From Palleronia caenipelagi (GTDB taxonomy: Bacteria > Pseudomonadota > Alphaproteobacteria > Rhodobacterales > Rhodobacteraceae): a DNA stretch of 64,000 bases. This document shows, one piece after another, positions 1 through 64,000 of this stretch. A program made the position numbers and the translations under genes. The notes beneath the pieces are model-generated. The model was given only the letters and a program-made list of their open reading frames with translations. It was not told the origin of the DNA and did not search any database. How positions within the stretch are numbered: position 1 is the stretch's first letter; every line of letters starts with the position of its first letter. The stretch spans positions 62,001 to 126,000 of the forward strand of contig NZ_VFSV01000007.1 in the NCBI RefSeq assembly GCF_007004065.1, given 5' to 3'.

Positions 1-1148
1 ACCTCCGCGCGGCTGGCCAGATAGGCCGGGTCCACGAGGCCCTTGGTCGGCATGGGGACGTAGTCGCTATCGGCCATGTAGAGTCCCCGGTCGGCGAAGG
101 CGAGGCGTGAGGCGTCGCCCAGCAGGCGAGCGAAATCGGGATCGGTGGGGCCTATCCCCGACAGATCGAACCCATCGAGCAGCCCGAGGATCTGCCCCAC
201 GGTCAGCGCGCCGGAGGAGGGCGGCCCCATGCCGCAGACATCATGTGCGCGATAGGTGGCACAGATGGCGGGGCGCTCGCGCACCTGATAGATCGCCAGA
301 TCGGTCAGATCGAGTACGCCCGGATTGCCCTCGGCGCTCTGCACTGTGTCGACGATGCCTTGGGCGATCTCGCCAGTATAGAAAGCGTCGGCCCCGCCTG
401 AGGCGATGGTCTCCAGCGTCTGGGCATAGGCGTCATTGGTCAGAGTCGCGCCCTCGGTCAGCGCTTCGCCGTCCGGGTAGAAATAGGCAGCGGTTGCGGG
501 GAATTTTGTCAGTCGCTCCTGATCGCCCGCCACGAGACCGGCAAGCCGGGGGGAGATGGCGAATCCGTCGCGGGCCAGAGCGGTGGCGTCGGCAAAGAGC
601 GGCGCCCAGTCGAGCTTGCCCCATTTGTCATGGGCCATCTGCATCAGCGCGGGGGTTCCCGGCGTGCCCACGGAGCGGCCCCCCACCACCGCGTCGTAGA
701 AGCCCATGGTCTCGCCGTTCTCGTCCTGAAACATCTCGGGACGGGCGGCCAGCGGCGCGGTTTCGCGCCCGTCCAGCGTGGTCAATTCGCCCGAGGCCGC
801 ATCGTACCAGACGAGGAATGCGCCGCCCCCGAGCCCGGAGGATTGCGGCTCCACAAGGCCCAGCACCGTCTGCACGGCGACCATGGCGTCCGCTGCCGAG
901 CCACCCTGTTCGAGGATCTTCGCCCCGGCCTCCACTGCCAGCGGGTTGGCGGCGGCAACCATCCAGTTTTCTGCGGTCACCGGCCGGCCCGCGTCCTTGG
1001 CCGCCAGCGCGTCCTGCACCCTTTGGGGCAGGGTCGCAAAGGCCGAGACGGCGGTTTCGGATGTGCCCTCGGTGGTGATCGCATCGGCGGCCTGCTGGGC
1101 GTGGGCTGGCAGCGCCAGCAGCAGGGCAAGTGGGTAAAGTCGTCGCAT
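1..1148 (-). CDS. ggt: Gamma-glutamyltransferase, N-terminal 382 residues (runs off window start)
   Basis: Reading the reverse strand from an ATG at 1148-1146 gives an open frame to the window edge. It begins MRRLYPLALLLALPAHA, a signal peptide for export to the periplasm. Matches to the family are the N-terminal block 'NPLAVEAGAKILEQGGSAAD', the loop 'GLGGGAFLV', the arginine of 'DGRETAP' that binds the gamma-glutamyl carboxylate, and 'VGTPGTP'. Family members cleave gamma-glutamyl bonds of glutathione after self-processing into large and small subunits. The catalytic threonine that starts the small subunit lies beyond the window, so activity cannot be judged. The gene is the last of two same-strand genes; 116 bases separate it from the metallo-hydrolase upstream. 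Family assignment is firm; completeness is unknown. Confidence 0.9.
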   Translation of the reverse strand, partial: MRRLYPLALLLALPAHAQQAADAITTEGTSETAVSAFATLPQRVQDALAAKDAGRPVTAENWMVAAANPLAVEAGAKILEQGGSAADAMVAVQTVLGLVEPQSSGLGGGAFLVWYDAASGELTTLDGRETAPLAARPEMFQDENGETMGFYDAVVGGRSVGTPGTPALMQMAHDKWGKLDWAPLFADATALARDGFAISPRLAGLVAGDQERLTKFPATAAYFYPDGEALTEGATLTNDAYAQTLETIASGGADAFYTGEIAQGIVDTVQSAEGNPGVLDLTDLAIYQVRERPAICATYRAHDVCGMGPPSSGALTVGQILGLLDGFDLSGIGPTDPDFARLLGDASRLAFADRGLYMADSDYVPMPTKGLVDPAYLASRAE

Positions 1149-1226
1149 CTCAGGCCTCCCCTCAGAGTGTCAGGCCGTTAGCGTTAGACGGAAAAGCCGT
1201 TCGCACAAGATGCTTTATGCGTGTGT

Positions 1227-1256
1227 GGCCCCGGAGCGGAGGACGCCCCCGGGGCC
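1227..1256 (-). terminator. GC hairpin after the metallo-hydrolase gene
   Basis: The arms GGCCCCGG (1227-1234) and CCGGGGCC (1249-1256) are perfect inverted repeats just past the stop codon of the reverse-strand gene ending at 1265. There is no following T tract, so this may be a weak terminator or an mRNA-stabilising 3' structure. Confidence 0.35.
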
Positions 1257-1264
1257 GGTTTGGC

Positions 1265-2212
1265 TCAGGCCGGGTAGGGGTAGGCGGCGTTCACGAGGCG
1301 GTAACCGTCCTGATGCTTGATCACATGACCCATGCCGGGGAAGTCGATATGGCTGCCCGCAATCATCATCTTGTCGGCCACGACCCGGTCGAGGATCCGG
1401 GCGCGGGTGGCGGCGGCTTGCTCCGGGTCCACGTCAAAGCCGATGGTCACGTCGGGGCGGGCGAACTGCACCGGCGCCACATGGACGATGTCAGCCCAGA
1501 TCAGCACCGACTGGTCGCCGGACGAGATCGTGTAGCCCGTATGGCCCGGCGTGTGACCGGGCAGGGGCATGGCGGCGATGCCGGAGGCCACATCGTCCTC
1601 GCCGTTGATCACTTTCAGGCGGTCACCATAGGCGCCGAGAACTCCCTGGGCGAGTTGGAAGAAATTCTCCGACCCCTCGGGCGCATCCCCGGACCAGAAG
1701 GCCCGGTCGGCCTCATGCACGACCAGTTCGGCATTGGGGAACACCGCCGCGCCATCAGCCACGGCGCCGCCCACATGGTCGGGGTGCAGGTGGGTGACGA
1801 GGAGCATGGAGATGTCTTCGGGCTTTGTCCCGGTGGCGGTAAGGTTGCCCTGCAGGCGCCCCAGCGCATCGCCCATGGCACCGCCGCCGCCCGCATCGAC
1901 GAGCATCTTTGCGTCACCCGATTCGATGAGGAAGCCGTTGACGGCGGCGCGGAACGTTGCCGGGTCGCGGAAGTTCTCCTGCATCAGTTCGTCATAGCCC
2001 GCCTGATCCACACCCTGGAGAGCATTTGCTCCAATCGGGATTGCACCATCGGAGAGCACGGTGATCGCCATGTCGCCCACCGGAAAACGCAGGGCCTGCG
2101 GCAGGGCGGCGGGTTTCGCCATCTCATGGGAGCCCGCTCGGCCAGTGGCGGGGATCAGGGGCAGGGTGGCGGTGGCCGCAGTTGCGGCGAGAAACTGTCG
2201 TCTTGTGGACAT
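1265..2212 (-). CDS. Tat-exported MBL-fold metallo-hydrolase
   Basis: A 315-residue metallo-beta-lactamase-fold hydrolase. The N-terminus STRRQFLAATAATATL is a twin-arginine signal, so the folded, metal-loaded enzyme is probably exported to the periplasm. The metal site is complete: THLHPDH at residues 140-146, a second histidine block HTPGHTG at 220-226, Asp241, and a late GSHIDFPG. The length and layout resemble lactonase and arylsulfatase-like members of the superfamily; the substrate cannot be named from sequence. The ATG at 2212 is preceded by AAGGAG. It is divergent from the ceramidase-like gene, with 103 bases between the two starts. Confidence 0.85.
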   Translation of the reverse strand: MSTRRQFLAATAATATLPLIPATGRAGSHEMAKPAALPQALRFPVGDMAITVLSDGAIPIGANALQGVDQAGYDELMQENFRDPATFRAAVNGFLIESGDAKMLVDAGGGGAMGDALGRLQGNLTATGTKPEDISMLLVTHLHPDHVGGAVADGAAVFPNAELVVHEADRAFWSGDAPEGSENFFQLAQGVLGAYGDRLKVINGEDDVASGIAAMPLPGHTPGHTGYTISSGDQSVLIWADIVHVAPVQFARPDVTIGFDVDPEQAAATRARILDRVVADKMMIAGSHIDFPGMGHVIKHQDGYRLVNAAYPYPA

Positions 2213-2315
2213 TCCGGTTCTCCTTGGACGTGGAATAGAGCAAAGTTAACCTTTCCTGGCGGCGGTTCAACGACGCTGCGTCATCACCGCACGCGATTGT
2301 CAGGCAGGGGGCTTG

Positions 2316-2966
2316 ATGGACTGGACGAGACAGATCGACGCCTATTGCGAGCGGCTGGGGCCGGGGCTTTGGGCGGAGCCGGTGAATGCGGTGACGAACC
2401 TCGCATTTGTCGCTGTGGCGCTGGCACTCTGGCCGAGGACGGTCGGCATCGAGCGGGTCCTCTGTGCGCTTCTCCTGACCATCGGTATCGGGTCGGGGCT
2501 GTTCCATACCTTCGCCACCCCTTGGGCAGGGGTTGCGGACACGCTGCCTATCGCGTTCTTCGCGCTGAGCTATATCTATGCTGCGAACCGGCGCTATCTC
2601 GGCTGGTCGGTGCCACTGTCACTGGCTGGAACGTTGGCCTACCTGCCCTATGGCTGGGCCATGTCTGCGGTCTTCGCGCAGCTGCCGGGCTTCGCAATCT
2701 CGGCGATCTACTGGCCGCTGCCGCTGCTGATCGCGCTTTACGGTCTGTTTCTGCTCAGGCGCTTACCCTCTGTCGGGCGTGGATTGATCCCAGGGGCCGC
2801 GCTCCTGTCTCTGTCGCTGACCTTCCGCTCTCTCGACATGCCGCTTTGCACCGGCTGGCCCATCGGCACACATTTCCTCTGGCATATCCTGAATGCGCTG
2901 ATGCTGGGCTGGATGATCCGCGTGCTGATCCGTCACCGTCTTGAATACGGGACGACCGGGGGATAG
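2316..2966 (+). CDS. Ceramidase-family (CREST superfamily) membrane protein
   Basis: A 216-residue integral membrane protein with about seven hydrophobic segments. It starts MDWTRQIDAYCERLGPGLWAEPVN, the conserved opening of bacterial ceramidase-like proteins, followed by the family motif 'GIGSGLFHTFA' (Ser and His) and near the C-terminus 'THFLWHILNA' with two further histidines. In the alkaline ceramidase superfamily such Ser, His and Asp residues form a zinc-dependent amide hydrolase site in the membrane. The real substrate here is unknown. I chose the ATG at 2316, because the in-frame TTG just before it is less likely. It ends 29 bases before gatC and may be co-transcribed with it. Confidence 0.75.
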   Translation: MDWTRQIDAYCERLGPGLWAEPVNAVTNLAFVAVALALWPRTVGIERVLCALLLTIGIGSGLFHTFATPWAGVADTLPIAFFALSYIYAANRRYLGWSVPLSLAGTLAYLPYGWAMSAVFAQLPGFAISAIYWPLPLLIALYGLFLLRRLPSVGRGLIPGAALLSLSLTFRSLDMPLCTGWPIGTHFLWHILNALMLGWMIRVLIRHRLEYGTTGG

Positions 2967-2995
2967 AGGGGCAGACGACACCGAGAGGGACACCC

Positions 2996-3283
2996 ATGTC
3001 GATTGATCTGGAGACCGCACGCAAAGTGGCGAAGCTGGCGCGTATTCGCGTCGAAGACGAGCACCTGCCGGAGCTGGCGCAGGAATTTAACGCGATTCTG
3101 GGCCTCATTGACCATCTTAACGAGGTCGATGTGGAGGGGGTTGAGCCAATGACCTCAGTCACCCCACAACGCCTGAAGCGCCGTGTGGATGTGGTCACCG
3201 ATGGCGACCAGCCCGCGAAGGTGCTGGCCAATGCGCCCGACGCACGTGAAGGCTTCTTCGCCGTGCCGAAGGTTGTTGAATAA
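2996..3283 (+). CDS. gatC: Asp-tRNA(Asn)/Glu-tRNA(Gln) amidotransferase subunit C
   Basis: At 95 residues this is the usual length for GatC. The N-terminus SIDLETARKVAKLARIRVED is typical, and so is the central 'GVEPMTSV' segment. GatC wraps around GatA and GatB and stabilises the GatCAB complex, which converts misacylated Glu-tRNA(Gln) to Gln-tRNA(Gln). gatA follows after 30 bases, so the two are an operon; gatB is not in the window. A purine-rich GAGAGGGA sits ahead of the ATG. Confidence 0.95.
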   Translation: MSIDLETARKVAKLARIRVEDEHLPELAQEFNAILGLIDHLNEVDVEGVEPMTSVTPQRLKRRVDVVTDGDQPAKVLANAPDAREGFFAVPKVVE

Positions 3284-3313
3284 TCCCGCAAAGCCCTACC
3301 GGAAGAGATCCAG

Positions 3314-4786
3314 ATGACAGAGCTGAACCGACTGACGATCGCCGAGGCGCGGGACAAGATGGCCGGGGGAGAAATCACCTCGGTCGAGTTGACCGAAGCC
3401 TGCCTCTCCGCCATCGAGGGCGCCGGGGTGCTGGGCGCCTTTGCGCATACCACGCCGGAGCGCGCGCTGGACGATGCCCGCGCCGCCGATGCCGCCACCG
3501 AGAAAACCGGGCTGACCGGTATCCCGCTGGGGATCAAGGACCTGTTCTGCGTTGAGGGTGTGCCCACCCAAGCCGCGAGCCGCATCCTCGAAGGATTCAA
3601 GCCACAATACGAATCGACCATCACGCGCCAGCTCTGGGGCTCGGGTGCGGTGATGCTGGGCAAGCTGAACATGGACGAATTCGCCATGGGCTCGTCCAAC
3701 GAGACCAGCGTCTACGGCAATGCCGTGAACCCCTGGAAGGTCGATGACCGGCAGTTGACGCCGGGTGGCTCTTCGGGCGGGTCTGCCGCCGCCGTGGCCG
3801 CCGATCTTTGTCTCGGCGCGACCGGCACGGATACGGGCGGCTCGATCCGCCAGCCCGCCGCCTTTACCGGCACCGTGGGGCTAAAGCCCACCTACGGCCG
3901 CTGCTCGCGCTGGGGCGTGGTGGCCTTTGCTTCTTCGCTGGATCAGGCAGGGCCGATGACGAAAACCGTGCGCGATGCGGCAATCCTCTTGGGTGGCATG
4001 GCAGGGCATGACCCGATGGACAGCACCTCCGCCGATCTGCCCTTGCCCGATTTCGAGGCCGCGTTGACCGGCGACATCCGGGGCAAGACCATCGGCATCC
4101 CACGTGAATACCGCGTGGACAATATGCCCGCCGAGATCGACGAGCTTTGGGCCAAGGGCCGCGCCATGCTCGAAGAGGCTGGCGCGAAGATCGTCGATAT
4201 CTCCCTGCCGCACACGAAATACGCGCTGCCCGCCTATTACGTGATCGCGCCCGCCGAGGCCTCGTCCAATCTGGCGCGCTATGACGGCGTGCGTTTTGGC
4301 CGCCGGGCTGAGCTGGCGCCGGGCGATGGCATCACCGATATGTATGAGAAGACCCGCGCCGAGGGCTTTGGCCCCGAAGTGCAGCGCCGGGTCATGGTGG
4401 GCACCTATGTGCTGTCGGCGGGCTATTACGACGCCTATTACAATCGCGCCCGCAAGGTCCGCACCCTGATCAAGCGCGACTTCGACGAGGCGTTTGCAGC
4501 CGGGGTCGATGCTATTCTTGCGCCAACCACGCCCACAGCGGCCTTTGGGCTGGGTGAGATGGCCGATGCCGATCCGGTGCAGATGTATCTCAACGACGTG
4601 TTCACCGTGACTGTGAACATGGCCGGACTGCCGGGGATTTCGGTGCCGGTGGGGCTGGATGCGTCTGGACTGCCTCTGGGCCTGCAACTGGTGGGTCGTC
4701 CGTTCGAAGAGGGCGATTTGCTGAACCTCGCCTACGCTCTGGAACGTGAAGCCGCCTTTGTAGCCAAGCCAGCGCGCTGGTGGTAA
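3314..4786 (+). CDS. gatA: Asp-tRNA(Asn)/Glu-tRNA(Gln) amidotransferase subunit A
   Basis: A 490-residue amidase-signature enzyme of full family length. The Ser-cisSer-Lys triad is visible as Lys75 in 'LGIKDLF', Ser153 in 'PGGSSGGS' and Ser177 in 'DTGGSIR'. GatA hydrolyses glutamine and passes ammonia to GatB for transamidation of Glu-tRNA(Gln) in the cytoplasm. It lies 30 bases downstream of gatC. With the non-discriminating GluRS-type gene further along (7460-8782), it fits the indirect Gln-tRNA route of alphaproteobacteria, which mostly lack GlnRS. Confidence 0.97.
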
Positions 4787-4823
4787 GACCAGCCCCGAAC
4801 TCGCTGTCCAAAAGGCTTTGTCG

Positions 4824-5591
4824 ATGATCCGTTTCGCTGTGATAACCCTCTGCGGGGCTGCGCTCCTGTCAGCGTGTAATTCCACGCCGCAGACCTACCC
4901 CACCACCGGGGGCGCGGCCAATGGGACCTACCAGAGCTATGAGCAGGCCCGGCTCGAGCGCGAACGGCAATTGAGCGGCGGCGCGACGGTTGCCCCGACC
5001 GCGCCGGTTTCCGCGCCGCCACTGACCCCGACAGCAGCCTCTTCGCCGCCTCCGGCGATCTCGTCCCAGGAACTGGCAAGCGCGGGGCTACCTTCGGGCC
5101 AGAGCGCTGGCGGCGGCCTTCCCGCGGCTGAGCCTGTGCAAGAGCAAACTCTGGCCTCAGCAGCACCCATCCCAGCGGCTCCGGCGCGACCTGCGGGGCG
5201 GGTAGGCATTTCGGACGAGCAGAGCTTTGAGGCTGTGGCCTCCCGCGAAACCATCGAATCGGATGCGGAGCGGCTTGAGCGCCAGCGTGCCGCTTATCAG
5301 GTGGCCGCCCCCGAGGCGCTGCCGCAGCGGACCGGGACGAACCGTCCAAACATCGTGCAATACGCCCTGACCAGCACCAACCGACGCGGCGAGTCGATCT
5401 ATCCGCGCGGTCCGTTCTCCGGCGAGGGCAAGGCACGTCGGGCCTGCAACAAGTACCCATCCTCCGATCTTGCGCAGGAGGATTTCCTCGCTCAGGGTGG
5501 ACCCTTTAAGGACAGGCTGGGCGTGGACCCCGACGGGGATGGCTTTGCCTGCGCCTGGGACCCGGCGCCGTTCCGTGCGGCAAAAGGCTGA
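4824..5591 (+). CDS. Lipoprotein with C-terminal Excalibur-like calcium-binding motif
   Basis: A 255-residue predicted lipoprotein. MIRFAVITLCGAALLSACN ends in the lipobox LSAC, so Cys18 should be lipidated. A long Pro/Ala-rich low-complexity linker follows. The C-terminal part has 'YPRGPFSGEGKARRACNKYP' and 'DPDGDGFACAWDP', an Excalibur-like D-x-D-G-x-x-C loop expected to bind calcium. I prefer the ATG at 4824 to a TTG at 4818, because it gives a clean signal sequence. It follows gatA by 37 bases, and its last 17 bases overlap the likely start of the amidase gene. Its role in the envelope is unknown. Confidence 0.75.
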   Translation: MIRFAVITLCGAALLSACNSTPQTYPTTGGAANGTYQSYEQARLERERQLSGGATVAPTAPVSAPPLTPTAASSPPPAISSQELASAGLPSGQSAGGGLPAAEPVQEQTLASAAPIPAAPARPAGRVGISDEQSFEAVASRETIESDAERLERQRAAYQVAAPEALPQRTGTNRPNIVQYALTSTNRRGESIYPRGPFSGEGKARRACNKYPSSDLAQEDFLAQGGPFKDRLGVDPDGDGFACAWDPAPFRAAKG

Positions 5592-6264
5592 ACCGCCCTG
5601 CGACCGACCGTCTCCCAATCACGGAGAGCGGCGGGAGGGCGCGCAGCCCGACCTGATCGTGCTGCACTACACCGCGATGGAGAGCGCCGAGGAGGCAATT
5701 TCGCGTCTGTGCGATCCCGAGGTCGAGGTCTCCGCCCATTACCTGATCGACCGCATTGGCGCCGTGGTGCACATGGTGCCCGAGGCGCTGCGCGCTTGGC
5801 ATGCCGGGGCCGGGGCGTGGGGTGATGTCAGGGACGTGAACTCTCGCTCTATCGGGATCGAGCTCTGCAATCGCGGCTGCCTGCCCTTCCCCGAGGCCCA
5901 GATGCGGGCGCTCGAAGAGCTGTTGGCGGACATCATGGCGCGATGGCAGATCCCACCGCACCGGGTCATCGGCCATTCTGACTGCGCGCCGGGGCGTAAA
6001 AGCGATCCCGGCCCTCGATTCGACTGGACCCGTCTGGCCCGTCAGGGCCTCGCCGCGCCGACGCCTGCGGTGGTCCCGGCCGCTGATCAGCGAGATTTCA
6101 CAGTCCTGATGCATCGGGCGGGATATACCGGCGCGGACGACCCGGAGGTGCTCCTCATGGCCCTGCGCCTGCGTCATCGCCCCGGCCATGACGGCCCGCT
6201 TGATGGCACCGATTTGGCACTGGCCCGCGCGCTGGCGATTGACGCCGCCCCTGCCAGCGCCTAA
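5575..6264 (+). CDS. N-acetylmuramoyl-L-alanine amidase (AmiD/AmpD-type, amidase_2)
   Basis: A zinc amidase that cleaves the muramic acid to L-alanine bond of peptidoglycan or muropeptides. The amidase_2 signature is complete: 'LIVLHYTAM' (first zinc His), 'HYLIDRIGAVVHMV', 'WHAG', 'SIGIELCN' (catalytic Glu) and 'VIGHSDCAPGRKSDPG' (second His and last ligand). There is no signal peptide, so a cytoplasmic muropeptide-recycling role is possible. The open frame extends upstream to 5470, but homologues start just before 'DRPSPNHG'. The GTG at 5575 gives 229 residues and overlaps the preceding lipoprotein gene by 17 bases. The exact start is uncertain; the function is not. Confidence 0.88.
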   Translation: MRQKAEPPCDRPSPNHGERREGAQPDLIVLHYTAMESAEEAISRLCDPEVEVSAHYLIDRIGAVVHMVPEALRAWHAGAGAWGDVRDVNSRSIGIELCNRGCLPFPEAQMRALEELLADIMARWQIPPHRVIGHSDCAPGRKSDPGPRFDWTRLARQGLAAPTPAVVPAADQRDFTVLMHRAGYTGADDPEVLLMALRLRHRPGHDGPLDGTDLALARALAIDAAPASA

Positions 6265-6267
6265 CGA
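6239..6267 (+). promoter_or_regulatory. Candidate promoter of rnpB
   Basis: TTGACG (6239-6244), 17 bases, TAACGA (6262-6267) places a transcription start near the expected 5' end of the RNase P RNA. It overlaps the end of the amidase gene. The -10 match is only partial. Confidence 0.4.
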
Positions 6268-6271
6268 CAGC

Positions 6272-6643
6272 GCCGCGCGGATGGCTGGATGACCGCGTGT
6301 GGGTCCTGCCCGCGCGAGGAAAGTCCGGACTCCAGGAGGCGACGGTGCCGGGTAACGCCCGGGCGGGGCAACCCGACGGAAAGCGCCACAGAAAACAGAC
6401 CGCCCCGGCCTGTCCGGGGTAAGGGTGAAACGGTGGAGTAAGAGCCCACCGGGGCTCTGGCAACAGGGCCCGCATGGCAAGCCCCACCGGGAGCAATGCC
6501 GAATAGGGGATCCACCGGCAGCTTCCGCCAGGATCCCGGGTAGGCAGCTAGATCCGTCCGGCAACGGGCGGGGCAGATGAATGGTCATCCAGTGTCTTTC
6601 GGGACATGGACAGAATCCGGCTTACAGGCCGTCCGCGCGCTCT
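6272..6643 (+). ncRNA. rnpB: RNase P RNA, bacterial class A
   Basis: The catalytic RNA of ribonuclease P, which trims tRNA 5' leaders. Universally conserved segments are present in order: GAGGAAAGTCCGGACTCC (from 6316), the ACAGAAAACAGACCGCC block, GGTAAGGGTGAAACGGTG, AGTAAGAGCCCACCG, and the 3' half of P4, AGATGAATGGTCATCC (from 6575). The ends GCGCGGATGGCT and AGGCCGTCCGCGC can pair as helix P1, which sets the boundaries to within a few bases. It lies between the amidase gene and rpmG on the same strand. Confidence 0.95.
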
Positions 6644-6650
6644 TTGAAGG

Positions 6651-6678
6651 TTGACACCCTGCACATCCTGCGTATGTA
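6651..6678 (+). promoter_or_regulatory. Sigma-70-type promoter for rpmG
   Basis: A consensus TTGACA at 6651-6656 is followed after 16 bases by TATGTA at 6673-6678. It lies just past the end of rnpB and about 70 bases before the rpmG start, so it fits a strong ribosomal-protein promoter. Confidence 0.65.
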
Positions 6679-6745
6679 GCGGCTTCAGCTTTTTTGAAGT
6701 ATCGATCACTTGGGTGGCCCGACCGCCCGGCCGAGGAGACAGAGC

Positions 6746-6913
6746 ATGGCGAAGCCCACCACGATCAAGATCCGCCTGAACTCGACGGCGGACACCGGTC
6801 ACTTCTACGTGACCAAGAAGAACGCCCGTACCATGACCGAGAAAATGACCGTCCGTAAGTACGATCCGGTCGCTCGCAAGCATGTCGAGTACAAGGAAGG
6901 CAAGATCAAGTAA
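6746..6913 (+). CDS. rpmG: 50S ribosomal protein L33
   Basis: A 55-residue protein beginning [18 protein letters not shown], the L33 sequence of the alphaproteobacterial type that lacks the zinc-binding cysteines. The length matches the family. The ATG at 6746 has a GAGGAG ribosome-binding site. A good promoter lies at 6651-6678 and a terminator hairpin at 6936-6964, so rpmG appears to be a monocistronic unit. Confidence 0.96.
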
Positions 6914-6935
6914 GATCGCGCCGATCCGACGGAAC

Positions 6936-6964
6936 AACGCCGCCCCGAATTGGGCGGCGTTTTT
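6936..6964 (+). terminator. Rho-independent terminator of rpmG
   Basis: A ten-base stem AACGCCGCCC (6936-6945) pairs with GGGCGGCGTT (6952-6961) around a six-base loop, followed by a T run. It sits 22 bases past the rpmG stop codon and may also serve the convergent protease gene ending at 6977. Confidence 0.85.
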
Positions 6965-6976
6965 CGTTTCTGGAGA

Positions 6977-7369
6977 CTACTCCCACCAGCGGTCGATGCG
7001 CCCGATGTCATCGTCCGACCAGCCGAAATGATGCGCAAGCTCATGCACCAGCACATGAGCCACCAGATCGTTCAACGCGATATCGCCACGCGCGACCCAT
7101 TCATCGAGAATCGCGCGGCGGAACAGCCAGATCGTGTCCGGGCTCTGAGGCTGATCGAGGACGCTTTTCTGCGTCAGGGGGATGCCGTCGTAGAGGCCGG
7201 TCAGTTCGAACGGGTCTTCGATCCCGAGATCCCGCAACCACTCTTCCGGGGCCAGATCCTCGACCCGGATTGCCACCTGGCCTGCGGCGGCACGGAACGG
7301 CTCGGGGAGCGCGGCCAGCGCCTCGATGGCGCGGGTCTCCAGATCGGCGAGGGAAGGCGGCAGGGTCAT
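6977..7369 (-). CDS. Zincin-like metallopeptidase family protein (PF06262-type)
   Basis: A 130-residue protein of the small zincin-like family. The motif HELAHHFGWSDDD (HExxHHxGxxD) near the C-terminus provides three zinc ligands and the catalytic Glu. The conserved 'LYDGIPLTQ' and 'IWLFRRAILDEW' segments precede it. No substrate is established for the family to my knowledge. I chose the ATG at 7369 (MTLPPSLADLE), which leaves a 90-base divergent region before gltX; a longer frame to 7504 would overlap the gltX coding region. Confidence 0.8.
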   Translation of the reverse strand: MTLPPSLADLETRAIEALAALPEPFRAAAGQVAIRVEDLAPEEWLRDLGIEDPFELTGLYDGIPLTQKSVLDQPQSPDTIWLFRRAILDEWVARGDIALNDLVAHVLVHELAHHFGWSDDDIGRIDRWWE

Positions 7370-7459
7370 GGGCCGGTTATGGCGCCGCGTCTGTCTCTCG
7401 ACAAGCGGGGCGCAAAGTGCGATCTCCTGCCGCAACTCCCGCTCCCAAAGGGCCATCTC

Positions 7460-8782
7460 ATGACCGTTACCCGCTTTGCCCCGTCCCCGACCGGCTACAT
7501 CCATATTGGCAACCTCCGCACCGCCCTGTTCAACTGGCTGATCGCGCGCAAGGCGGGGGGGACCTTCATCCTCCGTCTCGACGATACGGACCCGGAACGG
7601 TCCAAGCAGGAATATGCGGACGCCATTCAGGAAGATCTGGAATGGCTGGGCCTGACCTGGGACCGGATCGAGCGCCAGTCAGCCCGGCTCGACCGTTACG
7701 AGGCCGCCGCCGACGAATTGCGGGCGAAGGGGCGGTTCTATGAGGCGTTTGAGACGCCCACGGAGCTGGATCTGAAGCGGAAGAAGCAGCTGAACATGGG
7801 CAAGCCCCCGGTCTATGACCGCGCGGCGCTGGCGCTCTCTGACGCGGACAAGGACAAACTCCGGGCCGAGCGGGGCAACGGGGCGTGGCGGTTCAAGCTG
7901 GATCAGGAGCGGATCGAGTGGACCGATGGCATCCTCGGCGACCTCTCTATCGATGCGGCCAGCGTTTCTGACCCGGTGCTGATCCGGGGGGACGGGCAGT
8001 TTCTCTACACGCTGGCCTCCGTCGTGGACGATACCGAGATGGGCGTGACCCATGTGGTGCGCGGCTCCGACCACGTTACCAACACCGCGACCCAGATACA
8101 GATCATGGCCGCCCTCGGCCACGGGCACCCCGAATTTGCCCACCATTCATTGCTGACCGGCCCGCAGGGCGAGGCTTTGTCCAAGCGCCTCGGCACACTG
8201 TCCCTGCGCGACCTGCGCGCGGCGGGTGTCGAGCCCATGGCGCTCCTGTCGCTGATGGCACGGCTCGGCTCATCCCAACCGGTGGAATTGCATGGGTCTC
8301 TGGATGAGCTGATCGAGGGATTCGATATTTCGCATTTTGGCTCGGCGCCGACGAAATTCGATGCCGAAGACCTCAAGCCTCTCTCCGCCCGTGTTCTGGC
8401 CGCCCGCCCCTACGAGGCGGTGGCCGAGCATATCCGCGATCTGGGTGTGCCTGACGCTATCGCTCCTGAGTTCTGGGATGTGACGCGCGAGAATATCATG
8501 ACTCTCGATGATCTGGCGGGCTGGTGGCAGCTCTTCCGCGACGGGCCGGAGCCGGTGGTGGCCGAGGAAGACCGGGAGTTCATCGATACCGCCATGGGCC
8601 TCCTGCCGTCGCACCCCTACGCGTCCGAGACCTGGGGGCAGTGGACCTCGGCGGTGAAGGACGCGACGGGCCGCAAGGGCAAGGGCCTCTTCATGCCGCT
8701 GCGTCTGGCGATCACGGGGCAGGCGCGGGGACCGGAGCTTGGCCGCGCCTTGCCGCTGTTCCAGAAGCCGCTGAACGGCTGA
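7460..8782 (+). CDS. gltX: Glutamyl-tRNA synthetase (short alphaproteobacterial type)
   Basis: A 440-residue class I synthetase charging tRNA with glutamate. The HIGH-type motif is in 'APSPTGYIHIGNLRTA' near the N-terminus, and the KMSKS position reads ALSKRLG. The sequence resembles the shorter of the two GluRS paralogues common in alphaproteobacteria, often called gltX2, at least one of which must produce Glu-tRNA(Gln) for GatCAB. The frame is open upstream to 6950, but the ATG at 7460 begins the conserved MTVTRFAPSPTG. It is divergent from the zincin-like gene. Which tRNA it prefers cannot be read from the sequence. Confidence 0.93.
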   Translation: MTVTRFAPSPTGYIHIGNLRTALFNWLIARKAGGTFILRLDDTDPERSKQEYADAIQEDLEWLGLTWDRIERQSARLDRYEAAADELRAKGRFYEAFETPTELDLKRKKQLNMGKPPVYDRAALALSDADKDKLRAERGNGAWRFKLDQERIEWTDGILGDLSIDAASVSDPVLIRGDGQFLYTLASVVDDTEMGVTHVVRGSDHVTNTATQIQIMAALGHGHPEFAHHSLLTGPQGEALSKRLGTLSLRDLRAAGVEPMALLSLMARLGSSQPVELHGSLDELIEGFDISHFGSAPTKFDAEDLKPLSARVLAARPYEAVAEHIRDLGVPDAIAPEFWDVTRENIMTLDDLAGWWQLFRDGPEPVVAEEDREFIDTAMGLLPSHPYASETWGQWTSAVKDATGRKGKGLFMPLRLAITGQARGPELGRALPLFQKPLNG

Positions 8783-8806
8783 CCGGATCTCTTGGTTATG
8801 GCAGCA

Positions 8807-8828
8807 GGGCAGCCCGCACGGGTTGCCC
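8807..8828 (+). terminator. Hairpin between convergent gltX and the cyclotransferase-like gene
   Basis: GGGCAGCCCG (8807-8816) and CGGGTTGCCC (8819-8828) form a near-perfect ten-base stem in the 54-base gap between convergent genes. It has only a short pyrimidine tail, so it could act in both directions. Confidence 0.45.
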
Positions 8829-8836
8829 TCTGTCGT

Positions 8837-9430
8837 TCAGGGCGCCGCGTCGTAGCCGAGGCCGGTCTCTTCGACGGGGATCCGGGTGACATTCAGCGCG
8901 GCCAGCCAGTGATCGGTCAGACTGACTTCCTGCAGGGTCATCTCCTGCGCGCGGGGATAGAGCGGCATGTGCCGGTCATCGGCAATGGGCAGGGTCCAGT
9001 TATCGGTGCTCTCGAAGAAACGGGTGACACCGTCTTCGCCGAAAACCTCAAGAAAGCCCTGTACGACCACGTCGAGGTAGCTCAGCAGAATCGGGTTGTC
9101 GGTCCCGTCATCCTCGCGCGGCGGGATCGAGTAGACGGCAATCTCGGGCTCATGATCCATGTCATGGCGCACGGCGGTGGTGGGCAAGCGGTTATAGCCT
9201 TCCTCACGCAAATCCAGCGCCGCCCAGTCCGCCCCCGGCACAGGAGCGATCAGCCCGTCGATCTGCGCATCTCCCTCCACTGGCCTCGCGGTGAGAAACG
9301 CGGCAGGCCGCAGCGCCGTCGCCCGCCACTCCCGTCGCCACCCGAACAGGGTCGCGGGACGAACGGGGTTGTAGATGTGGGTGCGCCGGTTGACGAGGCT
9401 GCCATAGCCGAAGAAATGCGGATCATACAT
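8837..9430 (-). CDS. Gamma-glutamylcyclotransferase-like (GGCT-fold) protein
   Basis: A 197-residue protein with the GGCT-fold glycine loop 'FGYGSLVN' at the N-terminus and the conserved acidic segment 'LDLREEGYNRLP', whose Glu corresponds to the catalytic residue of the fold. Family members release 5-oxoproline from gamma-glutamyl amines or have drifted to other roles. The start is taken as the ATG at 9430 (MYDPHFFGYGSL); another in-frame ATG lies at 9439. It converges on gltX. The family is clear but the substrate is not. Confidence 0.7.
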   Translation of the reverse strand: MYDPHFFGYGSLVNRRTHIYNPVRPATLFGWRREWRATALRPAAFLTARPVEGDAQIDGLIAPVPGADWAALDLREEGYNRLPTTAVRHDMDHEPEIAVYSIPPREDDGTDNPILLSYLDVVVQGFLEVFGEDGVTRFFESTDNWTLPIADDRHMPLYPRAQEMTLQEVSLTDHWLAALNVTRIPVEETGLGYDAAP

Positions 9431-9760
9431 GAGCGCACATTTCGGAGTTTCCAGCTGGTTTGACAAGAGATTTGCAAATCGGCGCGTTGGATGTTGGTTT
9501 GCGTCTGGATGCCACGCCGCCATGCCTGTTTCGATCTACCCTGCGCAGGTCATCGGCTGATGTTGATACCGGACAGATCGAGGACGGATATGATGCGCGC
9601 CGATCACGGGCCAATGGATCTTTGATGCAACCCGTGTACCTTCGGGCAAACAGGTTTGGGTCGTTCCGGCTCGCAACGATATTTGTAGCTCAGCGCCGCG
9701 ACTCTGGCCTTTGACCGCCGCCGGGGCTATGACCGCGGCAACTCACTGCAAAGGTGCTCC
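9431..9760. other. 330-base gap upstream of metG with no recognised gene
   Basis: This stretch separates the start of the cyclotransferase-like gene from metG. Small frames exist on both strands (for example 9460-9714), but their translations have no domain, biased composition and no ribosome-binding site, so I do not call them. I see no tRNA, no clear riboswitch and no terminator. The metG start is preceded by AAGGTG. Confidence 0.6.
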
Positions 9761-11485
9761 ATGGCGCGTATTCTGATCACCTCGGCCATTCCCTACATCA
9801 ATGGCATCAAGCATCTCGGTAATCTCGTGGGCTCACAGCTGCCCGCCGATCTCTATGCCCGCTACAATCGCGGGCGGGGTCATGAGGTCATGTTCCTTTG
9901 CGCCACAGATGAGCACGGCACCCCCGCCGAAATCGCCGCGCAAAAGGCCGGCAAGCCGGTCGAGGAGTACTGTGCGGAGATGTGGCAGGTGCAAAAGGAT
10001 CTCAGCGACGGCTTCCGCCTGTCCTTTGACCAGTTTGGACGGTCTTCGAGCCCGCAGAATCGCGCCCTGACCCAGCACTTTGCGGCCAAACTCGACGAGG
10101 CCGGGCTGATCGAGGAACGATCGGAAACGCAGGTTTATTCCAACGCCGACGGGCGCTTTTTGCCGGATCGCTATATCGAGGGCACATGCCCCAATTGTGG
10201 CTATGACCGTGCGCGGGGCGACCAATGCGAGAACTGCACCAAGCAGCTCGACCCCACCGATCTGATCGACGCCCGGTCGGCCATTTCCGGCTCCACCGAT
10301 CTGGAGAACCGGGAGACCAAGCATCTCTACCTGCGGCAGTCGCAGATGCGGGATCAGCTCCGCGACTGGATTTCGTCCAAGGCCGACTGGCCGGTTTTGA
10401 CCACCTCGATTGCGAAGAAGTGGCTCGACGATGGTGACGGGCTTCAGGACCGGGGCATCACCCGCGATCTCCATTGGGGCGTGCCGGTGAAGAAGGGCGA
10501 TCAGGATTGGCCGGGCATGGAGGGCAAGGTCTTTTATGTGTGGTTCGATGCGCCCATCGAATACATCGCCAGCGCGAAGGAATGGGCCGATGCGCGCGGG
10601 CTGGACGACGCCGACTGGCAGCGCTGGTGGCGCACGGAGCATGGCGCGGAAGATGTCCGCTACGTTCAGTTCATGGGCAAGGACAATGTGCCGTTTCACA
10701 CGCTCTCCTTCCCCGTCACCATCATGGGCGCGAATTCGACTGGCGAAGACTGGAAGCTGGTCGATTACATCAAGTCGTTCAATTACCTTAACTATGATGG
10801 CGGCCAGTTCTCCACCTCGCAGGGGCGCGGCGTGTTCATGGATCAGGCTCTGTCAATCCTGCCCGCCGATTACTGGCGGTGGTATCTGCTGCGCAACGCG
10901 CCCGAGAATGGCGACAGCGAGTTTACCTGGGAGACGTTCCAGGCGGCGGCGAACCGGGATCTGGCCGATGTGCTGGGCAATTTTGTTAGCCGCGTGACGA
11001 AGTTCTGCCGCTCGAAATTCGGCCTCGAAGTGCCTGCGGGCGGAGAATACGGCCCGGTGGAGGAGGCCCTGATTGCCGATCTGGGCACCCGCATCCGCTC
11101 CTATGAAGGCCATATGGATGCCATCGAAATCCGCAAAGCGGCTGCCGAGCTGCGGGCAATCTGGGCGGCGGGCAACGAATATCTGCAATCCGCCGCGCCT
11201 TGGGCCGCCTATAAGGAAGCCCCCGACCGCGCTGCCGCGATTATCCGGTTCTCCCTGAACCTGATCCGGCTCTATGGAGTTCTCTCTGCCCCCTTCATTC
11301 CCGATGCCGCCGCGGCGATGCTTTCGGCGATGAAGACCGACGACACGTGGCCCGCCTCACCCGCCGAAGCGCTGTCGTTGCTTGGGGAGGGTCACGGGTT
11401 CGAGGTGCCGGAGAACCTCTTTGCAAAGATTACTGACGAGCAGCGCGACGACTGGGCGGCACGCTTCTCGGGAACCCGAGACTGA
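9761..11485 (+). CDS. metG: Methionyl-tRNA synthetase
   Basis: A 574-residue class I synthetase that charges initiator and elongator tRNA(Met). The HIGH-type site is 'GIKHLGN'. A zinc knuckle has four cysteines: C143 and C146 in 'CPNC', C156 and C159 in 'CENC'. The KMSKS position is 'FSTSQGRG'. The C-terminal alpha-helical anticodon-binding region is complete; there is no appended dimerisation domain. The ATG at 9761 gives [21 protein letters not shown] symmetric hairpin follows the stop. Confidence 0.97.
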
Positions 11486-11498
11486 CATATTGGGGTAA

Positions 11499-11536
11499 CG
11501 CTTGCGGCAGTCTCATCTCAGAAACTGCCGCAAGCG
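11499..11536 (+). terminator. Bidirectional hairpin between metG and the convergent dehydrogenase gene
   Basis: A perfect 13-base stem, CGCTTGCGGCAGT (11499-11511) with ACTGCCGCAAGCG (11524-11536), lies in the 69-base gap between two convergent genes. There is no T tract on either side, so it may work with Rho or as a 3'-end stabiliser. Confidence 0.6.
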
Positions 11537-11554
11537 GTTGGAATGGCGCGCAGG

Positions 11555-12685
11555 TCAGCGCGGCAGCGTGACCCAACTACGGGTTTGGGACGCCTCTTGC
11601 ATCGCTTCTACAGTCTTCTGAACTTCGAGCGCCTCGCGGAAGTCGGGATCGCAGCTGCCACCCGTAGCATGGGCTTCGAGCAGTTGCGCGACCTCGATCA
11701 CCTTCAGGTCGTTGAAGCCCAGATGGTGGCCCGGCGCCGGGCAGAATTGACCATAAGGCGGGTGGGAGGGCCCCGCCTCGATGGTCGTAAATCCTGCCCG
11801 CGCGCCAGACCCGGTGCAGAGCCGCAGCTCGTTCATGTGTTCCTGTGTGAAGGTCACCGCGCCTTTGGAACCGGTCACCTCGAAGGACAGGTCCATCGTG
11901 CGTCCGGTCGCGGCCCAGTTCGCTTCCAGACTGCCTGACACACCGCTCTCGAATTGCACCAGCGCATGGGTCATATCATCGACCACAACGGGTTTGTGCT
12001 CGTCAGAACCCGGTGCGATGGGGCGGGTGGGGTAGATGGTCTTGCAATCGGCGCTGACCTCGGTGATCGGTCCCAGCAGGTGGCGCGCCATGGAGATGAT
12101 GTGGCTGCCGATATCCGCGAGTGCCCCGCCGCCCTGTGGATCCGTGCGGAAGGAGTGGGGCGCGTTGGGGTCGCACATATAGTTCTCCGCGTGACGGCCC
12201 CGAAATCCCGTCACTTCGCCGATTTCACCCGATTCGATGATCTCCCGCGCCAGTCGCACCATCGGGTTGCGCAGGAAGTTGAAGCCCACCGAGGTGACGA
12301 CACCGGCCGCCTCGGCCGCCTCAGTCATCCTGAGGGCCGAAGCTGCCGTGGTCGAGAGCGGCTTTTCGCAATAGACGGTCTTGCCCGCCGCGATCGCCGC
12401 CAGCGCCATGCGTTCATGCAGCACGTTCGGAGCAGTGATGGCGACAATGCCAACCGCATCGTCCTCCACCAGCGCCTGCCAGTCCGCCGTGCCCCGGTCG
12501 AAGCCCAGTGCTGCGGCCTGTTGGGTCGCCAACTCTTCGGTCGCATCGGCCAGAACCGCGCGCACAGGGCGTACGGGCAGATCGAAGAGTCCTCCGACGG
12601 AGGCAAAGGCGTTGGCATGGCACCGGCCCATGAAGCCCGAGCCGATCAGGCCGATCCCAACACTGGATTTCGTATTCTCAGACAT
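11555..12685 (-). CDS. Gfo/Idh/MocA-family sugar or polyol dehydrogenase (first of two)
   Basis: A 376-residue NAD(P)-dependent oxidoreductase. The Rossmann motif is 'GLIGSGFMGRCHA', the catalytic Lys is in 'YCEKPLS', and the second domain has 'DIGSHIISMARHLLG' with the usual Asp and His. Such enzymes oxidise sugar or inositol hydroxyls to ketones. It is the last gene of the operon permease-permease-ATPase-dehydrogenase, four bases after the ATPase stop codon, so it probably acts on the imported substrate. The ATG at 12685 (MSENTKSS) has GGAG ahead; a longer frame to 12703 is less likely. Confidence 0.9.
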   Translation of the reverse strand: MSENTKSSVGIGLIGSGFMGRCHANAFASVGGLFDLPVRPVRAVLADATEELATQQAAALGFDRGTADWQALVEDDAVGIVAITAPNVLHERMALAAIAAGKTVYCEKPLSTTAASALRMTEAAEAAGVVTSVGFNFLRNPMVRLAREIIESGEIGEVTGFRGRHAENYMCDPNAPHSFRTDPQGGGALADIGSHIISMARHLLGPITEVSADCKTIYPTRPIAPGSDEHKPVVVDDMTHALVQFESGVSGSLEANWAATGRTMDLSFEVTGSKGAVTFTQEHMNELRLCTGSGARAGFTTIEAGPSHPPYGQFCPAPGHHLGFNDLKVIEVAQLLEAHATGGSCDPDFREALEVQKTVEAMQEASQTRSWVTLPR

Positions 12686-12689
12686 GATG

Positions 12690-14198
12690 TTACTCCGCAG
12701 CAACAGACGCGGGCTGGTGCGATACCGCGTCGATCAGGTTTTCCTCGGTCAGGCCGTCGCCCTCGAAGGCCGCTACCACGGCTCCCTCGGACATGGTCAG
12801 GACCCGGTGGCTGACGCCCAGAACTTCGGGCATTTCCGACGAGATCACGATCACCGCGAGCCCTTTCTCGGCGAGTTCCGCTATCAGTTCGTGGATCGCC
12901 GATTTTGAGCCCACGTCGATGCCGCGGGTAGGTTCGTCGAGGATGATCAGTTTCGGATTCGCGCAAAGCCATTTGGCCAGTACGAATTTCTGCTGATTGC
13001 CACCCGAGAGCTGAGAGACCGCCTGATCGGGACCGGTGGTCTTGATCGCCAGCGCTTCCTGATACTTGCGGTAGGTCTCCAGCTCCTTCTTCTTGTCCAT
13101 GATCGAGCCGGACGAGAACAGTTGCAGGTGGGGCAGGGACGTGTTTTCCCGCCCGCCCATCATCAGCACCAGCCCCTGCTCCTTACGGCTCTCGGGAACC
13201 AGCGCCATCCCCATGTCGATGGACTGGCGTGGCGTCGGCAGCGGGATTTCCGCGCCATTCCACCAGAGCTTGCCACCATCGGCCTTGCGCACGCCGAAGA
13301 TCGTCTCGACGACCTCCGACCGGCCTGCGCCCACGAGCCCGTAAAGCCCGAGCACCTCGCCCTGACGCACGGAGAAGGACACGTCGCGGAACAGACCCTT
13401 GTTCGACAGCCCCTCGACCCGCAGCACTTCTTCGCCAAACTCTGCCTTCGCCTTGACGAAGTAATTGTCCAGCGTCCGGCCGATCATCATCCGGGTGATC
13501 TGGTTCAGATCCGTGCCCGCCGTATCGACCGTGCCCTGCACCTGACCATCCCGCAGAACGGTGATTCGGTCGGTGATGTCGAAGATTTCGTCCATCTTAT
13601 GGGAGATGTAGACGATGCCGACGCCTTTGCTTTTTAGATTGCGGATGGTCTGAAAGAGCTGGTCTTTCTCATTATCTGTCAGCGAGGCCGTGGGCTCGTC
13701 AAAGATTACAACATTGGCGCGGAATGCCTCGGCGCGGGCGATCTCGACCATCTGCTGCATGGCCACCGAAAGCGTGCCGACCCGGACATCGGGACCGAAC
13801 CCGCAGCCCAGAGCCTTCAGCGCTTTTGCGGAGTTCTGTCGCAATTCGCGCTTTTTCAGGACGCCAAACCGGTTGGTGGGCCAGGCGCCAAGATAAATGT
13901 TCTCGGCCACCGACAGCTCCGGTGAGAGGGACAGCTCCTGGTGGATCAACAGAATCCCCTCCTGCCGGGCCTCCAAGGGACCCGCCACGGTGATGGGTTT
14001 GCCCATATAGAGGATCTCGCCGCCATCGGGCTGGTGCAGACCCGCGAGGGTCTTCATCAGCGTGGATTTCCCCGCCCCGTTTTCGCCCACCAGCGCGTGG
14101 ACCTCACCGGGCCGGATGTCGAAGCTCACCGCGTCCAGCGCCTTGACGCCCGGAAAGGTTTTGGTGATGTCGCGGACTTCCAGAATGACGTCGGTCAT
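12690..14198 (-). CDS. Sugar ABC transporter ATP-binding protein with two ATPase domains (RbsA/MglA type)
   Basis: A 502-residue tandem ATPase. The first half has a full Walker A (GENGAGKST), a signature region 'LSVAMQQMVEIARA' and Walker B 'VVIFDEPTAS'. The second half has the degenerate 'GLVGAGRSE' Walker A typical of the family, signature 'LSGGNQQKFVLAKWL' and Walker B 'LIILDEPTRGIDVGS'. It powers import through the two permeases encoded just upstream. The start is the ATG at 14198, which overlaps the stop of the permease gene by one base; the frame runs on to 14354 without conserved sequence. Confidence 0.93.
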   Translation of the reverse strand: MTDVILEVRDITKTFPGVKALDAVSFDIRPGEVHALVGENGAGKSTLMKTLAGLHQPDGGEILYMGKPITVAGPLEARQEGILLIHQELSLSPELSVAENIYLGAWPTNRFGVLKKRELRQNSAKALKALGCGFGPDVRVGTLSVAMQQMVEIARAEAFRANVVIFDEPTASLTDNEKDQLFQTIRNLKSKGVGIVYISHKMDEIFDITDRITVLRDGQVQGTVDTAGTDLNQITRMMIGRTLDNYFVKAKAEFGEEVLRVEGLSNKGLFRDVSFSVRQGEVLGLYGLVGAGRSEVVETIFGVRKADGGKLWWNGAEIPLPTPRQSIDMGMALVPESRKEQGLVLMMGGRENTSLPHLQLFSSGSIMDKKKELETYRKYQEALAIKTTGPDQAVSQLSGGNQQKFVLAKWLCANPKLIILDEPTRGIDVGSKSAIHELIAELAEKGLAVIVISSEMPEVLGVSHRVLTMSEGAVVAAFEGDGLTEENLIDAVSHQPASVAAE

Positions 14199-15178
14199 CA
14201 ATGATCTCCCCGGTGGTTCAAGGCTTTGTCCAGAACAAGGGCCAGAATGAGCACCGCGCCCATCACCATCAGTTCCACGTAATTCGGCGTATTCAGGAGC
14301 CGCAGCCCGTTGCGCAGCACCGCCAGCGTGAAGACGCCGCCGATGGTCATCCACATGCTGCCATAGCCGCCCTGCAACCGGGTGCCGCCCAGAACCACCG
14401 CGATGATGGTCCAGAGCTCCCAGACCTTGCCCGCATTGGGTTCAGCCGTGCCGAGACGCATGGACAGCAGGATCCCGCAGACCGCCGCGAGCGTGCCGCA
14501 GAGGGTGAAGTTGATGATCTTGTGCCGCTTGACGTTGATGCCCGCATCATGTGCCGCTTCGATATTGTCACCGACCGCATAGGTCTCGCGCCCATGGCGG
14601 GTGCTCGACAGGATCCACTGGAAGAACAGCGCCAGCGCGATGAACAGCATCGCCGTCAGTGAGAGCGGCCCGAGATAGACTTCGGCGATCTCGGTGTAGG
14701 CAAAATCCTCGACCATCAGGGCGTTTTCGCCTGTATAGACAAAGACCAGCCCCCGGATGCCGATCAGCGCGCCCAGCGTCACGATGAAGGAGTGCATCCC
14801 CGACAACGCCACCAGCGTTCCGTTGACGAAACCCAACGCCGCGCCGGACAGGAGCCCGACAAACACTGCTGGCCAGGAGCCGATCACCGGTTGCAGGCCG
14901 ATGGAGAGCGCACAGGCCAGCGCGAGGATGGCGCCCACCGAGAGGTCAATTTCCCCGTCGATCATTACCATGGTCATGCCAATGGCAAGGATCCCGATGA
15001 ACGCGCCTTGGGTCAGGATGTTGCTCATGTTCTTGACGGTCAGGAAGTACGGGCTGGCCAGCGAGAACACGACGATGGTGAGGGCGAGAAACACCCAGAT
15101 GTGGTTACGAAGCAGCCATTGGATCACCGAACCGAAGGGTGACGTGGACTGCGAGGACGTGGTCGTTGCGTCGGTCAT
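14198..15178 (-). CDS. Sugar ABC transporter permease (RbsC type), second
   Basis: A 326-residue inner-membrane permease with eight to ten hydrophobic segments and the family motif 'GEIDLSVGAILALACA' after 'MVMIDG'. The C-terminal 'LGGTRLQGGYGSMWMTIGG' loop is also typical. It pairs with the permease encoded immediately upstream; the ATGA overlap (15175-15178) suggests translational coupling. Its own stop overlaps the ATPase start. Confidence 0.92.
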   Translation of the reverse strand: MTDATTTSSQSTSPFGSVIQWLLRNHIWVFLALTIVVFSLASPYFLTVKNMSNILTQGAFIGILAIGMTMVMIDGEIDLSVGAILALACALSIGLQPVIGSWPAVFVGLLSGAALGFVNGTLVALSGMHSFIVTLGALIGIRGLVFVYTGENALMVEDFAYTEIAEVYLGPLSLTAMLFIALALFFQWILSSTRHGRETYAVGDNIEAAHDAGINVKRHKIINFTLCGTLAAVCGILLSMRLGTAEPNAGKVWELWTIIAVVLGGTRLQGGYGSMWMTIGGVFTLAVLRNGLRLLNTPNYVELMVMGAVLILALVLDKALNHRGDH

Positions 15179-16128
15179 GCGAAGATCCTCCCGCGCTTGG
15201 CGCCCAGATCAATCCAGACAGCGATAATAATGACGGCCCAAGTGACGAGCCACTGCACGTAATAGGGGAAGCCGAGCAGCAACAATCCATTCTGGATAAA
15301 GCCGAGCATGGCGATTCCGAGCACTGTCCGACCGATACTGCCAGAGCCACCAAGCAGGGAGGTGCCCCCGAGGATGATCCCAGCAAGCACGGTCAACTCG
15401 TAGCCTTGGCCGATCGTGTTCTGTGCCCCCATGACCCGGCTGCCCATGATGATGGCTGCCAGCCCTGTCGTGAGGCCGGAGATGACATAGGTCCAGAACA
15501 CTGCGCGCCGCGAGTCGATGCCGGAAAAAACACTGGCGGTCTCATTGCCGCCAACACCGTAAATTTGCCGACCGAAGGTTGTGAATTTCAGCACGAAAGC
15601 GGCGACCGCTGCGGCGGCGAGGAACATGACCACCGGGACCGGTATGCCGAACAGGCTGGCCCGGCCAAATACCGCAAACCAAGTGTCCTGTGCATTGGTG
15701 ATGTTGACGTTTGATCCGCCGGAATAGAACAGGACTAGCCCTTGGAGGAAGGACAGCATCGCCAGAGTCACAATCAGTGAGTTCAGTCCGATGTAACCGA
15801 CCAGTACCCCGTTGATCGCGCCAAGAGCGCAGCCGGCGGCGAGGGTAATGATCATCGCCATGAGCGGGCCGGATTGATTGTGCTGATCGACGACAATCAC
15901 TGTCAGGAGGGTCAGCATCGAGCCGACCGACAGATCGAGACGACCAGTCAGGACCACGAATGTCACGCCCACGGCCATCATACCGGTGATCGAGACTTGT
16001 CGCAGCACGTCGAGAATGTTGCCTGCACTCAGGAACGCGTCAGTATTCAGCGCGACTCCGGCCAGAAAAACCATGAACGCGACGATCAGGCCATGTCGTC
16101 GCAATAATCCCTTCAAAGCGTCTTGCAT
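15175..16128 (-). CDS. Sugar ABC transporter permease (RbsC type), first
   Basis: A 317-residue permease starting MQDALKGLLRRHGLIVAF at the ATG 16128, which has a strong GGAGGAG site. It carries 'LTGRLDLSVGSMLTLL' and 'LGGTSLLGGSGSIGRTVLG', the hallmarks of the ribose/xylose permease family. The frame continues upstream to 16374 through the promoter region and is not used. It heads the reverse-strand transport operon and faces the divergent binding-protein gene across 269 bases that hold two copies of the shared operator motif. Confidence 0.92.
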   Translation of the reverse strand: MQDALKGLLRRHGLIVAFMVFLAGVALNTDAFLSAGNILDVLRQVSITGMMAVGVTFVVLTGRLDLSVGSMLTLLTVIVVDQHNQSGPLMAMIITLAAGCALGAINGVLVGYIGLNSLIVTLAMLSFLQGLVLFYSGGSNVNITNAQDTWFAVFGRASLFGIPVPVVMFLAAAAVAAFVLKFTTFGRQIYGVGGNETASVFSGIDSRRAVFWTYVISGLTTGLAAIIMGSRVMGAQNTIGQGYELTVLAGIILGGTSLLGGSGSIGRTVLGIAMLGFIQNGLLLLGFPYYVQWLVTWAVIIIAVWIDLGAKRGRIFA

Positions 16129-16189
16129 TGGATAAACTCCTCCCTGCTGCCGAGGATAGGGACAGTGACAGCACTGCAAACGGCAGAAA

Positions 16190-16204
16190 AATCCAGATCG
16201 GATT
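16190..16204. promoter_or_regulatory. Operator site A of the sugar cluster
   Basis: AATCC, AGATC, GGATT is a perfect five-base inverted repeat with a five-base spacer. It lies 61 bases before the permease start on the reverse strand. The central ATCCAGATCGGAT is identical to that of site C at 19246-19262. A plausible reverse-strand promoter (TTTGCA, 16 bases, TATCCT) lies between it and the permease gene, which would put the site just upstream of the -35 box. Confidence 0.6.
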
Positions 16205-16271
16205 ATTCCCGGTTGCCGAGGGCCTGACAGGGCTAAGCGCTGCCCGCTCGCTGGAGTGGTCTGCGGCAAGA

Positions 16272-16288
16272 ATGTCAGATCTGGATAT
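16272..16288. promoter_or_regulatory. Operator site B of the sugar cluster
   Basis: ATGTCA, GATCT, GGATAT on the forward strand; read on the reverse strand it is ATATCCAGATCTGACAT, sharing 14 of 16 aligned bases with site C. It lies 109 bases before the binding-protein start. Sites A and B therefore each serve one side of the divergent promoter region. Confidence 0.55.
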
Positions 16289-16397
16289 TTCTGCGATTGA
16301 GCGATGCCACCAACTGCCGATGATTGGGGACACAGCGCCCGTCGAGCTGCAGACGGGCGCCCCTGAATATCCAAGGCAGCGCGCAGAGGAGGAACTC

Positions 16398-17387
16398 ATG
16401 ACGAAACTGACCCAAATGCTGGCCACGACCACGGCCGTCGCCCTGATTGCCGGAGCGGCCATCGCCGAGGACGCGCCCGACTGGTTGGGTGGTGAGCTGA
16501 AAAAGCCCCTGTCCGAGACCCGGATCGGCATCACCGTGCTTTATCCCGGCTCGAACGCCTATCAGGCAAAATATGCTGAAACGGCAGAGGCTTATAGTGC
16601 CGAGCTGGGCATTCAGGCAACCGTGATGGACCCCCAGGGCGACCCGTCCACCCAGTTTGACCAGATCCAGGACATGGCGTCCCAGAACCCCGATGCTCTG
16701 GTGGTCTGGCCGACCTCTCAGAACGCGCTGATCCCCGCGATTCGCGAAGCATCGCGGAACGACATTCCCGTGATCACCTCGAACTCGCCCATTGGCGAGG
16801 CGGGTCGCCGCTACATCGCCGGGCACACCGGCCCCGATGATTGCGCTCAGGCCGAGCAGTCCGCTGAAATGCTGGGCGACGCTCTGGGCGGTGCTGGCAA
16901 TATCGTCGTGGTCGAGGGCACGCCCGGTTACACCGTGTCGATCCTGCGGAAGAACTGCTTCCTCGACAAAATGGCTGACGCCTATCCTGACATCGAGATC
17001 CTCGCCAGCCAGACCGCCGAATGGAACCGTGAGAAGGCTCAGACCCTCATGGAGACCTATCTCACCCAGTTTGGTGACGAGATCGACGGCGTCTATGCCT
17101 TCGATGACGGCATGGGCCTCGGCGTGGTGAGCGCATTGCAGGGTGCGGGCAAAGAGCCCGGCGACATCAAGGTCGTCACTTGTAACCAGTTCGGCGAAGG
17201 CTGGGACAAGATGAAAGAAGGCTGGATGACCGGCACCAACAAGCAGTCGCCGATCGACGATGCGATTCTCGCGATCCAGACCGCAATCAAGGTGGCTAAT
17301 GGCATCGAGGTTCCCGCGCTTCAAGGCATCGAGACGCCGAAAGTGACCCCGGAGAACGTGGACGAATTCGAACGTCCTACCTGGTAA
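16398..17387 (+). CDS. Periplasmic sugar-binding protein of the RbsB family
   Basis: A 329-residue periplasmic binding protein. The signal peptide is MTKLTQMLATTTAVALIAGAAIA, and the mature protein has the type I binding fold with 'ITVLYPGSNAYQAKYAETAE', 'NPDALVVWPTSQNALIPAIR' and 'VDAY..D'-like segments ending in 'VYAFDDGMGLGVVSAL'. It should deliver substrate to the divergently encoded permeases. The ATG at 16398 has GAGGAGG ahead; the frame is open back to 16128 but that part is promoter DNA. A terminator follows. Confidence 0.92.
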   Translation: MTKLTQMLATTTAVALIAGAAIAEDAPDWLGGELKKPLSETRIGITVLYPGSNAYQAKYAETAEAYSAELGIQATVMDPQGDPSTQFDQIQDMASQNPDALVVWPTSQNALIPAIREASRNDIPVITSNSPIGEAGRRYIAGHTGPDDCAQAEQSAEMLGDALGGAGNIVVVEGTPGYTVSILRKNCFLDKMADAYPDIEILASQTAEWNREKAQTLMETYLTQFGDEIDGVYAFDDGMGLGVVSALQGAGKEPGDIKVVTCNQFGEGWDKMKEGWMTGTNKQSPIDDAILAIQTAIKVANGIEVPALQGIETPKVTPENVDEFERPTW

Positions 17388-17412
17388 ATCCAGACTCTAT
17401 CTCTCCCGAACT

Positions 17413-17439
17413 GGGCCGCGCCATTGGCGCGGCCCTTTT
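17413..17439 (+). terminator. Rho-independent terminator of the sugar-binding protein gene
   Basis: GGGCCGCGCC (17413-17422) pairs with GGCGCGGCCC (17426-17435) around a three-base loop, followed by TTTT. It isolates the binding-protein transcript from the convergent regulator gene. Confidence 0.88.
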
Positions 17440-17462
17440 CTGTTGAGGTGGTTGCAGTGGAA

Positions 17463-19166
17463 TCAATAGTGTCCCCGCGACCTCATCAGCGTATCGAGGC
17501 GATTCTGCGCGGAGGCCAGTGCGTCCTTGACCGACACTGCGCCCTGAAGCATGGCGTGGATATCGTCGCCCAGAACATTCAGCATGTCGCGAAATTCGGG
17601 CACGGGCGGGCGCGGCCAGGTCTTGAGCGCACCGCGTCGCTCCATGGCGTCCACCTCCGCGATCAGTGCGCTGCTGGCCTGTACCTCCGGATCCGCGCTC
17701 GTGGAAAATCGGGGGCTCGTGAGGTTGCCGTGCTGGACATACCATTTCAGCATTTCGGGGCGAGTGAGATACTCCATCACCTTCCACGATGCCGCCTTGC
17801 GCGCGGGATCAAGCCCTTCGGGAATCGCCAGTGAAAACCCCCCGATAGGCGAGACGCTGCGCGCGCCCTCGGCATGGGGGTGCGGCATGTAGCGAACCTT
17901 GCCATGAGCAGGGGAGGTCTCGTCCCGCTCAAACGTGGCCGCACGGATTGTCCAACCGTAGGTCATCGCCGCCTCACCCCGGGCAAAGATCCCGATCCGC
18001 CGGTCCCAATTGCAGATCATGCTGTCTTTATGAGAGAATTCCAGCAGCTCCATCAGGAACTCCGCAGCCTCTCGCGCGGCCTCTGTGTGTAGCTGGGGTC
18101 GGTAGGTTTCCCCTTCGATCGAGGTGAGGTCGAATTCTTCGCCAATCGCAGTCAGGTTGATCAGAGGTTGCCCGAAATCTGCGAGCGTCTGAATAAAGCT
18201 GTGGGCGACAGGGGTGCCGCGCCCGTAATTCATCACGATCCCGGCTTGGTTAAAGCCGTTGCGATGCAGCACACGCGCGGCCAGAATCACATCATCGGTG
18301 GTTTCTGGCAATGACAGGCCAGCCTCGGCAAACAGATCTTCGCGGCAGAACAGAAGTTCGGCGGTGGGCTGGATCGGCAGGCCGTATTGCTGGCCCGACC
18401 AACAGGAGCCGCGATAGGCGGCAGTGTGAAAATCGGACGGATTGTAGCGCGCGGCTTCCATGATGTCGTCAAGCGGCGCGATGACACCTTCGGTGGCGAG
18501 CTGGCCGATCCATGGGAGATCCACCGCCACCAAGTCGTATTTTGACACTCGGTTGGCCGCGTTTTTCATGATCTCGTCATGAAGCGGATCGATGGGCATG
18601 TTCACAATCTCGATCCGCGCGCCGCAGAGTTCGTCCAGATTGGACGAAAATTCGCTAAGCGTCTTAAAGGTTGGATCAATGGGGCACAGGATGCGGAAAA
18701 CACGATCAGTGCCCACCCCGGCTCGCATAGCGTGGGGATAGGAGAGGATCCGCGACGCCATGTAATAGCCGCCGAAATAGAAGTCGCTGATGTCCCCGTC
18801 GCCGTCGGTAAAGCCGAATGTCTTGCCCACCATCGCCTTGAGCTGCATGGCAAAGCTCTCAAACTCCGAGATAAGTTTGCGCGTCGGATGAAGGGAAAAG
18901 GATTTGCCCGAGCGGGATTTCGGGCGTTTGTACAACAGCCCTTCGTCGATCAGCTCAGTGATCCGCCGCATGGCTGTGCCATAGGGCGCATCCGAGGCCA
19001 TCGCCGCGGAGGTGACGGTCAATAACTTGCCGTCGAAATGCCGCCGCATGGCATAAGAGATTATGTTCCAGCGCGGATCGATCCGCGCCAGAGAGGTCCG
19101 CTGTTCAGAAATTTCACGACTGGAATCAACGAAATCCAGGATCCTCAGCAGTTCTTCGCGGGTCAT
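17463..19166 (-). CDS. Predicted transcription regulator: winged-helix domain fused to a family-1 solute-binding protein fold
   Basis: A 567-residue protein with no signal peptide or membrane segment. Residues about 45-95 ('LLTVTSAAMASDAPYGTAMR', then 'RITELIDEGLLYKRP' and 'SGKSFSLHP') read as a MarR-like winged helix with recognition helix and wing. From about residue 155 the chain follows the SBP_bac_1 pattern, with 'DLVAVDLPWIGQLATEGVIA' and 'GLPIQPTAELLFCREDLF', ending in the usual 'MLKWYVQHGNLTSPR' and repeated helices. These domains normally belong to exported binding proteins. Here the fold probably senses the sugar in the cytoplasm. The ATG at 19166 has AGGAGAC; site C of the shared motif lies 79 bases upstream, implying autoregulation. 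The DNA-binding role is inferred. Confidence 0.75.
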   Translation of the reverse strand: MTREELLRILDFVDSSREISEQRTSLARIDPRWNIISYAMRRHFDGKLLTVTSAAMASDAPYGTAMRRITELIDEGLLYKRPKSRSGKSFSLHPTRKLISEFESFAMQLKAMVGKTFGFTDGDGDISDFYFGGYYMASRILSYPHAMRAGVGTDRVFRILCPIDPTFKTLSEFSSNLDELCGARIEIVNMPIDPLHDEIMKNAANRVSKYDLVAVDLPWIGQLATEGVIAPLDDIMEAARYNPSDFHTAAYRGSCWSGQQYGLPIQPTAELLFCREDLFAEAGLSLPETTDDVILAARVLHRNGFNQAGIVMNYGRGTPVAHSFIQTLADFGQPLINLTAIGEEFDLTSIEGETYRPQLHTEAAREAAEFLMELLEFSHKDSMICNWDRRIGIFARGEAAMTYGWTIRAATFERDETSPAHGKVRYMPHPHAEGARSVSPIGGFSLAIPEGLDPARKAASWKVMEYLTRPEMLKWYVQHGNLTSPRFSTSADPEVQASSALIAEVDAMERRGALKTWPRPPVPEFRDMLNVLGDDIHAMLQGAVSVKDALASAQNRLDTLMRSRGHY

Positions 19167-19245
19167 CTCGGGTCTCCTGACTGCGGGCGCAGCGCACCAA
19201 TAGCTACAGGAAACCGCGATTTTCGGCGATCAAACCACAATGGAT

Positions 19246-19262
19246 ATATCCAGATCGGATAT
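19246..19262. promoter_or_regulatory. Operator site C, upstream of the regulator gene
   Basis: ATATCC (19246-19251), AGATC, GGATAT (19257-19262) is a perfect six-base inverted repeat with five-base spacer, the best example of the motif shared by all four intergenic regions of the cluster. It sits between the stop of the second dehydrogenase and the regulator start. Confidence 0.65.
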
Positions 19263-19271
19263 TCAGTTCAG

Positions 19272-20285
19272 CTACGTGCCGTAGTCGGGACAGACAAATT
19301 GCCGGGTCTTTGCGGAGGTCTGACAGGCCAGCGCGATGGCCAGTGCGTCGCGCCCATGCTGCGCTGTGGCTGAGGGCTGGCGATCCTCGATAATTGCCCG
19401 GTGGAACTCGTCCAGCGCGTTGTAAAAGGACTGATCATAGCGCTCGAGGAAGAAGTGCTTAAGCGGTTCCCGAGCCTCCGTCCGCCTGCCGTCCCAACGG
19501 ATCAGGGGATCATCGCGGTGGTTGATGGTCTGGAGCATTCCGTCATCGCCAAAGGCTTCAAGCCGTTGATCAAACCCATATGCACAGGCGCGGGAGTTAT
19601 TGATATGAACCAACGCACCGGAGGGCATCCGGAAGGTGGTCATCGTGAGGTCGAAATCGCCTTCGGCCCCGATCTCGGGGTTGAACACGCAGGAGCCGGA
19701 GGCGTGGACCTCGACCGGGCGCTCCCCGGCGATCCAGCACAGCAGGTCGATATCGTGGATCGTTGCATCAACGAAGTAGCCCCCGGACGCGCGGACATAT
19801 TCGATAGGCGGCGGCGCAGGCTCGCGCGACCAGCTCATGAGCATGGTCAGGCGCCCGATATCTCCATTTTGGACAGCCGTCCGCAGCGCCCCGTTATCCG
19901 GGTCGAACCGACGGTTAAAGCCCAGCATGAACGGCACCGGATGTGCCTCCAGCGCGGTCAGCGCCCGGTCGACCCGGTCCAGCGTCTGGTCGAGCGGCTT
20001 TTCGCAGTAGATTGGTTTGCCCGCGCGGGCCACAGTTTCGATGTAATCCACATGGGTGTCGGTAGGCGTTGCGATTACCACCGCGTCCACCGCCGGATCC
20101 TTGAGCGCGTCCTCAAGATCTTCGGTCGCCCGGCCTCCGTACAGATCGACCGCCCTCTGCGCCGATGCGATGCGGTGGTTATACACCACTTCGAGTCGCA
20201 GCCCGGGATGGGCGTTGATCTTCGGCCCATACACATGGGCCATCCGACCTGCGCCGAGCAGGGCGATACCGAGCTGTGTCGTCAT
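19272..20285 (-). CDS. Gfo/Idh/MocA-family dehydrogenase (second; inositol 2-dehydrogenase-like)
   Basis: A 337-residue NAD(P)-dependent oxidoreductase. It has the Rossmann motif 'LGIALLGAGRMAHVYGP', 'ATPTDTHVDYIE', catalytic Lys in 'YCEKPLDQ', and 'FVDATIHDIDLLCWIAGE' with the conserved Asp-x-x-x-His-D. This layout is close to bacterial inositol dehydrogenases (IolG), but the substrate is not certain. The ATG at 20285 overlaps the stop of the GMC oxidoreductase gene (ATGA), so the two are translated from one mRNA and may act in sequence. The open frame to 20576 is an artefact inside the GMC gene. Confidence 0.88.
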   Translation of the reverse strand: MTTQLGIALLGAGRMAHVYGPKINAHPGLRLEVVYNHRIASAQRAVDLYGGRATEDLEDALKDPAVDAVVIATPTDTHVDYIETVARAGKPIYCEKPLDQTLDRVDRALTALEAHPVPFMLGFNRRFDPDNGALRTAVQNGDIGRLTMLMSWSREPAPPPIEYVRASGGYFVDATIHDIDLLCWIAGERPVEVHASGSCVFNPEIGAEGDFDLTMTTFRMPSGALVHINNSRACAYGFDQRLEAFGDDGMLQTINHRDDPLIRWDGRRTEAREPLKHFFLERYDQSFYNALDEFHRAIIEDRQPSATAQHGRDALAIALACQTSAKTRQFVCPDYGT

Positions 20286-21883
20286 GCGGTCACCTTTGCG
20301 TCTTCGAGGATCAGGGACGCAGCCTTCTCGCCGATCATGATCGAGGCGGCGTTGGTGTTGCCTGTCACGATGCGCGGCATGATGGATGCGTCCGCGACCC
20401 GTAATCCGTCGATGCCGTGGACCCGGAGACGCGGATCGACCACCGCATCGGGACCGGTTCCCATCTTGCAGGTTCCCACTGGGTGCAGGAGCGACAAGCC
20501 ATTGGCACGGCAATAGTCCAGCAGCGCATCGTGGGACTGGACGTCCTTGCCCGGCGCGATCTCGTAATCGACGCAATCGGCCATGGGTTGGGTCTCGGCA
20601 ATCTTGCGCCCGAATTGCAGTCCCGCGATGGCCGCGCGCTGATCGGCTTCGTCGGCAAAGAAATTGAACTGGATCTCAGGCTGCTGATCGGGTTTCGGCC
20701 CCTTGATCCGGACGTGGCCCCGCGAGTTCGGACGCATATGCTCCGCGAGGATCGTAAAGCCAGAGAACGGATGCGGCTTGAGCTGCTCATCGGTGCACCA
20801 CGCCATAAAGGTCACCATCATATCGGGGCGGTCAATCTCCGGACCGGATCGAATGAACGTATTGGAATAATTGCCATTATCAGCGAAAGGACCGGTGCGG
20901 AACAACAGATGCCGCAGGAGTTGCAGTCCACCCTTCAGTTTATTGTTGTAGAGATCATTCACTGTCGAGGACACGGTCGAGCGATACTCCGCTCCGATGC
21001 CGAAATGGTCCTGAAGGTTCTCACCCACGCCCGGCAAATCATGGGCCACGTCGATGCCATAGTTCTGCAGCAGCGCCCCGGGTCCGATACCGGAGATCTG
21101 CAGGATCTGGGGCGAATTGAACGTGCCGCCGCTGAGAATGATCTCGCGCCGTGCGGTCGCTTGATGGGCACCGCTCTTGTCGGTCCAGCGCACGCCGGTT
21201 GCACGCCGGCCCTCCAGCACGATCCGGTCTACCATGGCGTTTAGGCGCAGATCGACGTGCTGCTTGGCCTTGCCCTTCAGATAACCCGCCGCCGTGCTCC
21301 AGCGGCGACCGTTCTTGGTGGTCGTTTGGACATAGCCCGTGCCCTCCTGCTGAGCGCCGTTGAAGTCATCATTGCGCGGCACACCGAGCGCTTCCGAGGC
21401 CGCGTGGAACGCCTCGCCCAGCTCGTGCTCAGTCCGGATATCGGACACCGCCACCGGGCCGCCAGTGCCGTGATAGTCATTAGCGCCGCGCTCCTGATCT
21501 TCGCAGGATTTGAAGAATGGCAGAACGCCATCCCAGCCCCACCCGGTGCAGCCTGCCTCTTCCCATCCGTCGAAATCCTCGGGCTGGCCGCGCATGTAGA
21601 TCATGCCGTTGATCGCGCCAGTCCCGCCCAAAACCTTGCCCCGCGGCTGGAACAGGCGACGGTTGTTCAAATGCGGTTCGGGAGCGCTCTCGTAACACCA
21701 GTTCACCTTGGGATTGGCGTAGAGCATGGAATAGCCGAGCGGGATATGGATGAACGGGTTCGTATCCTTGCCGCCCGCCTCGAGCAGCAGCACTGAATGC
21801 CCCGCCTCGCCAAGCCGACCGGCCACGGCGCAACCCGCTGATCCTGCCCCAATCACGATATAGTCAAACGTTTCCCCGGCCAT
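20282..21883 (-). CDS. GMC-family FAD-dependent oxidoreductase (choline dehydrogenase-like)
   Basis: A 533-residue flavoprotein. It has the FAD dinucleotide motif 'DYIVIGAGSAGCAVAGRL', GMC signature 1 'RGKVLGGTGAINGMIYMRG', signature 2 'GGTFNSPQILQISGIGP', and the C-terminal catalytic region 'LLHPVGTCKMG' with His and 'GNTNAASIMIGEKAA' with Asn. Family members oxidise primary or secondary alcohols to aldehydes or ketones. I prefer the ATG at 21883 (GGGAGG ahead) to a GTG at 21892. It starts the two-gene operon with the inositol-dehydrogenase-like gene, and a weaker copy of the cluster operator lies 69 bases upstream. Confidence 0.9.
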   Translation of the reverse strand: MAGETFDYIVIGAGSAGCAVAGRLGEAGHSVLLLEAGGKDTNPFIHIPLGYSMLYANPKVNWCYESAPEPHLNNRRLFQPRGKVLGGTGAINGMIYMRGQPEDFDGWEEAGCTGWGWDGVLPFFKSCEDQERGANDYHGTGGPVAVSDIRTEHELGEAFHAASEALGVPRNDDFNGAQQEGTGYVQTTTKNGRRWSTAAGYLKGKAKQHVDLRLNAMVDRIVLEGRRATGVRWTDKSGAHQATARREIILSGGTFNSPQILQISGIGPGALLQNYGIDVAHDLPGVGENLQDHFGIGAEYRSTVSSTVNDLYNNKLKGGLQLLRHLLFRTGPFADNGNYSNTFIRSGPEIDRPDMMVTFMAWCTDEQLKPHPFSGFTILAEHMRPNSRGHVRIKGPKPDQQPEIQFNFFADEADQRAAIAGLQFGRKIAETQPMADCVDYEIAPGKDVQSHDALLDYCRANGLSLLHPVGTCKMGTGPDAVVDPRLRVHGIDGLRVADASIMPRIVTGNTNAASIMIGEKAASLILEDAKVTA

Positions 21884-21952
21884 CTGGACCACCTCCCAAG
21901 GTGTGTTTCGATTGAGCGTTGCATGGGGTCCGCGTGTTGCAGAAGATAGGAA

Positions 21953-21969
21953 ATATCAGTTTTGGATGG
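21953..21969. promoter_or_regulatory. Operator site D (weaker), upstream of the GMC oxidoreductase gene
   Basis: ATATCA, GTTTT, GGATGG matches the shared motif in five of six left-arm and four of six right-arm bases with the same five-base spacing. It is the weakest of the four sites, but its position before the operon fits the pattern. Confidence 0.4.
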
Positions 21970-21997
21970 ATTGATGCGCGCTGCATGAGGCGGGCGC

Positions 21998-22747
21998 TCA
22001 GCGACTACCGCAGATCGGGCACGAGGGCTGTCGTGGGATTGGCGCTGCCTGCCATTCGGCGGAGAGGCTGTCGTAGAGCAACACGCGCCCCACCAGCGCA
22101 CTGCTGCCAAAATTGAGGATGTTCAGCGCCTCGGTGGCCTGCATGGAGCCGATCGTTCCCGTCAGGGACGCCAATACCCCGGTGGCCGCGCAGCGGTCTT
22201 CTTCGACTGCGGCGTCTTCGGGCAGGAAGCAGGCATAGCAGGGCGAGGCCGCGTCTCGCGTATCAAACACGGTGATCTGTCCGGCAAAGCGGATCGCCAT
22301 CCCGACCACGTTTGGCTTGCAAGCGGCGGCACAGGCGCGGTTCACAGCGTGTCGGGTGGTGAAGTTATCGCTGGCATCGACCACCACATCGGCTTCCGCA
22401 ATCAGCCTGCCCAGTTCCTCCGGGCCCACCCGCTGCGTGACCGACCGTACCTCGCAGCCGGGGTTAATCCCAGCCAGTTCGGTTTGGGCGGAGAGCGCTT
22501 TGTTCTGGCCGATCCGGGTTTCGCGGTGCAGAATCTGGCGCTGGAGGTTCGTCAGGTCCACCAAGTCGCCATCGCAGATCGTCAGCCGTCCAACCCCGGC
22601 GCTGGCCAGATAGAGCGCCACTGGTGAGCCGAGTCCTCCCGCGCCGATGATCAGCACATGGCTCGCCATGATCCGCTCCTGCCCGGCAATGTCTATCTCG
22701 CCAAGGAGGATGTGGCGGCTGTAACGCAGGAGGTCCTTGTCCTCCAC
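21998..22747 (-). CDS. ThiF/MoeB-family adenylyltransferase of the aldehyde oxidoreductase cluster
   Basis: A 249-residue E1-like enzyme. It has the ATP-binding loop 'VLIIGAGGLGSPVALYLASA', 'DLTNLQRQILH', 'DASDNFTTRHAVN', and the four zinc cysteines in 'CYACF' and 'CPIC'. Such enzymes adenylate the C-terminal Gly-Gly of MoaD or ThiS proteins so that sulfur can be attached. A MoaD-like gene lies two genes upstream in the same operon, so this is probably its private activator in pyranopterin cofactor synthesis. The start is a GTG at 22747, directly before the conserved LLRYSRH region. It is the last gene of the operon. Confidence 0.88.
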   Translation of the reverse strand: MEDKDLLRYSRHILLGEIDIAGQERIMASHVLIIGAGGLGSPVALYLASAGVGRLTICDGDLVDLTNLQRQILHRETRIGQNKALSAQTELAGINPGCEVRSVTQRVGPEELGRLIAEADVVVDASDNFTTRHAVNRACAAACKPNVVGMAIRFAGQITVFDTRDAASPCYACFLPEDAAVEEDRCAATGVLASLTGTIGSMQATEALNILNFGSSALVGRVLLYDSLSAEWQAAPIPRQPSCPICGSR

Positions 22748-22749
22748 CG

Positions 22750-23061
22750 CTACCCACCGCCTCTCTGAAAGGTCGTCTCGAACCGTCGCAGGAATGCGAT
22801 GCGGGCCGCATCGTCGAGCCCGGTCATATCGAGCACAACGCGGGCGCGCGGCAAGCGCATCAATGGGCTGAGCTGCGCATCGGGCTGGGGTTCAAAGGTG
22901 CAGCGCACCGGCGCGCCAGCGGCCTGCGAAAGATCATAGCCGTCGCCATTGCTCAGCAAGCGACCCCCCGTGAGCCGTCGCAGTCCGTTCTCGAATTCAG
23001 GGCGGGTGAAGGACATGATCTTTTCCACCCGCTCGCCGGGGATGCCCGTTGTGAACGCCAT
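22750..23061 (-). CDS. Uncharacterised 103-residue protein of the aldehyde oxidoreductase cluster
   Basis: I do not recognise a domain. It is soluble, with no signal or membrane segment and one cysteine (about residue 54). Segments 'FTRPEFENGLRRLTGGRLL' and 'LDDAARIAFLRRFETTFQRG' look helical, around a beta-rich middle. The gene is tightly packed: its ATG is two bases from the MoaD-like stop codon, and its stop is three bases from the ThiF/MoeB-like start. That position suggests a role in cofactor assembly or enzyme maturation, for example as a partner of the MoaD-like protein. Function is unknown. Confidence 0.7.
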   Translation of the reverse strand: MAFTTGIPGERVEKIMSFTRPEFENGLRRLTGGRLLSNGDGYDLSQAAGAPVRCTFEPQPDAQLSPLMRLPRARVVLDMTGLDDAARIAFLRRFETTFQRGGG

Positions 23062-23062
23062 T

Positions 23063-23314
23063 CTAGCCCCCCGCTACCGGAGGCCAGACGGCGAGCACAT
23101 CAGAGTCCTTCAGCGCCACGGTCTCGCGCTCTTCGGGGGCGTGGAACACGCCGTTGACCAGGACCAGATGGCATTTTTCCCGGGGCACTTTATGGTGATC
23201 CAGCAGGCTCTGGATAGTCGTGCCCTCGGCCACGTCCAGATCCACCTTGTTGCGCTGCGCTTCTCGCGGGAGAAAGCTGCTGAGCGAGGCAAAAAGCTTC
23301 AGCGTGACCTTCAC
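23063..23314 (-). CDS. MoaD/ThiS-family sulfur-carrier protein
   Basis: An 83-residue beta-grasp protein ending in Gly-Gly (…WPPVAGG), the site that is adenylated and thiocarboxylated. 'MKVTLKLFASLSSFLP' at the start and 'LVLVNGVFH' in the middle match MoaD-like proteins. It lies between the FAD subunit gene and the unknown 103-residue gene, and probably provides sulfur for the dithiolene of the tungsten or molybdenum pterin of the aldehyde oxidoreductase. In the Aromatoleum cluster a comparable gene is named aorD. Confidence 0.88.
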   Translation of the reverse strand: MKVTLKLFASLSSFLPREAQRNKVDLDVAEGTTIQSLLDHHKVPREKCHLVLVNGVFHAPEERETVALKDSDVLAVWPPVAGG

Positions 23315-23327
23315 GTTTCGTCCTCCG

Positions 23328-24614
23328 TCACGCGGGCAAGGCCACTTTGGGCCCGGTATAGCCCGAAACAGGCCCCTGCTGCATCACTGCCACATAGGCT
23401 TCGGCGATGCGGGTTGGGCTGTCGATGAGCTTGTTCTTCCACGCGCCCAGAGGCAAGCCCGTCTGGATCAAGCCACGCAGCATTCCCACATGGTCGGTTA
23501 GCCCCACCGTCTGGGCACCGATCAGGCGGTCGCCCTCGAATTCCAGCCTGATGTAGCGGCCAGCGGCCTCATCGGTCAGCACCGCGCGGTCGCCACCCTC
23601 GACTCCTTCCCAAGTGCCAAAGGACGAGGAGATCAGGCCGAGCGTATCGAGCACGTTCATGTTCAGGCTGCCCCGGTGCTCGGTGGCGATTCCGCACATA
23701 TTGAGCGCCGCGATATAGGCGTGTTCCACCGCCACCGGCTGGATCGCCAGCATGTCATTATGGCCGGTGGACAGGTTGATGCCTTCGGCTACGTCCCCCG
23801 CCGCATAGATGCCCGGCACATTGGTCTCGTGATAGGGATCCACCTTCACGCCCGCGCCGGTTTCGATCCCGCTGCCGTCGAGGAAGCCGATATTCGAGCG
23901 CACCCCGGTCGCGATCACCACCAGCGCAGCGGGCAGGGTCTGACCGTCTTTGAGATGGACGGCCAAGGCAGCGCGATCCCCGGACCGGATCGCGTCCACC
24001 TCCGCCTCGGTGATCACGCGCACGTCCTGACCTTCGCACCAGTGGCGCAGCATGTTGCCCGCAGTCTCGTCCAGCATCCGGGGCACCATCCGGTCACCGC
24101 GCTCGACCACCGTCAGATCGACCCCCATTTTTGCCAGCGACTCGAGTATGATGCAGCCGATGAATCCGGCACCGACCAGCACCACCGGCTCGCCTTTCTG
24201 CGCGTGTTCGGTGATCCGGCGGGCATCCTCCAGCGTCCAGCAGGTGTGGACACCGGGACTGTCCAGCCCCTCGATCGGTGGGCGAATGGGGGTGGCGCCC
24301 GTGGCGATCAGCAGCGTGTCAAAGCCGAGCGTGCTGCCATCGGCGCAGGTCACCGACCGGGCACCCGTGTCGACGGAGATCACCGGACCGTGACGATAGG
24401 CTATCCCCAGCGTCTCGTAATGACCATCCTCTTGACGCAGATGGGTGCCGTCCTCGCCGATCTTGCCCTCCAGCAGATAGGGGATCGCCATGCGCGAATA
24501 GGGTGGCTCGCCCTCGCCGCCGATCAGCGTGATCTCTGCGTCGGGGGCGTGTTTGCGAATGGTCTCGGCGGCGGTGACACCGGCCGGACCGGCGCCCAGA
24601 ATGACGTGATACAT
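23328..24614 (-). CDS. aorC: FAD-dependent NAD(P)H oxidoreductase subunit of aldehyde oxidoreductase
   Basis: A 428-residue pyridine-nucleotide-disulfide-type flavoprotein. It has the FAD motif 'VILGAGPAGVTAAETIR', the NAD motif 'PVVLVGAGFIGCIILESLA' and the second FAD motif 'VPGIYAAGDVAEG'. There is no redox-active disulfide CxxxxC, so it is not a thiol reductase. In the three-subunit AOR of Aromatoleum aromaticum the equivalent AorC subunit passes electrons to NAD. The ATG at 24614 has GGGAGAG ahead. It sits between the AOR catalytic gene and the MoaD-like gene. Confidence 0.88.
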   Translation of the reverse strand: MYHVILGAGPAGVTAAETIRKHAPDAEITLIGGEGEPPYSRMAIPYLLEGKIGEDGTHLRQEDGHYETLGIAYRHGPVISVDTGARSVTCADGSTLGFDTLLIATGATPIRPPIEGLDSPGVHTCWTLEDARRITEHAQKGEPVVLVGAGFIGCIILESLAKMGVDLTVVERGDRMVPRMLDETAGNMLRHWCEGQDVRVITEAEVDAIRSGDRAALAVHLKDGQTLPAALVVIATGVRSNIGFLDGSGIETGAGVKVDPYHETNVPGIYAAGDVAEGINLSTGHNDMLAIQPVAVEHAYIAALNMCGIATEHRGSLNMNVLDTLGLISSSFGTWEGVEGGDRAVLTDEAAGRYIRLEFEGDRLIGAQTVGLTDHVGMLRGLIQTGLPLGAWKNKLIDSPTRIAEAYVAVMQQGPVSGYTGPKVALPA

Positions 24615-24656
24615 GGAACTCTCCCGGTTTCCGGCAAGGCTGCGAGGTCGAAAGTG

Positions 24657-24685
24657 CCGGGCCGGAGGATCAGTCCCCGGCCCGG
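24657..24685 (-). other. Intercistronic hairpin between the AOR catalytic and FAD subunit genes
   Basis: CCGGGCCGG (24657-24665) and CCGGCCCGG (24677-24685) form a perfect nine-base stem just after the stop codon at 24693 of the reverse-strand catalytic gene. No T tract follows, so it may protect the upstream mRNA or lower expression of the downstream genes. Confidence 0.5.
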
Positions 24686-24692
24686 GCAAGCG

Positions 24693-26540
24693 TCAGAGCG
24701 CCAGACGCGCCACAGTTTCGCTGGTGGGCACACCGTCCGGGGTCCAGCCGCGCAGCTCGTAATATTCGGGCAGCATCTTATCGAGTCCCGCCACGAGGCC
24801 CTTGGCCGGGCCGGTTTTCGCGGCGTCCTTCAGGAGCCGCTTAGGCAGATTGTCATCCTCCGCCGTAAAGCCCGCATTATTGTTGAACATCCGCTCCATG
24901 TTCCAGATGCGCTCGCCAGCCTCCAGCATCTTGTCCACGGTCCAGTTGCCCTCGCAGGCCGCGTCCACCTGCGGCGCGATATCCTCCAGCGTCCAGGCAA
25001 AGGTCGTGAAGACGCACAGGCCCGAGCTGTCCACGGCGGCGGTGGCGTCCTGGAACGCCTTGACCAGACCGGCCTTGCCATCGGTGGTCAGCGGATCGGT
25101 TTTCTCCGGGATGCCAAGGATTTCCGACGATACCGTGTAGGACCGCAAATGGCAGGCGCCGCGGTTTGAGGTGGCGTAGGTCAGGCCCATGCCCTGAATT
25201 CCGCGCGGGTCATAGGCAGGGAATTCCTGACCCTTCACCGTCATCGACAGCTCCGGCTTGCCGTATTTCTCGGTCAGCCGTTTCGAGCCAAGCCCCAGCT
25301 CCTTGCCAAAGCCCTCGGCCTTGCCGGTCGCCTCGACACAGGCCACCAGCGCCTCGGCAGAGCCAAAGTTCAGCTTGATGCCGCCAGTCACCGCGTCGTC
25401 GATCACCCCGGTCTCGTAGAGCTCCATTGCCGCGCCCACGGTCGCGCCGAAGGAAATCGGGTCGATGGCCTGCTCATTGCAGATGAAATTGACGTAAGTG
25501 AGTGCTTCGAGATCGTTGATCCCCGTCGCCGAGCCCAGCGCCCAGGCGGCTTCATATTCCAGGCCGCCCGAGGCATGCCAGTATTCGGGCTTGTTCTGGA
25601 TGGTGAAATGGGTCTCATCGATTTTCGAGATCCGCCCGCAAGCGATGGTACACCCAAAGCACGCCTGATTGGTCAGCAGGTTTGGCTTGCCATCACTGCG
25701 GCGCGGCGTGGCCATGGCCTCGGCGGAGATGTCGTTCGCGCTCTCGAACTGGACATCCTGGCCGTTGCGGGTGGGCAGCGCGCCGGTCTCGTTGATGACA
25801 TTCATCAGCACCTGGGTGCCATAGGCGGGCAGGCCCTCGCCGGTGACGGCGTTTTCCTTCAGAACCTTCTTGCCCGCATTGGTCGCGTCCATAAAGGTCT
25901 TGAAATCCCGGACCTTCACCCCGCCAGTGCCGCGCACCGCCACGGCCTTGAGGTTCTTGCTGCCCATCACGGCGCCCACGCCCGAGCGGCCCGCCGCCCG
26001 GTGCAGGTCGTTGACCACGCAGGCATAAAGGATCTCGTTCTCGCCCGCGACGCCGATGGCGGCGACGCGGATCTGCGGGTCCTGATGGGCTGCCTTGATC
26101 CCCTTATCCGTGTCCCAGACCGTTTTGCCCCAGTAGCCGCTGGCATCCCGGATCTGCACATCGCCGTCAAAGATCGTCACGTAGACCGGCTTGGGCGACT
26201 GGCCCTCGAAAATGACCATGTCCCAGCCCGCGAATTTCAGTTCGGCGCCGAAATAGCCGCCTGAGTTCGAGCAGGCGATGGCGCCGGTCAGCGGGCCCTT
26301 GGTGATGATCGAATAGCGCCCGCCGGTGGAGGCACAGGTACCAGTGAGCGGCCCGGTGGCCATGATCATCTTGTTATCGGGACCCAGCGGATCGGCCCTC
26401 GGGTCCACTTCCTCGACCAGATATTTTGAGGCAAGCCCCCGCTGGCCGAGATATTTATCGGCCCAGTCCATGTTCAGCGCTTCGGTGGCGATAGTGCCGG
26501 TGCTCAGGTTGATCCTGAGTATCTTTCCTGTCCATCCCAT
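24693..26540 (-). CDS. aorB: Aldehyde:ferredoxin oxidoreductase, tungsten (or molybdenum) pterin catalytic subunit
   Basis: A 615-residue AOR-family enzyme oxidising aldehydes to carboxylic acids. The N-terminal beta domain starts MGWTGKILRINLSTG. 'GGRYSIITKGPLTGAIACS' belongs to the pterin-binding domain. The [4Fe-4S] ligands are C294, C297 and C301 in 'CFGCTIAC' and C509 in 'DSSGLC', matching the spacing known from the Pyrococcus enzyme. 'AYDPRGIQGMG' is the second DxxG-type pterin region. Length is normal. It is the second gene of the operon, after the iron-sulfur subunit. Tungsten use is inferred from the family. The ATG at 26540 has AGGAGA. Confidence 0.94.
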   Translation of the reverse strand: MGWTGKILRINLSTGTIATEALNMDWADKYLGQRGLASKYLVEEVDPRADPLGPDNKMIMATGPLTGTCASTGGRYSIITKGPLTGAIACSNSGGYFGAELKFAGWDMVIFEGQSPKPVYVTIFDGDVQIRDASGYWGKTVWDTDKGIKAAHQDPQIRVAAIGVAGENEILYACVVNDLHRAAGRSGVGAVMGSKNLKAVAVRGTGGVKVRDFKTFMDATNAGKKVLKENAVTGEGLPAYGTQVLMNVINETGALPTRNGQDVQFESANDISAEAMATPRRSDGKPNLLTNQACFGCTIACGRISKIDETHFTIQNKPEYWHASGGLEYEAAWALGSATGINDLEALTYVNFICNEQAIDPISFGATVGAAMELYETGVIDDAVTGGIKLNFGSAEALVACVEATGKAEGFGKELGLGSKRLTEKYGKPELSMTVKGQEFPAYDPRGIQGMGLTYATSNRGACHLRSYTVSSEILGIPEKTDPLTTDGKAGLVKAFQDATAAVDSSGLCVFTTFAWTLEDIAPQVDAACEGNWTVDKMLEAGERIWNMERMFNNNAGFTAEDDNLPKRLLKDAAKTGPAKGLVAGLDKMLPEYYELRGWTPDGVPTSETVARLAL

Positions 26541-26600
26541 CGGAAAATCTCCTGTAAGACGTCTGTTCTCTCAGCCCTTCAGAGGGCGAACGGTGCAAAA

Positions 26601-27092
26601 TCAGGCGGGGGCGTTTGGCCCCGAGGGCTCGGTCCCGGCGGTCGTCCGGGCGGCCCATTGCCTCATCTTGTCAAAGCCCCCCTGTTCCACGTCCTGGAAC
26701 GTGATCGCGTCCGTCGGACAGGCGGCGGCACAGGCCGGATCGCCACCGCAGAGGTCACATTTGATCACCTTGCCGGTGGATGCATTGTAATTCACCGTGC
26801 CGAACGGGCAGGCGATGGTGCAGACCTTGCAGCCCACGCAGAGATTGTCATGGACGACCTTTACGCCCATCTCGTTGGTGGTGATCGCGTTCACCGGACA
26901 AGCCTGCTGGCACCATGCCTCGTCGCATTGGGTGCAGGTATAGGGCACAAACCGTGCCTCTTCGTGGAAATCAAAAACGCGGATCCGGGATTTCGAGACG
27001 TTGAACTCGCCCTCGTTCACGTAGCTGCACGCCATCTCACATTGCTTGCAGCCCGTGCATTTCCCTGGATCAATCGTAAGTGCTTTCTGCAT
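26601..27092 (-). CDS. aorA: Polyferredoxin-type iron-sulfur subunit of aldehyde oxidoreductase
   Basis: A 163-residue protein with 16 cysteines in four ferredoxin-like groups: 'CTGCKQCEMAC', 'CTQCDEAWCQQACP', 'CVGCKVCTIACP' and 'CDLCGGDPACAAACP', enough for four [4Fe-4S] clusters in the DmsB/HybA arrangement. No signal peptide, so it is cytoplasmic. As first gene of the operon it corresponds to the electron-transfer subunit AorA of Aromatoleum, linking the catalytic and FAD subunits. The ATG at 27092 has GGGAGGAC; the longer frame to 27143 is unlikely. Confidence 0.9.
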   Translation of the reverse strand: MQKALTIDPGKCTGCKQCEMACSYVNEGEFNVSKSRIRVFDFHEEARFVPYTCTQCDEAWCQQACPVNAITTNEMGVKVVHDNLCVGCKVCTIACPFGTVNYNASTGKVIKCDLCGGDPACAAACPTDAITFQDVEQGGFDKMRQWAARTTAGTEPSGPNAPA

Positions 27093-27214
27093 GACAGTCC
27101 TCCCGGTGGTCTGGTCGGGCCACACAGGGTGACCACCCGACAACCGCCACGTTAGGACGACAATGCGAAACCTCCAAAAGAATAATTTTCGACAAGAGTC
27201 TGATGGAGAAATTG

Positions 27215-27239
27215 AAAACGCCCGCCGAAGGGGCGGGCG
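27215..27239 (-). terminator. Rho-independent terminator of rpsO
   Basis: On the reverse strand CGCCCGCC, a four-base loop, GGCGGGCG (27219-27226 with 27232-27239) is followed by TTTTC. It lies 38 bases after the rpsO stop codon and separates it from the AOR operon. Confidence 0.85.
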
Positions 27240-27276
27240 CTTTCTGAAATCATGGGGTTCACCCCCGGCGCCGGCC

Positions 27277-27546
27277 TTAGCGGCGGATGCCGAGACGCTG
27301 GATGAGGTCCTTGTAGCGGGCTTCGTCCTTGGCGCGGGTGTAGTCGAGCAGTTTCCGGCGCTGGGCTACGAGCTTCAGGAGGCCACGGCGGGAGTGGTTG
27401 TCCTTTTTGTGGGTCTTGAAGTGCTCGGTCAGCGCGCTGATGCGGTGGGTCAGGATGGCCACCTGCACTTCGGGCGAGCCGGTGTCGCCGTCCTTGAGGC
27501 CGTAATCCTTGATCAGCTTTTGCTTGTCTTCGGGCGTGATCGACAT
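27277..27546 (-). CDS. rpsO: 30S ribosomal protein S15
   Basis: 89 residues, the standard length. It contains '[16 protein letters not shown]', '[20 protein letters not shown]' and ends '[13 protein letters not shown]', all typical of S15, which nucleates folding of the 16S rRNA platform. The ATG at 27546 is preceded by AAAGGAGA. It is followed by a terminator and has a 188-base upstream region. The pnp gene that often follows rpsO is absent here. Confidence 0.98.
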
Positions 27547-27734
27547 CGGGCGTCTCCTTTTGGGTCTGGTGTGTCGGCACCGGCCGGGATGTCGTCCAGC
27601 ACGGGCCCTCTATGGCGCGGTTGCCCGCGCGCGATGGTCCGCTAGCAGATGCCCGGCGAGAAGAAAAGCGCTTTGGTCTGTAAAAGCCACAAAATCGATT
27701 GATCGTGGTCAAGCCTTACGAGAAACGATCTGGA

Positions 27735-28202
27735 TCAGCTTCTGGATTTCACGGCTACATATTGATTGAAATACGCACATTGCTCCAGGAAGGTGTCCGT
27801 AAATTTGCGGATCCGCGCTGCTGAGAACCCGCTTTCGACCCGCAGATCAGCCTCAATAACGGGGTCTCCTTCGTCGTCGATATAGGCTCGGGTCAGAACG
27901 GACTCTTTGTTCCAGTCGTTGAGGTCGCTCGCCGAAAGATCCTTTGTTACCACGCCGTGGATCGCGAGAATGTTGCCATTGGGAAAGACCAGCAGGCCGA
28001 AAGGCACATCGTTCTTGCGTAAAGAAAGTGCCTTGTCGGTCTGGCCCGTGATCTCATAACCGCTTTGGCCCAAGAGAGACGCGAGTTCCTCGGTGGAGTA
28101 GCGCTGCCGCGTCTCCGTCGCCGTCACGCAAGCGCTGACCAACGCACACAGGAGTGCGATCCAAACTCCACGAAACACAGATGATCCTACGGTTGCCTGC
28201 AT
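27735..28202 (-). CDS. YbjN-like lipoprotein
   Basis: A 155-residue protein. The signal peptide runs to the lipobox LVSAC (Cys25), so it is probably a membrane-anchored lipoprotein. The mature part, 'RYSTEELASLLGQSGYEIT' with 'ESVLTRAYIDDEGDPVIEAD', follows the YbjN-family pattern, whose members resemble type III secretion chaperones but have no settled function. It stands alone between rpsO and the truB operon, read on the same strand. Confidence 0.65.
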   Translation of the reverse strand: MQATVGSSVFRGVWIALLCALVSACVTATETRQRYSTEELASLLGQSGYEITGQTDKALSLRKNDVPFGLLVFPNGNILAIHGVVTKDLSASDLNDWNKESVLTRAYIDDEGDPVIEADLRVESGFSAARIRKFTDTFLEQCAYFNQYVAVKSRS

Positions 28203-28287
28203 ACCTGCCTCAAGTTCCGGTTTCCCGGAGATGTGATTATTTTCAATGCACGGTAGGCATACGGGGGCAGGCTGTAAACCGGCGCGG

Positions 28288-28800
28288 TCAGGATGCAGAC
28301 CAGGGGCGCGGTTGCTCGGTGTAGCTGATGTAGAGCGGATGTTTCGGGTGGCCGTCTTTGGTCAGGCCCAGATGATAGAGGTGGTGGCCGGTGGCGCGGA
28401 CCAGTCGTTCAACCTCAGGGCCGCGCTCCAGATGGGCGCCATGGGTGCCCCACGCGCAGACGATGCGGTCGGCCCAGTGGCAGCCTTCGGTGATCGCGGC
28501 ATTATTCTCCGGGCCGACGGGATCAGCGGCGGCGCGCATGAGGCGGGGATCTGTGTCCCGCCAGGCAAAGATGTTGCACACCCGGAAACCGCCAAACCCC
28601 AGCGCCCGCGCCCGCCGCTCGCAGCGCTCGACCGTAGGGTCGTTCTGGACCTCCGTCGCTGTGGAGGGGTTCAGCATGATAAACAGCACCACGTCCCCTA
28701 TCGGGTCCCAGATCCGGGTGAGGCTGTAGCGGTAGCGTTCGCAGTCAGAGTAGATGGCGACGCTCTCGGCGTCGCCTTTCAGGTGGTGGCGGGTGATCAT
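28288..28800 (-). CDS. DUF1643 family protein
   Basis: A 170-residue soluble protein with the DUF1643 core: '[11 protein letters not shown]', '[20 protein letters not shown]', '[10 protein letters not shown]' and 'VCAWGTHG'. The function of the family is unknown; the strongly conserved Asn-Pro-Ser and Trp-Gly motifs look like an active site. The ATG at 28800 overlaps the truB stop (ATGA), so translation is coupled to truB. A longer frame to 28974 lies inside truB and is rejected. Confidence 0.82.
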
Positions 28801-29705
28801 CCGAGGTTCAGGACACGGCTCGGCACAAAGCGCCCGGCCTCGTAGGTCCCAAGCGCCAGCGGACGGCCGTCGCGCATGGCCCAGCTCAGGTCGCCGAACT
28901 CGGCCTCGGTGCTCAGCACTTCGGCTGGGTTGCCGTTGCGGATCCGAGTAGCGGCCTGCTCGCTGACGAGACAATGGGGCAGGTCGCTGAGACCGGCCTC
29001 GACCGGCAGCAGGAGGTCGTCAATTTCGGGCGTGCGGGCCAGCTCTTTGATGCGGGCATAGGGCACTGATTGCTCGAGATCGAACGGTCCGCTCCAGATG
29101 CGGCGCAGCGCAGTAACGTGGCCGTGGCAGCCCAGATCGCGGCCCAGATCGCGGGCGATGGCGCGGACATAGCCGCCCTTTCCGCAGACCATGTGGAAAT
29201 TGGCATCATCCGCACTGCGCAGTCCGGTCAGTTCCAGCTCGTCCACATAGAGAGGGCGGGCCTTCAGTTCCGGCGTCGCGCCCTCGCGGGCCAGATCATA
29301 GGCGCGCTGACCATCGACTTTGACGGCGGAGACGGAGGGCGGAACCTGCATGATGTCGCCGCGATAGGCGTCGAGGGCAGCGCGGATCGCAGTCTCATCC
29401 GGGCGGCTCTCCGATGTGGCGATGACCTCGCCCGAGGCGTCATCGGTGGAGGTCTCAGCCCCCCAGCGAACCTGAAAATCATAGGCTTTGAGCGCGTCGG
29501 TGATCGAGGAGACGATCTTTGTCGCCTCACCCAGCGCAACCGCCAGCAACCCCGTTGCATCCGGGTCGAGCGTGCCTGCGTGGCCCGCCTTCTTCGCTTC
29601 GAAGGCCCAGCGGACCTTGTTCACCACGTCGGTCGATCCGACCCCCGCTGGCTTGTCCACGATGACCCAGCCGGAAATGTCGCGTCCCTTGCGTCGCCGC
29701 CCCAT
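28797..29705 (-). CDS. truB: tRNA pseudouridine-55 synthase
   Basis: A 302-residue pseudouridine synthase that makes the universal pseudouridine 55 in the T loop of tRNAs. '[19 protein letters not shown]' and the catalytic '[13 protein letters not shown]' (Asp nucleophile) are intact; '[12 protein letters not shown]' also matches. The ATG at 29705 overlaps the stop codon of the phosphodiester glycosidase-like gene (TAATG). It is part of the overlapping chain rbfA, glycosidase, truB, DUF1643. Confidence 0.96.
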
Positions 29706-30439
29706 TACTCTGCCTTTTCCACTGTTCCGATGATCGGCCCCATGGGCCAGCCCGCGTCATGCCGTCCGCTGCCCGCGTCGTAAAGACGGGAAATGTTGCC
29801 ATCGAGGTAGAGGGCGTTCGGAGTCTTCAGGACGTCCCGGAACAGGCGACCAAAGTGGTGAAAATTCACCTTATCGTTGGAGATGGCGAAGAACAGCGTC
29901 CCATCGGCAGCCACCGCGGCCCCGTTCCGCTCGTAAACCGAATCGGATTTTGGCAGAAAGCGCGGATGAAGCGCGCCGTCGATGACCAGCATTGGGCCGG
30001 ACTGTGTAGCGTAGGTGCAACCGGGCTGGCGGCGCTCATAAGTGAGGCTTTCGATTACCTCGGCGCGGCCCGATGACAGGCAAAGCACGCCGTTCGGAAG
30101 CAGGCCGAAATTTCCCGGCCCCGCATTGGTCACCAGACGCATTTCCTGCGTGCCGTCTTCCAGATAGAGACCCACGGGCGCGCGGTTCGGATGGTACATC
30201 CCGGCATTCATCGCCACGCCGAGCTGCTTCCCCTCGCCCCGCAATGCGCCGTTCACCGAGCGAAAGCTCGCGTGGGGCTGGCCTTCGTCGTCATATAGGA
30301 ACAGCCGGACCTCTTCCTGCGCCGGGTCGATGCGGCAGACGGTAAAGGAGGCCCCGTCGAAATTCATATCGTCGCAGCTCGACGCCTGTGCTGTAGCGGG
30401 GGCGAGGGCCGCGAGCGCGGCGAACAGCCAACGTCTCAC
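29705..30439 (-). CDS. Secreted phosphodiester glycosidase (NAGPA-domain) family protein
   Basis: A 244-residue protein starting with GTG and a signal peptide ([18 protein letters not shown]). It has the NAGPA-domain core: '[20 protein letters not shown]', '[12 protein letters not shown]', '[18 protein letters not shown]' and '[13 protein letters not shown]'. The domain hydrolyses sugar-phosphodiester bonds in its animal founder (uncovering enzyme). In bacteria its substrates are unclear; envelope glycopolymers are possible. The GTG overlaps the rbfA stop (GTGA), and its stop overlaps the truB start, so this envelope protein is embedded in a ribosome and tRNA maturation operon. Confidence 0.85.
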
Positions 30440-30852
30440 GGCTGGTCCTCGTCGCTGTCGCCCCGCAGATCCTGTTGCACCTCGTCACGGGCGAACAACG
30501 CCCGCGTTTCGTCCATCCGGTCGAAGGTTTCGTCGATGAGGAACCGCAGATCGGGGGTAAATTTCAGATTAGTCTGACGCGACAGGGCGCGGCGCAGCTC
30601 GTGCTTGTTCCGCTTCAGGGCTGCGATGGCCTCTTCGCGCTGTTCGCCGCCCAGCGGGATCAGGTAGATCGTCGCGATCTTCAGATCCGGCGAGGGGCGG
30701 ACCTCGGTCACGGTGATCGACAGCCGGTTCAGATCCGGGTCGTGGATATCGCCTTGGTTCAGCACGTCCGACAGAGTGCGGCGGATCAGCTCGCCGACGC
30801 GCAACTGACGCTGGGACGGGCCGGAATGATTGGAGAAGCGGTTCTTTGCCAT
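30436..30852 (-). CDS. rbfA: Ribosome-binding factor A
   Basis: A 138-residue KH-like protein that binds the 30S subunit during late 16S rRNA maturation. It starts [20 protein letters not shown] and contains '[20 protein letters not shown]' and '[12 protein letters not shown]', all typical; the N- and C-terminal tails are the longer alphaproteobacterial form. Another in-frame ATG lies nine bases upstream at 30861. It is divergent from dapB, and heads the four-gene overlapping operon. Confidence 0.94.
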
Positions 30853-30951
30853 GGGCCGCATCTATGGCTTTGGGGCCGTGCGCGCAACATCACGTTGCGG
30901 TGAGAGTGGCATCGGGCTAGCCCCATCATGCAGAGACAGGAGGTTTGCCAG

Positions 30952-31752
30952 ATGAAGATCGCGATCACAGGTGTGTCGGGCCGGATGGGCCGGATGCTGG
31001 TCAAGGTGGTGTCTGAGACACAGGGCGCCACGCTCTCTGCCGCGATGGAGCGCCCGGGTCACGACTGGGTCGGTAAGGCGCTGGAGACAATGCTCCCCGA
31101 TGCGCCCGCGGCAGTTGTCGTCACGGATGATGCAGATGCGGCGCTGACGGCCTCAGACGTGGTGATCGACTTCACTGCTCCGGCCGCAACTGTCGCCCTT
31201 GCCCAACGGGCGGCTGAGATCGGCTGCGCCATGGTGATCGGCACCACTGGCTTTATCGACGAGGATATCGTCGCCATCGAGCGCGCCTCCACCCATGTGC
31301 CTATCATGCGGGCCGGTAATATGAGCCTCGGCGTGAATCTGCTCACGCAACTGGTGCGTCAGGTCGCAGCGTCGCTCGGCGCGGAGTATGACATTGAGGT
31401 CGTCGAGGCCCATCATCGGATGAAAGTCGATGCGCCTTCGGGTACAGCGCTGATGCTTGGCGAAGCCGCCGCCGAAGGACGGGGGGTGGCCCTGCGCGAG
31501 GTCGAAGACCGGGGCCGCGACGGCATAACGGGTCAACGAAAAGAAGGCGCTATCGGCTTTGCGGCGATCCGGGGTGGCAATATCATCGGCGAGCACGACG
31601 TGATTTTTGCGGGGCCCGACGAGGTGATCACCTTGCGGCATTCGGCAACGGATCGGGGGCTGTTCGCCCGGGGCGCCGTCCGCGCAGCACTGTGGTGCAA
31701 AGGCCGGTCGCCGGGTCATTACGACATGGTAGACGTGCTGGGTCTCTCCTGA
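30952..31752 (+). CDS. dapB: 4-hydroxy-tetrahydrodipicolinate reductase
   Basis: A 266-residue enzyme of the diaminopimelate and lysine pathway, reducing the product of DapA with NAD(P)H. The nucleotide loop is 'ITGVSGRMGRML'; 'VIGTTGF' and the catalytic 'EAHHRMKVDAPSGTA' (His-His and Lys) are intact. The ATG at 30952 has CAGGAGG. No other dap gene is nearby; it is divergent from rbfA and followed by a small secreted protein gene. Confidence 0.97.
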   Translation: MKIAITGVSGRMGRMLVKVVSETQGATLSAAMERPGHDWVGKALETMLPDAPAAVVVTDDADAALTASDVVIDFTAPAATVALAQRAAEIGCAMVIGTTGFIDEDIVAIERASTHVPIMRAGNMSLGVNLLTQLVRQVAASLGAEYDIEVVEAHHRMKVDAPSGTALMLGEAAAEGRGVALREVEDRGRDGITGQRKEGAIGFAAIRGGNIIGEHDVIFAGPDEVITLRHSATDRGLFARGAVRAALWCKGRSPGHYDMVDVLGLS

Positions 31753-31824
31753 CCTCGCCGAATTGGGGCTTGATTTGGCAGGGCCGGAGATGCGATTTAT
31801 CCCTCAGGTTGAAAGGATGGCCGC

Positions 31825-32184
31825 ATGACTCGTCTTCTTCTGTTGATCTGGATTGCGCTCTTTCCCGCCTATGGGGCAGGGCAAGCGAACCAAATGGTTC
31901 GTATTAACGACGCCAAGGAGTTCCGGGAGCAGGTCGCTGGTCGAGACCTGACACGGACGGGGATCACCATGCGGGTCGAGCCGGGCGGTGTGCTGACTGG
32001 GCGGGCCTTTGGTGGGCGGGTTACCGGTCGCTGGACGTGGGAAAGCGGTTACTTCTGTCGCGAGATGCGTTGGGGCGGCAGATCCTGGGACTGGAATTGT
32101 CAGGCGGTCTTTCTGGGAGCTGACACGGTTCGGTTCATCGCTGACCGCGGCAAAGGGGACAGCGCGGATCTGTCCCTGAAATAG
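31825..32184 (+). CDS. Small secreted protein of unknown function
   Basis: A 119-residue protein with a signal peptide (MTRLLLLIWIALFPAYGAG). The mature part is rich in Gly, Arg and Trp, with 'VEPGGVLTGRAFGGRVTGRW' and 'YFCREMRWGGRSWDWNCQ'. Its two cysteines could form a disulfide in the periplasm. It resembles small conserved Rhodobacteraceae proteins but I cannot assign a family with confidence. The ATG has GAAAGGA ahead, and the stop is 7 bases before the end of the convergent DUF1674 gene. Confidence 0.65.
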   Translation: MTRLLLLIWIALFPAYGAGQANQMVRINDAKEFREQVAGRDLTRTGITMRVEPGGVLTGRAFGGRVTGRWTWESGYFCREMRWGGRSWDWNCQAVFLGADTVRFIADRGKGDSADLSLK

Positions 32185-32191
32185 CCCCCAG

Positions 32192-32368
32192 TCAGAAATC
32201 GGACGCGATGCCCTTTTTCTCCCAGTCGCCATAGCGCACAGGTTCGGGTCCGTCGCGGCCCCCCAGTTCGGGCGGCAGGTCCAGAGGTTTCTGCTGTTTG
32301 CGCCGTTCTTCGGCCTCGGCCAGCGCGCGCTGTGCAGCGGGTGGCAGATCGGGGTTGGTGTCACTCAT
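32192..32368 (-). CDS. DUF1674 / SDHAF4-like succinate dehydrogenase assembly factor
   Basis: A 58-residue protein. The C-terminal half 'PPELGGRDGPEPVRYGDWEK' followed by KGIASDF is the DUF1674 signature, shared with the mitochondrial assembly factor SDHAF4 (Sdh8), which helps mature the flavinylated SdhA subunit. The N-terminal half is charged and variable. The ATG at 32368 gives MSDTNPDLPPAAQRALAEAE. A longer frame to 32605 would overlap rsmB and is rejected. No sdh genes are in the window, so the link is by family only. Confidence 0.8.
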   Translation of the reverse strand: MSDTNPDLPPAAQRALAEAEERRKQQKPLDLPPELGGRDGPEPVRYGDWEKKGIASDF

Positions 32369-32464
32369 CAGGGCTGCCTTCTGGTCAAACAGGTCTCCTT
32401 GGGCATATACGCAGCGGCAATGGCCGCTCAAGGCCCCCGTGTGACAGGACCCGACAGGACAGCC

Positions 32465-33727
32465 ATGGACCGGACCCGCGCTCTCGCACTGCGCCTTCTG
32501 TGCGATATCACCGAGGAAGGGCGGCTCCTGCCCGAGATGGCGGGGCGCAGGTTGGCGCCGTTGAAGCCAGCCGAGAAAGCCCGTGCCCAGCGGCTGGTGC
32601 TGCAAACTCTGCGCTGGCGGGATCGGTCGGACAGGATGCTAGGGCCGTATCTGCGGATGAAGCCGCGTGCCGAGGCGATGAACGCGCTGCGGATGGCGCT
32701 GGCCGAGATCTTCGTCGATGGGGCCGCGCCGCACGGGGTCGTGGATGAGACAGTGGGTATCGTGCGCGCCGGTCAGGAGGCGGGTGCGCAGGCAGGGCTG
32801 GTCAACGCGGTGCTGCGCCGGGCGGTGAAACAGCCGCAGTCCGGCTGGGATAAACTGCCGGTTCCGCGTCTGCCGAAATGGCTGCGCAAGCCACTCCTCG
32901 CCGATTACGGCAAAGCTGCCGTCGCAGAGATGGAGGCGTGTTTCGCCAACGTACCGCCGCTTGATCTGACCGTAAGGGACGATGCTGCCGGATGGGCTGA
33001 CCGTCTCGATGGCGAGGTCCTGCCCACCGGGAGCGTGCGGCTGAGAAAGCCCGGTCAGGTTTCCGCTCTTCCGGGCTTTGCCGAAGGTGCATGGTGGGTG
33101 CAGGACGCCGCTGCGGCCCTGCCGGTACGCGCTCTAGCTCCACAAGCGGGCGAAAAAGTCCTCGATCTCTGCGCTGCACCGGGGGGCAAGACCCTGCAAT
33201 TGGCCGCTGCCGGGGCCGCGGTGACGGCGCTTGATATCTCCGAGACGCGAATGGCGCGGGTGCAGGAGAACCTCGCCCGCTGCGGCTTGTCCGCCGAGGT
33301 TGTCGTGGGCGACGCACTGTCGGCAGAGCTACCCGGCGACGGTCAGTTCGATGCGATCCTGCTCGACGCGCCATGCTCCGCCACGGGTACAATCCGCCGC
33401 CATCCCGATCTGCCCATGGCCAAGACAGGCGAGGAGTTCCCCGAGCTGTTTCGCCTGCAGGAGCGGATGATCGACCGCGCCCTGACCCGTCTTGCCCCCG
33501 GCGGACGGCTGGTCTTTTGCACCTGCTCGCTGCTGATCGACGAGGGCGAAGAGCAGGTCCGCGACGCGCTGGGCCGTCACGAAGGCCTCCGCGTGGACAC
33601 GGAGGCGCTGTCGCTGCCGGGGATCGCGCCGGAATGGATCGGTCCCGAAGGCCTGCGCCTGAGGCCCGATTACTGGCCTGAGCTTGGCGGGATGGACGGG
33701 TTTTTCATTACTGTCCTGCGACGCTGA
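32465..33727 (+). CDS. rsmB: 16S rRNA (cytosine-967 C5)-methyltransferase RsmB
   Basis: A 420-residue NusB-domain plus methyltransferase protein. The N-terminal helical RNA-binding part is residues 1-130; the SAM-binding loop is 'LDLCAAPGGKTLQLAAAG', and the two catalytic cysteines are in 'DAPCSATGTIRRHPD' and 'VFCTCSLLIDEGEE'. The ATG at 32465 is my choice, with AGGAC ahead; further in-frame starts reach back to 32399. It is divergent from the DUF1674 gene and followed closely by the heparinase-like gene. Confidence 0.93.
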   Translation: MDRTRALALRLLCDITEEGRLLPEMAGRRLAPLKPAEKARAQRLVLQTLRWRDRSDRMLGPYLRMKPRAEAMNALRMALAEIFVDGAAPHGVVDETVGIVRAGQEAGAQAGLVNAVLRRAVKQPQSGWDKLPVPRLPKWLRKPLLADYGKAAVAEMEACFANVPPLDLTVRDDAAGWADRLDGEVLPTGSVRLRKPGQVSALPGFAEGAWWVQDAAAALPVRALAPQAGEKVLDLCAAPGGKTLQLAAAGAAVTALDISETRMARVQENLARCGLSAEVVVGDALSAELPGDGQFDAILLDAPCSATGTIRRHPDLPMAKTGEEFPELFRLQERMIDRALTRLAPGGRLVFCTCSLLIDEGEEQVRDALGRHEGLRVDTEALSLPGIAPEWIGPEGLRLRPDYWPELGGMDGFFITVLRR

Positions 33728-33761
33728 CAGCGTGCGGTGACAGATTGGCCCTGACCGCCTA

Positions 33762-35420
33762 GTGTCGCAGAGAGGAACTCAGCGAAGGGCGTACCGGGTG
33801 GCGGGGCGGACGTTATCATTTCTGACGCGATGGCGGTTGAAGCGGATGCTGCGGCGCGCGGGTCCGCTGCGACTTGTCGGAGCGGCTGAGCGGCGGATTC
33901 AGGGCGATCCCAAAGCGGGTCAGCGCCTCCTGCAAGGTCGTCTCCTCTGGCGTGGTTATAGCGTTGAAGCGCCGGGTGTCGCGCCGTGGGACATGGAGGT
34001 GCCTGAGCCGTGTTTTGCCGCCGAGATGCACAGCTTTGGATGGCTGCCCGATCTTGTCAGTACTGGCACGTCGGAGGCTCAGGCCCTTGCCCGTGATTGG
34101 ACCGAGGACTGGTTGACCCGGTTTGGCCAAGGGGAGGGTCCGGGCTGGGCGGCCGCCACCATCGGACGGCGAGTATTGGTTCTGCTGTACCATCGGGATG
34201 TGCTGTTCCCTTGGGGTGGGCAGGGTGATCTGGGCCGGTCACTTTACGGACAGATCCTGTGGCTGGAGCGGGTCTGGACAGAGGCTGAAGGGACTGAGTC
34301 CCGGCTCACCTGCCTTCTGGCGCGACTGCTTGCGGCTCTGCATGTGGACGGGCGCCAGACGGCGTTGCCTCAGATCCTGCGCGATCTTGCGGCGGATATG
34401 CCATTGCAAGAGGCAAATGTCCGCAACCCCGAGGCTTGGGCGCGGACCTTCTTCCTGCTCGCCTGGATGCGCGCCGATCTGGCGGAGGCTGGGCATCCGG
34501 TGCCCGACGCCCTGGCGACTGCTCTCGCGCAGATGGTGCCTGTGCTGCGGACGCTGCGGGGCACCGATGGGGGGCTGCCGCGCTTTCACGGCGGCGGCGC
34601 GGGCCCTGTTGGCGCGCTTGACCGGGCGTTGGCGCTCTCGTGGTTGCGCGGGGGCGCGGCAGGCGATCAGGCGCTGGGCTATCACCGGCTGACACACGGC
34701 CGGAGCACGGTTTTCGTTGACGGAGGTACACAGGGTACGCACCTCTCGGCGCTGGGGTTCGAGCTGACCTCCGGGCGTCGACCCATCGTCACCAGCTGCG
34801 GTCCCGGGGAGCGGTTCGGTCCCGACTGGGAGGCAACCACCCGGCGTACGGCCAGCCACTCGGCACTCGAGCTCGGCGGAATCTCCCACGCGTCAGAGGC
34901 AGTGATTCGCACCGAGCGCCGCCGCACCGCCGGAGCCACCGGGCTGAATCTGTCCCACGACGGCTATGTTACGGCCTTCGGTCTGGTTCATCACCGGCGG
35001 CTGCTTTTGTCTTTCGATGGGCGTGAGTTGGCGGGCGAAGATCTTCTGGCGACGGTGGACCGCGCGCAGGAGCAGCGGTTCGATGCGATCTCGGCAGAGC
35101 TTGGGGGCGGTGTGCCGTTCCGGGTTCATTTTCACCTGTATCCCCAGATCTCTGTGACCGAACACGCCAACAGCATCACTCTGCGCACCAGAGGTGGTGA
35201 GATCTGGGAATTCCGAGCTGAAGGGCCCGTCCGCATGGCGCTGGAATCCACGTATTTTCTCGACGACCCTGCGCCCGAGCCTGTGCTCTCGACCCAGATT
35301 GTGCTGAGCGGGCGGGCGAGCGATTATGCCACACGGCTCCGCTGGACCCTTGCAAAAGCGCGCCAAACACCCGATGCGGTGCGCGACGTGGAGCACACAC
35401 AGGATCCCGTGCTGCTCTGA
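33762..35420 (+). CDS. Heparinase II/III-family protein
   Basis: A 552-residue protein of the alpha/alpha-toroid polysaccharide-lyase type. 'RLLQGRLLWRGYSVEAPGVA', 'FGWLPDL' and 'LTRFGQGEGPGWAAATIGRR' belong to the N-terminal toroid. 'HASHSALELGG'-like 'RRTASHSALELGGISHAS' lies in the C-terminal beta-sandwich, which usually carries the catalytic Tyr and His. There is no signal peptide. It may act on a cell-surface or storage glycan; the substrate is unknown. The start is a GTG at 33762 and uncertain (another GTG lies at 33798). The position between rsmB and purH is seen in related genomes to my recollection. Confidence 0.78.
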   Translation: MSQRGTQRRAYRVAGRTLSFLTRWRLKRMLRRAGPLRLVGAAERRIQGDPKAGQRLLQGRLLWRGYSVEAPGVAPWDMEVPEPCFAAEMHSFGWLPDLVSTGTSEAQALARDWTEDWLTRFGQGEGPGWAAATIGRRVLVLLYHRDVLFPWGGQGDLGRSLYGQILWLERVWTEAEGTESRLTCLLARLLAALHVDGRQTALPQILRDLAADMPLQEANVRNPEAWARTFFLLAWMRADLAEAGHPVPDALATALAQMVPVLRTLRGTDGGLPRFHGGGAGPVGALDRALALSWLRGGAAGDQALGYHRLTHGRSTVFVDGGTQGTHLSALGFELTSGRRPIVTSCGPGERFGPDWEATTRRTASHSALELGGISHASEAVIRTERRRTAGATGLNLSHDGYVTAFGLVHHRRLLLSFDGRELAGEDLLATVDRAQEQRFDAISAELGGGVPFRVHFHLYPQISVTEHANSITLRTRGGEIWEFRAEGPVRMALESTYFLDDPAPEPVLSTQIVLSGRASDYATRLRWTLAKARQTPDAVRDVEHTQDPVLL

Positions 35421-35441
35421 CCTGACCAAAGGAGCCCGCCG

Positions 35442-37028
35442 ATGCCCGATCTCGCCCCCCTGAAACGCGCCCTGATTTCCGTCTCTGACAAGACCGGCCT
35501 CATCGAGCTCGGTCAGGCGCTGGAGGCGCGCGGTGTCGAGATCCTCTCCACCGGCGGCTCTGCGAAGGCTTTGCGGGATGCGGGCGTGGCGGTGCGGGAT
35601 GTCTCCGAGGTCACCGAGTTTCCTGAGATGATGGATGGCCGGGTCAAGACGCTGCACCCGAAAGTTCATGGCGGCCTCCTGGCCCTGCGCGACAATGCCG
35701 ACCACGTTGCGGCCATGGACGCGCACGGCATCGGCGGCATCGACCTGCTGGTGGTGAACCTCTACCCGTTCGAGGCCACAGTGGCGCGGGGCGCGGGCTA
35801 TGACGAGGCGATTGAGTATATCGACATCGGCGGCCCGGCGATGATCCGCGCGGCGGCCAAGAATCACGGCTTCGTCTCCGTTGTGGTGGATGTCGAGGAT
35901 TACGATGCGCTGCTGGCGGAGTTGGACGCCAATGACGGCGCGACGACCTATGCGTTCCGCCAGACGCTGGCCCAGCGCGCCTATGCGCGGACGGCGGCCT
36001 ATGACGCGGCGGTGTCGTCCTGGATGGCGGGCTCCATCGGGCAGACTGAGCCGCGTCGTCGCGCGGTCGCGGGCAGCCTCCGCCAGACCATGCGCTACGG
36101 CGAGAACCCGCACCAGCAGGCGTCCTTTTATGTGGATGGTTCCGACCGGCCCGGCGTGGCGACGGCCGTTCAGCATCAGGGCAAGGAGCTGTCCTACAAC
36201 AATATCAACGACACCGACGCAGCGTTTGAGCTGGTCAGCGAGTTCCGCGACGCAGGTCCGACCTGTGTCATCGTAAAGCACGCCAATCCCTGCGGTGTCG
36301 CTTCGGGTGCCACGCTGGCCGAAGCCTATGGGCGTGCGTTCGACTGCGACCGGACCTCGGCTTTTGGCGGGATCATCGCCTTGAACCGGCCTCTCGATGC
36401 GGAGACGGCGCAGGCGATCACCGGGATCTTTACCGAGGTGGTCATCGCCCCCGGTGCCGATGAAGCGGCGCGCGAAATCTTTGCCGCGAAGAAGAACCTG
36501 CGCCTCCTGACCACCGAGGCGCTCGCCGATCCGGTCGCGGCGGGGCAGGTGTGGAAGCAGGTTTCGGGCGGCTATCTGGTGCAGGACCGCGACGCGGGGC
36601 GGATCACCGAAAGCGACCTGAAGGTCGTCACGAAGCGCGCGCCGTCAGATGCCGAGCTCGCCGATATGTTGTTCGCATGGCGGGTGGCCAAGCACGTGAA
36701 ATCCAACGCCATCGTTTACGCGAAGGGTGGCGCGACCGTTGGTGTCGGCGCGGGTCAGATGAGCCGGGTCGATTCCACCCGCATCGCCGCGCGCAAGGCT
36801 CAGGATATGGCCGAGGTTCTGGGCTTGTCCGAGGCGCCGACCAAAGGGTCGGTCGTGGCCTCGGACGCGTTCTTCCCCTTTGCTGACGGTCTCTTGACCG
36901 CCGCCGAAGCGGGGGCCACCGCGCTGATCCAGCCCGGCGGCTCCATGCGGGACGATGAGGTCATCGCCGCCGCCGATGAAGCCGGGCTGGCGATGGTCTT
37001 TACCGGCCAGCGTCACTTCCGCCATTAA
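35442..37028 (+). CDS. purH: Bifunctional AICAR formyltransferase / IMP cyclohydrolase
   Basis: A 528-residue enzyme doing the last two steps of IMP synthesis. The N-terminal cyclohydrolase (MGS-like) domain starts '[17 protein letters not shown]' and has 'STGGSAKAL' and '[15 protein letters not shown]'. The formyltransferase part has '[14 protein letters not shown]', the catalytic '[11 protein letters not shown]' and the ending '[20 protein letters not shown]'. The length is normal. It begins 21 bases after the heparinase-like gene and precedes lspA by 15 bases, so they form one operon. Confidence 0.98.
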
Positions 37029-37043
37029 GCTCCGGAGATCCCC

Positions 37044-37517
37044 ATGCGCGCCCTCGGTCTCACGGCTCTGATCACCTTCGTCCTCGACCAACTCACCAAG
37101 TGGCTGGTCGTGCAATGGGCCGGGCTTGCGGTGCGTGGCGAGATCGACCTGCTGCCCCCCTGGCTGAACCTGCGTATGGCGTGGAACCGGGGGGTGAATT
37201 TTGGCCTCATGGCCAATGACGCGGACCTCATGCGCTGGATCCTGATTGGCGTCGCGCTGGCGATCTCGCTCTGGGTGCTGATCTGGATGCTGCGCGAGCG
37301 GCCCGGAAGATGGGCGATGATCTCCGGTGGTCTGCTGATTGGCGGGGCGCTCGGCAATGTGCTCGACCGGGTGATTTACGGCGCAGTTGCGGATTTCCTG
37401 AACATGACCTGCTGCGGGATCGAGAACCCCTACAGCTTTAACGTGGCGGATATCGCGATCTTTGCCGGAGCCATTGGGCTGATTCTGTTCACCGGCGGAA
37501 AAAAGAACAAGGCGTGA
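37044..37517 (+). CDS. lspA: Lipoprotein signal peptidase (signal peptidase II)
   Basis: A 157-residue aspartic protease with four membrane segments that removes signal peptides from prolipoproteins. Conserved motifs are 'FVLDQLTKWLV', 'AWNRGVNFGL', 'GGALGNVLDRVIYGAVADFL' and 'FNVADIAIFAG', which hold both catalytic aspartates. Fittingly, the next gene, overlapping by context, encodes a lipoprotein. Confidence 0.95.
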   Translation: MRALGLTALITFVLDQLTKWLVVQWAGLAVRGEIDLLPPWLNLRMAWNRGVNFGLMANDADLMRWILIGVALAISLWVLIWMLRERPGRWAMISGGLLIGGALGNVLDRVIYGAVADFLNMTCCGIENPYSFNVADIAIFAGAIGLILFTGGKKNKA

Positions 37518-37570
37518 CGGCGCCGCTGCAATCCGGTACATCGGCGGTTGAGGCAGAAGGAGAGCGAGAG

Positions 37571-38086
37571 ATGGGACGAACGCGCGTGAGCTTGGCGGTG
37601 CTGGGCCTTGCGGTGCTGGCCGCATGCAGCGGCGAGCCCGATCTGATCCGTCTGCAACAGCAGGGCGACGGTCCCGACGAGTTCGGCATCCTGCCCAACC
37701 GTCCTCTCGAAGCGCCCGAGAATTTCGCGGCTCTGCCCGCGCCGACCCCGGGTGCTGGAAACCGGGCTGATCTGCGGCCTCTGGATGACGCGGTCATCGC
37801 GCTGGGGGGCAGGCCGGGCGGTTCTGGCGGCGGCGTGCAAGGGGGGGCGCTTGTCAATCACACGACCCGGTACGGCGTGGATGGGGCGATCCGCGAGCAG
37901 CTAGCCGCAGAGGACCGCGCCTATCGTCAGCGGCGTCGCGGTCGGGTGCTGGAGCGGGTCTTCGGGACGACGACCTATTTTGATGCCTATGAGGACCAGT
38001 CCCTCGATCAGGATGCGGTCTTGCAACGGGGCCGGGCGCTCGGCCACCGCACCCCCGCTGCGCCGCCGCCGGAGTCCGGGGACTAA
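37571..38086 (+). CDS. DUF3035 lipoprotein, BamF-like outer membrane assembly subunit
   Basis: A 171-residue lipoprotein: MGRTRVSLAVLGLAVLAAC ends in a lipobox (Cys19). The following 'PDEFGILPNRPLEAPENFAA' then LPAPTPG is the DUF3035 signature, a family described as the BamF component of the alphaproteobacterial beta-barrel assembly complex. The C-terminal third is basic and Pro-rich. The ATG at 37571 has GAAGGAGAGC; the frame runs back to 37514, overlapping lspA, but without a signal sequence there. Confidence 0.8.
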   Translation: MGRTRVSLAVLGLAVLAACSGEPDLIRLQQQGDGPDEFGILPNRPLEAPENFAALPAPTPGAGNRADLRPLDDAVIALGGRPGGSGGGVQGGALVNHTTRYGVDGAIREQLAAEDRAYRQRRRGRVLERVFGTTTYFDAYEDQSLDQDAVLQRGRALGHRTPAAPPPESGD

Positions 38087-38175
38087 AACGCGTTCACATC
38101 CCTGTATGGGTGATTGCGTTGACGCGCGGCGCCCCTATGTCTGTGCGATAACAGATCACCCAGACAGGAGTTCGG

Positions 38176-39507
38176 ATGTTCAGGTTTGCCACCGCTCTGA
38201 CCCTCGCTGCCGCCGTGCCCGCCACGGCTGCTGAGGTCACGGATTTCACGCTCGAAAATGGCATGGAGGTCGTGGTGATCGAGGATCACCGCGCGCCCGT
38301 TGTGGTTCACATGGTTTGGTACAAGGTTGGGGCCGCAGACGAGACCGCCGGCGTGTCCGGCGTGGCCCATTACCTTGAACACCTGATGTTCAAAGGCACC
38401 GACACGCTGGAGCCCGGCGAGTTCTCGCAGGTGGTCGAAGCGCAGGGGGGCTCGGACAACGCGTTCACCTCTTTCGACTACACGGCCTATCACCAGCGCG
38501 TCGCTGCCGACCGGCTGGGGCTGATGATGGAGATGGAGGCCGACCGGATGCGCAACCTCCGGCTCGACGACCGCGACATCGCCACCGAGCTGCGTGTGGT
38601 GCAGGAAGAGCGCAACCAGCGGATCGAGAACGACCCCGGCGCGCTGTTCGCCGAGCAGCGGGATGCGGCGCAATACCTCAACCACCCCTATGGCCGCCCG
38701 GTGATCGGCTGGATGGATGAGGTGGAGAGTCTGCAACTTGAAGACGCGCTGAGCTTTTACGAGACCTATTACGCGCCCAACAATGCCATCCTGATCGTGG
38801 CCGGAGACGTGACCCCTGACGAGGTCCGCGCGCTGGCCGAAGAGCATTACGGTCCGGTACCGCCGACCCCCGATCTGCCCGAGCGCACCCGTCCGCAGGA
38901 ACCCCCGCAACTCGTGGAACGTCGGCTGGTCTATGAAGATCCGAAGGTCGCGCAGCCCTATGTGATCCGCAGCTATCTCGCGCCCGAGCGCAATCCCGGC
39001 GATCAGAAAACCGCCGCGGCCCTGACCATCCTGGCCGAGGTGCTGGGCAACGGGCAGAGCTCGGAACTGGCCCAGCGGTTGCAATTCGGCACGGGCGAGG
39101 CGCTTTATGCCTCCGCGTTCTACAGTGGGACGACGCTCGACCGCACGACCTTTGGGCTGGTGATGGTGCCTGCGCCGGGGGTGTCCCTGCCCGATGCCGA
39201 GGCTGCGCTGGACCGCGCGGTGACTGAATTCCTGGACGAAGGCGTCGATCCCGACCAGCTGGAGCGGATCAAGACCCGCATCCGTGCCGCAGAGATCTAT
39301 GAGGCAGATAGCGCCCGGGAGCTTGCCAACCGCTATGGTCGTGCGCTTTCCATTGGCCTCACACTCGACGATGTCGAGAGCTGGCCCGACGAACTCCGCG
39401 CGGTGACCGGCGAAGATGTGATCGCCGCCGCCAGAGACGTGTTCGACCGCCGCAATGCTGTGACCGGGTACCTGAAGGCGCCCGAAGCGCAGGAGATGAC
39501 CCAATGA
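38176..39507 (+). CDS. M16-family zinc peptidase (catalytic subunit)
   Basis: A 443-residue pitrilysin/insulinase-type peptidase with a signal peptide (MFRFATALTLAAAVPATA). The inverted zinc motif HYLEH is at residues 65-69, and the third ligand Glu follows in 'LRVVQEERNQR'. The second M16 half-domain is present ('DPKVAQPYVIRSYLAPERNP'). It is periplasmic. The stop codon overlaps the start of a second M16 gene (ATGA), so the two probably form a heterodimer like the mitochondrial processing peptidase or bacterial two-subunit M16B proteases. Confidence 0.93.
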   Translation: MFRFATALTLAAAVPATAAEVTDFTLENGMEVVVIEDHRAPVVVHMVWYKVGAADETAGVSGVAHYLEHLMFKGTDTLEPGEFSQVVEAQGGSDNAFTSFDYTAYHQRVAADRLGLMMEMEADRMRNLRLDDRDIATELRVVQEERNQRIENDPGALFAEQRDAAQYLNHPYGRPVIGWMDEVESLQLEDALSFYETYYAPNNAILIVAGDVTPDEVRALAEEHYGPVPPTPDLPERTRPQEPPQLVERRLVYEDPKVAQPYVIRSYLAPERNPGDQKTAAALTILAEVLGNGQSSELAQRLQFGTGEALYASAFYSGTTLDRTTFGLVMVPAPGVSLPDAEAALDRAVTEFLDEGVDPDQLERIKTRIRAAEIYEADSARELANRYGRALSIGLTLDDVESWPDELRAVTGEDVIAAARDVFDRRNAVTGYLKAPEAQEMTQ

Positions 39508-40814
39508 TCCGCCTTGTTCTGGCTGTTTTTCTCACCCTCCTGACCCTGCCCGCCCGCGCGGCGGTGGACATTCAGGAAGTTACCTCCCCCGGTGGGATCA
39601 ATGCCTGGCTGGTCGAAGAACCTGCCATTCCCTTTGTCGCGCTGGAGCTGCGCTTTCTGCCCGGCGCGGCGCTGGACCGAACCGGTAAGCGCGGCGCAGT
39701 GAACCTGATGATGGGCCTGCTCGAAGAAGGCACGGGTGATCTCGACGCTCAAGGATTCGCGGCGGCCAGGGATGAACTCGCGGCATCCTACTCCTACCAG
39801 GCCTATGACGACGCGGTGGCCATCTCCGCGAAATTCCTGAGCGAAAACCGGGACGAGGCCGTCGATCTGCTGCGTCGCTCGATAATCGAGCCCGCCTTTG
39901 CGCAAGACGCCATCGACCGGGTGCGCGATCAGGTCCTGTCGGTGATCGCCCGGAACGCGGTGGAACCCAATGAGATCGGCCGCGCCCGGTTCAACGAACT
40001 GGCCTATGGCGACCACCCTTATGGCTCGGCGGTGGAGGGCACGGTCGAGAGCGTCGCCGCCCTGACTCGCGACGACATCATGCAGGCCCATCGTGACGTG
40101 CTGGTGCGTGACAACCTCTATGTGTCCGCCGTCGGGGACATTACGGCAGAGGAACTTGGTGCGCTGCTCGACACTCTCCTCGGGGCGCTGCCGCAATCAA
40201 CCGATGTGGCGGATCCGGGACCTGCGGGCTGGAACATTGCCCCGGGTATCGAGCTGGTGGAGTATGACGTGCCGCAATCGGTCGTTATCTTTGGCCAGCC
40301 GGGCTTCGAGCGTGACGATCCTGATTTCTTTGCGGCCTATGTGCTGAACGACATTCTTGGCGGGCGGGGCTTTTCGTCACGACTGATGGAGGAGGCGCGG
40401 GTTAAGCGCGGTCTCACCTATGGGATCGGCACGTTCCTCGCGCCCATGGAATACGCCGCCAGTACCGGGGGCCAGGCCAGCTCGGCCAATGAGAGCGCGG
40501 CGGAACTTGTGTCGGTGATCAGCGACGAATGGGTCCGGATCGCGGAGGGTGTGACGGAGGAAGAGCTGGCCGCGGCCAAGACCTACCTCACCGGCGCCTA
40601 CCCCCTGCGATTCGATGGCAATGAGCGGATCGCGAGCATCCTCGTCGGGATGCAGATGGACGACCTGCCGGTCTCCTACATTGCCACGCGTAACGCTGAT
40701 ATCGAGGCGCTGAAGGTCGAGGATCTGGCCCGCGTGGCTAAGCGCCTCTATCAGCCGGAAAACCTGTCCTTCGTGATCGTCGGGCAGCCCGAAGGTTTGC
40801 CCGGAGACGGCTGA
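39504..40814 (+). CDS. M16-family peptidase homologue without zinc motif (regulatory subunit)
   Basis: A 436-residue protein with a signal peptide (MIRLVLAVFLTLLTLPARA). It has the M16 fold, but the position of HxxEH reads GAVNLMMGLLEEG, so it cannot bind the catalytic zinc. 'GFERDDPDFFAAYVLNDILG' followed by GRGFSSRL, and 'EEARVKRGLTYGI' hold the C-terminal substrate-binding Arg-Tyr pair of M16B proteins. It should complete the active site of the overlapping upstream subunit. Confidence 0.92.
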   Translation: MIRLVLAVFLTLLTLPARAAVDIQEVTSPGGINAWLVEEPAIPFVALELRFLPGAALDRTGKRGAVNLMMGLLEEGTGDLDAQGFAAARDELAASYSYQAYDDAVAISAKFLSENRDEAVDLLRRSIIEPAFAQDAIDRVRDQVLSVIARNAVEPNEIGRARFNELAYGDHPYGSAVEGTVESVAALTRDDIMQAHRDVLVRDNLYVSAVGDITAEELGALLDTLLGALPQSTDVADPGPAGWNIAPGIELVEYDVPQSVVIFGQPGFERDDPDFFAAYVLNDILGGRGFSSRLMEEARVKRGLTYGIGTFLAPMEYAASTGGQASSANESAAELVSVISDEWVRIAEGVTEEELAAAKTYLTGAYPLRFDGNERIASILVGMQMDDLPVSYIATRNADIEALKVEDLARVAKRLYQPENLSFVIVGQPEGLPGDG

Positions 40815-40818
40815 CATT

Positions 40819-40857
40819 CCGGGTGGCGAAGCAGGATTTTACCGTTTCGCCACCCGG
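40819..40857 (+). terminator. Long hairpin after the M16 peptidase pair
   Basis: A perfect 12-base stem, CCGGGTGGCGAA (40819-40830) with TTCGCCACCCGG (40846-40857), begins five bases after the stop codon. There is no T run; it may be a Rho-assisted terminator before mutL. Confidence 0.55.
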
Positions 40858-40881
40858 CCCCATCATGCTAGATATGGCGTC

Positions 40882-42720
40882 ATGACCCGTCATGACCGCA
40901 ATATCAGCCGCCCTTTGATCCGTCAGCTCGACGACGTGGCGATCAACCAGATCGCCGCAGGCGAGGTGGTCGAGCGCCCTGCCTCGGCGGTCAAGGAACT
41001 GGTGGAAAACGCCCTCGACGCGGGCGCCACGCGGGTCACCATCGACTACGCCCATGGGGGCAAGACCCTGATCCGTGTCACCGATGATGGCTGCGGGATG
41101 ACGGCGGAGGACCTGCCGCTGGCGCTGAGCCGCCATGCCACGTCGAAGCTGAACGGCGACAATCTGCTCGATATCCGGTCCTTTGGCTTTCGTGGCGAGG
41201 CGCTGCCGTCGCTCGCCTCCGTCGGTCGGCTGTCCCTGACCTCGCGGGCCGGGGGTGGCGAGGGCGCCTGTCTGGAAGTCAGCGGCGGCGCGGCCCAGCC
41301 GGTGCGCCCGGCGGCGCTGAGTGCGGGGACCGTGGTCGAGTTGCGCGATCTCTTTTTCGCGACCCCCGCCCGGCTGAAATTCCTCCGCTCCGACCGCGCC
41401 GAGGCGCAAGCGATCGGCGATGTCATCAAACGGCTCGCCATGGCCGAGCCCATGGTCGGCTTTGCCCTGCGCGATGTATCCGGCGGTGGCGAGGGGCGGT
41501 TTGTGTTCCGGGTCGATCCGGGGTCAGGCGAGTTGTTCGAGGCCATGCAGACCCGGCTTATGCGGATCCTCGGTGGCGACTTTGCCGAGAATGCGGTGCG
41601 GATCGAGGCCGAGCGCGAGGGCATCCGTCTCACCGGATATGCGGGTTTGCCGACCTATTCGCGCGGGGCTGCGACGCATCAGTTTCTCTTCGTGAACGGT
41701 CGCCCGGTGCGGGACAAGCTGCTGTTTGGCGTGCTGCGCGGGGCCTATCAGGATTATCTGTCGCGGGACCGCCATCCGGTCGCGGCGCTGTTCCTCGACC
41801 TCGATCCTCAGCGGGTCGACCAGAATGTGCATCCCGCGAAAACAGAGGTGCGGTTCCGGGAAACGGAGTTGGTGCGCGGCCTGATCATTTCGGCGCTGCG
41901 ACACGCGCTGGCCGAAGCCGGACACCGGGCCTCGACCCATGTGGCGCAAGCGGCGCTGGGTGCATTCCGCCCTTCCGAGCTGCCGCCCCGCAGCTATCAG
42001 ATGGAGCGCAGCACCAGCGCGGCCCCGCAACGCCCCCCCATGCCGGCCCCGCCCCGGCAGGACAGTTTCGCGGAAACGGCGGCGGTTTTTGCCCGTGCCG
42101 ATCTGCCGGCTGAGGAGCCGGAAGCAGAGCCCGCGACCCATCATCCCCTCGGGGCTGCCCGGGCCCAGCTTCACGAAAATTATATCGTCGCCCAGACCGA
42201 GACCGGCATGATCCTCGTCGATCAGCATGCGGCCCATGAACGGCTGGTCTATGAACGGCTGAAGCGCCAACTCTCCGCGCAGGGCGTCGCTGCGCAGGCT
42301 CTGCTGATCCCCGAGATCGTGGAGCTCTCCGACAGTGATCTGGCGATGCTCCTGTCCGCGCAGGCGGATCTGGCCCGGGCCGGTCTGGTGATCGAACCCT
42401 TTGGCGGCGGGGCAGTCGCGGTGCGCGAGGTTCCGGCGGTCCTTGGTGACGTCAATGCGGCAAATCTCCTGCAAGACGTGCTTGATGAGCTGACAGATCT
42501 CGGTCAGTCCGGCACGGTGATGGTGCAGATTGAGGCGGTGCTGTCGCGCATGGCGTGCCATGGATCGGTCCGCTCGGGGCGGCGGATGCGGGTGGAGGAG
42601 ATGAACGCGCTCCTGCGCGAGATGGAGGCTACGCCCCATTCCGGCCAGTGCAATCATGGCCGACCCACCTATGTGGAGTTGCGCCTCAGCGACATCGAAA
42701 AGTTGTTCGAGCGGAGCTGA
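40882..42720 (+). CDS. mutL: DNA mismatch repair protein MutL
   Basis: A 612-residue GHKL ATPase that links MutS to strand excision. The N-terminal motifs 'IAAGEVVERPASAVKELVEN', 'DDGCGM' and 'ATSKL..FGFRGEALPSLA' are intact. A Pro-rich linker (about residues 365-400) leads to the C-terminal dimerisation domain, where 'DQHAAHERLVYE' is the endonuclease metal motif (DQHA-x2-E-x4-E). MutL here is thus probably a nicking endonuclease, as in bacteria without MutH. The stop overlaps rmuC by one base. Confidence 0.96.
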   Translation: MTRHDRNISRPLIRQLDDVAINQIAAGEVVERPASAVKELVENALDAGATRVTIDYAHGGKTLIRVTDDGCGMTAEDLPLALSRHATSKLNGDNLLDIRSFGFRGEALPSLASVGRLSLTSRAGGGEGACLEVSGGAAQPVRPAALSAGTVVELRDLFFATPARLKFLRSDRAEAQAIGDVIKRLAMAEPMVGFALRDVSGGGEGRFVFRVDPGSGELFEAMQTRLMRILGGDFAENAVRIEAEREGIRLTGYAGLPTYSRGAATHQFLFVNGRPVRDKLLFGVLRGAYQDYLSRDRHPVAALFLDLDPQRVDQNVHPAKTEVRFRETELVRGLIISALRHALAEAGHRASTHVAQAALGAFRPSELPPRSYQMERSTSAAPQRPPMPAPPRQDSFAETAAVFARADLPAEEPEAEPATHHPLGAARAQLHENYIVAQTETGMILVDQHAAHERLVYERLKRQLSAQGVAAQALLIPEIVELSDSDLAMLLSAQADLARAGLVIEPFGGGAVAVREVPAVLGDVNAANLLQDVLDELTDLGQSGTVMVQIEAVLSRMACHGSVRSGRRMRVEEMNALLREMEATPHSGQCNHGRPTYVELRLSDIEKLFERS

Positions 42721-43946
42721 TGACAGAAATCCTCGACCCTCTCCTTGCCGATCCCGGCGTACTGCTGGCCGTGGCGCTGGGGGTCGCGGTTCTCCTCGTC
42801 GTGATGCTGGTGCTGTCGCTCCGCCGCGCCGGGCGGTCGGCGCGCGTGACCGAGGCGCTGGCCCGCGAGTTGCGGCGGATGGGCGGTGAGATGGGCGCGC
42901 TGGGGCAGGGGCAGACGCAACTGGCCGGATCGCTGCAAACCGTGTCCGAGACCACCGCCACGGCGCAGCTTCGGATGCTGCAAACCATGGAAGCGCGTCT
43001 CGCCGAGGTGCAGCACCAGATGAGCGAGCGTCTCGCCGACACGACCCTGCGCCAGCAGCGGGGAATGGCGGAGATGCAGGAAAAGATGCGCGAAACGCTG
43101 CACGGCCAGACCCAGCGTACGACCACGTCGCTCACACAGTTGCAGGAGCGGCTGGCGACCATCGACAAGGCGCAGGACAATATTCAGAAGCTCTCCGGCG
43201 ACGTGCTGTCCTTGCAGGACATCCTGTCGAACAAGCAGCGTCGCGGCATGTTCGGGGAAATCCAGCTCACCGATATCGTGTCCAAGGCGCTGCCCTCCGA
43301 CAGCTATTCCCTGCAAACGACTCTCTCAAACGGCAAGAGGGCGGATTGCATGGTTCATCTGCCGCTGCCCCCCGGTCCCATCGTCATTGATGCCAAATTC
43401 CCTCTGGAGGCCTATGAAGCGCTCGCCGCTGCCGAAGGTCCTGCCGATCAGGAGCGCGCGCTGAAGGCGCTGGGGCAGGCGGTGCGCGTCCATATCAAGG
43501 CGATCTCGGAGAAATACATCATCGAGGGCGAGACGGCAGATTCGGCGCTGATGTTCCTGCCGTCGGAGGCGGTTTACGCCGAGCTGCACGCGCGCCTGCC
43601 TCATATCGTCCGCGAAGGGTTTGCGGCGCGGGTCTGGATCGTCTCGCCCACCACCTGCATGGCGACGCTGAACACCATGCGCGCGGTGCTCAAGGACGCG
43701 AGGATGCGCGAACAGGCGGGCGAAATCCGCAAGGCGCTGAAGCTGCTGCACCGGGATGTGGAGCTGATTGGCACCCGCGCGGCCAAGCTCGATACCCATC
43801 TGCGGCAGGCGGGTGAGGATGTGAGTGGCATTCTCACCGCATCGACCCGCGCGGGCAAACGCGCGGACCGGCTCGACAATTTTGATTTCGAGGAACTGGC
43901 GCCCACGGATCTCCCCAGCGAGCAGCCGGGCCTGCCCGGTACCTGA
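42720..43946 (+). CDS. rmuC: DNA recombination protein RmuC
   Basis: A 408-residue protein. An N-terminal membrane anchor (LLAVALGVAVLLVVMLVLSL) and a long coiled coil (residues about 45-170) precede the RmuC nuclease-like domain, with 'RGMFGEIQLTDIVSKALP', 'VIDAKFPLEAYEAL' and 'TADSALMFLPSEAVYAEL'. RmuC limits inversion between short repeats. The ATG at 42720 overlaps the mutL stop (TGATG), so the two repair genes are coupled. Any frame before 42720 lies in mutL. Confidence 0.93.
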   Translation: MTEILDPLLADPGVLLAVALGVAVLLVVMLVLSLRRAGRSARVTEALARELRRMGGEMGALGQGQTQLAGSLQTVSETTATAQLRMLQTMEARLAEVQHQMSERLADTTLRQQRGMAEMQEKMRETLHGQTQRTTTSLTQLQERLATIDKAQDNIQKLSGDVLSLQDILSNKQRRGMFGEIQLTDIVSKALPSDSYSLQTTLSNGKRADCMVHLPLPPGPIVIDAKFPLEAYEALAAAEGPADQERALKALGQAVRVHIKAISEKYIIEGETADSALMFLPSEAVYAELHARLPHIVREGFAARVWIVSPTTCMATLNTMRAVLKDARMREQAGEIRKALKLLHRDVELIGTRAAKLDTHLRQAGEDVSGILTASTRAGKRADRLDNFDFEELAPTDLPSEQPGLPGT

Positions 43947-44060
43947 GACGACCGGTCGCGCGTCACTTTGTTGCTATCCTAAATCTTTTGTGAATATGTG
44001 GATGAAAACAATAGGTCGGCACTGTCCCGGCCTGACGGGTACGCAACTGCGGAGACCAAC

Positions 44061-45359
44061 TTGTCCAGCATAAAAATGGGTCTGCCCCCCCGGGTCGCGG
44101 TCATCGGCGGGGGGATTTCAGGGCTTGCGGCCGCATGGCGACTTCGAGAGACGCATCGCGTTGTCCTTTACGAGTCCGAGAACCGGCTCGGGGGCCATGC
44201 CCGCACTGTGATGGCGGGTAAACGCGGGGATCAGCCGGTGGATACCGGGTTCATCGTGTTCAACCGCATGAACTACCCCCACCTCTCGGCGCTGTTTGAC
44301 GAGCTTTACGTGCCCGTGGCCAACAGTGACATGAGCTTTGGCGCGTCCTTCGATGGGGGGCGGTTCGAATACGGTCTGCGCAACCTCTCGGCGGTCTTTG
44401 CCCAGCCCCGAAACGCCGTCGACCCGCGGTATTGGAGGATGATCCGGGACATCCTGCGTTTCAACGCACGCGCTCTGGATGTGGCGGACCGACCCGATAT
44501 GAGCCTTGGCGAGTTGCTGGACCGGGTGGGCACAGGGGCGTGGTTTCGCGACCGCTATCTGCTGCCGCTTTCCGGGGCCATCTGGTCCACCCCCGCAAAG
44601 GGGATCCTTGATTTTCCGGCGCAGGCGCTGATCCGGTTTTTCGACAATCACGCGCTCCTGCATCACACTGGCCAGCATCAATGGCTGACCGTGCGGGGCG
44701 GCTCAAAGGAATATCTATCGCGCATGTCGTACGGCCTTCGTGCCGCCGGGGTAAAGCTGCGTCTCGGAACGCCCGTTGCGCGCGTGACGCGCCCTGGGGG
44801 ACAGATCGTGGTCACCGCCGACGGGCAGGACGAGGTCTACGACGACGTGATCTTTGCAACCCATTCCGATGTGGCGCTGACTCTCCTTGGCGACCCCACT
44901 GACAATGAGCACAACGCGCTGTCAAAGCTGCGGTACAAGAGTAATAAGGCGATCCTCCATGCCGATGCTTCGGTGATGCCGGTGCGTAAGAAGGTGTGGT
45001 CGTCCTGGAACTATCGCGCCCCCACGGGTGAGATGCCCGACCATATCGAGCTGACTTACTGGATGAACTCGCTGCAACCCATTCCAGACGACGATCCGCT
45101 CTTTGTGACCCTTAACCCTGTGCAGAATATTGATCCGGCTCTGGTCATGGACGAGGTCTGGTTCCGCCACCCCTACTATGACAGCGCCGCCGAAGAAGGT
45201 CGCGCGGAGATCCGTCGGATGAATGGGGCACAAGGTACGTGGTTTTGTGGTGCGTGGATGCGCAACGGGTTTCATGAGGATGGGTTTGCTTCCGCCGTGA
45301 CAGTGACCGAAGCCATTGCGGCGCGTTTTGGGACAGAGAATACGGTGGCCGCCGAGTGA
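44061..45359 (+). CDS. FAD-dependent amine oxidase-like protein (putative fatty-acid desaturase of a furan-fatty-acid operon)
   Basis: A flavoprotein of about 432 residues with the FAD loop 'VAVIGGGISGLAAAWRLRE' and 'RLGGHARTV'. Its best-known relatives lie with DUF1365 in an operon near rpoE-chrR in Rhodobacter sphaeroides, which has been linked to the singlet-oxygen response and furan fatty acid synthesis. I recall this link but not the exact gene name. The start is uncertain: TTG at 44061 has GCGGAG at good distance, ATG at 44076 does not, and a GTG at 43998 gives a non-conserved tail. It overlaps the DUF1365 gene (GTGA). Confidence 0.8.
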   Translation: MSSIKMGLPPRVAVIGGGISGLAAAWRLRETHRVVLYESENRLGGHARTVMAGKRGDQPVDTGFIVFNRMNYPHLSALFDELYVPVANSDMSFGASFDGGRFEYGLRNLSAVFAQPRNAVDPRYWRMIRDILRFNARALDVADRPDMSLGELLDRVGTGAWFRDRYLLPLSGAIWSTPAKGILDFPAQALIRFFDNHALLHHTGQHQWLTVRGGSKEYLSRMSYGLRAAGVKLRLGTPVARVTRPGGQIVVTADGQDEVYDDVIFATHSDVALTLLGDPTDNEHNALSKLRYKSNKAILHADASVMPVRKKVWSSWNYRAPTGEMPDHIELTYWMNSLQPIPDDDPLFVTLNPVQNIDPALVMDEVWFRHPYYDSAAEEGRAEIRRMNGAQGTWFCGAWMRNGFHEDGFASAVTVTEAIAARFGTENTVAAE

Positions 45360-46126
45360 GCAGGGTTGATCATATCGAAGGGCGCACCTTTCACGGGCGC
45401 CGCGGCGATATAGAGAACCGGTTCGTCTATTCGGTCGATTATGTGCTCCTCGATGCGGATGATCCCGTACCTCAGGCCCCCTGGCCTTTTCGGCGCAATC
45501 GCGCGGGACTGATCTCGCTCCGGGATAGGGACCATGGCGGAGCTCCGGGCAATGGCAGAGGAGCGGATTGGGTTCGCGATATCCTGACAGAGGAAGGTCT
45601 GGATCATCTGGCGCACCGCATCGAACTGCTCGCGCAGCCTCGCATTCTCGGCCATGTGTTTAACCCGGTGAGCTTCTGGCTCATCCGTGACCGTGACGTA
45701 GCGTTGCGAGCGGTCATCGCAGAGGTCACGAACACCTTTGGCGATCGTCACAACTACCTGTGCCATCGCCCGGATCTGGCGCCGCTCCAGCCATCGGATG
45801 AGATCGTGGCGAAGAAGGTTTTCCACGTGTCGCCGTTTCAGGATATCGGTGGTGTCTATCGATTTCGGTTCGATATTCGTGAGGAAAAGATCTCGATTAG
45901 AATTGATTTTGACCACGAAAATAAGGGCTTGCTCGCGACGCTGGTGGGTGACCGCCGGCCCGCGACGCGCGGTGGGCTGCTGCGGGCCCTGCTGCGTCGC
46001 CCCTTTGGATCGCGCAGGGTTCTGGCCCTGATCCATTGGCAGGCCCTCGTGTTGTGGCGCAAGCGAGCGGGCTATCGCACCCGCCCTGAACCCCCGGAGC
46101 ACAGCTTGACCCGTATCGGGAAATAG
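45356..46126 (+). CDS. DUF1365 family protein
   Basis: A 256-residue protein. 'GRTFHGRRGDIENRFVYSVD', 'FNPVSFWLIRD' and 'AEVTNTFGDRHNYLC' with 'FHVSPFQDIGGVYRFRF' are the DUF1365 core. Proteins of this family accompany FAD amine oxidases and cyclopropane-fatty-acid-synthase-like methyltransferases in lipid-modification operons; no biochemical activity is firmly set. It starts with GTG at 45356, overlapping the preceding stop, so translation is coupled. An 88-base gap with a nine-T run follows. Confidence 0.88.
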   Translation: MSRVDHIEGRTFHGRRGDIENRFVYSVDYVLLDADDPVPQAPWPFRRNRAGLISLRDRDHGGAPGNGRGADWVRDILTEEGLDHLAHRIELLAQPRILGHVFNPVSFWLIRDRDVALRAVIAEVTNTFGDRHNYLCHRPDLAPLQPSDEIVAKKVFHVSPFQDIGGVYRFRFDIREEKISIRIDFDHENKGLLATLVGDRRPATRGGLLRALLRRPFGSRRVLALIHWQALVLWRKRAGYRTRPEPPEHSLTRIGK

Positions 46127-46214
46127 GTCGGGGCCATAAATTTTTTTTTCCGCGCTTATGGAGCAATCTGGTGCGGACTGCGTTGGAGCAGCGTAGGAAC
46201 AATCGGGTCGTGCT

Positions 46215-46784
46215 ATGTCTGATATATTAGTGCTGACATTGGGAATAGCGCTTCTGGCGCTGGCCATGGTGTATCTCAGGCGCCGGATGATGTCCTTTTG
46301 GGGCCAAAACCCCTCTGATTACATGGGCTTCTCCATGGATTTCGATCCGAGGATCCATCTGGATGGGCAACTTCTGGCCGAGGGAGTGATCTATGGGCCC
46401 ACCGGCCGTGTCACATCACGGTTTCACGCTGATATGGTCGGTGAATGGAACGACGATGGTGGCAGTTTTGCCGTCACGCTTCACTATGATGGCGGATTGA
46501 AGCAGGAGCGCACATGGGTCCTCGAGTTCACCGGGCCTGACACCTTCGTCGCTCGCGCAGAGGATGTTGACGGTGCCGGCTGCGGATCGTTTGCCGGCCC
46601 GGCCATGCGCACGGCCTACAAACTGCAGCTGCCTGCCGATGTCGGTGGGCACAAGCTGAAAGTTGTCGACTGGATGTATCTCACCGAGACGGGAACTATC
46701 ATCAATCGAACGCAGTTTCGAAAGTACGGCTTGCTCGTGGCAGAGCTTGTTGCATCCATTAGAAAGCGTCCGGAGACAGAATGA
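46215..46784 (+). CDS. DUF3833 family membrane-anchored protein
   Basis: A 189-residue protein with one N-terminal membrane segment (ILVLTLGIALLALAMVYL). A beta-rich domain follows: 'YMGFSMDFDPRIHLDGQLLA', 'EGVIYGPTGRVTSRFHADMV' and 'LTETGTIINRTQFRKYG', typical of DUF3833, which resembles a lipocalin-like sheet. It probably sits at the inner membrane facing the periplasm. It overlaps the SDR gene (ATGA). Function is unknown; the company suggests lipid chemistry. Confidence 0.8.
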   Translation: MSDILVLTLGIALLALAMVYLRRRMMSFWGQNPSDYMGFSMDFDPRIHLDGQLLAEGVIYGPTGRVTSRFHADMVGEWNDDGGSFAVTLHYDGGLKQERTWVLEFTGPDTFVARAEDVDGAGCGSFAGPAMRTAYKLQLPADVGGHKLKVVDWMYLTETGTIINRTQFRKYGLLVAELVASIRKRPETE

Positions 46785-47512
46785 GAGAATGGCAGGGTAA
46801 ACGGTATTGGATTGTTGGTGCATCCGAAGGGTTGGGACGTGCGGTCGCCGAAAAGGTGAACCGGGCTGGCGCTGAGGTGGTCCTCTCGGCGCGGAGCGCT
46901 GAGCGTTTGCAGGAGTTGGCGGACAGCCTGCCTGGCGCCGCAAAGGTCTTGCCTTGCGATGTGAGCGACGCTGACAGTGTGACAGAGGCTGCGGAAGCGG
47001 CCGGAGAGATCGACGGACTGATCTACCTTGCGGGAGCCTATTGGCCCCAATCCGCGCGGGAGTGGAACGCCGAGCAGGTCACGGCGATGCTCGACGTGAA
47101 CCTCACCGGTGCCGCACGCGTGTTGGGACAGGTCGTCCCGAAGATGGTGGCGCGGGATCAGGGGCATATCGTTCTGACCGGCTCGCTTTCGGGATTTCGC
47201 GGTTTGCCAAATTCTATCGGCTATGCAGCATCCAAGGCTGGCCTGATGGCCCTTGCTGAGGGAATGCATGCCGATTTGCGAGACACGGGCGTCGAGGTGC
47301 AGTTGGTGAACCCCGGTTTCATCCGGACCCGCCTCACTGACAAGAACGACTTCAAGATGCCGCAGATCATGGAGCCGGAAGACGCCGCGCAGCAAATGTT
47401 CGAGCATATGTCCGGCGACGGCTTTGCGCGGAACTTCCCGACAGCTTTCGGTTCGGCGATCCGCGCGATGAACTTCCTGCCCGACGCGCTCTATTACCGG
47501 CTGGTCAGCTGA
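46781..47512 (+). CDS. Short-chain dehydrogenase/reductase
   Basis: A 243-residue SDR. The cofactor loop is 'WIVGASEGLGRAVAEKV', the structural motif 'IYLAGAY' replaces NNAG, and the catalytic set is Ser in 'LTGSLSG' with 'YAASK' (Tyr and Lys). Arg after the glycine loop suggests NADP preference but this is not certain. It is the last gene of the FAD protein, DUF1365, DUF3833, SDR set and ends 6 bases from the convergent phosphatase gene. The substrate is unknown. Confidence 0.9.
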   Translation: MREWQGKRYWIVGASEGLGRAVAEKVNRAGAEVVLSARSAERLQELADSLPGAAKVLPCDVSDADSVTEAAEAAGEIDGLIYLAGAYWPQSAREWNAEQVTAMLDVNLTGAARVLGQVVPKMVARDQGHIVLTGSLSGFRGLPNSIGYAASKAGLMALAEGMHADLRDTGVEVQLVNPGFIRTRLTDKNDFKMPQIMEPEDAAQQMFEHMSGDGFARNFPTAFGSAIRAMNFLPDALYYRLVS

Positions 47513-47518
47513 CGGCGC

Positions 47519-48160
47519 TCAGTAATGGGTGAGCGCCTCCGCGCGCTCATCCCCCATCAGGTGCGGCACGGCGTTGAATTGGGTCAGCAACATCCCGCGG
47601 GGCCGCACCCTGAAGCGATGAACCGACGTGTTCAGGATCGGCAACATGGCGTCGGCCAGAGCTTCGGTCCCGAGCCCCAGGACGTGCCGCATCGCCATCC
47701 CGATCACGCCGCCGGAAGTAATGCAGAGTACCCGTTTGCCAATTTCGGAGGCCTCATTCAGAACTGACGTGATACGGGTATCAAAGCTCTCAAAGCTCTC
47801 GTTTCCCTTGATTTCGGCGGCATGCCAAGCCTGCATGACGAGGTGCACATGGGTGTCGAACCCGTCCGCCTCGGGCATGGGAATGCCATGCACGTCCTGT
47901 AATGCCTGACCGAGATTGAAGTAGTCCATCTCGTTCAGCCGGGCGTCCGGCGTGGCCACAACGCCAATGCCTTCGGCGGTCTCCCGGTGACGACGGAGCG
48001 TCCCACACAGCACGAGATCGAAAGACGGCTCACTCTTGCGCATCCAGTCCCCGAGCCAGCGCGCCTGCCGATGACCGAGGTCGCTGAGCCGGTCATAGTC
48101 TTCTTCGTTTGTGGCGGCGCTGTTGGCTTGCCCGTGCCGGACCAGAACGATTTCACCCAT
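47519..48160 (-). CDS. Histidine phosphatase superfamily protein
   Basis: A 213-residue phosphatase-fold protein. 'IVLVRHGQAN' holds the catalytic His and Arg; 'CGTLRRHRETAEG' has the second Arg and 'CITSGGVIGMAMRH' the late residue, where the usual His is replaced by Ser-Gly-Gly. It is cytoplasmic. The substrate could be a phosphosugar or a phosphoprotein. It is convergent with the SDR gene and divergent from the acyl-CoA synthetase gene, with no clear functional partner. Confidence 0.85.
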   Translation of the reverse strand: MGEIVLVRHGQANSAATNEEDYDRLSDLGHRQARWLGDWMRKSEPSFDLVLCGTLRRHRETAEGIGVVATPDARLNEMDYFNLGQALQDVHGIPMPEADGFDTHVHLVMQAWHAAEIKGNESFESFDTRITSVLNEASEIGKRVLCITSGGVIGMAMRHVLGLGTEALADAMLPILNTSVHRFRVRPRGMLLTQFNAVPHLMGDERAEALTHY

Positions 48161-48324
48161 GACGCGTCTCCCGTTGTTCCGGCTTCCCTAGTCCAGCGTT
48201 GGGCGGAGCGCAAATCATCGCAACTGCGTCGTTGGGGTTGACGCGAATCATTCTGTTGTCCCTCATGGAGAAAACCGCACAAGCGGTACGCCCCAGAACA
48301 AGGCGGGGCAAGGGAGGGTTCGGA

Positions 48325-50283
48325 TTGACCGAGACGGGAGTCTCCATTCCTGCGTTATTGGCGCAGAACGCATCGCGACTGGCGACACGGCACGCCTACC
48401 GCGAAAAGGAATTCGGCATCTGGCAGAGCTGGACCTGGGCGGAGGTGGCCCGGGAGGTCGAGGATCTGGCGCTCGGCCTGATCGATATGGGGCTCGTGCC
48501 CGGAGAACATGTTGTCATATCGGGGCGCAATCGGCCCCGGCTCTACATGGCTATGGTCGCGGCGCAGATGGCGGGCGCGATCCCGGTGCCCCTCTATCAG
48601 GACGCCGCTGTCGAAGAGATCGCTTATCAGCTGGAACATAGCGGCGCGGTCTTTGCGGTGGTCGGTGATCAGGAGCAGGTGGATAAGCTGATCGAAGCTT
48701 CTGGCGAGGGTGCGGCCCTGCGCCGCATCATCTATCTCGACCCGCGCGGATTGCGAAAATACGACCACACGCAGCTTTTGTCCTATGCCGAAGCTCAGGA
48801 AGCGGGCCGCATGGCAGCGGACCGGCTAACCATCGAGCTAAAGGCCAGATTGGCTGCACTGGAGCCCGACAGTACCTGCGTCATGCTTTACACCTCGGGC
48901 ACCACGGGGCGTCCCAAAGGTGTGGTTTTGTCGAACCGCAACGTGATCGAGACAGCGCGTGCGTCGAGTGAGTTCGACAACCTGACCACAGAAGAGGAAG
49001 TCGTGGCCTATCTGCCCATGGCGTGGGTTGGCGATTTCATCTTTTCCATCGGGCAGGCTTACTGGACCGGGTTCTGCGTGAACTGTCCCGAGAGCCCCGA
49101 CACGCTGACGCAGGATTTGCGGGAAATCGGCCCAACCTATTACTTTGCTCCGCCGCGCGTGTTCGAGGGCCTCCTGACAAGCGTACTGATCCGCATGGAG
49201 GATGCGGGACGGGTGAAGCGCTGGCTGTTCAGAACCTTTATGGATCACGCGCGCAAGGTCGGCCCCGCTTTGCTCGACGACAAGCCAATTGGGTTCACTG
49301 ACAAGCTGAAATACCGTTTGGGTCATCTGCTGATCTACGGTCCGCTGAAAAATACCATGGGATTCAGCCATATCCGAGTGGGATACACGGCAGGGGAGGC
49401 CATCGGGCCGGAGATCTTCGACTTTTACCGCGGGCTCGGGATTAACCTCAAACAGCTCTACGGGCAGACCGAAGCGACCGTGTTCATCACCCAGCAACCC
49501 GATCACGAGGTCCGCTCGGACACCGTTGGCGTACCGTCGCCGGGGGTGGAACTGCGGATGAGTGATACGGGCGAGGTTTTCTACCGCTCGCCGGGTACCT
49601 TCCAGTGCTACTATCGCAATCCGGACTCCACTGCCGAGACCAAGGACGCGGAGGGCTGGGTGGCCACCGGGGATGCGGGTTTTATCGAGCCCGAGACGGG
49701 TCATCTGCGGATCATCGACCGTGCCAAGGATGTGGGGAAACTCGCGACGGGCGGACTTTTTGCGCCGAAATACGTGGAGAACAAACTGAAGTTCTTCCCC
49801 AATATCCTGGAAGCTGTGGTCTTTGGCGCCGGGCGCAACCGCTGCATGGCGTTTCTGAATATCGACCTGACGGCGGTGGGCAATTGGGCCGAGCGCAATA
49901 ACGTGGCGTATGGCTCCTATCAGGAACTCAGCCAGAACCCGCAGGTGTTGGCGATGATGCGCGAGCACGTTGCGGCGGTGAACCGCGATGTGGCGCGGGA
50001 CGAGATGCTGTCGGGCTGTCAGATCCACCGCTTTCTGGTGCTGCACAAACAGCTTGATGCCGATGACGGCGAGCTGACCCGCACCCAGAAGGTCCGGCGC
50101 AAGGTGATTGGTGACAAGTTCGAAGATCTGCTCGGGGCGCTCTATGATGGCAGCGAAGAGGTCTATACAGAAACCGAAGTGACCTACGAAGACGGTCGCA
50201 AGGGGCAGATCAAGGCGACCCTGAAAATTCAGGATGCCGAGCTGTTCACACCGAACTCCAATACAAGGACTGCCGCAGAATGA
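48325..50283 (+). CDS. AMP-binding long-chain acyl-CoA synthetase-like ligase of the ABC transporter operon
   Basis: A large AMP-forming ligase, 652 residues from the TTG at 48325. It has the phosphate loop 'LYTSGTTGRPKG', the 'YGQTEAT' motif, 'GDAGFIEPETGHLRIIDRAK' and a C-terminal lysine region 'LTRTQKVRRKVI'. It should activate a carboxylic acid with CoA at the membrane. The TTG has an excellent GGGAGGG site; an ATG at 48265 adds 20 basic residues and has none. The stop overlaps the next gene (ATGA), so uptake and CoA activation are probably coupled in one operon that runs to 57148. Confidence 0.88.
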   Translation: MTETGVSIPALLAQNASRLATRHAYREKEFGIWQSWTWAEVAREVEDLALGLIDMGLVPGEHVVISGRNRPRLYMAMVAAQMAGAIPVPLYQDAAVEEIAYQLEHSGAVFAVVGDQEQVDKLIEASGEGAALRRIIYLDPRGLRKYDHTQLLSYAEAQEAGRMAADRLTIELKARLAALEPDSTCVMLYTSGTTGRPKGVVLSNRNVIETARASSEFDNLTTEEEVVAYLPMAWVGDFIFSIGQAYWTGFCVNCPESPDTLTQDLREIGPTYYFAPPRVFEGLLTSVLIRMEDAGRVKRWLFRTFMDHARKVGPALLDDKPIGFTDKLKYRLGHLLIYGPLKNTMGFSHIRVGYTAGEAIGPEIFDFYRGLGINLKQLYGQTEATVFITQQPDHEVRSDTVGVPSPGVELRMSDTGEVFYRSPGTFQCYYRNPDSTAETKDAEGWVATGDAGFIEPETGHLRIIDRAKDVGKLATGGLFAPKYVENKLKFFPNILEAVVFGAGRNRCMAFLNIDLTAVGNWAERNNVAYGSYQELSQNPQVLAMMREHVAAVNRDVARDEMLSGCQIHRFLVLHKQLDADDGELTRTQKVRRKVIGDKFEDLLGALYDGSEEVYTETEVTYEDGRKGQIKATLKIQDAELFTPNSNTRTAAE

Positions 50284-50540
50284 GCCGTTTTAACGTCGAA
50301 GAAAAACCGAATTACGTCATGGGCGGAATCCTGGCGCTGGCCGGACTGGTCTTGTCCTGGCTGCTGGGGTCCCTGTTCCCGCCCAAGGTCGCAACCCTGG
50401 TGATCGGCGCGCTTATCGGGGGTTTTGGTGTCGCGGCGGCGGGGCGCATCTGGCCCGGATTGCCGATGAACAAGATTCATATCTACGGCCTCTCCATGGC
50501 CGTTTATGGCGCGGTCTGTAACCTGTTGGGGAGTTTCTGA
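50280..50540 (+). CDS. Small two- or three-segment membrane protein of the ABC operon
   Basis: An 86-residue hydrophobic protein: 'VMGGILALAGLVLSWLLGSL', 'VATLVIGALIGGFGVAAAG' and a C-terminal 'IYGLSMAVYGAVCNLLGSF' are likely membrane segments. It is not one of the known ABC permease folds. It is overlapped by the ligase gene and is 3 bases from the LivG-type gene, so it is surely co-expressed. Function unknown; an accessory to the transporter or ligase is the simplest idea. Confidence 0.75.
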   Translation: MSRFNVEEKPNYVMGGILALAGLVLSWLLGSLFPPKVATLVIGALIGGFGVAAAGRIWPGLPMNKIHIYGLSMAVYGAVCNLLGSF

Positions 50541-50543
50541 GAT

Positions 50544-51362
50544 ATGCTCGATGTTGCGACAGATCCGGGAGCGGACCAGGGCCGGATCACGGGCGAGACC
50601 TTGCTGGATCTGCGTAACATCACACTTCGCTTTGGCGGGGTAGAGGCGATCAAGAACATCTCATTTGACATCCGCGAAGGTGAAATCCGCGCCATCATTG
50701 GCCCGAACGGGGCGGGTAAATCTTCGATGCTGAACGTCATTAGCGGATTCTACGTACCGCAAGAGGGTGAGGTCTGGTTTAATGGCTCTCGTCGCCCGCC
50801 GATGAAACCCTATGAGGTCGCGCGTCAGGGGATCGCCCGGACCTTTCAGAATATTGCGCTCTTTCAGGGGATGACGGTGCTCGACAATGTGATGACAGGT
50901 CGTCTGAACGCCATGAATGCGGGGACGATGTCGCAGGCGCTCTGGTTCGGCAAGGCGCGGCGGGAAGAGGTTGAGAACCGGGAGAAGGTCGAGCGGGTCA
51001 TCGATATTCTGGAGATCCAGCACATCCGCAAAGTGCCGGTGGGACGTTTGCCCTATGGTCTGAAAAAGCGGGTTGAACTCGCCCGCGCACTGGCGGCGGA
51101 GCCGCATCTGCTGCTGTTGGACGAACCGATGGCCGGGATGAATGTGGAGGAGAAGGAGGACATGAGCCGCTTTATCCTCGATGTGAATGACGAGTTGGGA
51201 ACCACCATCGCGCTGATCGAGCATGATATGGGCGTGGTGATGGATCTCAGCGACCGGGTCGTCGTGATGGATTACGGGCGTAAGATCGGGGACGGCTCCC
51301 CCGATGAGGTGCGCAACAATCAGGAAGTGATCGACGCCTATCTGGGGGTGTCCCATGACTAG
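50544..51362 (+). CDS. ABC transporter ATP-binding protein, LivG type
   Basis: A 272-residue ATPase. It has Walker A 'GPNGAGKSSML', Walker B 'LLLLDEPMAGMN', the switch 'IEHDMGVVMDLSDRVVVM', and the LivG-specific 'FQNIALFQGMTVLDNVM'. The signature region reads LPYGLKKRVELARAL, a variant of LSGGQ found in this subfamily. It should energise the branched-chain-amino-acid-type permeases that follow. The substrate is likely a carboxylate, given the flanking CoA ligases, rather than leucine. Confidence 0.93.
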   Translation: MLDVATDPGADQGRITGETLLDLRNITLRFGGVEAIKNISFDIREGEIRAIIGPNGAGKSSMLNVISGFYVPQEGEVWFNGSRRPPMKPYEVARQGIARTFQNIALFQGMTVLDNVMTGRLNAMNAGTMSQALWFGKARREEVENREKVERVIDILEIQHIRKVPVGRLPYGLKKRVELARALAAEPHLLLLDEPMAGMNVEEKEDMSRFILDVNDELGTTIALIEHDMGVVMDLSDRVVVMDYGRKIGDGSPDEVRNNQEVIDAYLGVSHD

Positions 51363-51445
51363 GTCCGGTCGCACGGCGCTCGCGCTGACGCGCATCGCCC
51401 CGCCCGCCGTCCCATGGCGCGCGCGCAAATCGAGGAAAACGCATC

Positions 51446-52432
51446 ATGCCTGATCAGGTCCTTTTCGCCATTGAGGTGATGCTTAACGGGCTCATGGCCG
51501 GGGTGCTCTATGCGCTGGTGGCGCTGGGTTTTGTGTTGATCTTCAAGGCGAGCGGAATCTTCAACTATGCGCAGGGTGTCATGGCGCTGTTCGCCGCGCT
51601 GACACTGGTGGGGATCATGGAGGGGCAGGTGCCGTTCGAGCATCTGATCAACGTGGTCTTCGGGACCGAGATCCATGGCTTTGGCTGGACCGTCCCGGCG
51701 CTGCTCGCCATCATTTTGACCATGGTGGTCATGGTGATCTTTGCATGGCTGGTGAACAAGCTCGTCCTGCGTCATCTGGTCAATCAGGAGCCGATCATCC
51801 TGTTCATGGCGACAATCGGGCTGGCCTACTTCCTCGAGGGGCTTGGCGACATGATGTGGGGGTCCGACATCAAGGCGCTGGATGTGGGGCTGCCGCAGGG
51901 GTTGAACACCTGGATCGACGAGACGACCTTCAATCTGTTCGGTTATGGCTTCTATATCGATAACCTCGACATCTCCGCGGCGATTATCGCGGCGTTGCTG
52001 GTCGCCGGGCTCGTCGTGTTTTCGCAATATACCAAGCAGGGCCGGGCGCTGCGCGCCGTGGCGGATGATCATCAGGCGGCGCTCTCGGTCGGGATTTCGC
52101 TGAACTACATCTGGGTGCTGACCTGGTCTATCGCCGGGTTCGTGGCTCTGGTCGCGGGCATCATGTGGGGGGCCAAATCGGGCGTGCAGTTTTCCCTCAG
52201 TCTCATCGCGCTGAAGGCCCTGCCGGTTCTGATGCTGGGTGGGTTCACCTCGATCCCCGGTGCAATTGTAGGCGGGTTGATCATCGGGGTGGGAGAGAAG
52301 CTCTTTGAGTTTCTCGTCGGCCCGCTTGTGGGCGGTGCTACGGAAAACTGGTTCGCCTATGTTCTGGCGCTGATCTTCCTCGTCTTCCGGCCACAGGGGT
52401 TGTTCGGCGAACGGCTGATCGAGCGGGTATAG
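51446..52432 (+). CDS. ABC transporter permease, LivH type
   Basis: A 328-residue inner-membrane permease with about eight segments. 'MNGLMAGVLYALVALGFVLI' then FKASGIFNYAQG is the LivH opening; 'MLGGFTSIPGAIVGGLIIGV' is the conserved coupling-loop region. It pairs with the LivM-type permease at 52649-53725. An 83-base gap separates it from the LivG-type gene. Any long reverse-strand frame here is an artefact. Confidence 0.93.
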   Translation: MPDQVLFAIEVMLNGLMAGVLYALVALGFVLIFKASGIFNYAQGVMALFAALTLVGIMEGQVPFEHLINVVFGTEIHGFGWTVPALLAIILTMVVMVIFAWLVNKLVLRHLVNQEPIILFMATIGLAYFLEGLGDMMWGSDIKALDVGLPQGLNTWIDETTFNLFGYGFYIDNLDISAAIIAALLVAGLVVFSQYTKQGRALRAVADDHQAALSVGISLNYIWVLTWSIAGFVALVAGIMWGAKSGVQFSLSLIALKALPVLMLGGFTSIPGAIVGGLIIGVGEKLFEFLVGPLVGGATENWFAYVLALIFLVFRPQGLFGERLIERV

Positions 52433-52444
52433 GGAGGTGCACGG

Positions 52445-52624
52445 ATGAACAGTACCGCAGAGACGATCCGTTTGCTGTCCTTCATGTGCATGGCGCTGCT
52501 CGTCGTGGTGATCGCGCGGGCGTTCTATTCCGGTGTTGTGATCTGGTGGCAGATACTCGGACTGATCGCCGGATCGTGGGGATTGTACTGGCTCGGCGGG
52601 CGACTGCCGGACCAGGACGAGTGA
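52445..52624 (+). CDS. Small 59-residue membrane protein between the two permease genes
   Basis: Translating from the ATG at 52445 gives MNSTAETIRLLSFMCMALLV, a second hydrophobic stretch 'GVVIWWQILGLIAGSWGLYW', and the acidic end RLPDQDE with a stop at 52624. The start has an excellent AGGGAGGTG site, and it lies 12 bases after LivH and 24 before LivM, so it is very likely a real gene. Two membrane segments are expected. I do not know a family; it may be a subunit of this transporter class. Confidence 0.75.
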   Translation: MNSTAETIRLLSFMCMALLVVVIARAFYSGVVIWWQILGLIAGSWGLYWLGGRLPDQDE

Positions 52625-52648
52625 GCGGCGCGGAAAAGGAAATGAAAC

Positions 52649-53725
52649 ATGATCTATCGTGAGGCCGGCCAGTATCGCACCAGCTATCTGGATGACGGGC
52701 AGACCTTCCCGATCCGGCTCGACCGTTGGGCGCACTGGCTGCTTATCGCCGTCGCGGTGCTGGTAGTGCCGTTCATCATTAACGACTATTGGGCCAACGC
52801 AATCCTGCTGCCCTTTCTGATCTATGCCATCGCGGCGCTGGGACTGAATATCCTGACAGGCTATTGCGGACAGGTGAGCCTCGGGACAGGCGGCTTTATG
52901 GCCGTCGGCGCCTACGCCTGTTACAAGCTCATGACGTCTTTCCCCGACATCTCCATCGCGATCCACGTGGTTCTGGCCGGGCTGATCACGGCGATCGTGG
53001 GCATTCTGTTCGGCCTGCCATCGCTCCGCATCAAGGGCTTCTATCTCGCGGTGGCGACATTGGCGGCGCAGTTTTTCCTTGTGTGGCTCTTCAACCGGGT
53101 GCCGTGGTTCTACAACTACTCCGCCTCGGGACAAATCAGCGCGCCCGAGCGCACCATATTCGGTCTGCCGGTCACGGGACCGGAGACCTCGGCCGCTGTC
53201 ACGTATCTGTTCTGCCTCGCCTTCGTGCTGGCGTCGGCTTGGATCTGCCGGAACCTCACGCGGGGGGCGCTGGGGCGGAAATGGATGGCGATCCGTGATA
53301 TGGACATCGCCGCGGAGATCATCGGGGTGAACCCGCTCCATGCCAAGCTGACGGCCTTCGGTGTCTCGTCTTTCTTTGTGGGCATAGCAGGGGCGCTGTT
53401 TTTCTCCGTCTATCTGGGTGCGGTCGAGGTCGGCGAAGCGTTTGGCATCAACAAATCCTTCCTCGTCCTCTTCATGATCATCATCGGCGGGCTGGGCTCG
53501 ATCCTCGGGTCGTTTCTTGGGGCGGCCTTCATGGTGCTCTTGCCGGTGTTTCTGAAAAACGTGCTTACCGGCGGGCTGGGCTGGCCCACGGATCTGGCCG
53601 CTCATCTGGAATTCATGATCGTCGGCGGGCTGATCGTGTTTTTTCTGATCGTTGAGCCCCACGGGCTCGCACAACTCTGGCGCCTCCTGAAGGAGAAGCT
53701 GAGACTCTGGCCGTTCCCGCACTGA
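52649..53725 (+). CDS. ABC transporter permease, LivM type
   Basis: A 358-residue permease with eight to ten segments. 'AIAALGLNILTGYCGQVSLG' followed by TGGFMAVGAYA, 'GLPSLRIKGFYLAVATLAAQ' and 'IIGGLGSILGSFLGAAFMVL' are LivM hallmarks. It forms the channel with the LivH-type subunit. The binding-protein gene starts 33 bases later with GGGAGGAAG ahead of its ATG. Confidence 0.94.
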   Translation: MIYREAGQYRTSYLDDGQTFPIRLDRWAHWLLIAVAVLVVPFIINDYWANAILLPFLIYAIAALGLNILTGYCGQVSLGTGGFMAVGAYACYKLMTSFPDISIAIHVVLAGLITAIVGILFGLPSLRIKGFYLAVATLAAQFFLVWLFNRVPWFYNYSASGQISAPERTIFGLPVTGPETSAAVTYLFCLAFVLASAWICRNLTRGALGRKWMAIRDMDIAAEIIGVNPLHAKLTAFGVSSFFVGIAGALFFSVYLGAVEVGEAFGINKSFLVLFMIIIGGLGSILGSFLGAAFMVLLPVFLKNVLTGGLGWPTDLAAHLEFMIVGGLIVFFLIVEPHGLAQLWRLLKEKLRLWPFPH

Positions 53726-53758
53726 CGGGCGGACCATAAAAATAAGGGAGGAAGTAAC

Positions 53759-55042
53759 ATGAAAACACGCATTCTGGCCGGGGCACTGGCTGCGGCGATG
53801 GTGACGGGGCCGGCGCTGGCGGAACTCACATTCCCCAGTCTCAGCTACCGTACCGGACCTTATGCGGCGAACGGAATTCCCTTTGCCGATGGCTATGCCG
53901 ATTACTTCACGCTCCTGAATGAGCGCGATGGCGGAATCGGCGGCGAGATGATCAACATGATCGAGTGCGAGACCGGCTATAACACCGAGAAAGGCGTGGA
54001 GTGCTACGAGTCCACGAAGGGCGAGGGCGCTCTGGTGTACCAGCCGCTCTCCACCGGCATCACCTATCAGCTCATACCGCGCGTGACCGCTGACGGGATT
54101 CCGCTGCACACGCTGGGCTATGGCCGGACCAGTGCCGCGAATGGCAAGGTGTTCGAGTGGGTGTTCAACTATCCTGCCACCTATTGGGACGGCGCCTCAG
54201 TGGCGATCAAGTACCTGCTCGACGAGAATGGCGGCGATCTTTCGGGCAAGAAAATCGCGCTGGTTTACCACAACTCCGCCTATGGCAAGGAGCCGATCCG
54301 CACGCTGACCGAGCTGAGCGGCCAGCACGGTTTCGATCTGCTCGAACTGCCGGTGGATCATCCGGGGCAGGAGCAGCGCTCGACCTGGGTGCAGGTGCGT
54401 CAGCAACGCCCCGATTATGTCCTGATGTGGGGCTGGGGCGTGATGAATCAGGTCGCCATCCAGGAGGCGGTGAATATCCGGTTCCCGATGGAGAACTTCA
54501 TCGGCATCTGGTGGTCCGGTTCGGAAAATGACGTAAAACCGGCGGGCGATGGGGCGAACGGGTATAAGGCGCTGAACTTCCACGCGCCCGGCGCTGATTT
54601 TGCCATCTACGATGATCTGAAAACCCACGTCTATGATGCCGGAAAAGCTGCCGGTGCGGGCGATCAGATGGGCACAGTGCTCTATAACCGTGGCCTCTAC
54701 GCCGCGATGATCGCGGCTGAGGGCGCGCGCAAGGCGCAGGAGATCCACGGGGTTTCCGCGATCACGCCCGCTCAGATGCGTGATGGGCTTGAGCAACTGG
54801 CCATCGATGAGGCCCGCATGGAAGAGCTGGGTCTCGGTGGCTTCGGCCCGACCTTCGAGTCCTCCTGCGCGTCCCATGGCGGCTCCGGACGCGTCGCGGT
54901 GAACCAGTGGAACGCGGCGGATGGCAAGTGGGAGGTTCTGACCGACTATATCCAGTCCGACCAGGAACTCATCGGCCGCCTCGTGGAGGAAGACTCCGTG
55001 GCCTATGCCGAGGAAAACGGCATCGAGATGCGCTGCCAGTGA
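53759..55042 (+). CDS. Periplasmic ligand-binding protein of the LivJ/LivK family
   Basis: A 427-residue exported protein with signal MKTRILAGALAAAMVTGPALA. The type I binding fold starts 'LTFPSLSYRTGPYAANGIPF' then ADGYADYF, and has 'KIALVYHNSAYGKEPIR' and 'QRPDYVLMWGWGVMNQVAIQ'. Two cysteine pairs may form disulfides. It captures the substrate for the LivHM permeases. A terminator-like hairpin follows, so this gene may be expressed more than the distal ones. Ligand: perhaps an aromatic or fatty acid, inferred from the CoA ligases. Confidence 0.9.
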   Translation: MKTRILAGALAAAMVTGPALAELTFPSLSYRTGPYAANGIPFADGYADYFTLLNERDGGIGGEMINMIECETGYNTEKGVECYESTKGEGALVYQPLSTGITYQLIPRVTADGIPLHTLGYGRTSAANGKVFEWVFNYPATYWDGASVAIKYLLDENGGDLSGKKIALVYHNSAYGKEPIRTLTELSGQHGFDLLELPVDHPGQEQRSTWVQVRQQRPDYVLMWGWGVMNQVAIQEAVNIRFPMENFIGIWWSGSENDVKPAGDGANGYKALNFHAPGADFAIYDDLKTHVYDAGKAAGAGDQMGTVLYNRGLYAAMIAAEGARKAQEIHGVSAITPAQMRDGLEQLAIDEARMEELGLGGFGPTFESSCASHGGSGRVAVNQWNAADGKWEVLTDYIQSDQELIGRLVEEDSVAYAEENGIEMRCQ

Positions 55043-55051
55043 CCTGACCGG

Positions 55052-55077
55052 CCCGGGCGTCTGCGCCCGGGTCTTTC
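55052..55077 (+). terminator. Hairpin terminator or attenuator after the binding-protein gene
   Basis: CCCGGGCG (55052-55059) pairs with CGCCCGGG (55064-55071) around TCTG, followed by TCTTTCT. Located inside the operon, it may let part of transcription pass to the LivF-type gene. Confidence 0.65.
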
Positions 55078-55092
55078 TCCCGGAGGCGATCC

Positions 55093-55920
55093 ATGACCCA
55101 AGCCAACACCGCCCAAGACGCGCCCCTGCTGGAGGTGAACAATATCGAGGTGATCTACAACTCGGTCATCCTCGTGCTGAAAGGCGTGAGCCTCACGGTC
55201 AGCAAAGGCGGGATCACGGCACTGCTGGGCGGCAACGGCGCCGGGAAGACCACCACGCTGAAGGCTATCTCCAACCTCGTCCATTCGGAGCGCGGCGAGG
55301 TGACCAAGGGGTCGATCCTTTATCACGGGGAGCGGGTGCAGGATCTCGCCCCGTCCGAGCTGGTGAAACGCGGTGTGGTGCAGGTCATGGAGGGCCGCCA
55401 TTGCTTCGAGCACCTGACCGTCGAAGAGAACCTGATGACCGGCGCCTATACCCGTCGCGACGGGCGCGGCGCGGTCGAGGCTGATCTCGACATGGTTTAC
55501 ACCTATTTCCCCAGACTGAAGGAGCGGCGCAAAAGTCAGGCGGGCTATACCTCCGGCGGCGAACAGCAGATGTGCGCAATCGGGCGTGCGCTCATGTCGC
55601 GCCCCGAGACGATCCTGCTGGACGAGCCCTCCATGGGCCTCGCGCCGCAGCTCGTCGAAGAGATTTTCGGCATTGTGCGCAGCCTCAACGAGGAGCAGGG
55701 GGTGAGCTTTCTGCTGGCCGAACAGAACACCAATGTTGCCTTGCGCTACGCCCATCGGGGGTACATCCTCGAAGCCGGACGCGTGGTGATGGAAGGTGCA
55801 GCGGCTGATCTGCGCGAAAACCCGGACGTCAAGGAATTCTATCTCGGCGTGTCGGACGAGGGGCGCAAATCCTTCCGCGACACGCGGTCCTATCGCCGGC
55901 GCAAGCGCTGGCTCAGCTAA
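55093..55920 (+). CDS. ABC transporter ATP-binding protein, LivF type
   Basis: A 275-residue ATPase: Walker A 'GGNGAGKTTTLKAIS', signature 'YTSGGEQQMCAIGRAL', Walker B 'TILLDEPSMGLAP', and 'LLAEQNTNVALRYAHRGYIL' with the switch Gln-for-His variation. A basic C-terminal tail ends 'YRRRKRWLS'. It partners the LivG-type ATPase of the same operon. The ATG at 55093 has GGAGG ahead. Confidence 0.93.
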   Translation: MTQANTAQDAPLLEVNNIEVIYNSVILVLKGVSLTVSKGGITALLGGNGAGKTTTLKAISNLVHSERGEVTKGSILYHGERVQDLAPSELVKRGVVQVMEGRHCFEHLTVEENLMTGAYTRRDGRGAVEADLDMVYTYFPRLKERRKSQAGYTSGGEQQMCAIGRALMSRPETILLDEPSMGLAPQLVEEIFGIVRSLNEEQGVSFLLAEQNTNVALRYAHRGYILEAGRVVMEGAAADLRENPDVKEFYLGVSDEGRKSFRDTRSYRRRKRWLS

Positions 55921-55936
55921 AACCCGGGAGGCCCCT

Positions 55937-57148
55937 ATGAGTGATCCGCTGGAAACCCGCCGCACCGAGGCGCGTGCCAGCGATCTGGCCCGTGACCTGC
56001 CGCAGCAAATCGCGCGGGCGCAGGCTTTGCCCGGCGGCGGAGGTCTTGCGGATGTGGATGCCGCCTCCGTCACGGACCGCGCGGCGCTGGCGCGGCTGCC
56101 GGTGCTCCGCAAAGCCGCGCTGACCGAGGCGCAGACCAGCGATCCACCGCTGGGCGGGCTGACCGGGCCGCTCTCGGGATTTACACATCTCTTTCAGAGC
56201 CCCGGCCCGATCTACGAGCCGGGTCGGATCGACGGCGACTGGTTCCGGCTGGGCCGGTTCTTGCGCGCCTGCGGGGTGGGGCCGGGAGATATCATCCAGA
56301 ACTGCTTTGGCTACCACCTAACGCCTGCGGGCATGATGTTCGAGAGCGCCGCGCGGGCCGTTGGCGCGGTGACCATCCCGGCGGGCACCGGCCAGACCGA
56401 GTTGCAGGCCCGCTCTGCCGCCCATCTGGGCGCCACCGCCTATGCGGGCACGCCGGATTACCTGAAGGTGATCCTTGAGAAAGCCGACGAGCTTGGCCTG
56501 AACCTCTCGATCACGAAGGCCGGCGTGTCTGGCGGCGCGCTCTTTCCGAGCCTGCGGGAGTGGTATGCCGACCGTGGGATCGCCTGCCGTCAGTGCTATG
56601 CCACCGCGGATCTGGGCAACATCGCCTATGAAAGCGACGCCATGGAGGGGATGATCGTCGACGAGGGTGTCATCGTCGAGATCGTCACACCCGGCACCGG
56701 CGATCCGGTTCCCGAGGGCGAAGTGGGCGAGGTTCTCGTGACCACGCTGAACCCCGATTATCCGCTGATCCGCTTTGCCACCGGGGATCTCTCGGCGGTG
56801 CTGCCGGGACAAAGCCCCTGTGGCCGGACCAATATGCGGATCAAGGGATGGATGGGCCGCGCAGACCAGACCGCGAAGGTCAAAGGCATGTTCGTTCGCC
56901 CTGAGCAGGTCGCTGATCTGGTAGCCCGACACCCGGACGTCGACCGTGCGCGGGTGACGATTTCTCGGCATGACGACGCGGATGTGATGAGTGTGGCCCT
57001 TGAGACCGGTTCTCCGGGAGATATCTCCTCTTATGAGGATAGCGTGCGCGAGGTGCTGAAGTTGCGCGCCGCCGTCCATGTCGAAGCCCCCGGGGCGCTG
57101 CCGCGCGACGGGAAGGTGATCGATGATCAGAGAGACTATTCGACCTGA
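55937..57148 (+). CDS. Phenylacetate-CoA-ligase-like (AMP-binding family) protein with altered phosphate loop
   Basis: A 403-residue protein of PaaK-like length and layout: 'FLRACGVGPGDIIQNCFGYH', 'TIPAGTGQTELQARSAAHLG', 'RFATGDLSAVLPGQSPCGRT' and 'GWMGRADQTAKVKGMFVRPE' align well. However, the region that in PaaK carries the Ser/Thr-Gly-rich phosphate loop reads HLFQSPGPIYEPGRIDG, without the TSGTTG core. The adenylation motif is also changed ('CYATADLGN' for YGLSE). It is the last gene of the operon; the ATG at 55937 has CGGGAGG. It may be a modified ligase or a binding or regulatory homologue. Confidence 0.78.
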   Translation: MSDPLETRRTEARASDLARDLPQQIARAQALPGGGGLADVDAASVTDRAALARLPVLRKAALTEAQTSDPPLGGLTGPLSGFTHLFQSPGPIYEPGRIDGDWFRLGRFLRACGVGPGDIIQNCFGYHLTPAGMMFESAARAVGAVTIPAGTGQTELQARSAAHLGATAYAGTPDYLKVILEKADELGLNLSITKAGVSGGALFPSLREWYADRGIACRQCYATADLGNIAYESDAMEGMIVDEGVIVEIVTPGTGDPVPEGEVGEVLVTTLNPDYPLIRFATGDLSAVLPGQSPCGRTNMRIKGWMGRADQTAKVKGMFVRPEQVADLVARHPDVDRARVTISRHDDADVMSVALETGSPGDISSYEDSVREVLKLRAAVHVEAPGALPRDGKVIDDQRDYST

Positions 57149-57159
57149 GAGAGGTTCAC

Positions 57160-58836
57160 ATGAGACTTGCCCTGACCGCCCTGGCGCTGCTGGTGACCAC
57201 GGGAATGGCGTCTGCCGAAAAAGAACTCGCGCTGGTGATCGGCAACAGCCAGTACCGCGATTTGCCCCGGCTTCCAGCGGCTATCGGGACCAGCGGTATC
57301 GTCGATGCGCTGCGCGCCGAAGGCGTCCGGGTTATCGAAGGGAGCGACTTGCGCCGCGCAAGCCTGTTTGATCGCTTGCGGGATTTCGACCTTGAGGCGG
57401 ATAACAGCGATGCCATCGCCATGGTTCTTGTTGGCCAATTCACCGAGTTTGGGGGCGAGACGTGGTTTCTGCCAGTGGACGCAGAGGGGCGCTCGATGGT
57501 CGAGAGTGCCGAAGCGGGCGTACCGCTTTCGGTCTTTACGGGGTTTGCGGCGCGTCATGCGGGCCGCTCGATTATTGTTCTCGGCACCAACAATGATGAG
57601 CCAATCCGCGGCGGCGTCCTCACCGATCTGCCCGATGGGGTGACAGTCGTGAACGGAACGCCGTCCGCTGTTCTGCGGTTTGTGCAGGACTCGCTCGCCC
57701 GCCGGGGGGGCGTCATCAACGAGGCTGATGACGTGACGATTTCGGGATATGTACCTCCAGATTTCCGCTTCCTTGGAGATGGGGGCCCTTCGGTCATCGG
57801 CTCAGGGACCAGGTCGGTGGACACGACACCGCTGGATGAGACACCGCCGGAGCGGACGCTGTCGACGCCGAGCGCGAACGACGCACAGGAGAACTTCTGG
57901 CGTCTGACGGTGAGCCGCAATACGGAGGCGTCCTACGAGGCTTATATCGATCGCTACGTGGACGGACGCTATGTGGGCGAAGCGCAGGAGCGGCTTCGCG
58001 ACCTCCGGACGACCGACGAGGAACGGTTTGAGATCTCGCTCGGACTGACACGGGAGCAGAAACAGGACATCCAGCGGGATCTGTCGCTTCTGGGCTATGA
58101 CACGCGCGGCATTGACGGGATTTTCGGTCCGGGCACGCGGGGTGCAATCCGGACATGGCAGCAACGGGCCGGTTTCGGAGCCTCCGGATTTATGTCTCCA
58201 GACCAGATCAGTACCCTCCGCGCTGAAGCCTCGGAACGCGCCGATGTGCTGGAGGCTGAGGAGCGGAGCCGTCGAGAGGACTTGCGGCGTCGGGACGAAG
58301 AGTACTGGTCGCGCATGGGCGCGGAACGTGATGAGAATGAGCTGCGCGACTATCTCGACCGGTTCCCGGACGGCCTTCATTCGGATGAGGCGGTGGCGCA
58401 GCTCAACGCGCTTCGCGAGGCCGAGGCGACACGCGGTGGTGTCTCGGAGGAAGAACGGGCGCTGTGGCAGGGCGTGCAGGCGCAGAATACTGTTCAGGGA
58501 TATCGCGACTACCTCGCGGCCTATCCAAACGGACCCTATGCGCAGGATGCCAAGGCTCAGATCGATCGTCAGACCAAATCGGCCGGTGCACGTCAGGAGG
58601 CCGAGGCGGCAGAGCAGGGGCTTGGCCTCAACCAGACCGCAAGGCTGGCCATTGAGACGCGACTGCAGGCGCTGGGACACGAGCCCGGCGCGGTCGATGG
58701 AGTGTTTGACGATCAGACCCGGGCGGCGCTGCGACGCTTTCAGCAGGCGTCGGGACTGCCAGCGACAGGCTACGTGAACCAGTTTACCGCCGTGCGCCTT
58801 CTCACAGACGCATTGCGCAGCATGATTCCACAGTAA
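57160..58836 (+). CDS. Secreted pseudo-caspase with repeat region and two peptidoglycan-binding domains
   Basis: A 558-residue exported protein (signal MRLALTALALLVTTGMASA). Residues 21-190 follow the caspase-like C14 fold: 'ELALVIGNSQYRDLP' and 'GETWFLPVDA'. The catalytic His region reads 'LVGQFTEFGG' instead of AGHG, and the Cys region 'IIVLGTNNDE' instead of LDACRNN, so both catalytic residues are missing. Three copies of a 39-residue helical repeat (near 245, 377 and 428) surround a peptidoglycan-binding domain (297-355), and another lies at 487-552. It starts 11 bases after the ligase gene but is probably a separate periplasmic scaffold. Confidence 0.78.
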   Translation: MRLALTALALLVTTGMASAEKELALVIGNSQYRDLPRLPAAIGTSGIVDALRAEGVRVIEGSDLRRASLFDRLRDFDLEADNSDAIAMVLVGQFTEFGGETWFLPVDAEGRSMVESAEAGVPLSVFTGFAARHAGRSIIVLGTNNDEPIRGGVLTDLPDGVTVVNGTPSAVLRFVQDSLARRGGVINEADDVTISGYVPPDFRFLGDGGPSVIGSGTRSVDTTPLDETPPERTLSTPSANDAQENFWRLTVSRNTEASYEAYIDRYVDGRYVGEAQERLRDLRTTDEERFEISLGLTREQKQDIQRDLSLLGYDTRGIDGIFGPGTRGAIRTWQQRAGFGASGFMSPDQISTLRAEASERADVLEAEERSRREDLRRRDEEYWSRMGAERDENELRDYLDRFPDGLHSDEAVAQLNALREAEATRGGVSEEERALWQGVQAQNTVQGYRDYLAAYPNGPYAQDAKAQIDRQTKSAGARQEAEAAEQGLGLNQTARLAIETRLQALGHEPGAVDGVFDDQTRAALRRFQQASGLPATGYVNQFTAVRLLTDALRSMIPQ

Positions 58837-58847
58837 CGCGCGCGCCT

Positions 58848-58878
58848 TTGACACGGGGAATGTTTGCGTTAAACGTTT
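58848..58878 (+). promoter_or_regulatory. Promoter and LacI-type operator of the regulator gene
   Basis: TTGACA (58848-58853) is a consensus -35 box. After 17 bases, at the -10 position, lies the palindrome AAACGTTT (58871-58878), extended to TTAAACGTTTCA, typical of LacI-family operators with central CG. Binding there would block the promoter, so the gene probably represses itself. Confidence 0.6.
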
Positions 58879-58903
58879 CATTAAGAGGAGAAGAGGACCC
58901 CTG

Positions 58904-59941
58904 ATGAACGAACGCCCCATTCCGCCCCGCCGACCCATGACACTGCGCGATGTGTCGGAGGCCTCCGGGGTCAGTGAGATGACTGTGAGCCGCGTGCTGC
59001 GCAACCGTGGTGATGTCAGCGCGGCCACGCGGGAACGGGTCCTCGCGGCGGCCAAGGAACTGGGCTACGTGCCCAACAAGATCGCCGGTGCGCTGGCCTC
59101 GTCGCGGGTCAACCTTGTGGCCGTGGTCATCCCGTCCCTGTCGAACATGGTGTTCCCCGACGTGCTGGGGGGCATCACCGAGGTTCTGGATGAGACCCAT
59201 CTGCAGCCCGTTGTGGGCGTGACGAATTATAGCCCCGAGCGCGAAGAGAAAGTCATCTACGAGATGCTGTCCTGGAGGCCGTCGGGGCTGATCATCGCCG
59301 GGATCGAGCATACGGACGCCTGCCGTAAAATGCTGGCTGCTGCTGACGTGCCGGTAGTGGAGATCATGGATGTGGATGGCGATCCGGTGGATTCGGTGGT
59401 GGGGATCTCCCAGCGCCGGGCCGGGCGGATGATGGCCGAGGCGATCATCAAGCAGGGATTCGAGCGGATCGGCTTTCTCGGCACGCAGATGCCGCTGGAC
59501 CACCGGGCGCGCAAGCGGTTCGAAGGATTTACGGATGCGCTGGCCCGGGCCGGTCTGGAGGTCGCGGATCAGGAATTCTACTCAGGCGGGTCGTCCCTGC
59601 AAAAGGGTCGGCTGATGACCGAGGAGATGCTGACGCGGACCGAAGACCTCGACTTCATTTATTACTCCAACGACATGATCGGCGCGGGCGGGTTGCTCTA
59701 TTGCATGGAGCAGGAGATCGATATTCCCGGTCGGCTTGGCCTTGCCGGGTTCAACGGCACTGAGCTTCTGGACGGTCTGCCGCGGCATCTGGCGACCATG
59801 GATGCAGGCCGGGCCGAGACAGGGCGCGAAGCCGCCCGGATCATCGCCGCGAGGGCTGATGGGGCGCTCACCGAAAGCCGTCGTATCGAGATCGAACCAC
59901 GCATCGACTACGGGGATACCCTGCGCCGTTACAAACCCTGA
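58904..59941 (+). CDS. LacI-family transcriptional regulator
   Basis: A 345-residue repressor. The N-terminal helix-turn-helix is 'TLRDVSEASGVSEMTVSRVL', followed by the hinge helix 'KIAGALASSRVNLVAVVIPS'. The ligand domain is of the GntR (gluconate repressor) type, with 'NDMIGAGGLLYCMEQEIDIP' and 'GLAGFNGTELLDGL'. No obvious target genes are adjacent: the gene before is the pseudo-caspase, the one after is lepB. Its regulon may lie outside the window, in sugar-acid metabolism. The ATG has GAGGAGAAGAGGA. Confidence 0.93.
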   Translation: MNERPIPPRRPMTLRDVSEASGVSEMTVSRVLRNRGDVSAATRERVLAAAKELGYVPNKIAGALASSRVNLVAVVIPSLSNMVFPDVLGGITEVLDETHLQPVVGVTNYSPEREEKVIYEMLSWRPSGLIIAGIEHTDACRKMLAAADVPVVEIMDVDGDPVDSVVGISQRRAGRMMAEAIIKQGFERIGFLGTQMPLDHRARKRFEGFTDALARAGLEVADQEFYSGGSSLQKGRLMTEEMLTRTEDLDFIYYSNDMIGAGGLLYCMEQEIDIPGRLGLAGFNGTELLDGLPRHLATMDAGRAETGREAARIIAARADGALTESRRIEIEPRIDYGDTLRRYKP

Positions 59942-59952
59942 TCGCTGCGCCA

Positions 59953-59981
59953 TTGACACCGCCTCCGGGCGGGAACAAACA
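59953..59981 (+). promoter_or_regulatory. Candidate promoter of the lepB operon
   Basis: TTGACA (59953-59958), 17 bases, CAAACA (59976-59981), 29 bases before lepB. The -35 box is consensus but the -10 is poor. Confidence 0.35.
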
Positions 59982-60010
59982 GGCGCGAAACATCGAAGCA
60001 GGGGGCAGGT

Positions 60011-60799
60011 ATGGCCGACAAAGCGGAAGAAAAGGGCGGCATCGTCGAGACGATCAAGACGGTGGTCTACGCGCTGCTGATCGCCGGTGCGTTCCGCACG
60101 CTCCTGTTCCAGCCCTTCTGGATTCCTTCGGGCTCGATGAAGGATACGCTGCTGGTCGGCGATTTTCTCTTCGTGAACAAAATGGCCTATGGCTATTCCC
60201 AGTATTCCTGCCCCTTTGCCATGTGTAAATTTATCGACGGGCGCTGGATGGGGTCTGAGCCCGAGCGCGGCGATGTGGCAGTGTTCCGCCATCCTGTGAA
60301 CGGGGCGGATTTCATCAAGCGTCTTGTGGGTCTGCCTGGCGATCAGGTCCAGATGCGTGACAGCGTGCTCTACATCAACGGTGAAGAGGCGCCGCAGGAG
60401 GATGCCGGGACCTTTGTGGAGACCTATGAGCCGCAGGGGTCCATCGGCAACACGCCGCAATGTCAGAATCCGGGCGTGGCGCTCGGCAATGACTGTGTGA
60501 AAACGCGCAAGATCGAAACCCTGCCCGGCGGCGTGAGCCACAGTATCCTCGATGTGCGGACCTCGCGGCTGGACAACACCCCTGTGTTTACGGTGCCCGA
60601 GGGGCATTACTTCTTCATGGGGGACAACCGCGACAATTCCACCGACAGCCGCGTGCCGCAGACCTCCATGGGGGTCGGGTTCGTGCCCTTTGAGAACCTC
60701 ATTGGACGGGCTGATCGGGTCATGTTCTCCTCTGCCGGGAAATCTATGCTCTACTTCTGGACCTGGCGGGGGGACCGTTTTTTCGAGAAGATCGAGTGA
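60011..60799 (+). CDS. lepB: Signal peptidase I
   Basis: A 262-residue inner-membrane Ser-Lys protease that removes signal peptides from exported proteins. Catalytic Ser42 lies in 'PSGSMKDTL' and Lys103 in '[11 protein letters not shown]'; '[17 protein letters not shown]' is the conserved last box. One N-terminal membrane segment (residues 16-36). An insertion with two cysteines ('SCPFAMC') follows the Ser, as in other alphaproteobacteria. It overlaps rnc (GTGA), heading the lepB-rnc-DMT-era-DUF1491-recO operon. Confidence 0.96.
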
Positions 60800-61479
60800 A
60801 GCTGAGCGCGGATCAGGCCCAGTTTGCGGGGCGGATCGGGCATGAGTTCGGGCGGCCCGAGCTGCTGGTGCAGGCCCTGACTCACGGGTCGATCTCCTCG
60901 GCCAGCCGTCCGGATAACCAGCGGCTCGAATTTCTGGGCGACCGGGTACTGGGGCTGGTGATGGCTGAAGCGCTGTTCATGGCAGACCCCACCAGCACCG
61001 AAGGACAGCTCGCCCCCCAGTTCAACGCGCTGGTGCGCAAGGAAACCTGTGCCGCCGTAGCCCGCGAGATCGGCCTCGGCGATGTGCTGCGGCTGGGGCG
61101 CTCGGAGATGAAATCCGGCGGCCGCCGCAAGGAAGCGCTGCTGGGCGACGCCATGGAAGCGGTGATCGCCGCAGTCTATCTCGATGCCGGGTTCGCCCCT
61201 TCGCGCGACATGATCCTGCGCCTTTGGGGCGAACGGATCACCACGGTCGAAGCCGATGCCCGCGATGCGAAGACCATGCTGCAAGAATGGGCGCAGGCCC
61301 GTGGTCTGCCGCCCCCGGCCTATGTGGAGACGGGACGCGAGGGGCCCGATCATGCGCCGGTCTTTACCATCGAGGCGCGGCTTCAGAGCGGTCAGGCCGC
61401 TTCCGCCCGCGCCAAGTCAAAGCGCGATGCCAGCCAGCAGGCGGCGCAGTCCCTGCTGCACTCGTTGAACGGCGCATGA
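60796..61479 (+). CDS. rnc: Ribonuclease III
   Basis: A 227-residue double-strand RNA endonuclease. The signature '[20 protein letters not shown]' holds the metal-binding Glu and Asp, and '[16 protein letters not shown]' the second acidic pair. A C-terminal dsRNA-binding domain (from '[19 protein letters not shown]') is complete. It starts with GTG at 60796, overlapping the lepB stop, and its own stop overlaps the transporter gene (ATGA). Confidence 0.96.
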
Positions 61480-62366
61480 CGCCCAATCTTCGGGGTGCGA
61501 GCCTCATGGTTCTGGCCATGACGCTCTTTGCCCTCGAAGATGCGTGTTTCAAGGCCGTCACCAAGACCACGCCGCCCGGCATCGGCACGATGATCTTTGG
61601 CCTCGGTGGTCTGATCGTTTTTGCGCTCTGGACCCGGGCTGCGGGCGAGCGGGTCTGGACCCCGGCCTATCTTTCGCCCGTGATGCTGGTCCGCTCGGGA
61701 TTCGAGATCATGGGGCGGCTGTTCTTCGCCTTGGCGCTGGCCTTTGCACCGCTGGCCACCACCTCCGCGATCCTTCAGGCCGCGACCTTGGTTGTGACGC
61801 TCGGTGCCGCGCTGTTTCTTGGAGAGCGAGTCGGTCTGCGCCGCTGGATCGCCATGGCGGTGGGGTTTGCGGGCGTCGTCCTTATCCTTCGCCCCGGCGC
61901 GGAGGCGTTCGAGCCGACGCTGATCTTTGCCGTTCTCGGCATGATCGGCTTCTCTGGCCGGGATCTGGCCACCCGCGCCAGCCCGCCCAGCCTGTCGCTC
62001 CGCCAGCTCGGCGTCCCCGGATTTGCGGTGGTGCTCGTCGCCGGGCTGATCATCGCTACGGTTCAGGGCGACTGGCGTCTGCCGGACGCCACAGCCGCGC
62101 TCCTCCTCTGTGGCACAATCCTCGCCGGCGTCTGCGCTTATACCGCGCTCTCGGGGGCCATGCGCAGCGGTGACGTTTCCGTCGTCGCGCCGTTTCGCTA
62201 CAGCCGCCTGCTCGTGGCACTGGTCCTCGCGGTGCTGCTCTTTGATGAACGCCCCGACACGCTGGCCCTGATCGGAGCGACGCTGATCGTGACCAGCGGC
62301 CTCTACACCTTGCTGCGCTCCAGGGCTGGCGCGCGGCGCGGCTCTGGAGTATCACGCCGACCTTGA
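61476..62366 (+). CDS. DMT-superfamily (EamA) transporter
   Basis: A 296-residue membrane protein with about ten segments in two EamA repeats, e.g. '[20 protein letters not shown]' then ERVGLRRW in the first and '[20 protein letters not shown]' then ERPD in the second. Relatives export metabolites or take up nucleosides or acyl-carnitine; the substrate is unknown. The ATG at 61476 overlaps the rnc stop; the frame extends to 61224 inside rnc and is not used. It sits between rnc and era, which are adjacent in most bacteria. Confidence 0.88.
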
Positions 62367-62380
62367 CCCGGAGAGACCAG

Positions 62381-63286
62381 ATGACCACACGCGCGGGCTT
62401 TGCCGCCCTGATCGGAGAACCCAACGCAGGCAAATCCACCCTGCTGAACCGCATGGTGGGGGCGAAGGTGTCCATCGTGACCCATAAGGTGCAGACCACC
62501 CGCGCCCGGATCCGGGGTGTGGCGATGGAGGGCGAGAGCCAGATCGTCTTCGTGGACACGCCCGGCCTCTTTGCGCCGCGCCGCCGGCTCGACCGCGCCA
62601 TGGTCGCTGCCGCCTGGAGCGGAGCCGCCGATGCGGATGTAATTGTGCTGCTGATTGAGGCCCATCGGGGGCTGACCGAGGGCGTCGAGGCGATCCTGAC
62701 GGCTTTGGAAGAGCGTGAGGTGCGCCAACCTGTGATGCTTGCGATCAACAAGATCGACCGGGTTGAGGCGCCGGACCTGCTGGCCCTGACCAAGGAGATG
62801 AACGACCGCTACGCCTTCGCCGAGACCTTCATGATCTCCGCCGAAAAAGGCCACGGGGTTGAGGATCTGCGTCTGGCGCTGGCCGCGCGCATGCCCGAGA
62901 GCCCGTGGCTCTACCCCGAGGATCAGATCGCCGACCTGCCCATGCGGATGATTGCCGCGGAGATCACCCGGGAAAAGCTGACCCTGCGGCTCCATCAGGA
63001 ACTGCCCTACCAGCTTACCGTCGAGACCGAGAACTGGGAAGAGCGCAAGGATGGCTCCGCCCGGATCGACCAGATGATCTACGTGATCCGTGACGGCCAC
63101 AAAGGAATCGTTCTGGGCAAGCGCGGCGAGACGATCAAGGCCGTCAGCCAGGCCGCCCGTGAAGAACTCGTGGAGTTTCTGGGCCGCAAGGTACACCTGT
63201 TTTTGCAGGTCAAGGTCCGCCCCGGCTGGCTCGATGAGGCCGAGCGCTATTCTGAGATGGGGCTCGACTTCTCCGACGGCAACTGA
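62381..63286 (+). CDS. era: GTPase Era
   Basis: A 301-residue GTPase needed for 16S rRNA 3'-end maturation. G1 is 'GEPNAGKSTLLN', G3 'DTPGLF', G4 'NKID'. The C-terminal KH domain has 'GIVLGKRGETIKAVSQAARE'. The effector region 'VSIVTHKVQTTRARIRG' is canonical. The ATG at 62381 (MTTRAGFAALIGEP) has CGGAGAGA; a TTG at 62363 adds six residues. Its stop overlaps the DUF1491 start by one base (TGATG). Confidence 0.97.
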   Translation: MTTRAGFAALIGEPNAGKSTLLNRMVGAKVSIVTHKVQTTRARIRGVAMEGESQIVFVDTPGLFAPRRRLDRAMVAAAWSGAADADVIVLLIEAHRGLTEGVEAILTALEEREVRQPVMLAINKIDRVEAPDLLALTKEMNDRYAFAETFMISAEKGHGVEDLRLALAARMPESPWLYPEDQIADLPMRMIAAEITREKLTLRLHQELPYQLTVETENWEERKDGSARIDQMIYVIRDGHKGIVLGKRGETIKAVSQAAREELVEFLGRKVHLFLQVKVRPGWLDEAERYSEMGLDFSDGN

Positions 63287-63615
63287 TGGCGCGGCTGGCC
63301 TCGGGGATCTGGGTGGGCGCCTATCTGCGACGCCTGCAAGCTGCGCTGATCCCGGCCTACGTCACCGCCCGCGGTGACGACACCGCAGGGGCCGTACTGG
63401 TCAAACTCGCGACGCTGGACGGAAATGCCAAGGCCTTCCAGCGCAGCTACGATTTTGAGCAGGACGCTCGCATCTGGATGGAGCTTGCTTCCGGACCCGA
63501 GCCCGACGTCGACGCGTTGATCGCCCGCCAGCGCGCCTCTGACCCGGATCTCTGGGTGATTGAGATCGAAGACCGCGACGGTCGCACTCTGCTGGATGAG
63601 GAGGGCCTCGCGTGA
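63286..63615 (+). CDS. DUF1491 family protein
   Basis: A 109-residue protein with the DUF1491 pattern: 'WVGAYLRRLQAALIPAYVTA' then RGDDTAGAVLVKL, and 'DPDLWVIEIEDRDGRTLLD'. The family is small, alphaproteobacterial and of unknown function, commonly found between era and recO. It overlaps both neighbours (TGATG with era, GTGA with recO), so its dose is tied to them. Confidence 0.85.
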   Translation: MARLASGIWVGAYLRRLQAALIPAYVTARGDDTAGAVLVKLATLDGNAKAFQRSYDFEQDARIWMELASGPEPDVDALIARQRASDPDLWVIEIEDRDGRTLLDEEGLA

Positions 63616-64000
63616 TCTCCTGGACGGAGGAGGGCATGGTCCTCTCCGCGCGCCGCCACGGCGAGTCCGACGCGATCCTCGACGTGCTCACTCGCGATCA
63701 TGGACGTCACGCCGGCGTGGTGCGCGGAGGGGGCGGTCGCAGGCTGGCGCCGCTGATGCAGCCCGGTACCCAACTGTCACTGACATGGCGCGCCCGGCTC
63801 GAAGACCATCTGGGCCATTTCTCCGTAGAGCCCCTGCGCGCCCGGGCGGGTCTCCTTGCCGATCCTCTGGCGCTGGCGGGCCTTGGAGCGGTCACGTCAT
63901 TGCTGGGCTACGCCTTGCCCGAGCGCGAGTCCCAGCACGGCCTCTATGAGGCGACACTGGCGCTGATCGACCTGATGGAGACCGGAGCAGACTGGCCGCT
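63612..64000 (+). CDS. recO: DNA repair protein RecO, N-terminal 129 residues (runs off window end)
   Basis: From the GTG at 63612 the frame reads ISWTEEGMVLSARRHGESDA, then 'LDVLTRDHGRHAGVVRGGGG', the OB-fold of RecO, and stays open to the window edge ('LPERESQHGLYEATLALIDL'). RecO loads RecA on gaps together with RecR. The zinc motif and C-terminus are outside the window. The position after era and DUF1491 supports the call. Confidence 0.9.
   Translation, partial: MISWTEEGMVLSARRHGESDAILDVLTRDHGRHAGVVRGGGGRRLAPLMQPGTQLSLTWRARLEDHLGHFSVEPLRARAGLLADPLALAGLGAVTSLLGYALPERESQHGLYEATLALIDLMETGADWP

Follow-up and report, generated by a model that had tools for sequence, protein, structure and literature searches.

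In LacI/GalR regulators, a DNA-binding head is joined to a type I periplasmic-binding-protein fold that acts as the sugar sensor, and a type II fold is also used for sensing by the LysR-type regulators. The archaeal TrmB contains a MarR-like head and a sugar-binding domain, the latter not being of the solute-binding-protein fold. MarR-type regulators mostly repress and autoregulate, and we know of no MarR protein with a separate sensor domain. Fusions of GntR with SBP_bac_1 seem to be present in Firmicutes. Passages of one report (PMC13060122) describe SgrR and DsvR as regulators composed of a helix-turn-helix and SBP_bac_5 (type II fold), tied to sugar metabolism, and state that SgrR controls a small RNA. 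SgrR, with a winged helix and SBP_bac_5, is the nearest characterised design, and the type II fold as a cytoplasmic sensor therefore has a precedent. Libraries of transcription factors in which binding proteins are joined to DNA-binding domains have been engineered, according to passages of PMC6079105, and a general statement in passages of PMC9602780 holds that Pfam binding-protein domains serve also as sensors of transcriptional regulators. In the open-licence PMC literature, no description was found of a cytoplasmic transcription factor that contains a family-1 binding domain, or of a version combining family 1 with MarR.

In our study, the window (the whole stretch of DNA analysed, 64,000 nucleotides) was found to contain a gene for a MarR-like winged helix joined to a family-1 solute-binding domain, within a sugar cluster (Table 1). 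We read the product, with a probability of about 0.85, as a one-component, cytoplasmic, ligand-responsive transcription factor with a MarR-type head and a family-1 sensor. Like SgrR and DsvR as described in the passages of PMC13060122, it has an N-terminal DNA-binding domain, a whole type II solute-binding domain and a link to sugar metabolism; unlike them, its binding domain belongs to family 1 instead of family 5, and it sits beside a CUT2 transporter. The first-pass annotation had known of no characterised example of such a sensor, which does not stand for the type II fold generally and can hold at most for family 1. The regulator shares with LacI/GalR the logic of a head plus a binding-protein fold, but its fold is type II, and neither a LacI helix-turn-helix nor a type I binding fold was found in it with Pfam, AlphaFold2 and Foldseek. 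As in TrmB, a MarR-like head is joined to a sugar-binding domain, but the sensor here is of the solute-binding-protein fold. The winged-helix fold and flanking helices are shared with the MarR/SlyA repressors (Foldseek), from which the regulator differs by its separate binding-protein domain. The CUT1 binding proteins 5iai, 1eu8 and MalE3 have the same fold over about 400 residues, at 19–23% identity, but they are transporter parts, whereas the regulator lacks a leader and carries a DNA-binding domain. Membership in SgrR itself was rejected, as neither domain fits. SgrR_N, which we take to be the name of the SgrR DNA-binding domain, was absent from the Pfam matches of the regulator (E ≤ 1) and from the 25 listed of the 29 families matching 30 N-terminal domains, and the sensor matched SBP_bac_8 and SBP_bac_1 only, not SBP_bac_5. 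The chimeras in the passages of PMC6079105 are man-made, whereas the regulator is natural.

Table 1. Coordinates of the predicted features in the window
Feature	Position	Strand	Basis
Gfo/Idh/MocA-type dehydrogenase, nearest model levoglucosan dehydrogenase (307 bits, cut-off 650)	11555..12688	minus	
CUT2 ATPase (AraG/XylG/RbsA-like)	12690..14195	minus	Profile
CUT2 (RbsC-like) permease 2	14198..15178	minus	Profile
CUT2 (RbsC-like) permease 1	15175..16134	minus	Profile
Predicted operator between the divergent permease and binding-protein genes, score 26.2	16271..16289	plus	Pattern and matrix
Exported type I (RbsB-like) sugar-binding protein of the CUT2 transporter	16398..17387	plus	Profile; hydrophobic leader
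Regulator gene, 567 aa (MarR-like winged helix and family-1 solute-binding domain)	17463..19166	minus	ORF, Pfam, AlphaFold2, Foldseek
Family-1 (maltose-binding-type) solute-binding domain, proposed sensor, residues 157–567	17466..18698	minus	Pfam, PDB sequence matches, AlphaFold2, Foldseek
Linker, residues 118–156, low confidence at 118–138	18699..18815	minus	AlphaFold2
Winged-helix DNA-binding domain, residues 1–117	18816..19166	minus	AlphaFold2 of the N-terminal alignment, Foldseek
Predicted operator upstream of the regulator gene, AATATCCGATCTGGATATA, score 24.9	19245..19263	minus	Pattern and matrix
Gfo/Idh/MocA dehydrogenase, nearest model inositol 2-dehydrogenase (346 bits, cut-off 355)	19272..20285	minus	
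GMC-family oxidoreductase (choline-dehydrogenase-like, 571 bits, cut-off 605)	20282..21892	minus	
Predicted operator upstream of the GMC oxidoreductase operon, score 26.6	21952..21970	plus	Matrix

The reading frame was found at the position given by the first-pass annotation, starting from an ATG. An in-frame stop was present 22 codons upstream of this ATG, and the absence of any ATG, GTG or TTG between the two leaves no longer form with a leader. Over its first 60 residues, the Kyte-Doolittle mean of a 15-residue stretch peaked at 0.74, and in the relatives this value was at most 1.43 (n = 79, first 60 residues). Of the controls, the exported binding protein of the neighbouring gene gave 1.94 and L004 gave 1.67; three further controls, which had been read from a wrong start or in a wrong frame, were left out. 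Export was judged from start codons and hydropathy, and by these the export signal of ABC-transporter solute-binding proteins was not found in the regulator; the earlier claim that it has no signal peptide was borne out by the non-hydrophobic N-terminus and the absence of an alternative start. The comparison was based on 80 loci, the best of at least 440 stretches which encoded a relative at E ≤ 1e-3 in a scan of named genomes. In 79 of the 80 the match ran in one stretch from residue 5 or before to residue 560 or beyond, and an artefact of assembly or frameshift was rejected; the remaining locus, L099, begins at a contig edge. The database name suggests another reading, that of an exported ABC-transporter solute-binding protein with an odd N-terminal extension. 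A relative was found in 33 plasmid records, including 12 of Phaeobacter, and was labelled 'extracellular solute-binding protein' in 26 and 'periplasmic component' in one, the others having no feature there (four) or being unannotated records (two). This reading is extremely improbable, because the protein has neither leader nor alternative start, the winged helix is conserved across the family, and a CUT1 permease was matched near only one of the 80 loci by queries of limited sensitivity, the CUT1 proteins of one plasmid.

The head was modelled with AlphaFold2 from its N-terminal 145 residues (30 sequences), with a pLDDT of 82.7. The 24 residues below 50 were located at the tail, and the 10-residue block means ranged from 75 to 97 across residues 1–120. 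The predicted elements, helices 3–23, 31–45, 51–57 and 62–74 (the recognition helix), strands 78–82 and 90–94 (the wing) and helix 96–117, are those of a MarR-type winged helix. The first-pass annotation had placed a winged helix at residues 45–95; the fold stood, but its extent was larger, as the predicted winged helix occupied residues 31–94 with helices 3–23 and 96–116 on either side. The best Foldseek match was the MarR regulator 3e6m (E 5.5e-4), and mostly MarR-type regulators were present among the best 50 of 1614 matches. Since only 2 of the 1614 had E ≤ 0.001, the MarR assignment rests on the fold more than on the score. The N-terminal profile matched SlyA/MarR best in the PDB, weakly (E 0.027). 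In Pfam, MarR_2 matched 24 of 30 members at E ≤ 1 (best 2.9e-5) and TrmB was weakly matched by 12 of the 30 N-terminal domains at the same threshold. The curated MarR/MarR_2 cut-off was not reached by the regulator (MarR_2, 12.2 bits against 27; L117 scored 21.2), and no match to its residues 1–150 was listed at E ≤ 1. Lack of a winged helix, or export, had been named beforehand as grounds for dropping the proposal; at the level of prediction, the winged helix was found and export was not.

The family-1 fold, proposed earlier for residues 155–567, was recovered by Pfam as SBP_bac_8 (1.6e-19, residues 181–500) and SBP_bac_1 (3.7e-19, residues 208–471). The SBP_bac_1 and SBP_bac_8 scores were 71.2 and 70.3 bits against cut-offs of 27 and 26, and in NCBIfam no match of the regulator came near any cut-off. 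The full-chain AlphaFold2 model (31-sequence alignment) had a mean pLDDT of 87.1 and a pTM of 0.73, with the binding-protein fold running from residue 157 to about 563–567. Its best Foldseek match was 5iai (E 6.6e-30, TM 0.91 over the target), and the best 50 matches listed were sugar or solute-binding proteins. The solved relatives found by sequence were also sugar-binding proteins, with 5iai the best (1.4e-27, and 1.2e-47 with the family profile). One may suppose that this domain has become a relic, or that it serves protein-protein contacts, docking for example on transporter parts, so that the DNA-binding regulator would have no ligand sensor; the linked transporter does own an RbsB-like binding protein. 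Against this, 72 of the 81 positions invariant in 31 sequences fell in the binding domain (411 of the 567 residues), among them D216, W219, Q266, T268, E270, N313, R316, W387, R390 and R519. Opposite D216, W219 and R519, identical residues were found in 1eu8 in the HMMER alignment, and these presumably belong to the sugar site of 1eu8. We consider the relic or docking module improbable and prefer a ligand sensor.

The sensor is of the CUT1/maltose type, whereas the linked transporter is of the CUT2/ribose type. The idea that the sensor duplicates the binding protein of the cluster was rejected, as the latter is RbsB-like. A CUT2 ATPase and permease were found in 70 of the 80 loci; when only the 54 loci of at least 17 kb are counted, 53 have both, the exception being L080. 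The window's own genome contained 15 CUT2 permease matches in 4.02 Mb, which would make chance linkage far rarer than the linkage seen. In 12 of 42 close relatives (L046–L051, L054, L057, L062, L073, L074 and L083), a different CUT2 cassette (30–40% identity) was present and the regulator was kept, as were the GMC oxidoreductase and the dehydrogenases where the contig covered them; in L054 the mocA2-like match was only 40%. The swap of the transporter, with the regulator and enzymes retained, suggests that the sensor follows the compound and not the transporter, and it fits the sensing of a compound better than docking on transporter parts. Judged by the enzymes, the substrate might be a polyol, inositol or anhydrosugar. 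By translation, genes for ThiF/MoeB-like, FAD oxidoreductase, aldehyde:ferredoxin-oxidoreductase-like and ferredoxin-type proteins (21998–27143 of the window) adjoin the cluster, possibly a tungsten-enzyme locus.

A predicted operator of about AATRTCMGATTTGGAYRAA, with the core TCC-N5-GGA, was found to recur upstream of the regulator gene, in the paralogous clades too. Nucleotides 19246–19262 form a perfect 6-5-6 inverted repeat. The 6-5-6 pattern with at most two mismatches occurred six times in the window against 0.98 expected, and none of 100 shuffles reached six; another of these six matches is also the 16272 site, and the other four were located away from matrix sites. Relatives of 55–78% identity contained a mostly common AATRTCAGATTTGGAYRAA located 75–97 bases before the regulator start, and the surrounding bases differed. 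A matrix was trained on 29 distinct upstream sites of relatives, with the window excluded and L067 (score ≤ 8) left out. In the 64-kb window it gave exactly three sites scoring at least 18 (16271, 19245 and 21952), the next best being 13.9. The first-pass annotation had claimed a shared operator before each unit, and indeed one matrix site each was present at the transporter genes, the regulator and the oxidoreductase operon. The matrix found no site of at least 18 in 300 kb of mononucleotide-shuffled sequence.

Of 41 relatives (the 42 close loci without L050, which has too little upstream DNA), 38 had a site of at least 18 upstream of the regulator gene and three had none, a count that is partly circular, as these regions served for training. 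Outside the training set, such a site was found in the divergent transporter promoters of 21 of 27 relatives. It was absent in six (L039, L045, L052, L053, L065 and L070), five of which had weaker sites of 14.7–17.8. Elsewhere in the relatives, only five sites of at least 18 were found in 614 kb, three of them preceding a GMC or second regulator gene. In the own genome (4.02 Mb), a degenerate pattern, written after the three cluster sites had been seen, gave 10 matches with at most one mismatch against two for the reversed control; both perfect matches were in this cluster, and the third cluster site was among the eight one-mismatch matches.

In the paralogous clades (L099 excluded), 60 copies of the core TCC-N5-GGA were counted in the 400 bases upstream of 45 regulators, against a mean of 6.1 and a maximum of 11 in 200 shuffles. 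At least one core was present in 35 of the 45 regions, and none was found within 400 bases upstream of the other 10 distant regulators, the own-genome paralog included. After similar regions were thinned, 51 cores remained in 40 regions (shuffles 5.2, maximum 13). The cores were located at recurring distances, for example –166, –155, or –216 together with –195. In one paralogous clade (L087, L090, L095, L096, L106, L107, L110, L114 and L115), pairs of TCC-N5-GGA 21 bases apart were found upstream of the regulator, and some of these loci contained a third site near –112, –103 or –51. Judged by sequence, a specific operator is present at the putatively regulated genes, as is expected of a one-component transcription factor.

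From these features we infer that the MarR-type winged helix would bind, as a dimer, to the AATRTCMGATTTGGAYRAA-like sites at its own gene, the divergent CUT2 promoters and the oxidoreductase operon. A dimer is proposed because the operator is palindromic and the head has flanking helices. The family-1 domain may act as a clamshell sensor for the imported sugar, polyol or inositol-like compound, or for its first oxidation product. Closure of the clamshell would alter the spacing of the two DNA-binding heads and lead to release of the DNA or, less likely, enable DNA binding, and the substrate would in this way induce the genes for its uptake and oxidation. Promoter-like matches in 16100–22100 were at chance level (3 against 2.4 expected), so repression or activation cannot be read from position. 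Repression is nevertheless favoured as the probable mode, because of the kinship with MarR-type regulators, whose habit of repression and autoregulation speaks against activation, and because of the autoregulatory placement of the sites. The same architecture might instead work as a ligand-dependent activator. This would also suit the paired operators of one paralogous clade, whose spacing is about 21 bases (e.g., –216 and –195), and passages of PMC13060122 report positive control of sugar uptake by the SgrR-like DsvR. The sites near the regulator's own gene argue against an activator, which we regard as a tentative and rather unlikely alternative to the repressor.

Relatives of the regulator at E ≤ 1e-60 were found in 50 of 295 sampled genomes of the window's family (Rhodobacteraceae), and full-length matches at 1e-60 in 6 of 398 genomes of a phylum-wide sample. 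The 80 loci were mostly of Rhodobacterales and other Alphaproteobacteria, with Marinobacterium, Grimontia, Salinisphaera and Paraburkholderia in addition. Both domains stay joined in relatives down to about 35% identity, and a second copy of 40% identity was found in the own genome, beside another CUT2 transporter. In a quick tree, 92 regulators and four ordinary binding proteins were set apart, with the regulators in several clades; the own-genome protein L004 was left out (no match), and only the coarse clades were used because the outgroup branches were long. The alignment rows L025, L028 and L029, having a TGA in the matched stretch, were trimmed and contained no stop inside. It is quite likely that these proteins form a large family in which a cytoplasmic maltose-binding-type clamshell with a MarR-type head uses one common operator to control the genes of CUT2 transporters and sugar dehydrogenases. 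If this is true, evolution has turned the maltose-binding fold to the switching of genes, just as the other binding fold was turned to it in LacI, and the annotation of many proteins called extracellular binding proteins would be corrected. An operator would then be at hand for regulon prediction in marine and plant-associated bacteria whose sugar clusters are uncharacterised, and natural templates would be available for biosensors of the kind that engineers build from binding proteins.

The N-terminal domain was detected at 1e-10 in 14 of 385 genomes of a class-wide sample, six of these matches being weak. The weak relatives had no binding domain in five of five scanned (the sixth, in G461, was outside the scan), and these five were response regulators with a receiver and a MarR-like winged helix, a result that suggests domain shuffling. 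The family probably exchanged its head with response regulators that occur in other Alphaproteobacteria and carry a related winged helix behind a receiver. Response regulators with a related DNA-binding domain were located in other Alphaproteobacteria at L128 496–1566, L129 507–1574, L130 2585–4270 (minus), L131 1837–2820 (minus) and L132 931–1986 (minus), and may represent an unnamed response-regulator output type.

Two family regulators per locus, on opposite strands, were found in L054, L055, L056, L058, L059, L064 and L083, with transporter and/or enzyme genes between them and the second regulator from other clades. The contig of L099 was binned as Bacteroidetes, yet it fell inside a Proteobacteria clade, possibly owing to a binning error. 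A divergent member was located at L133 3307–4992 (minus) in a 1.4-Mb genome (G323), where it faces the gene of an exported binding protein, followed by a CUT2-type ATPase and permease behind that gene.
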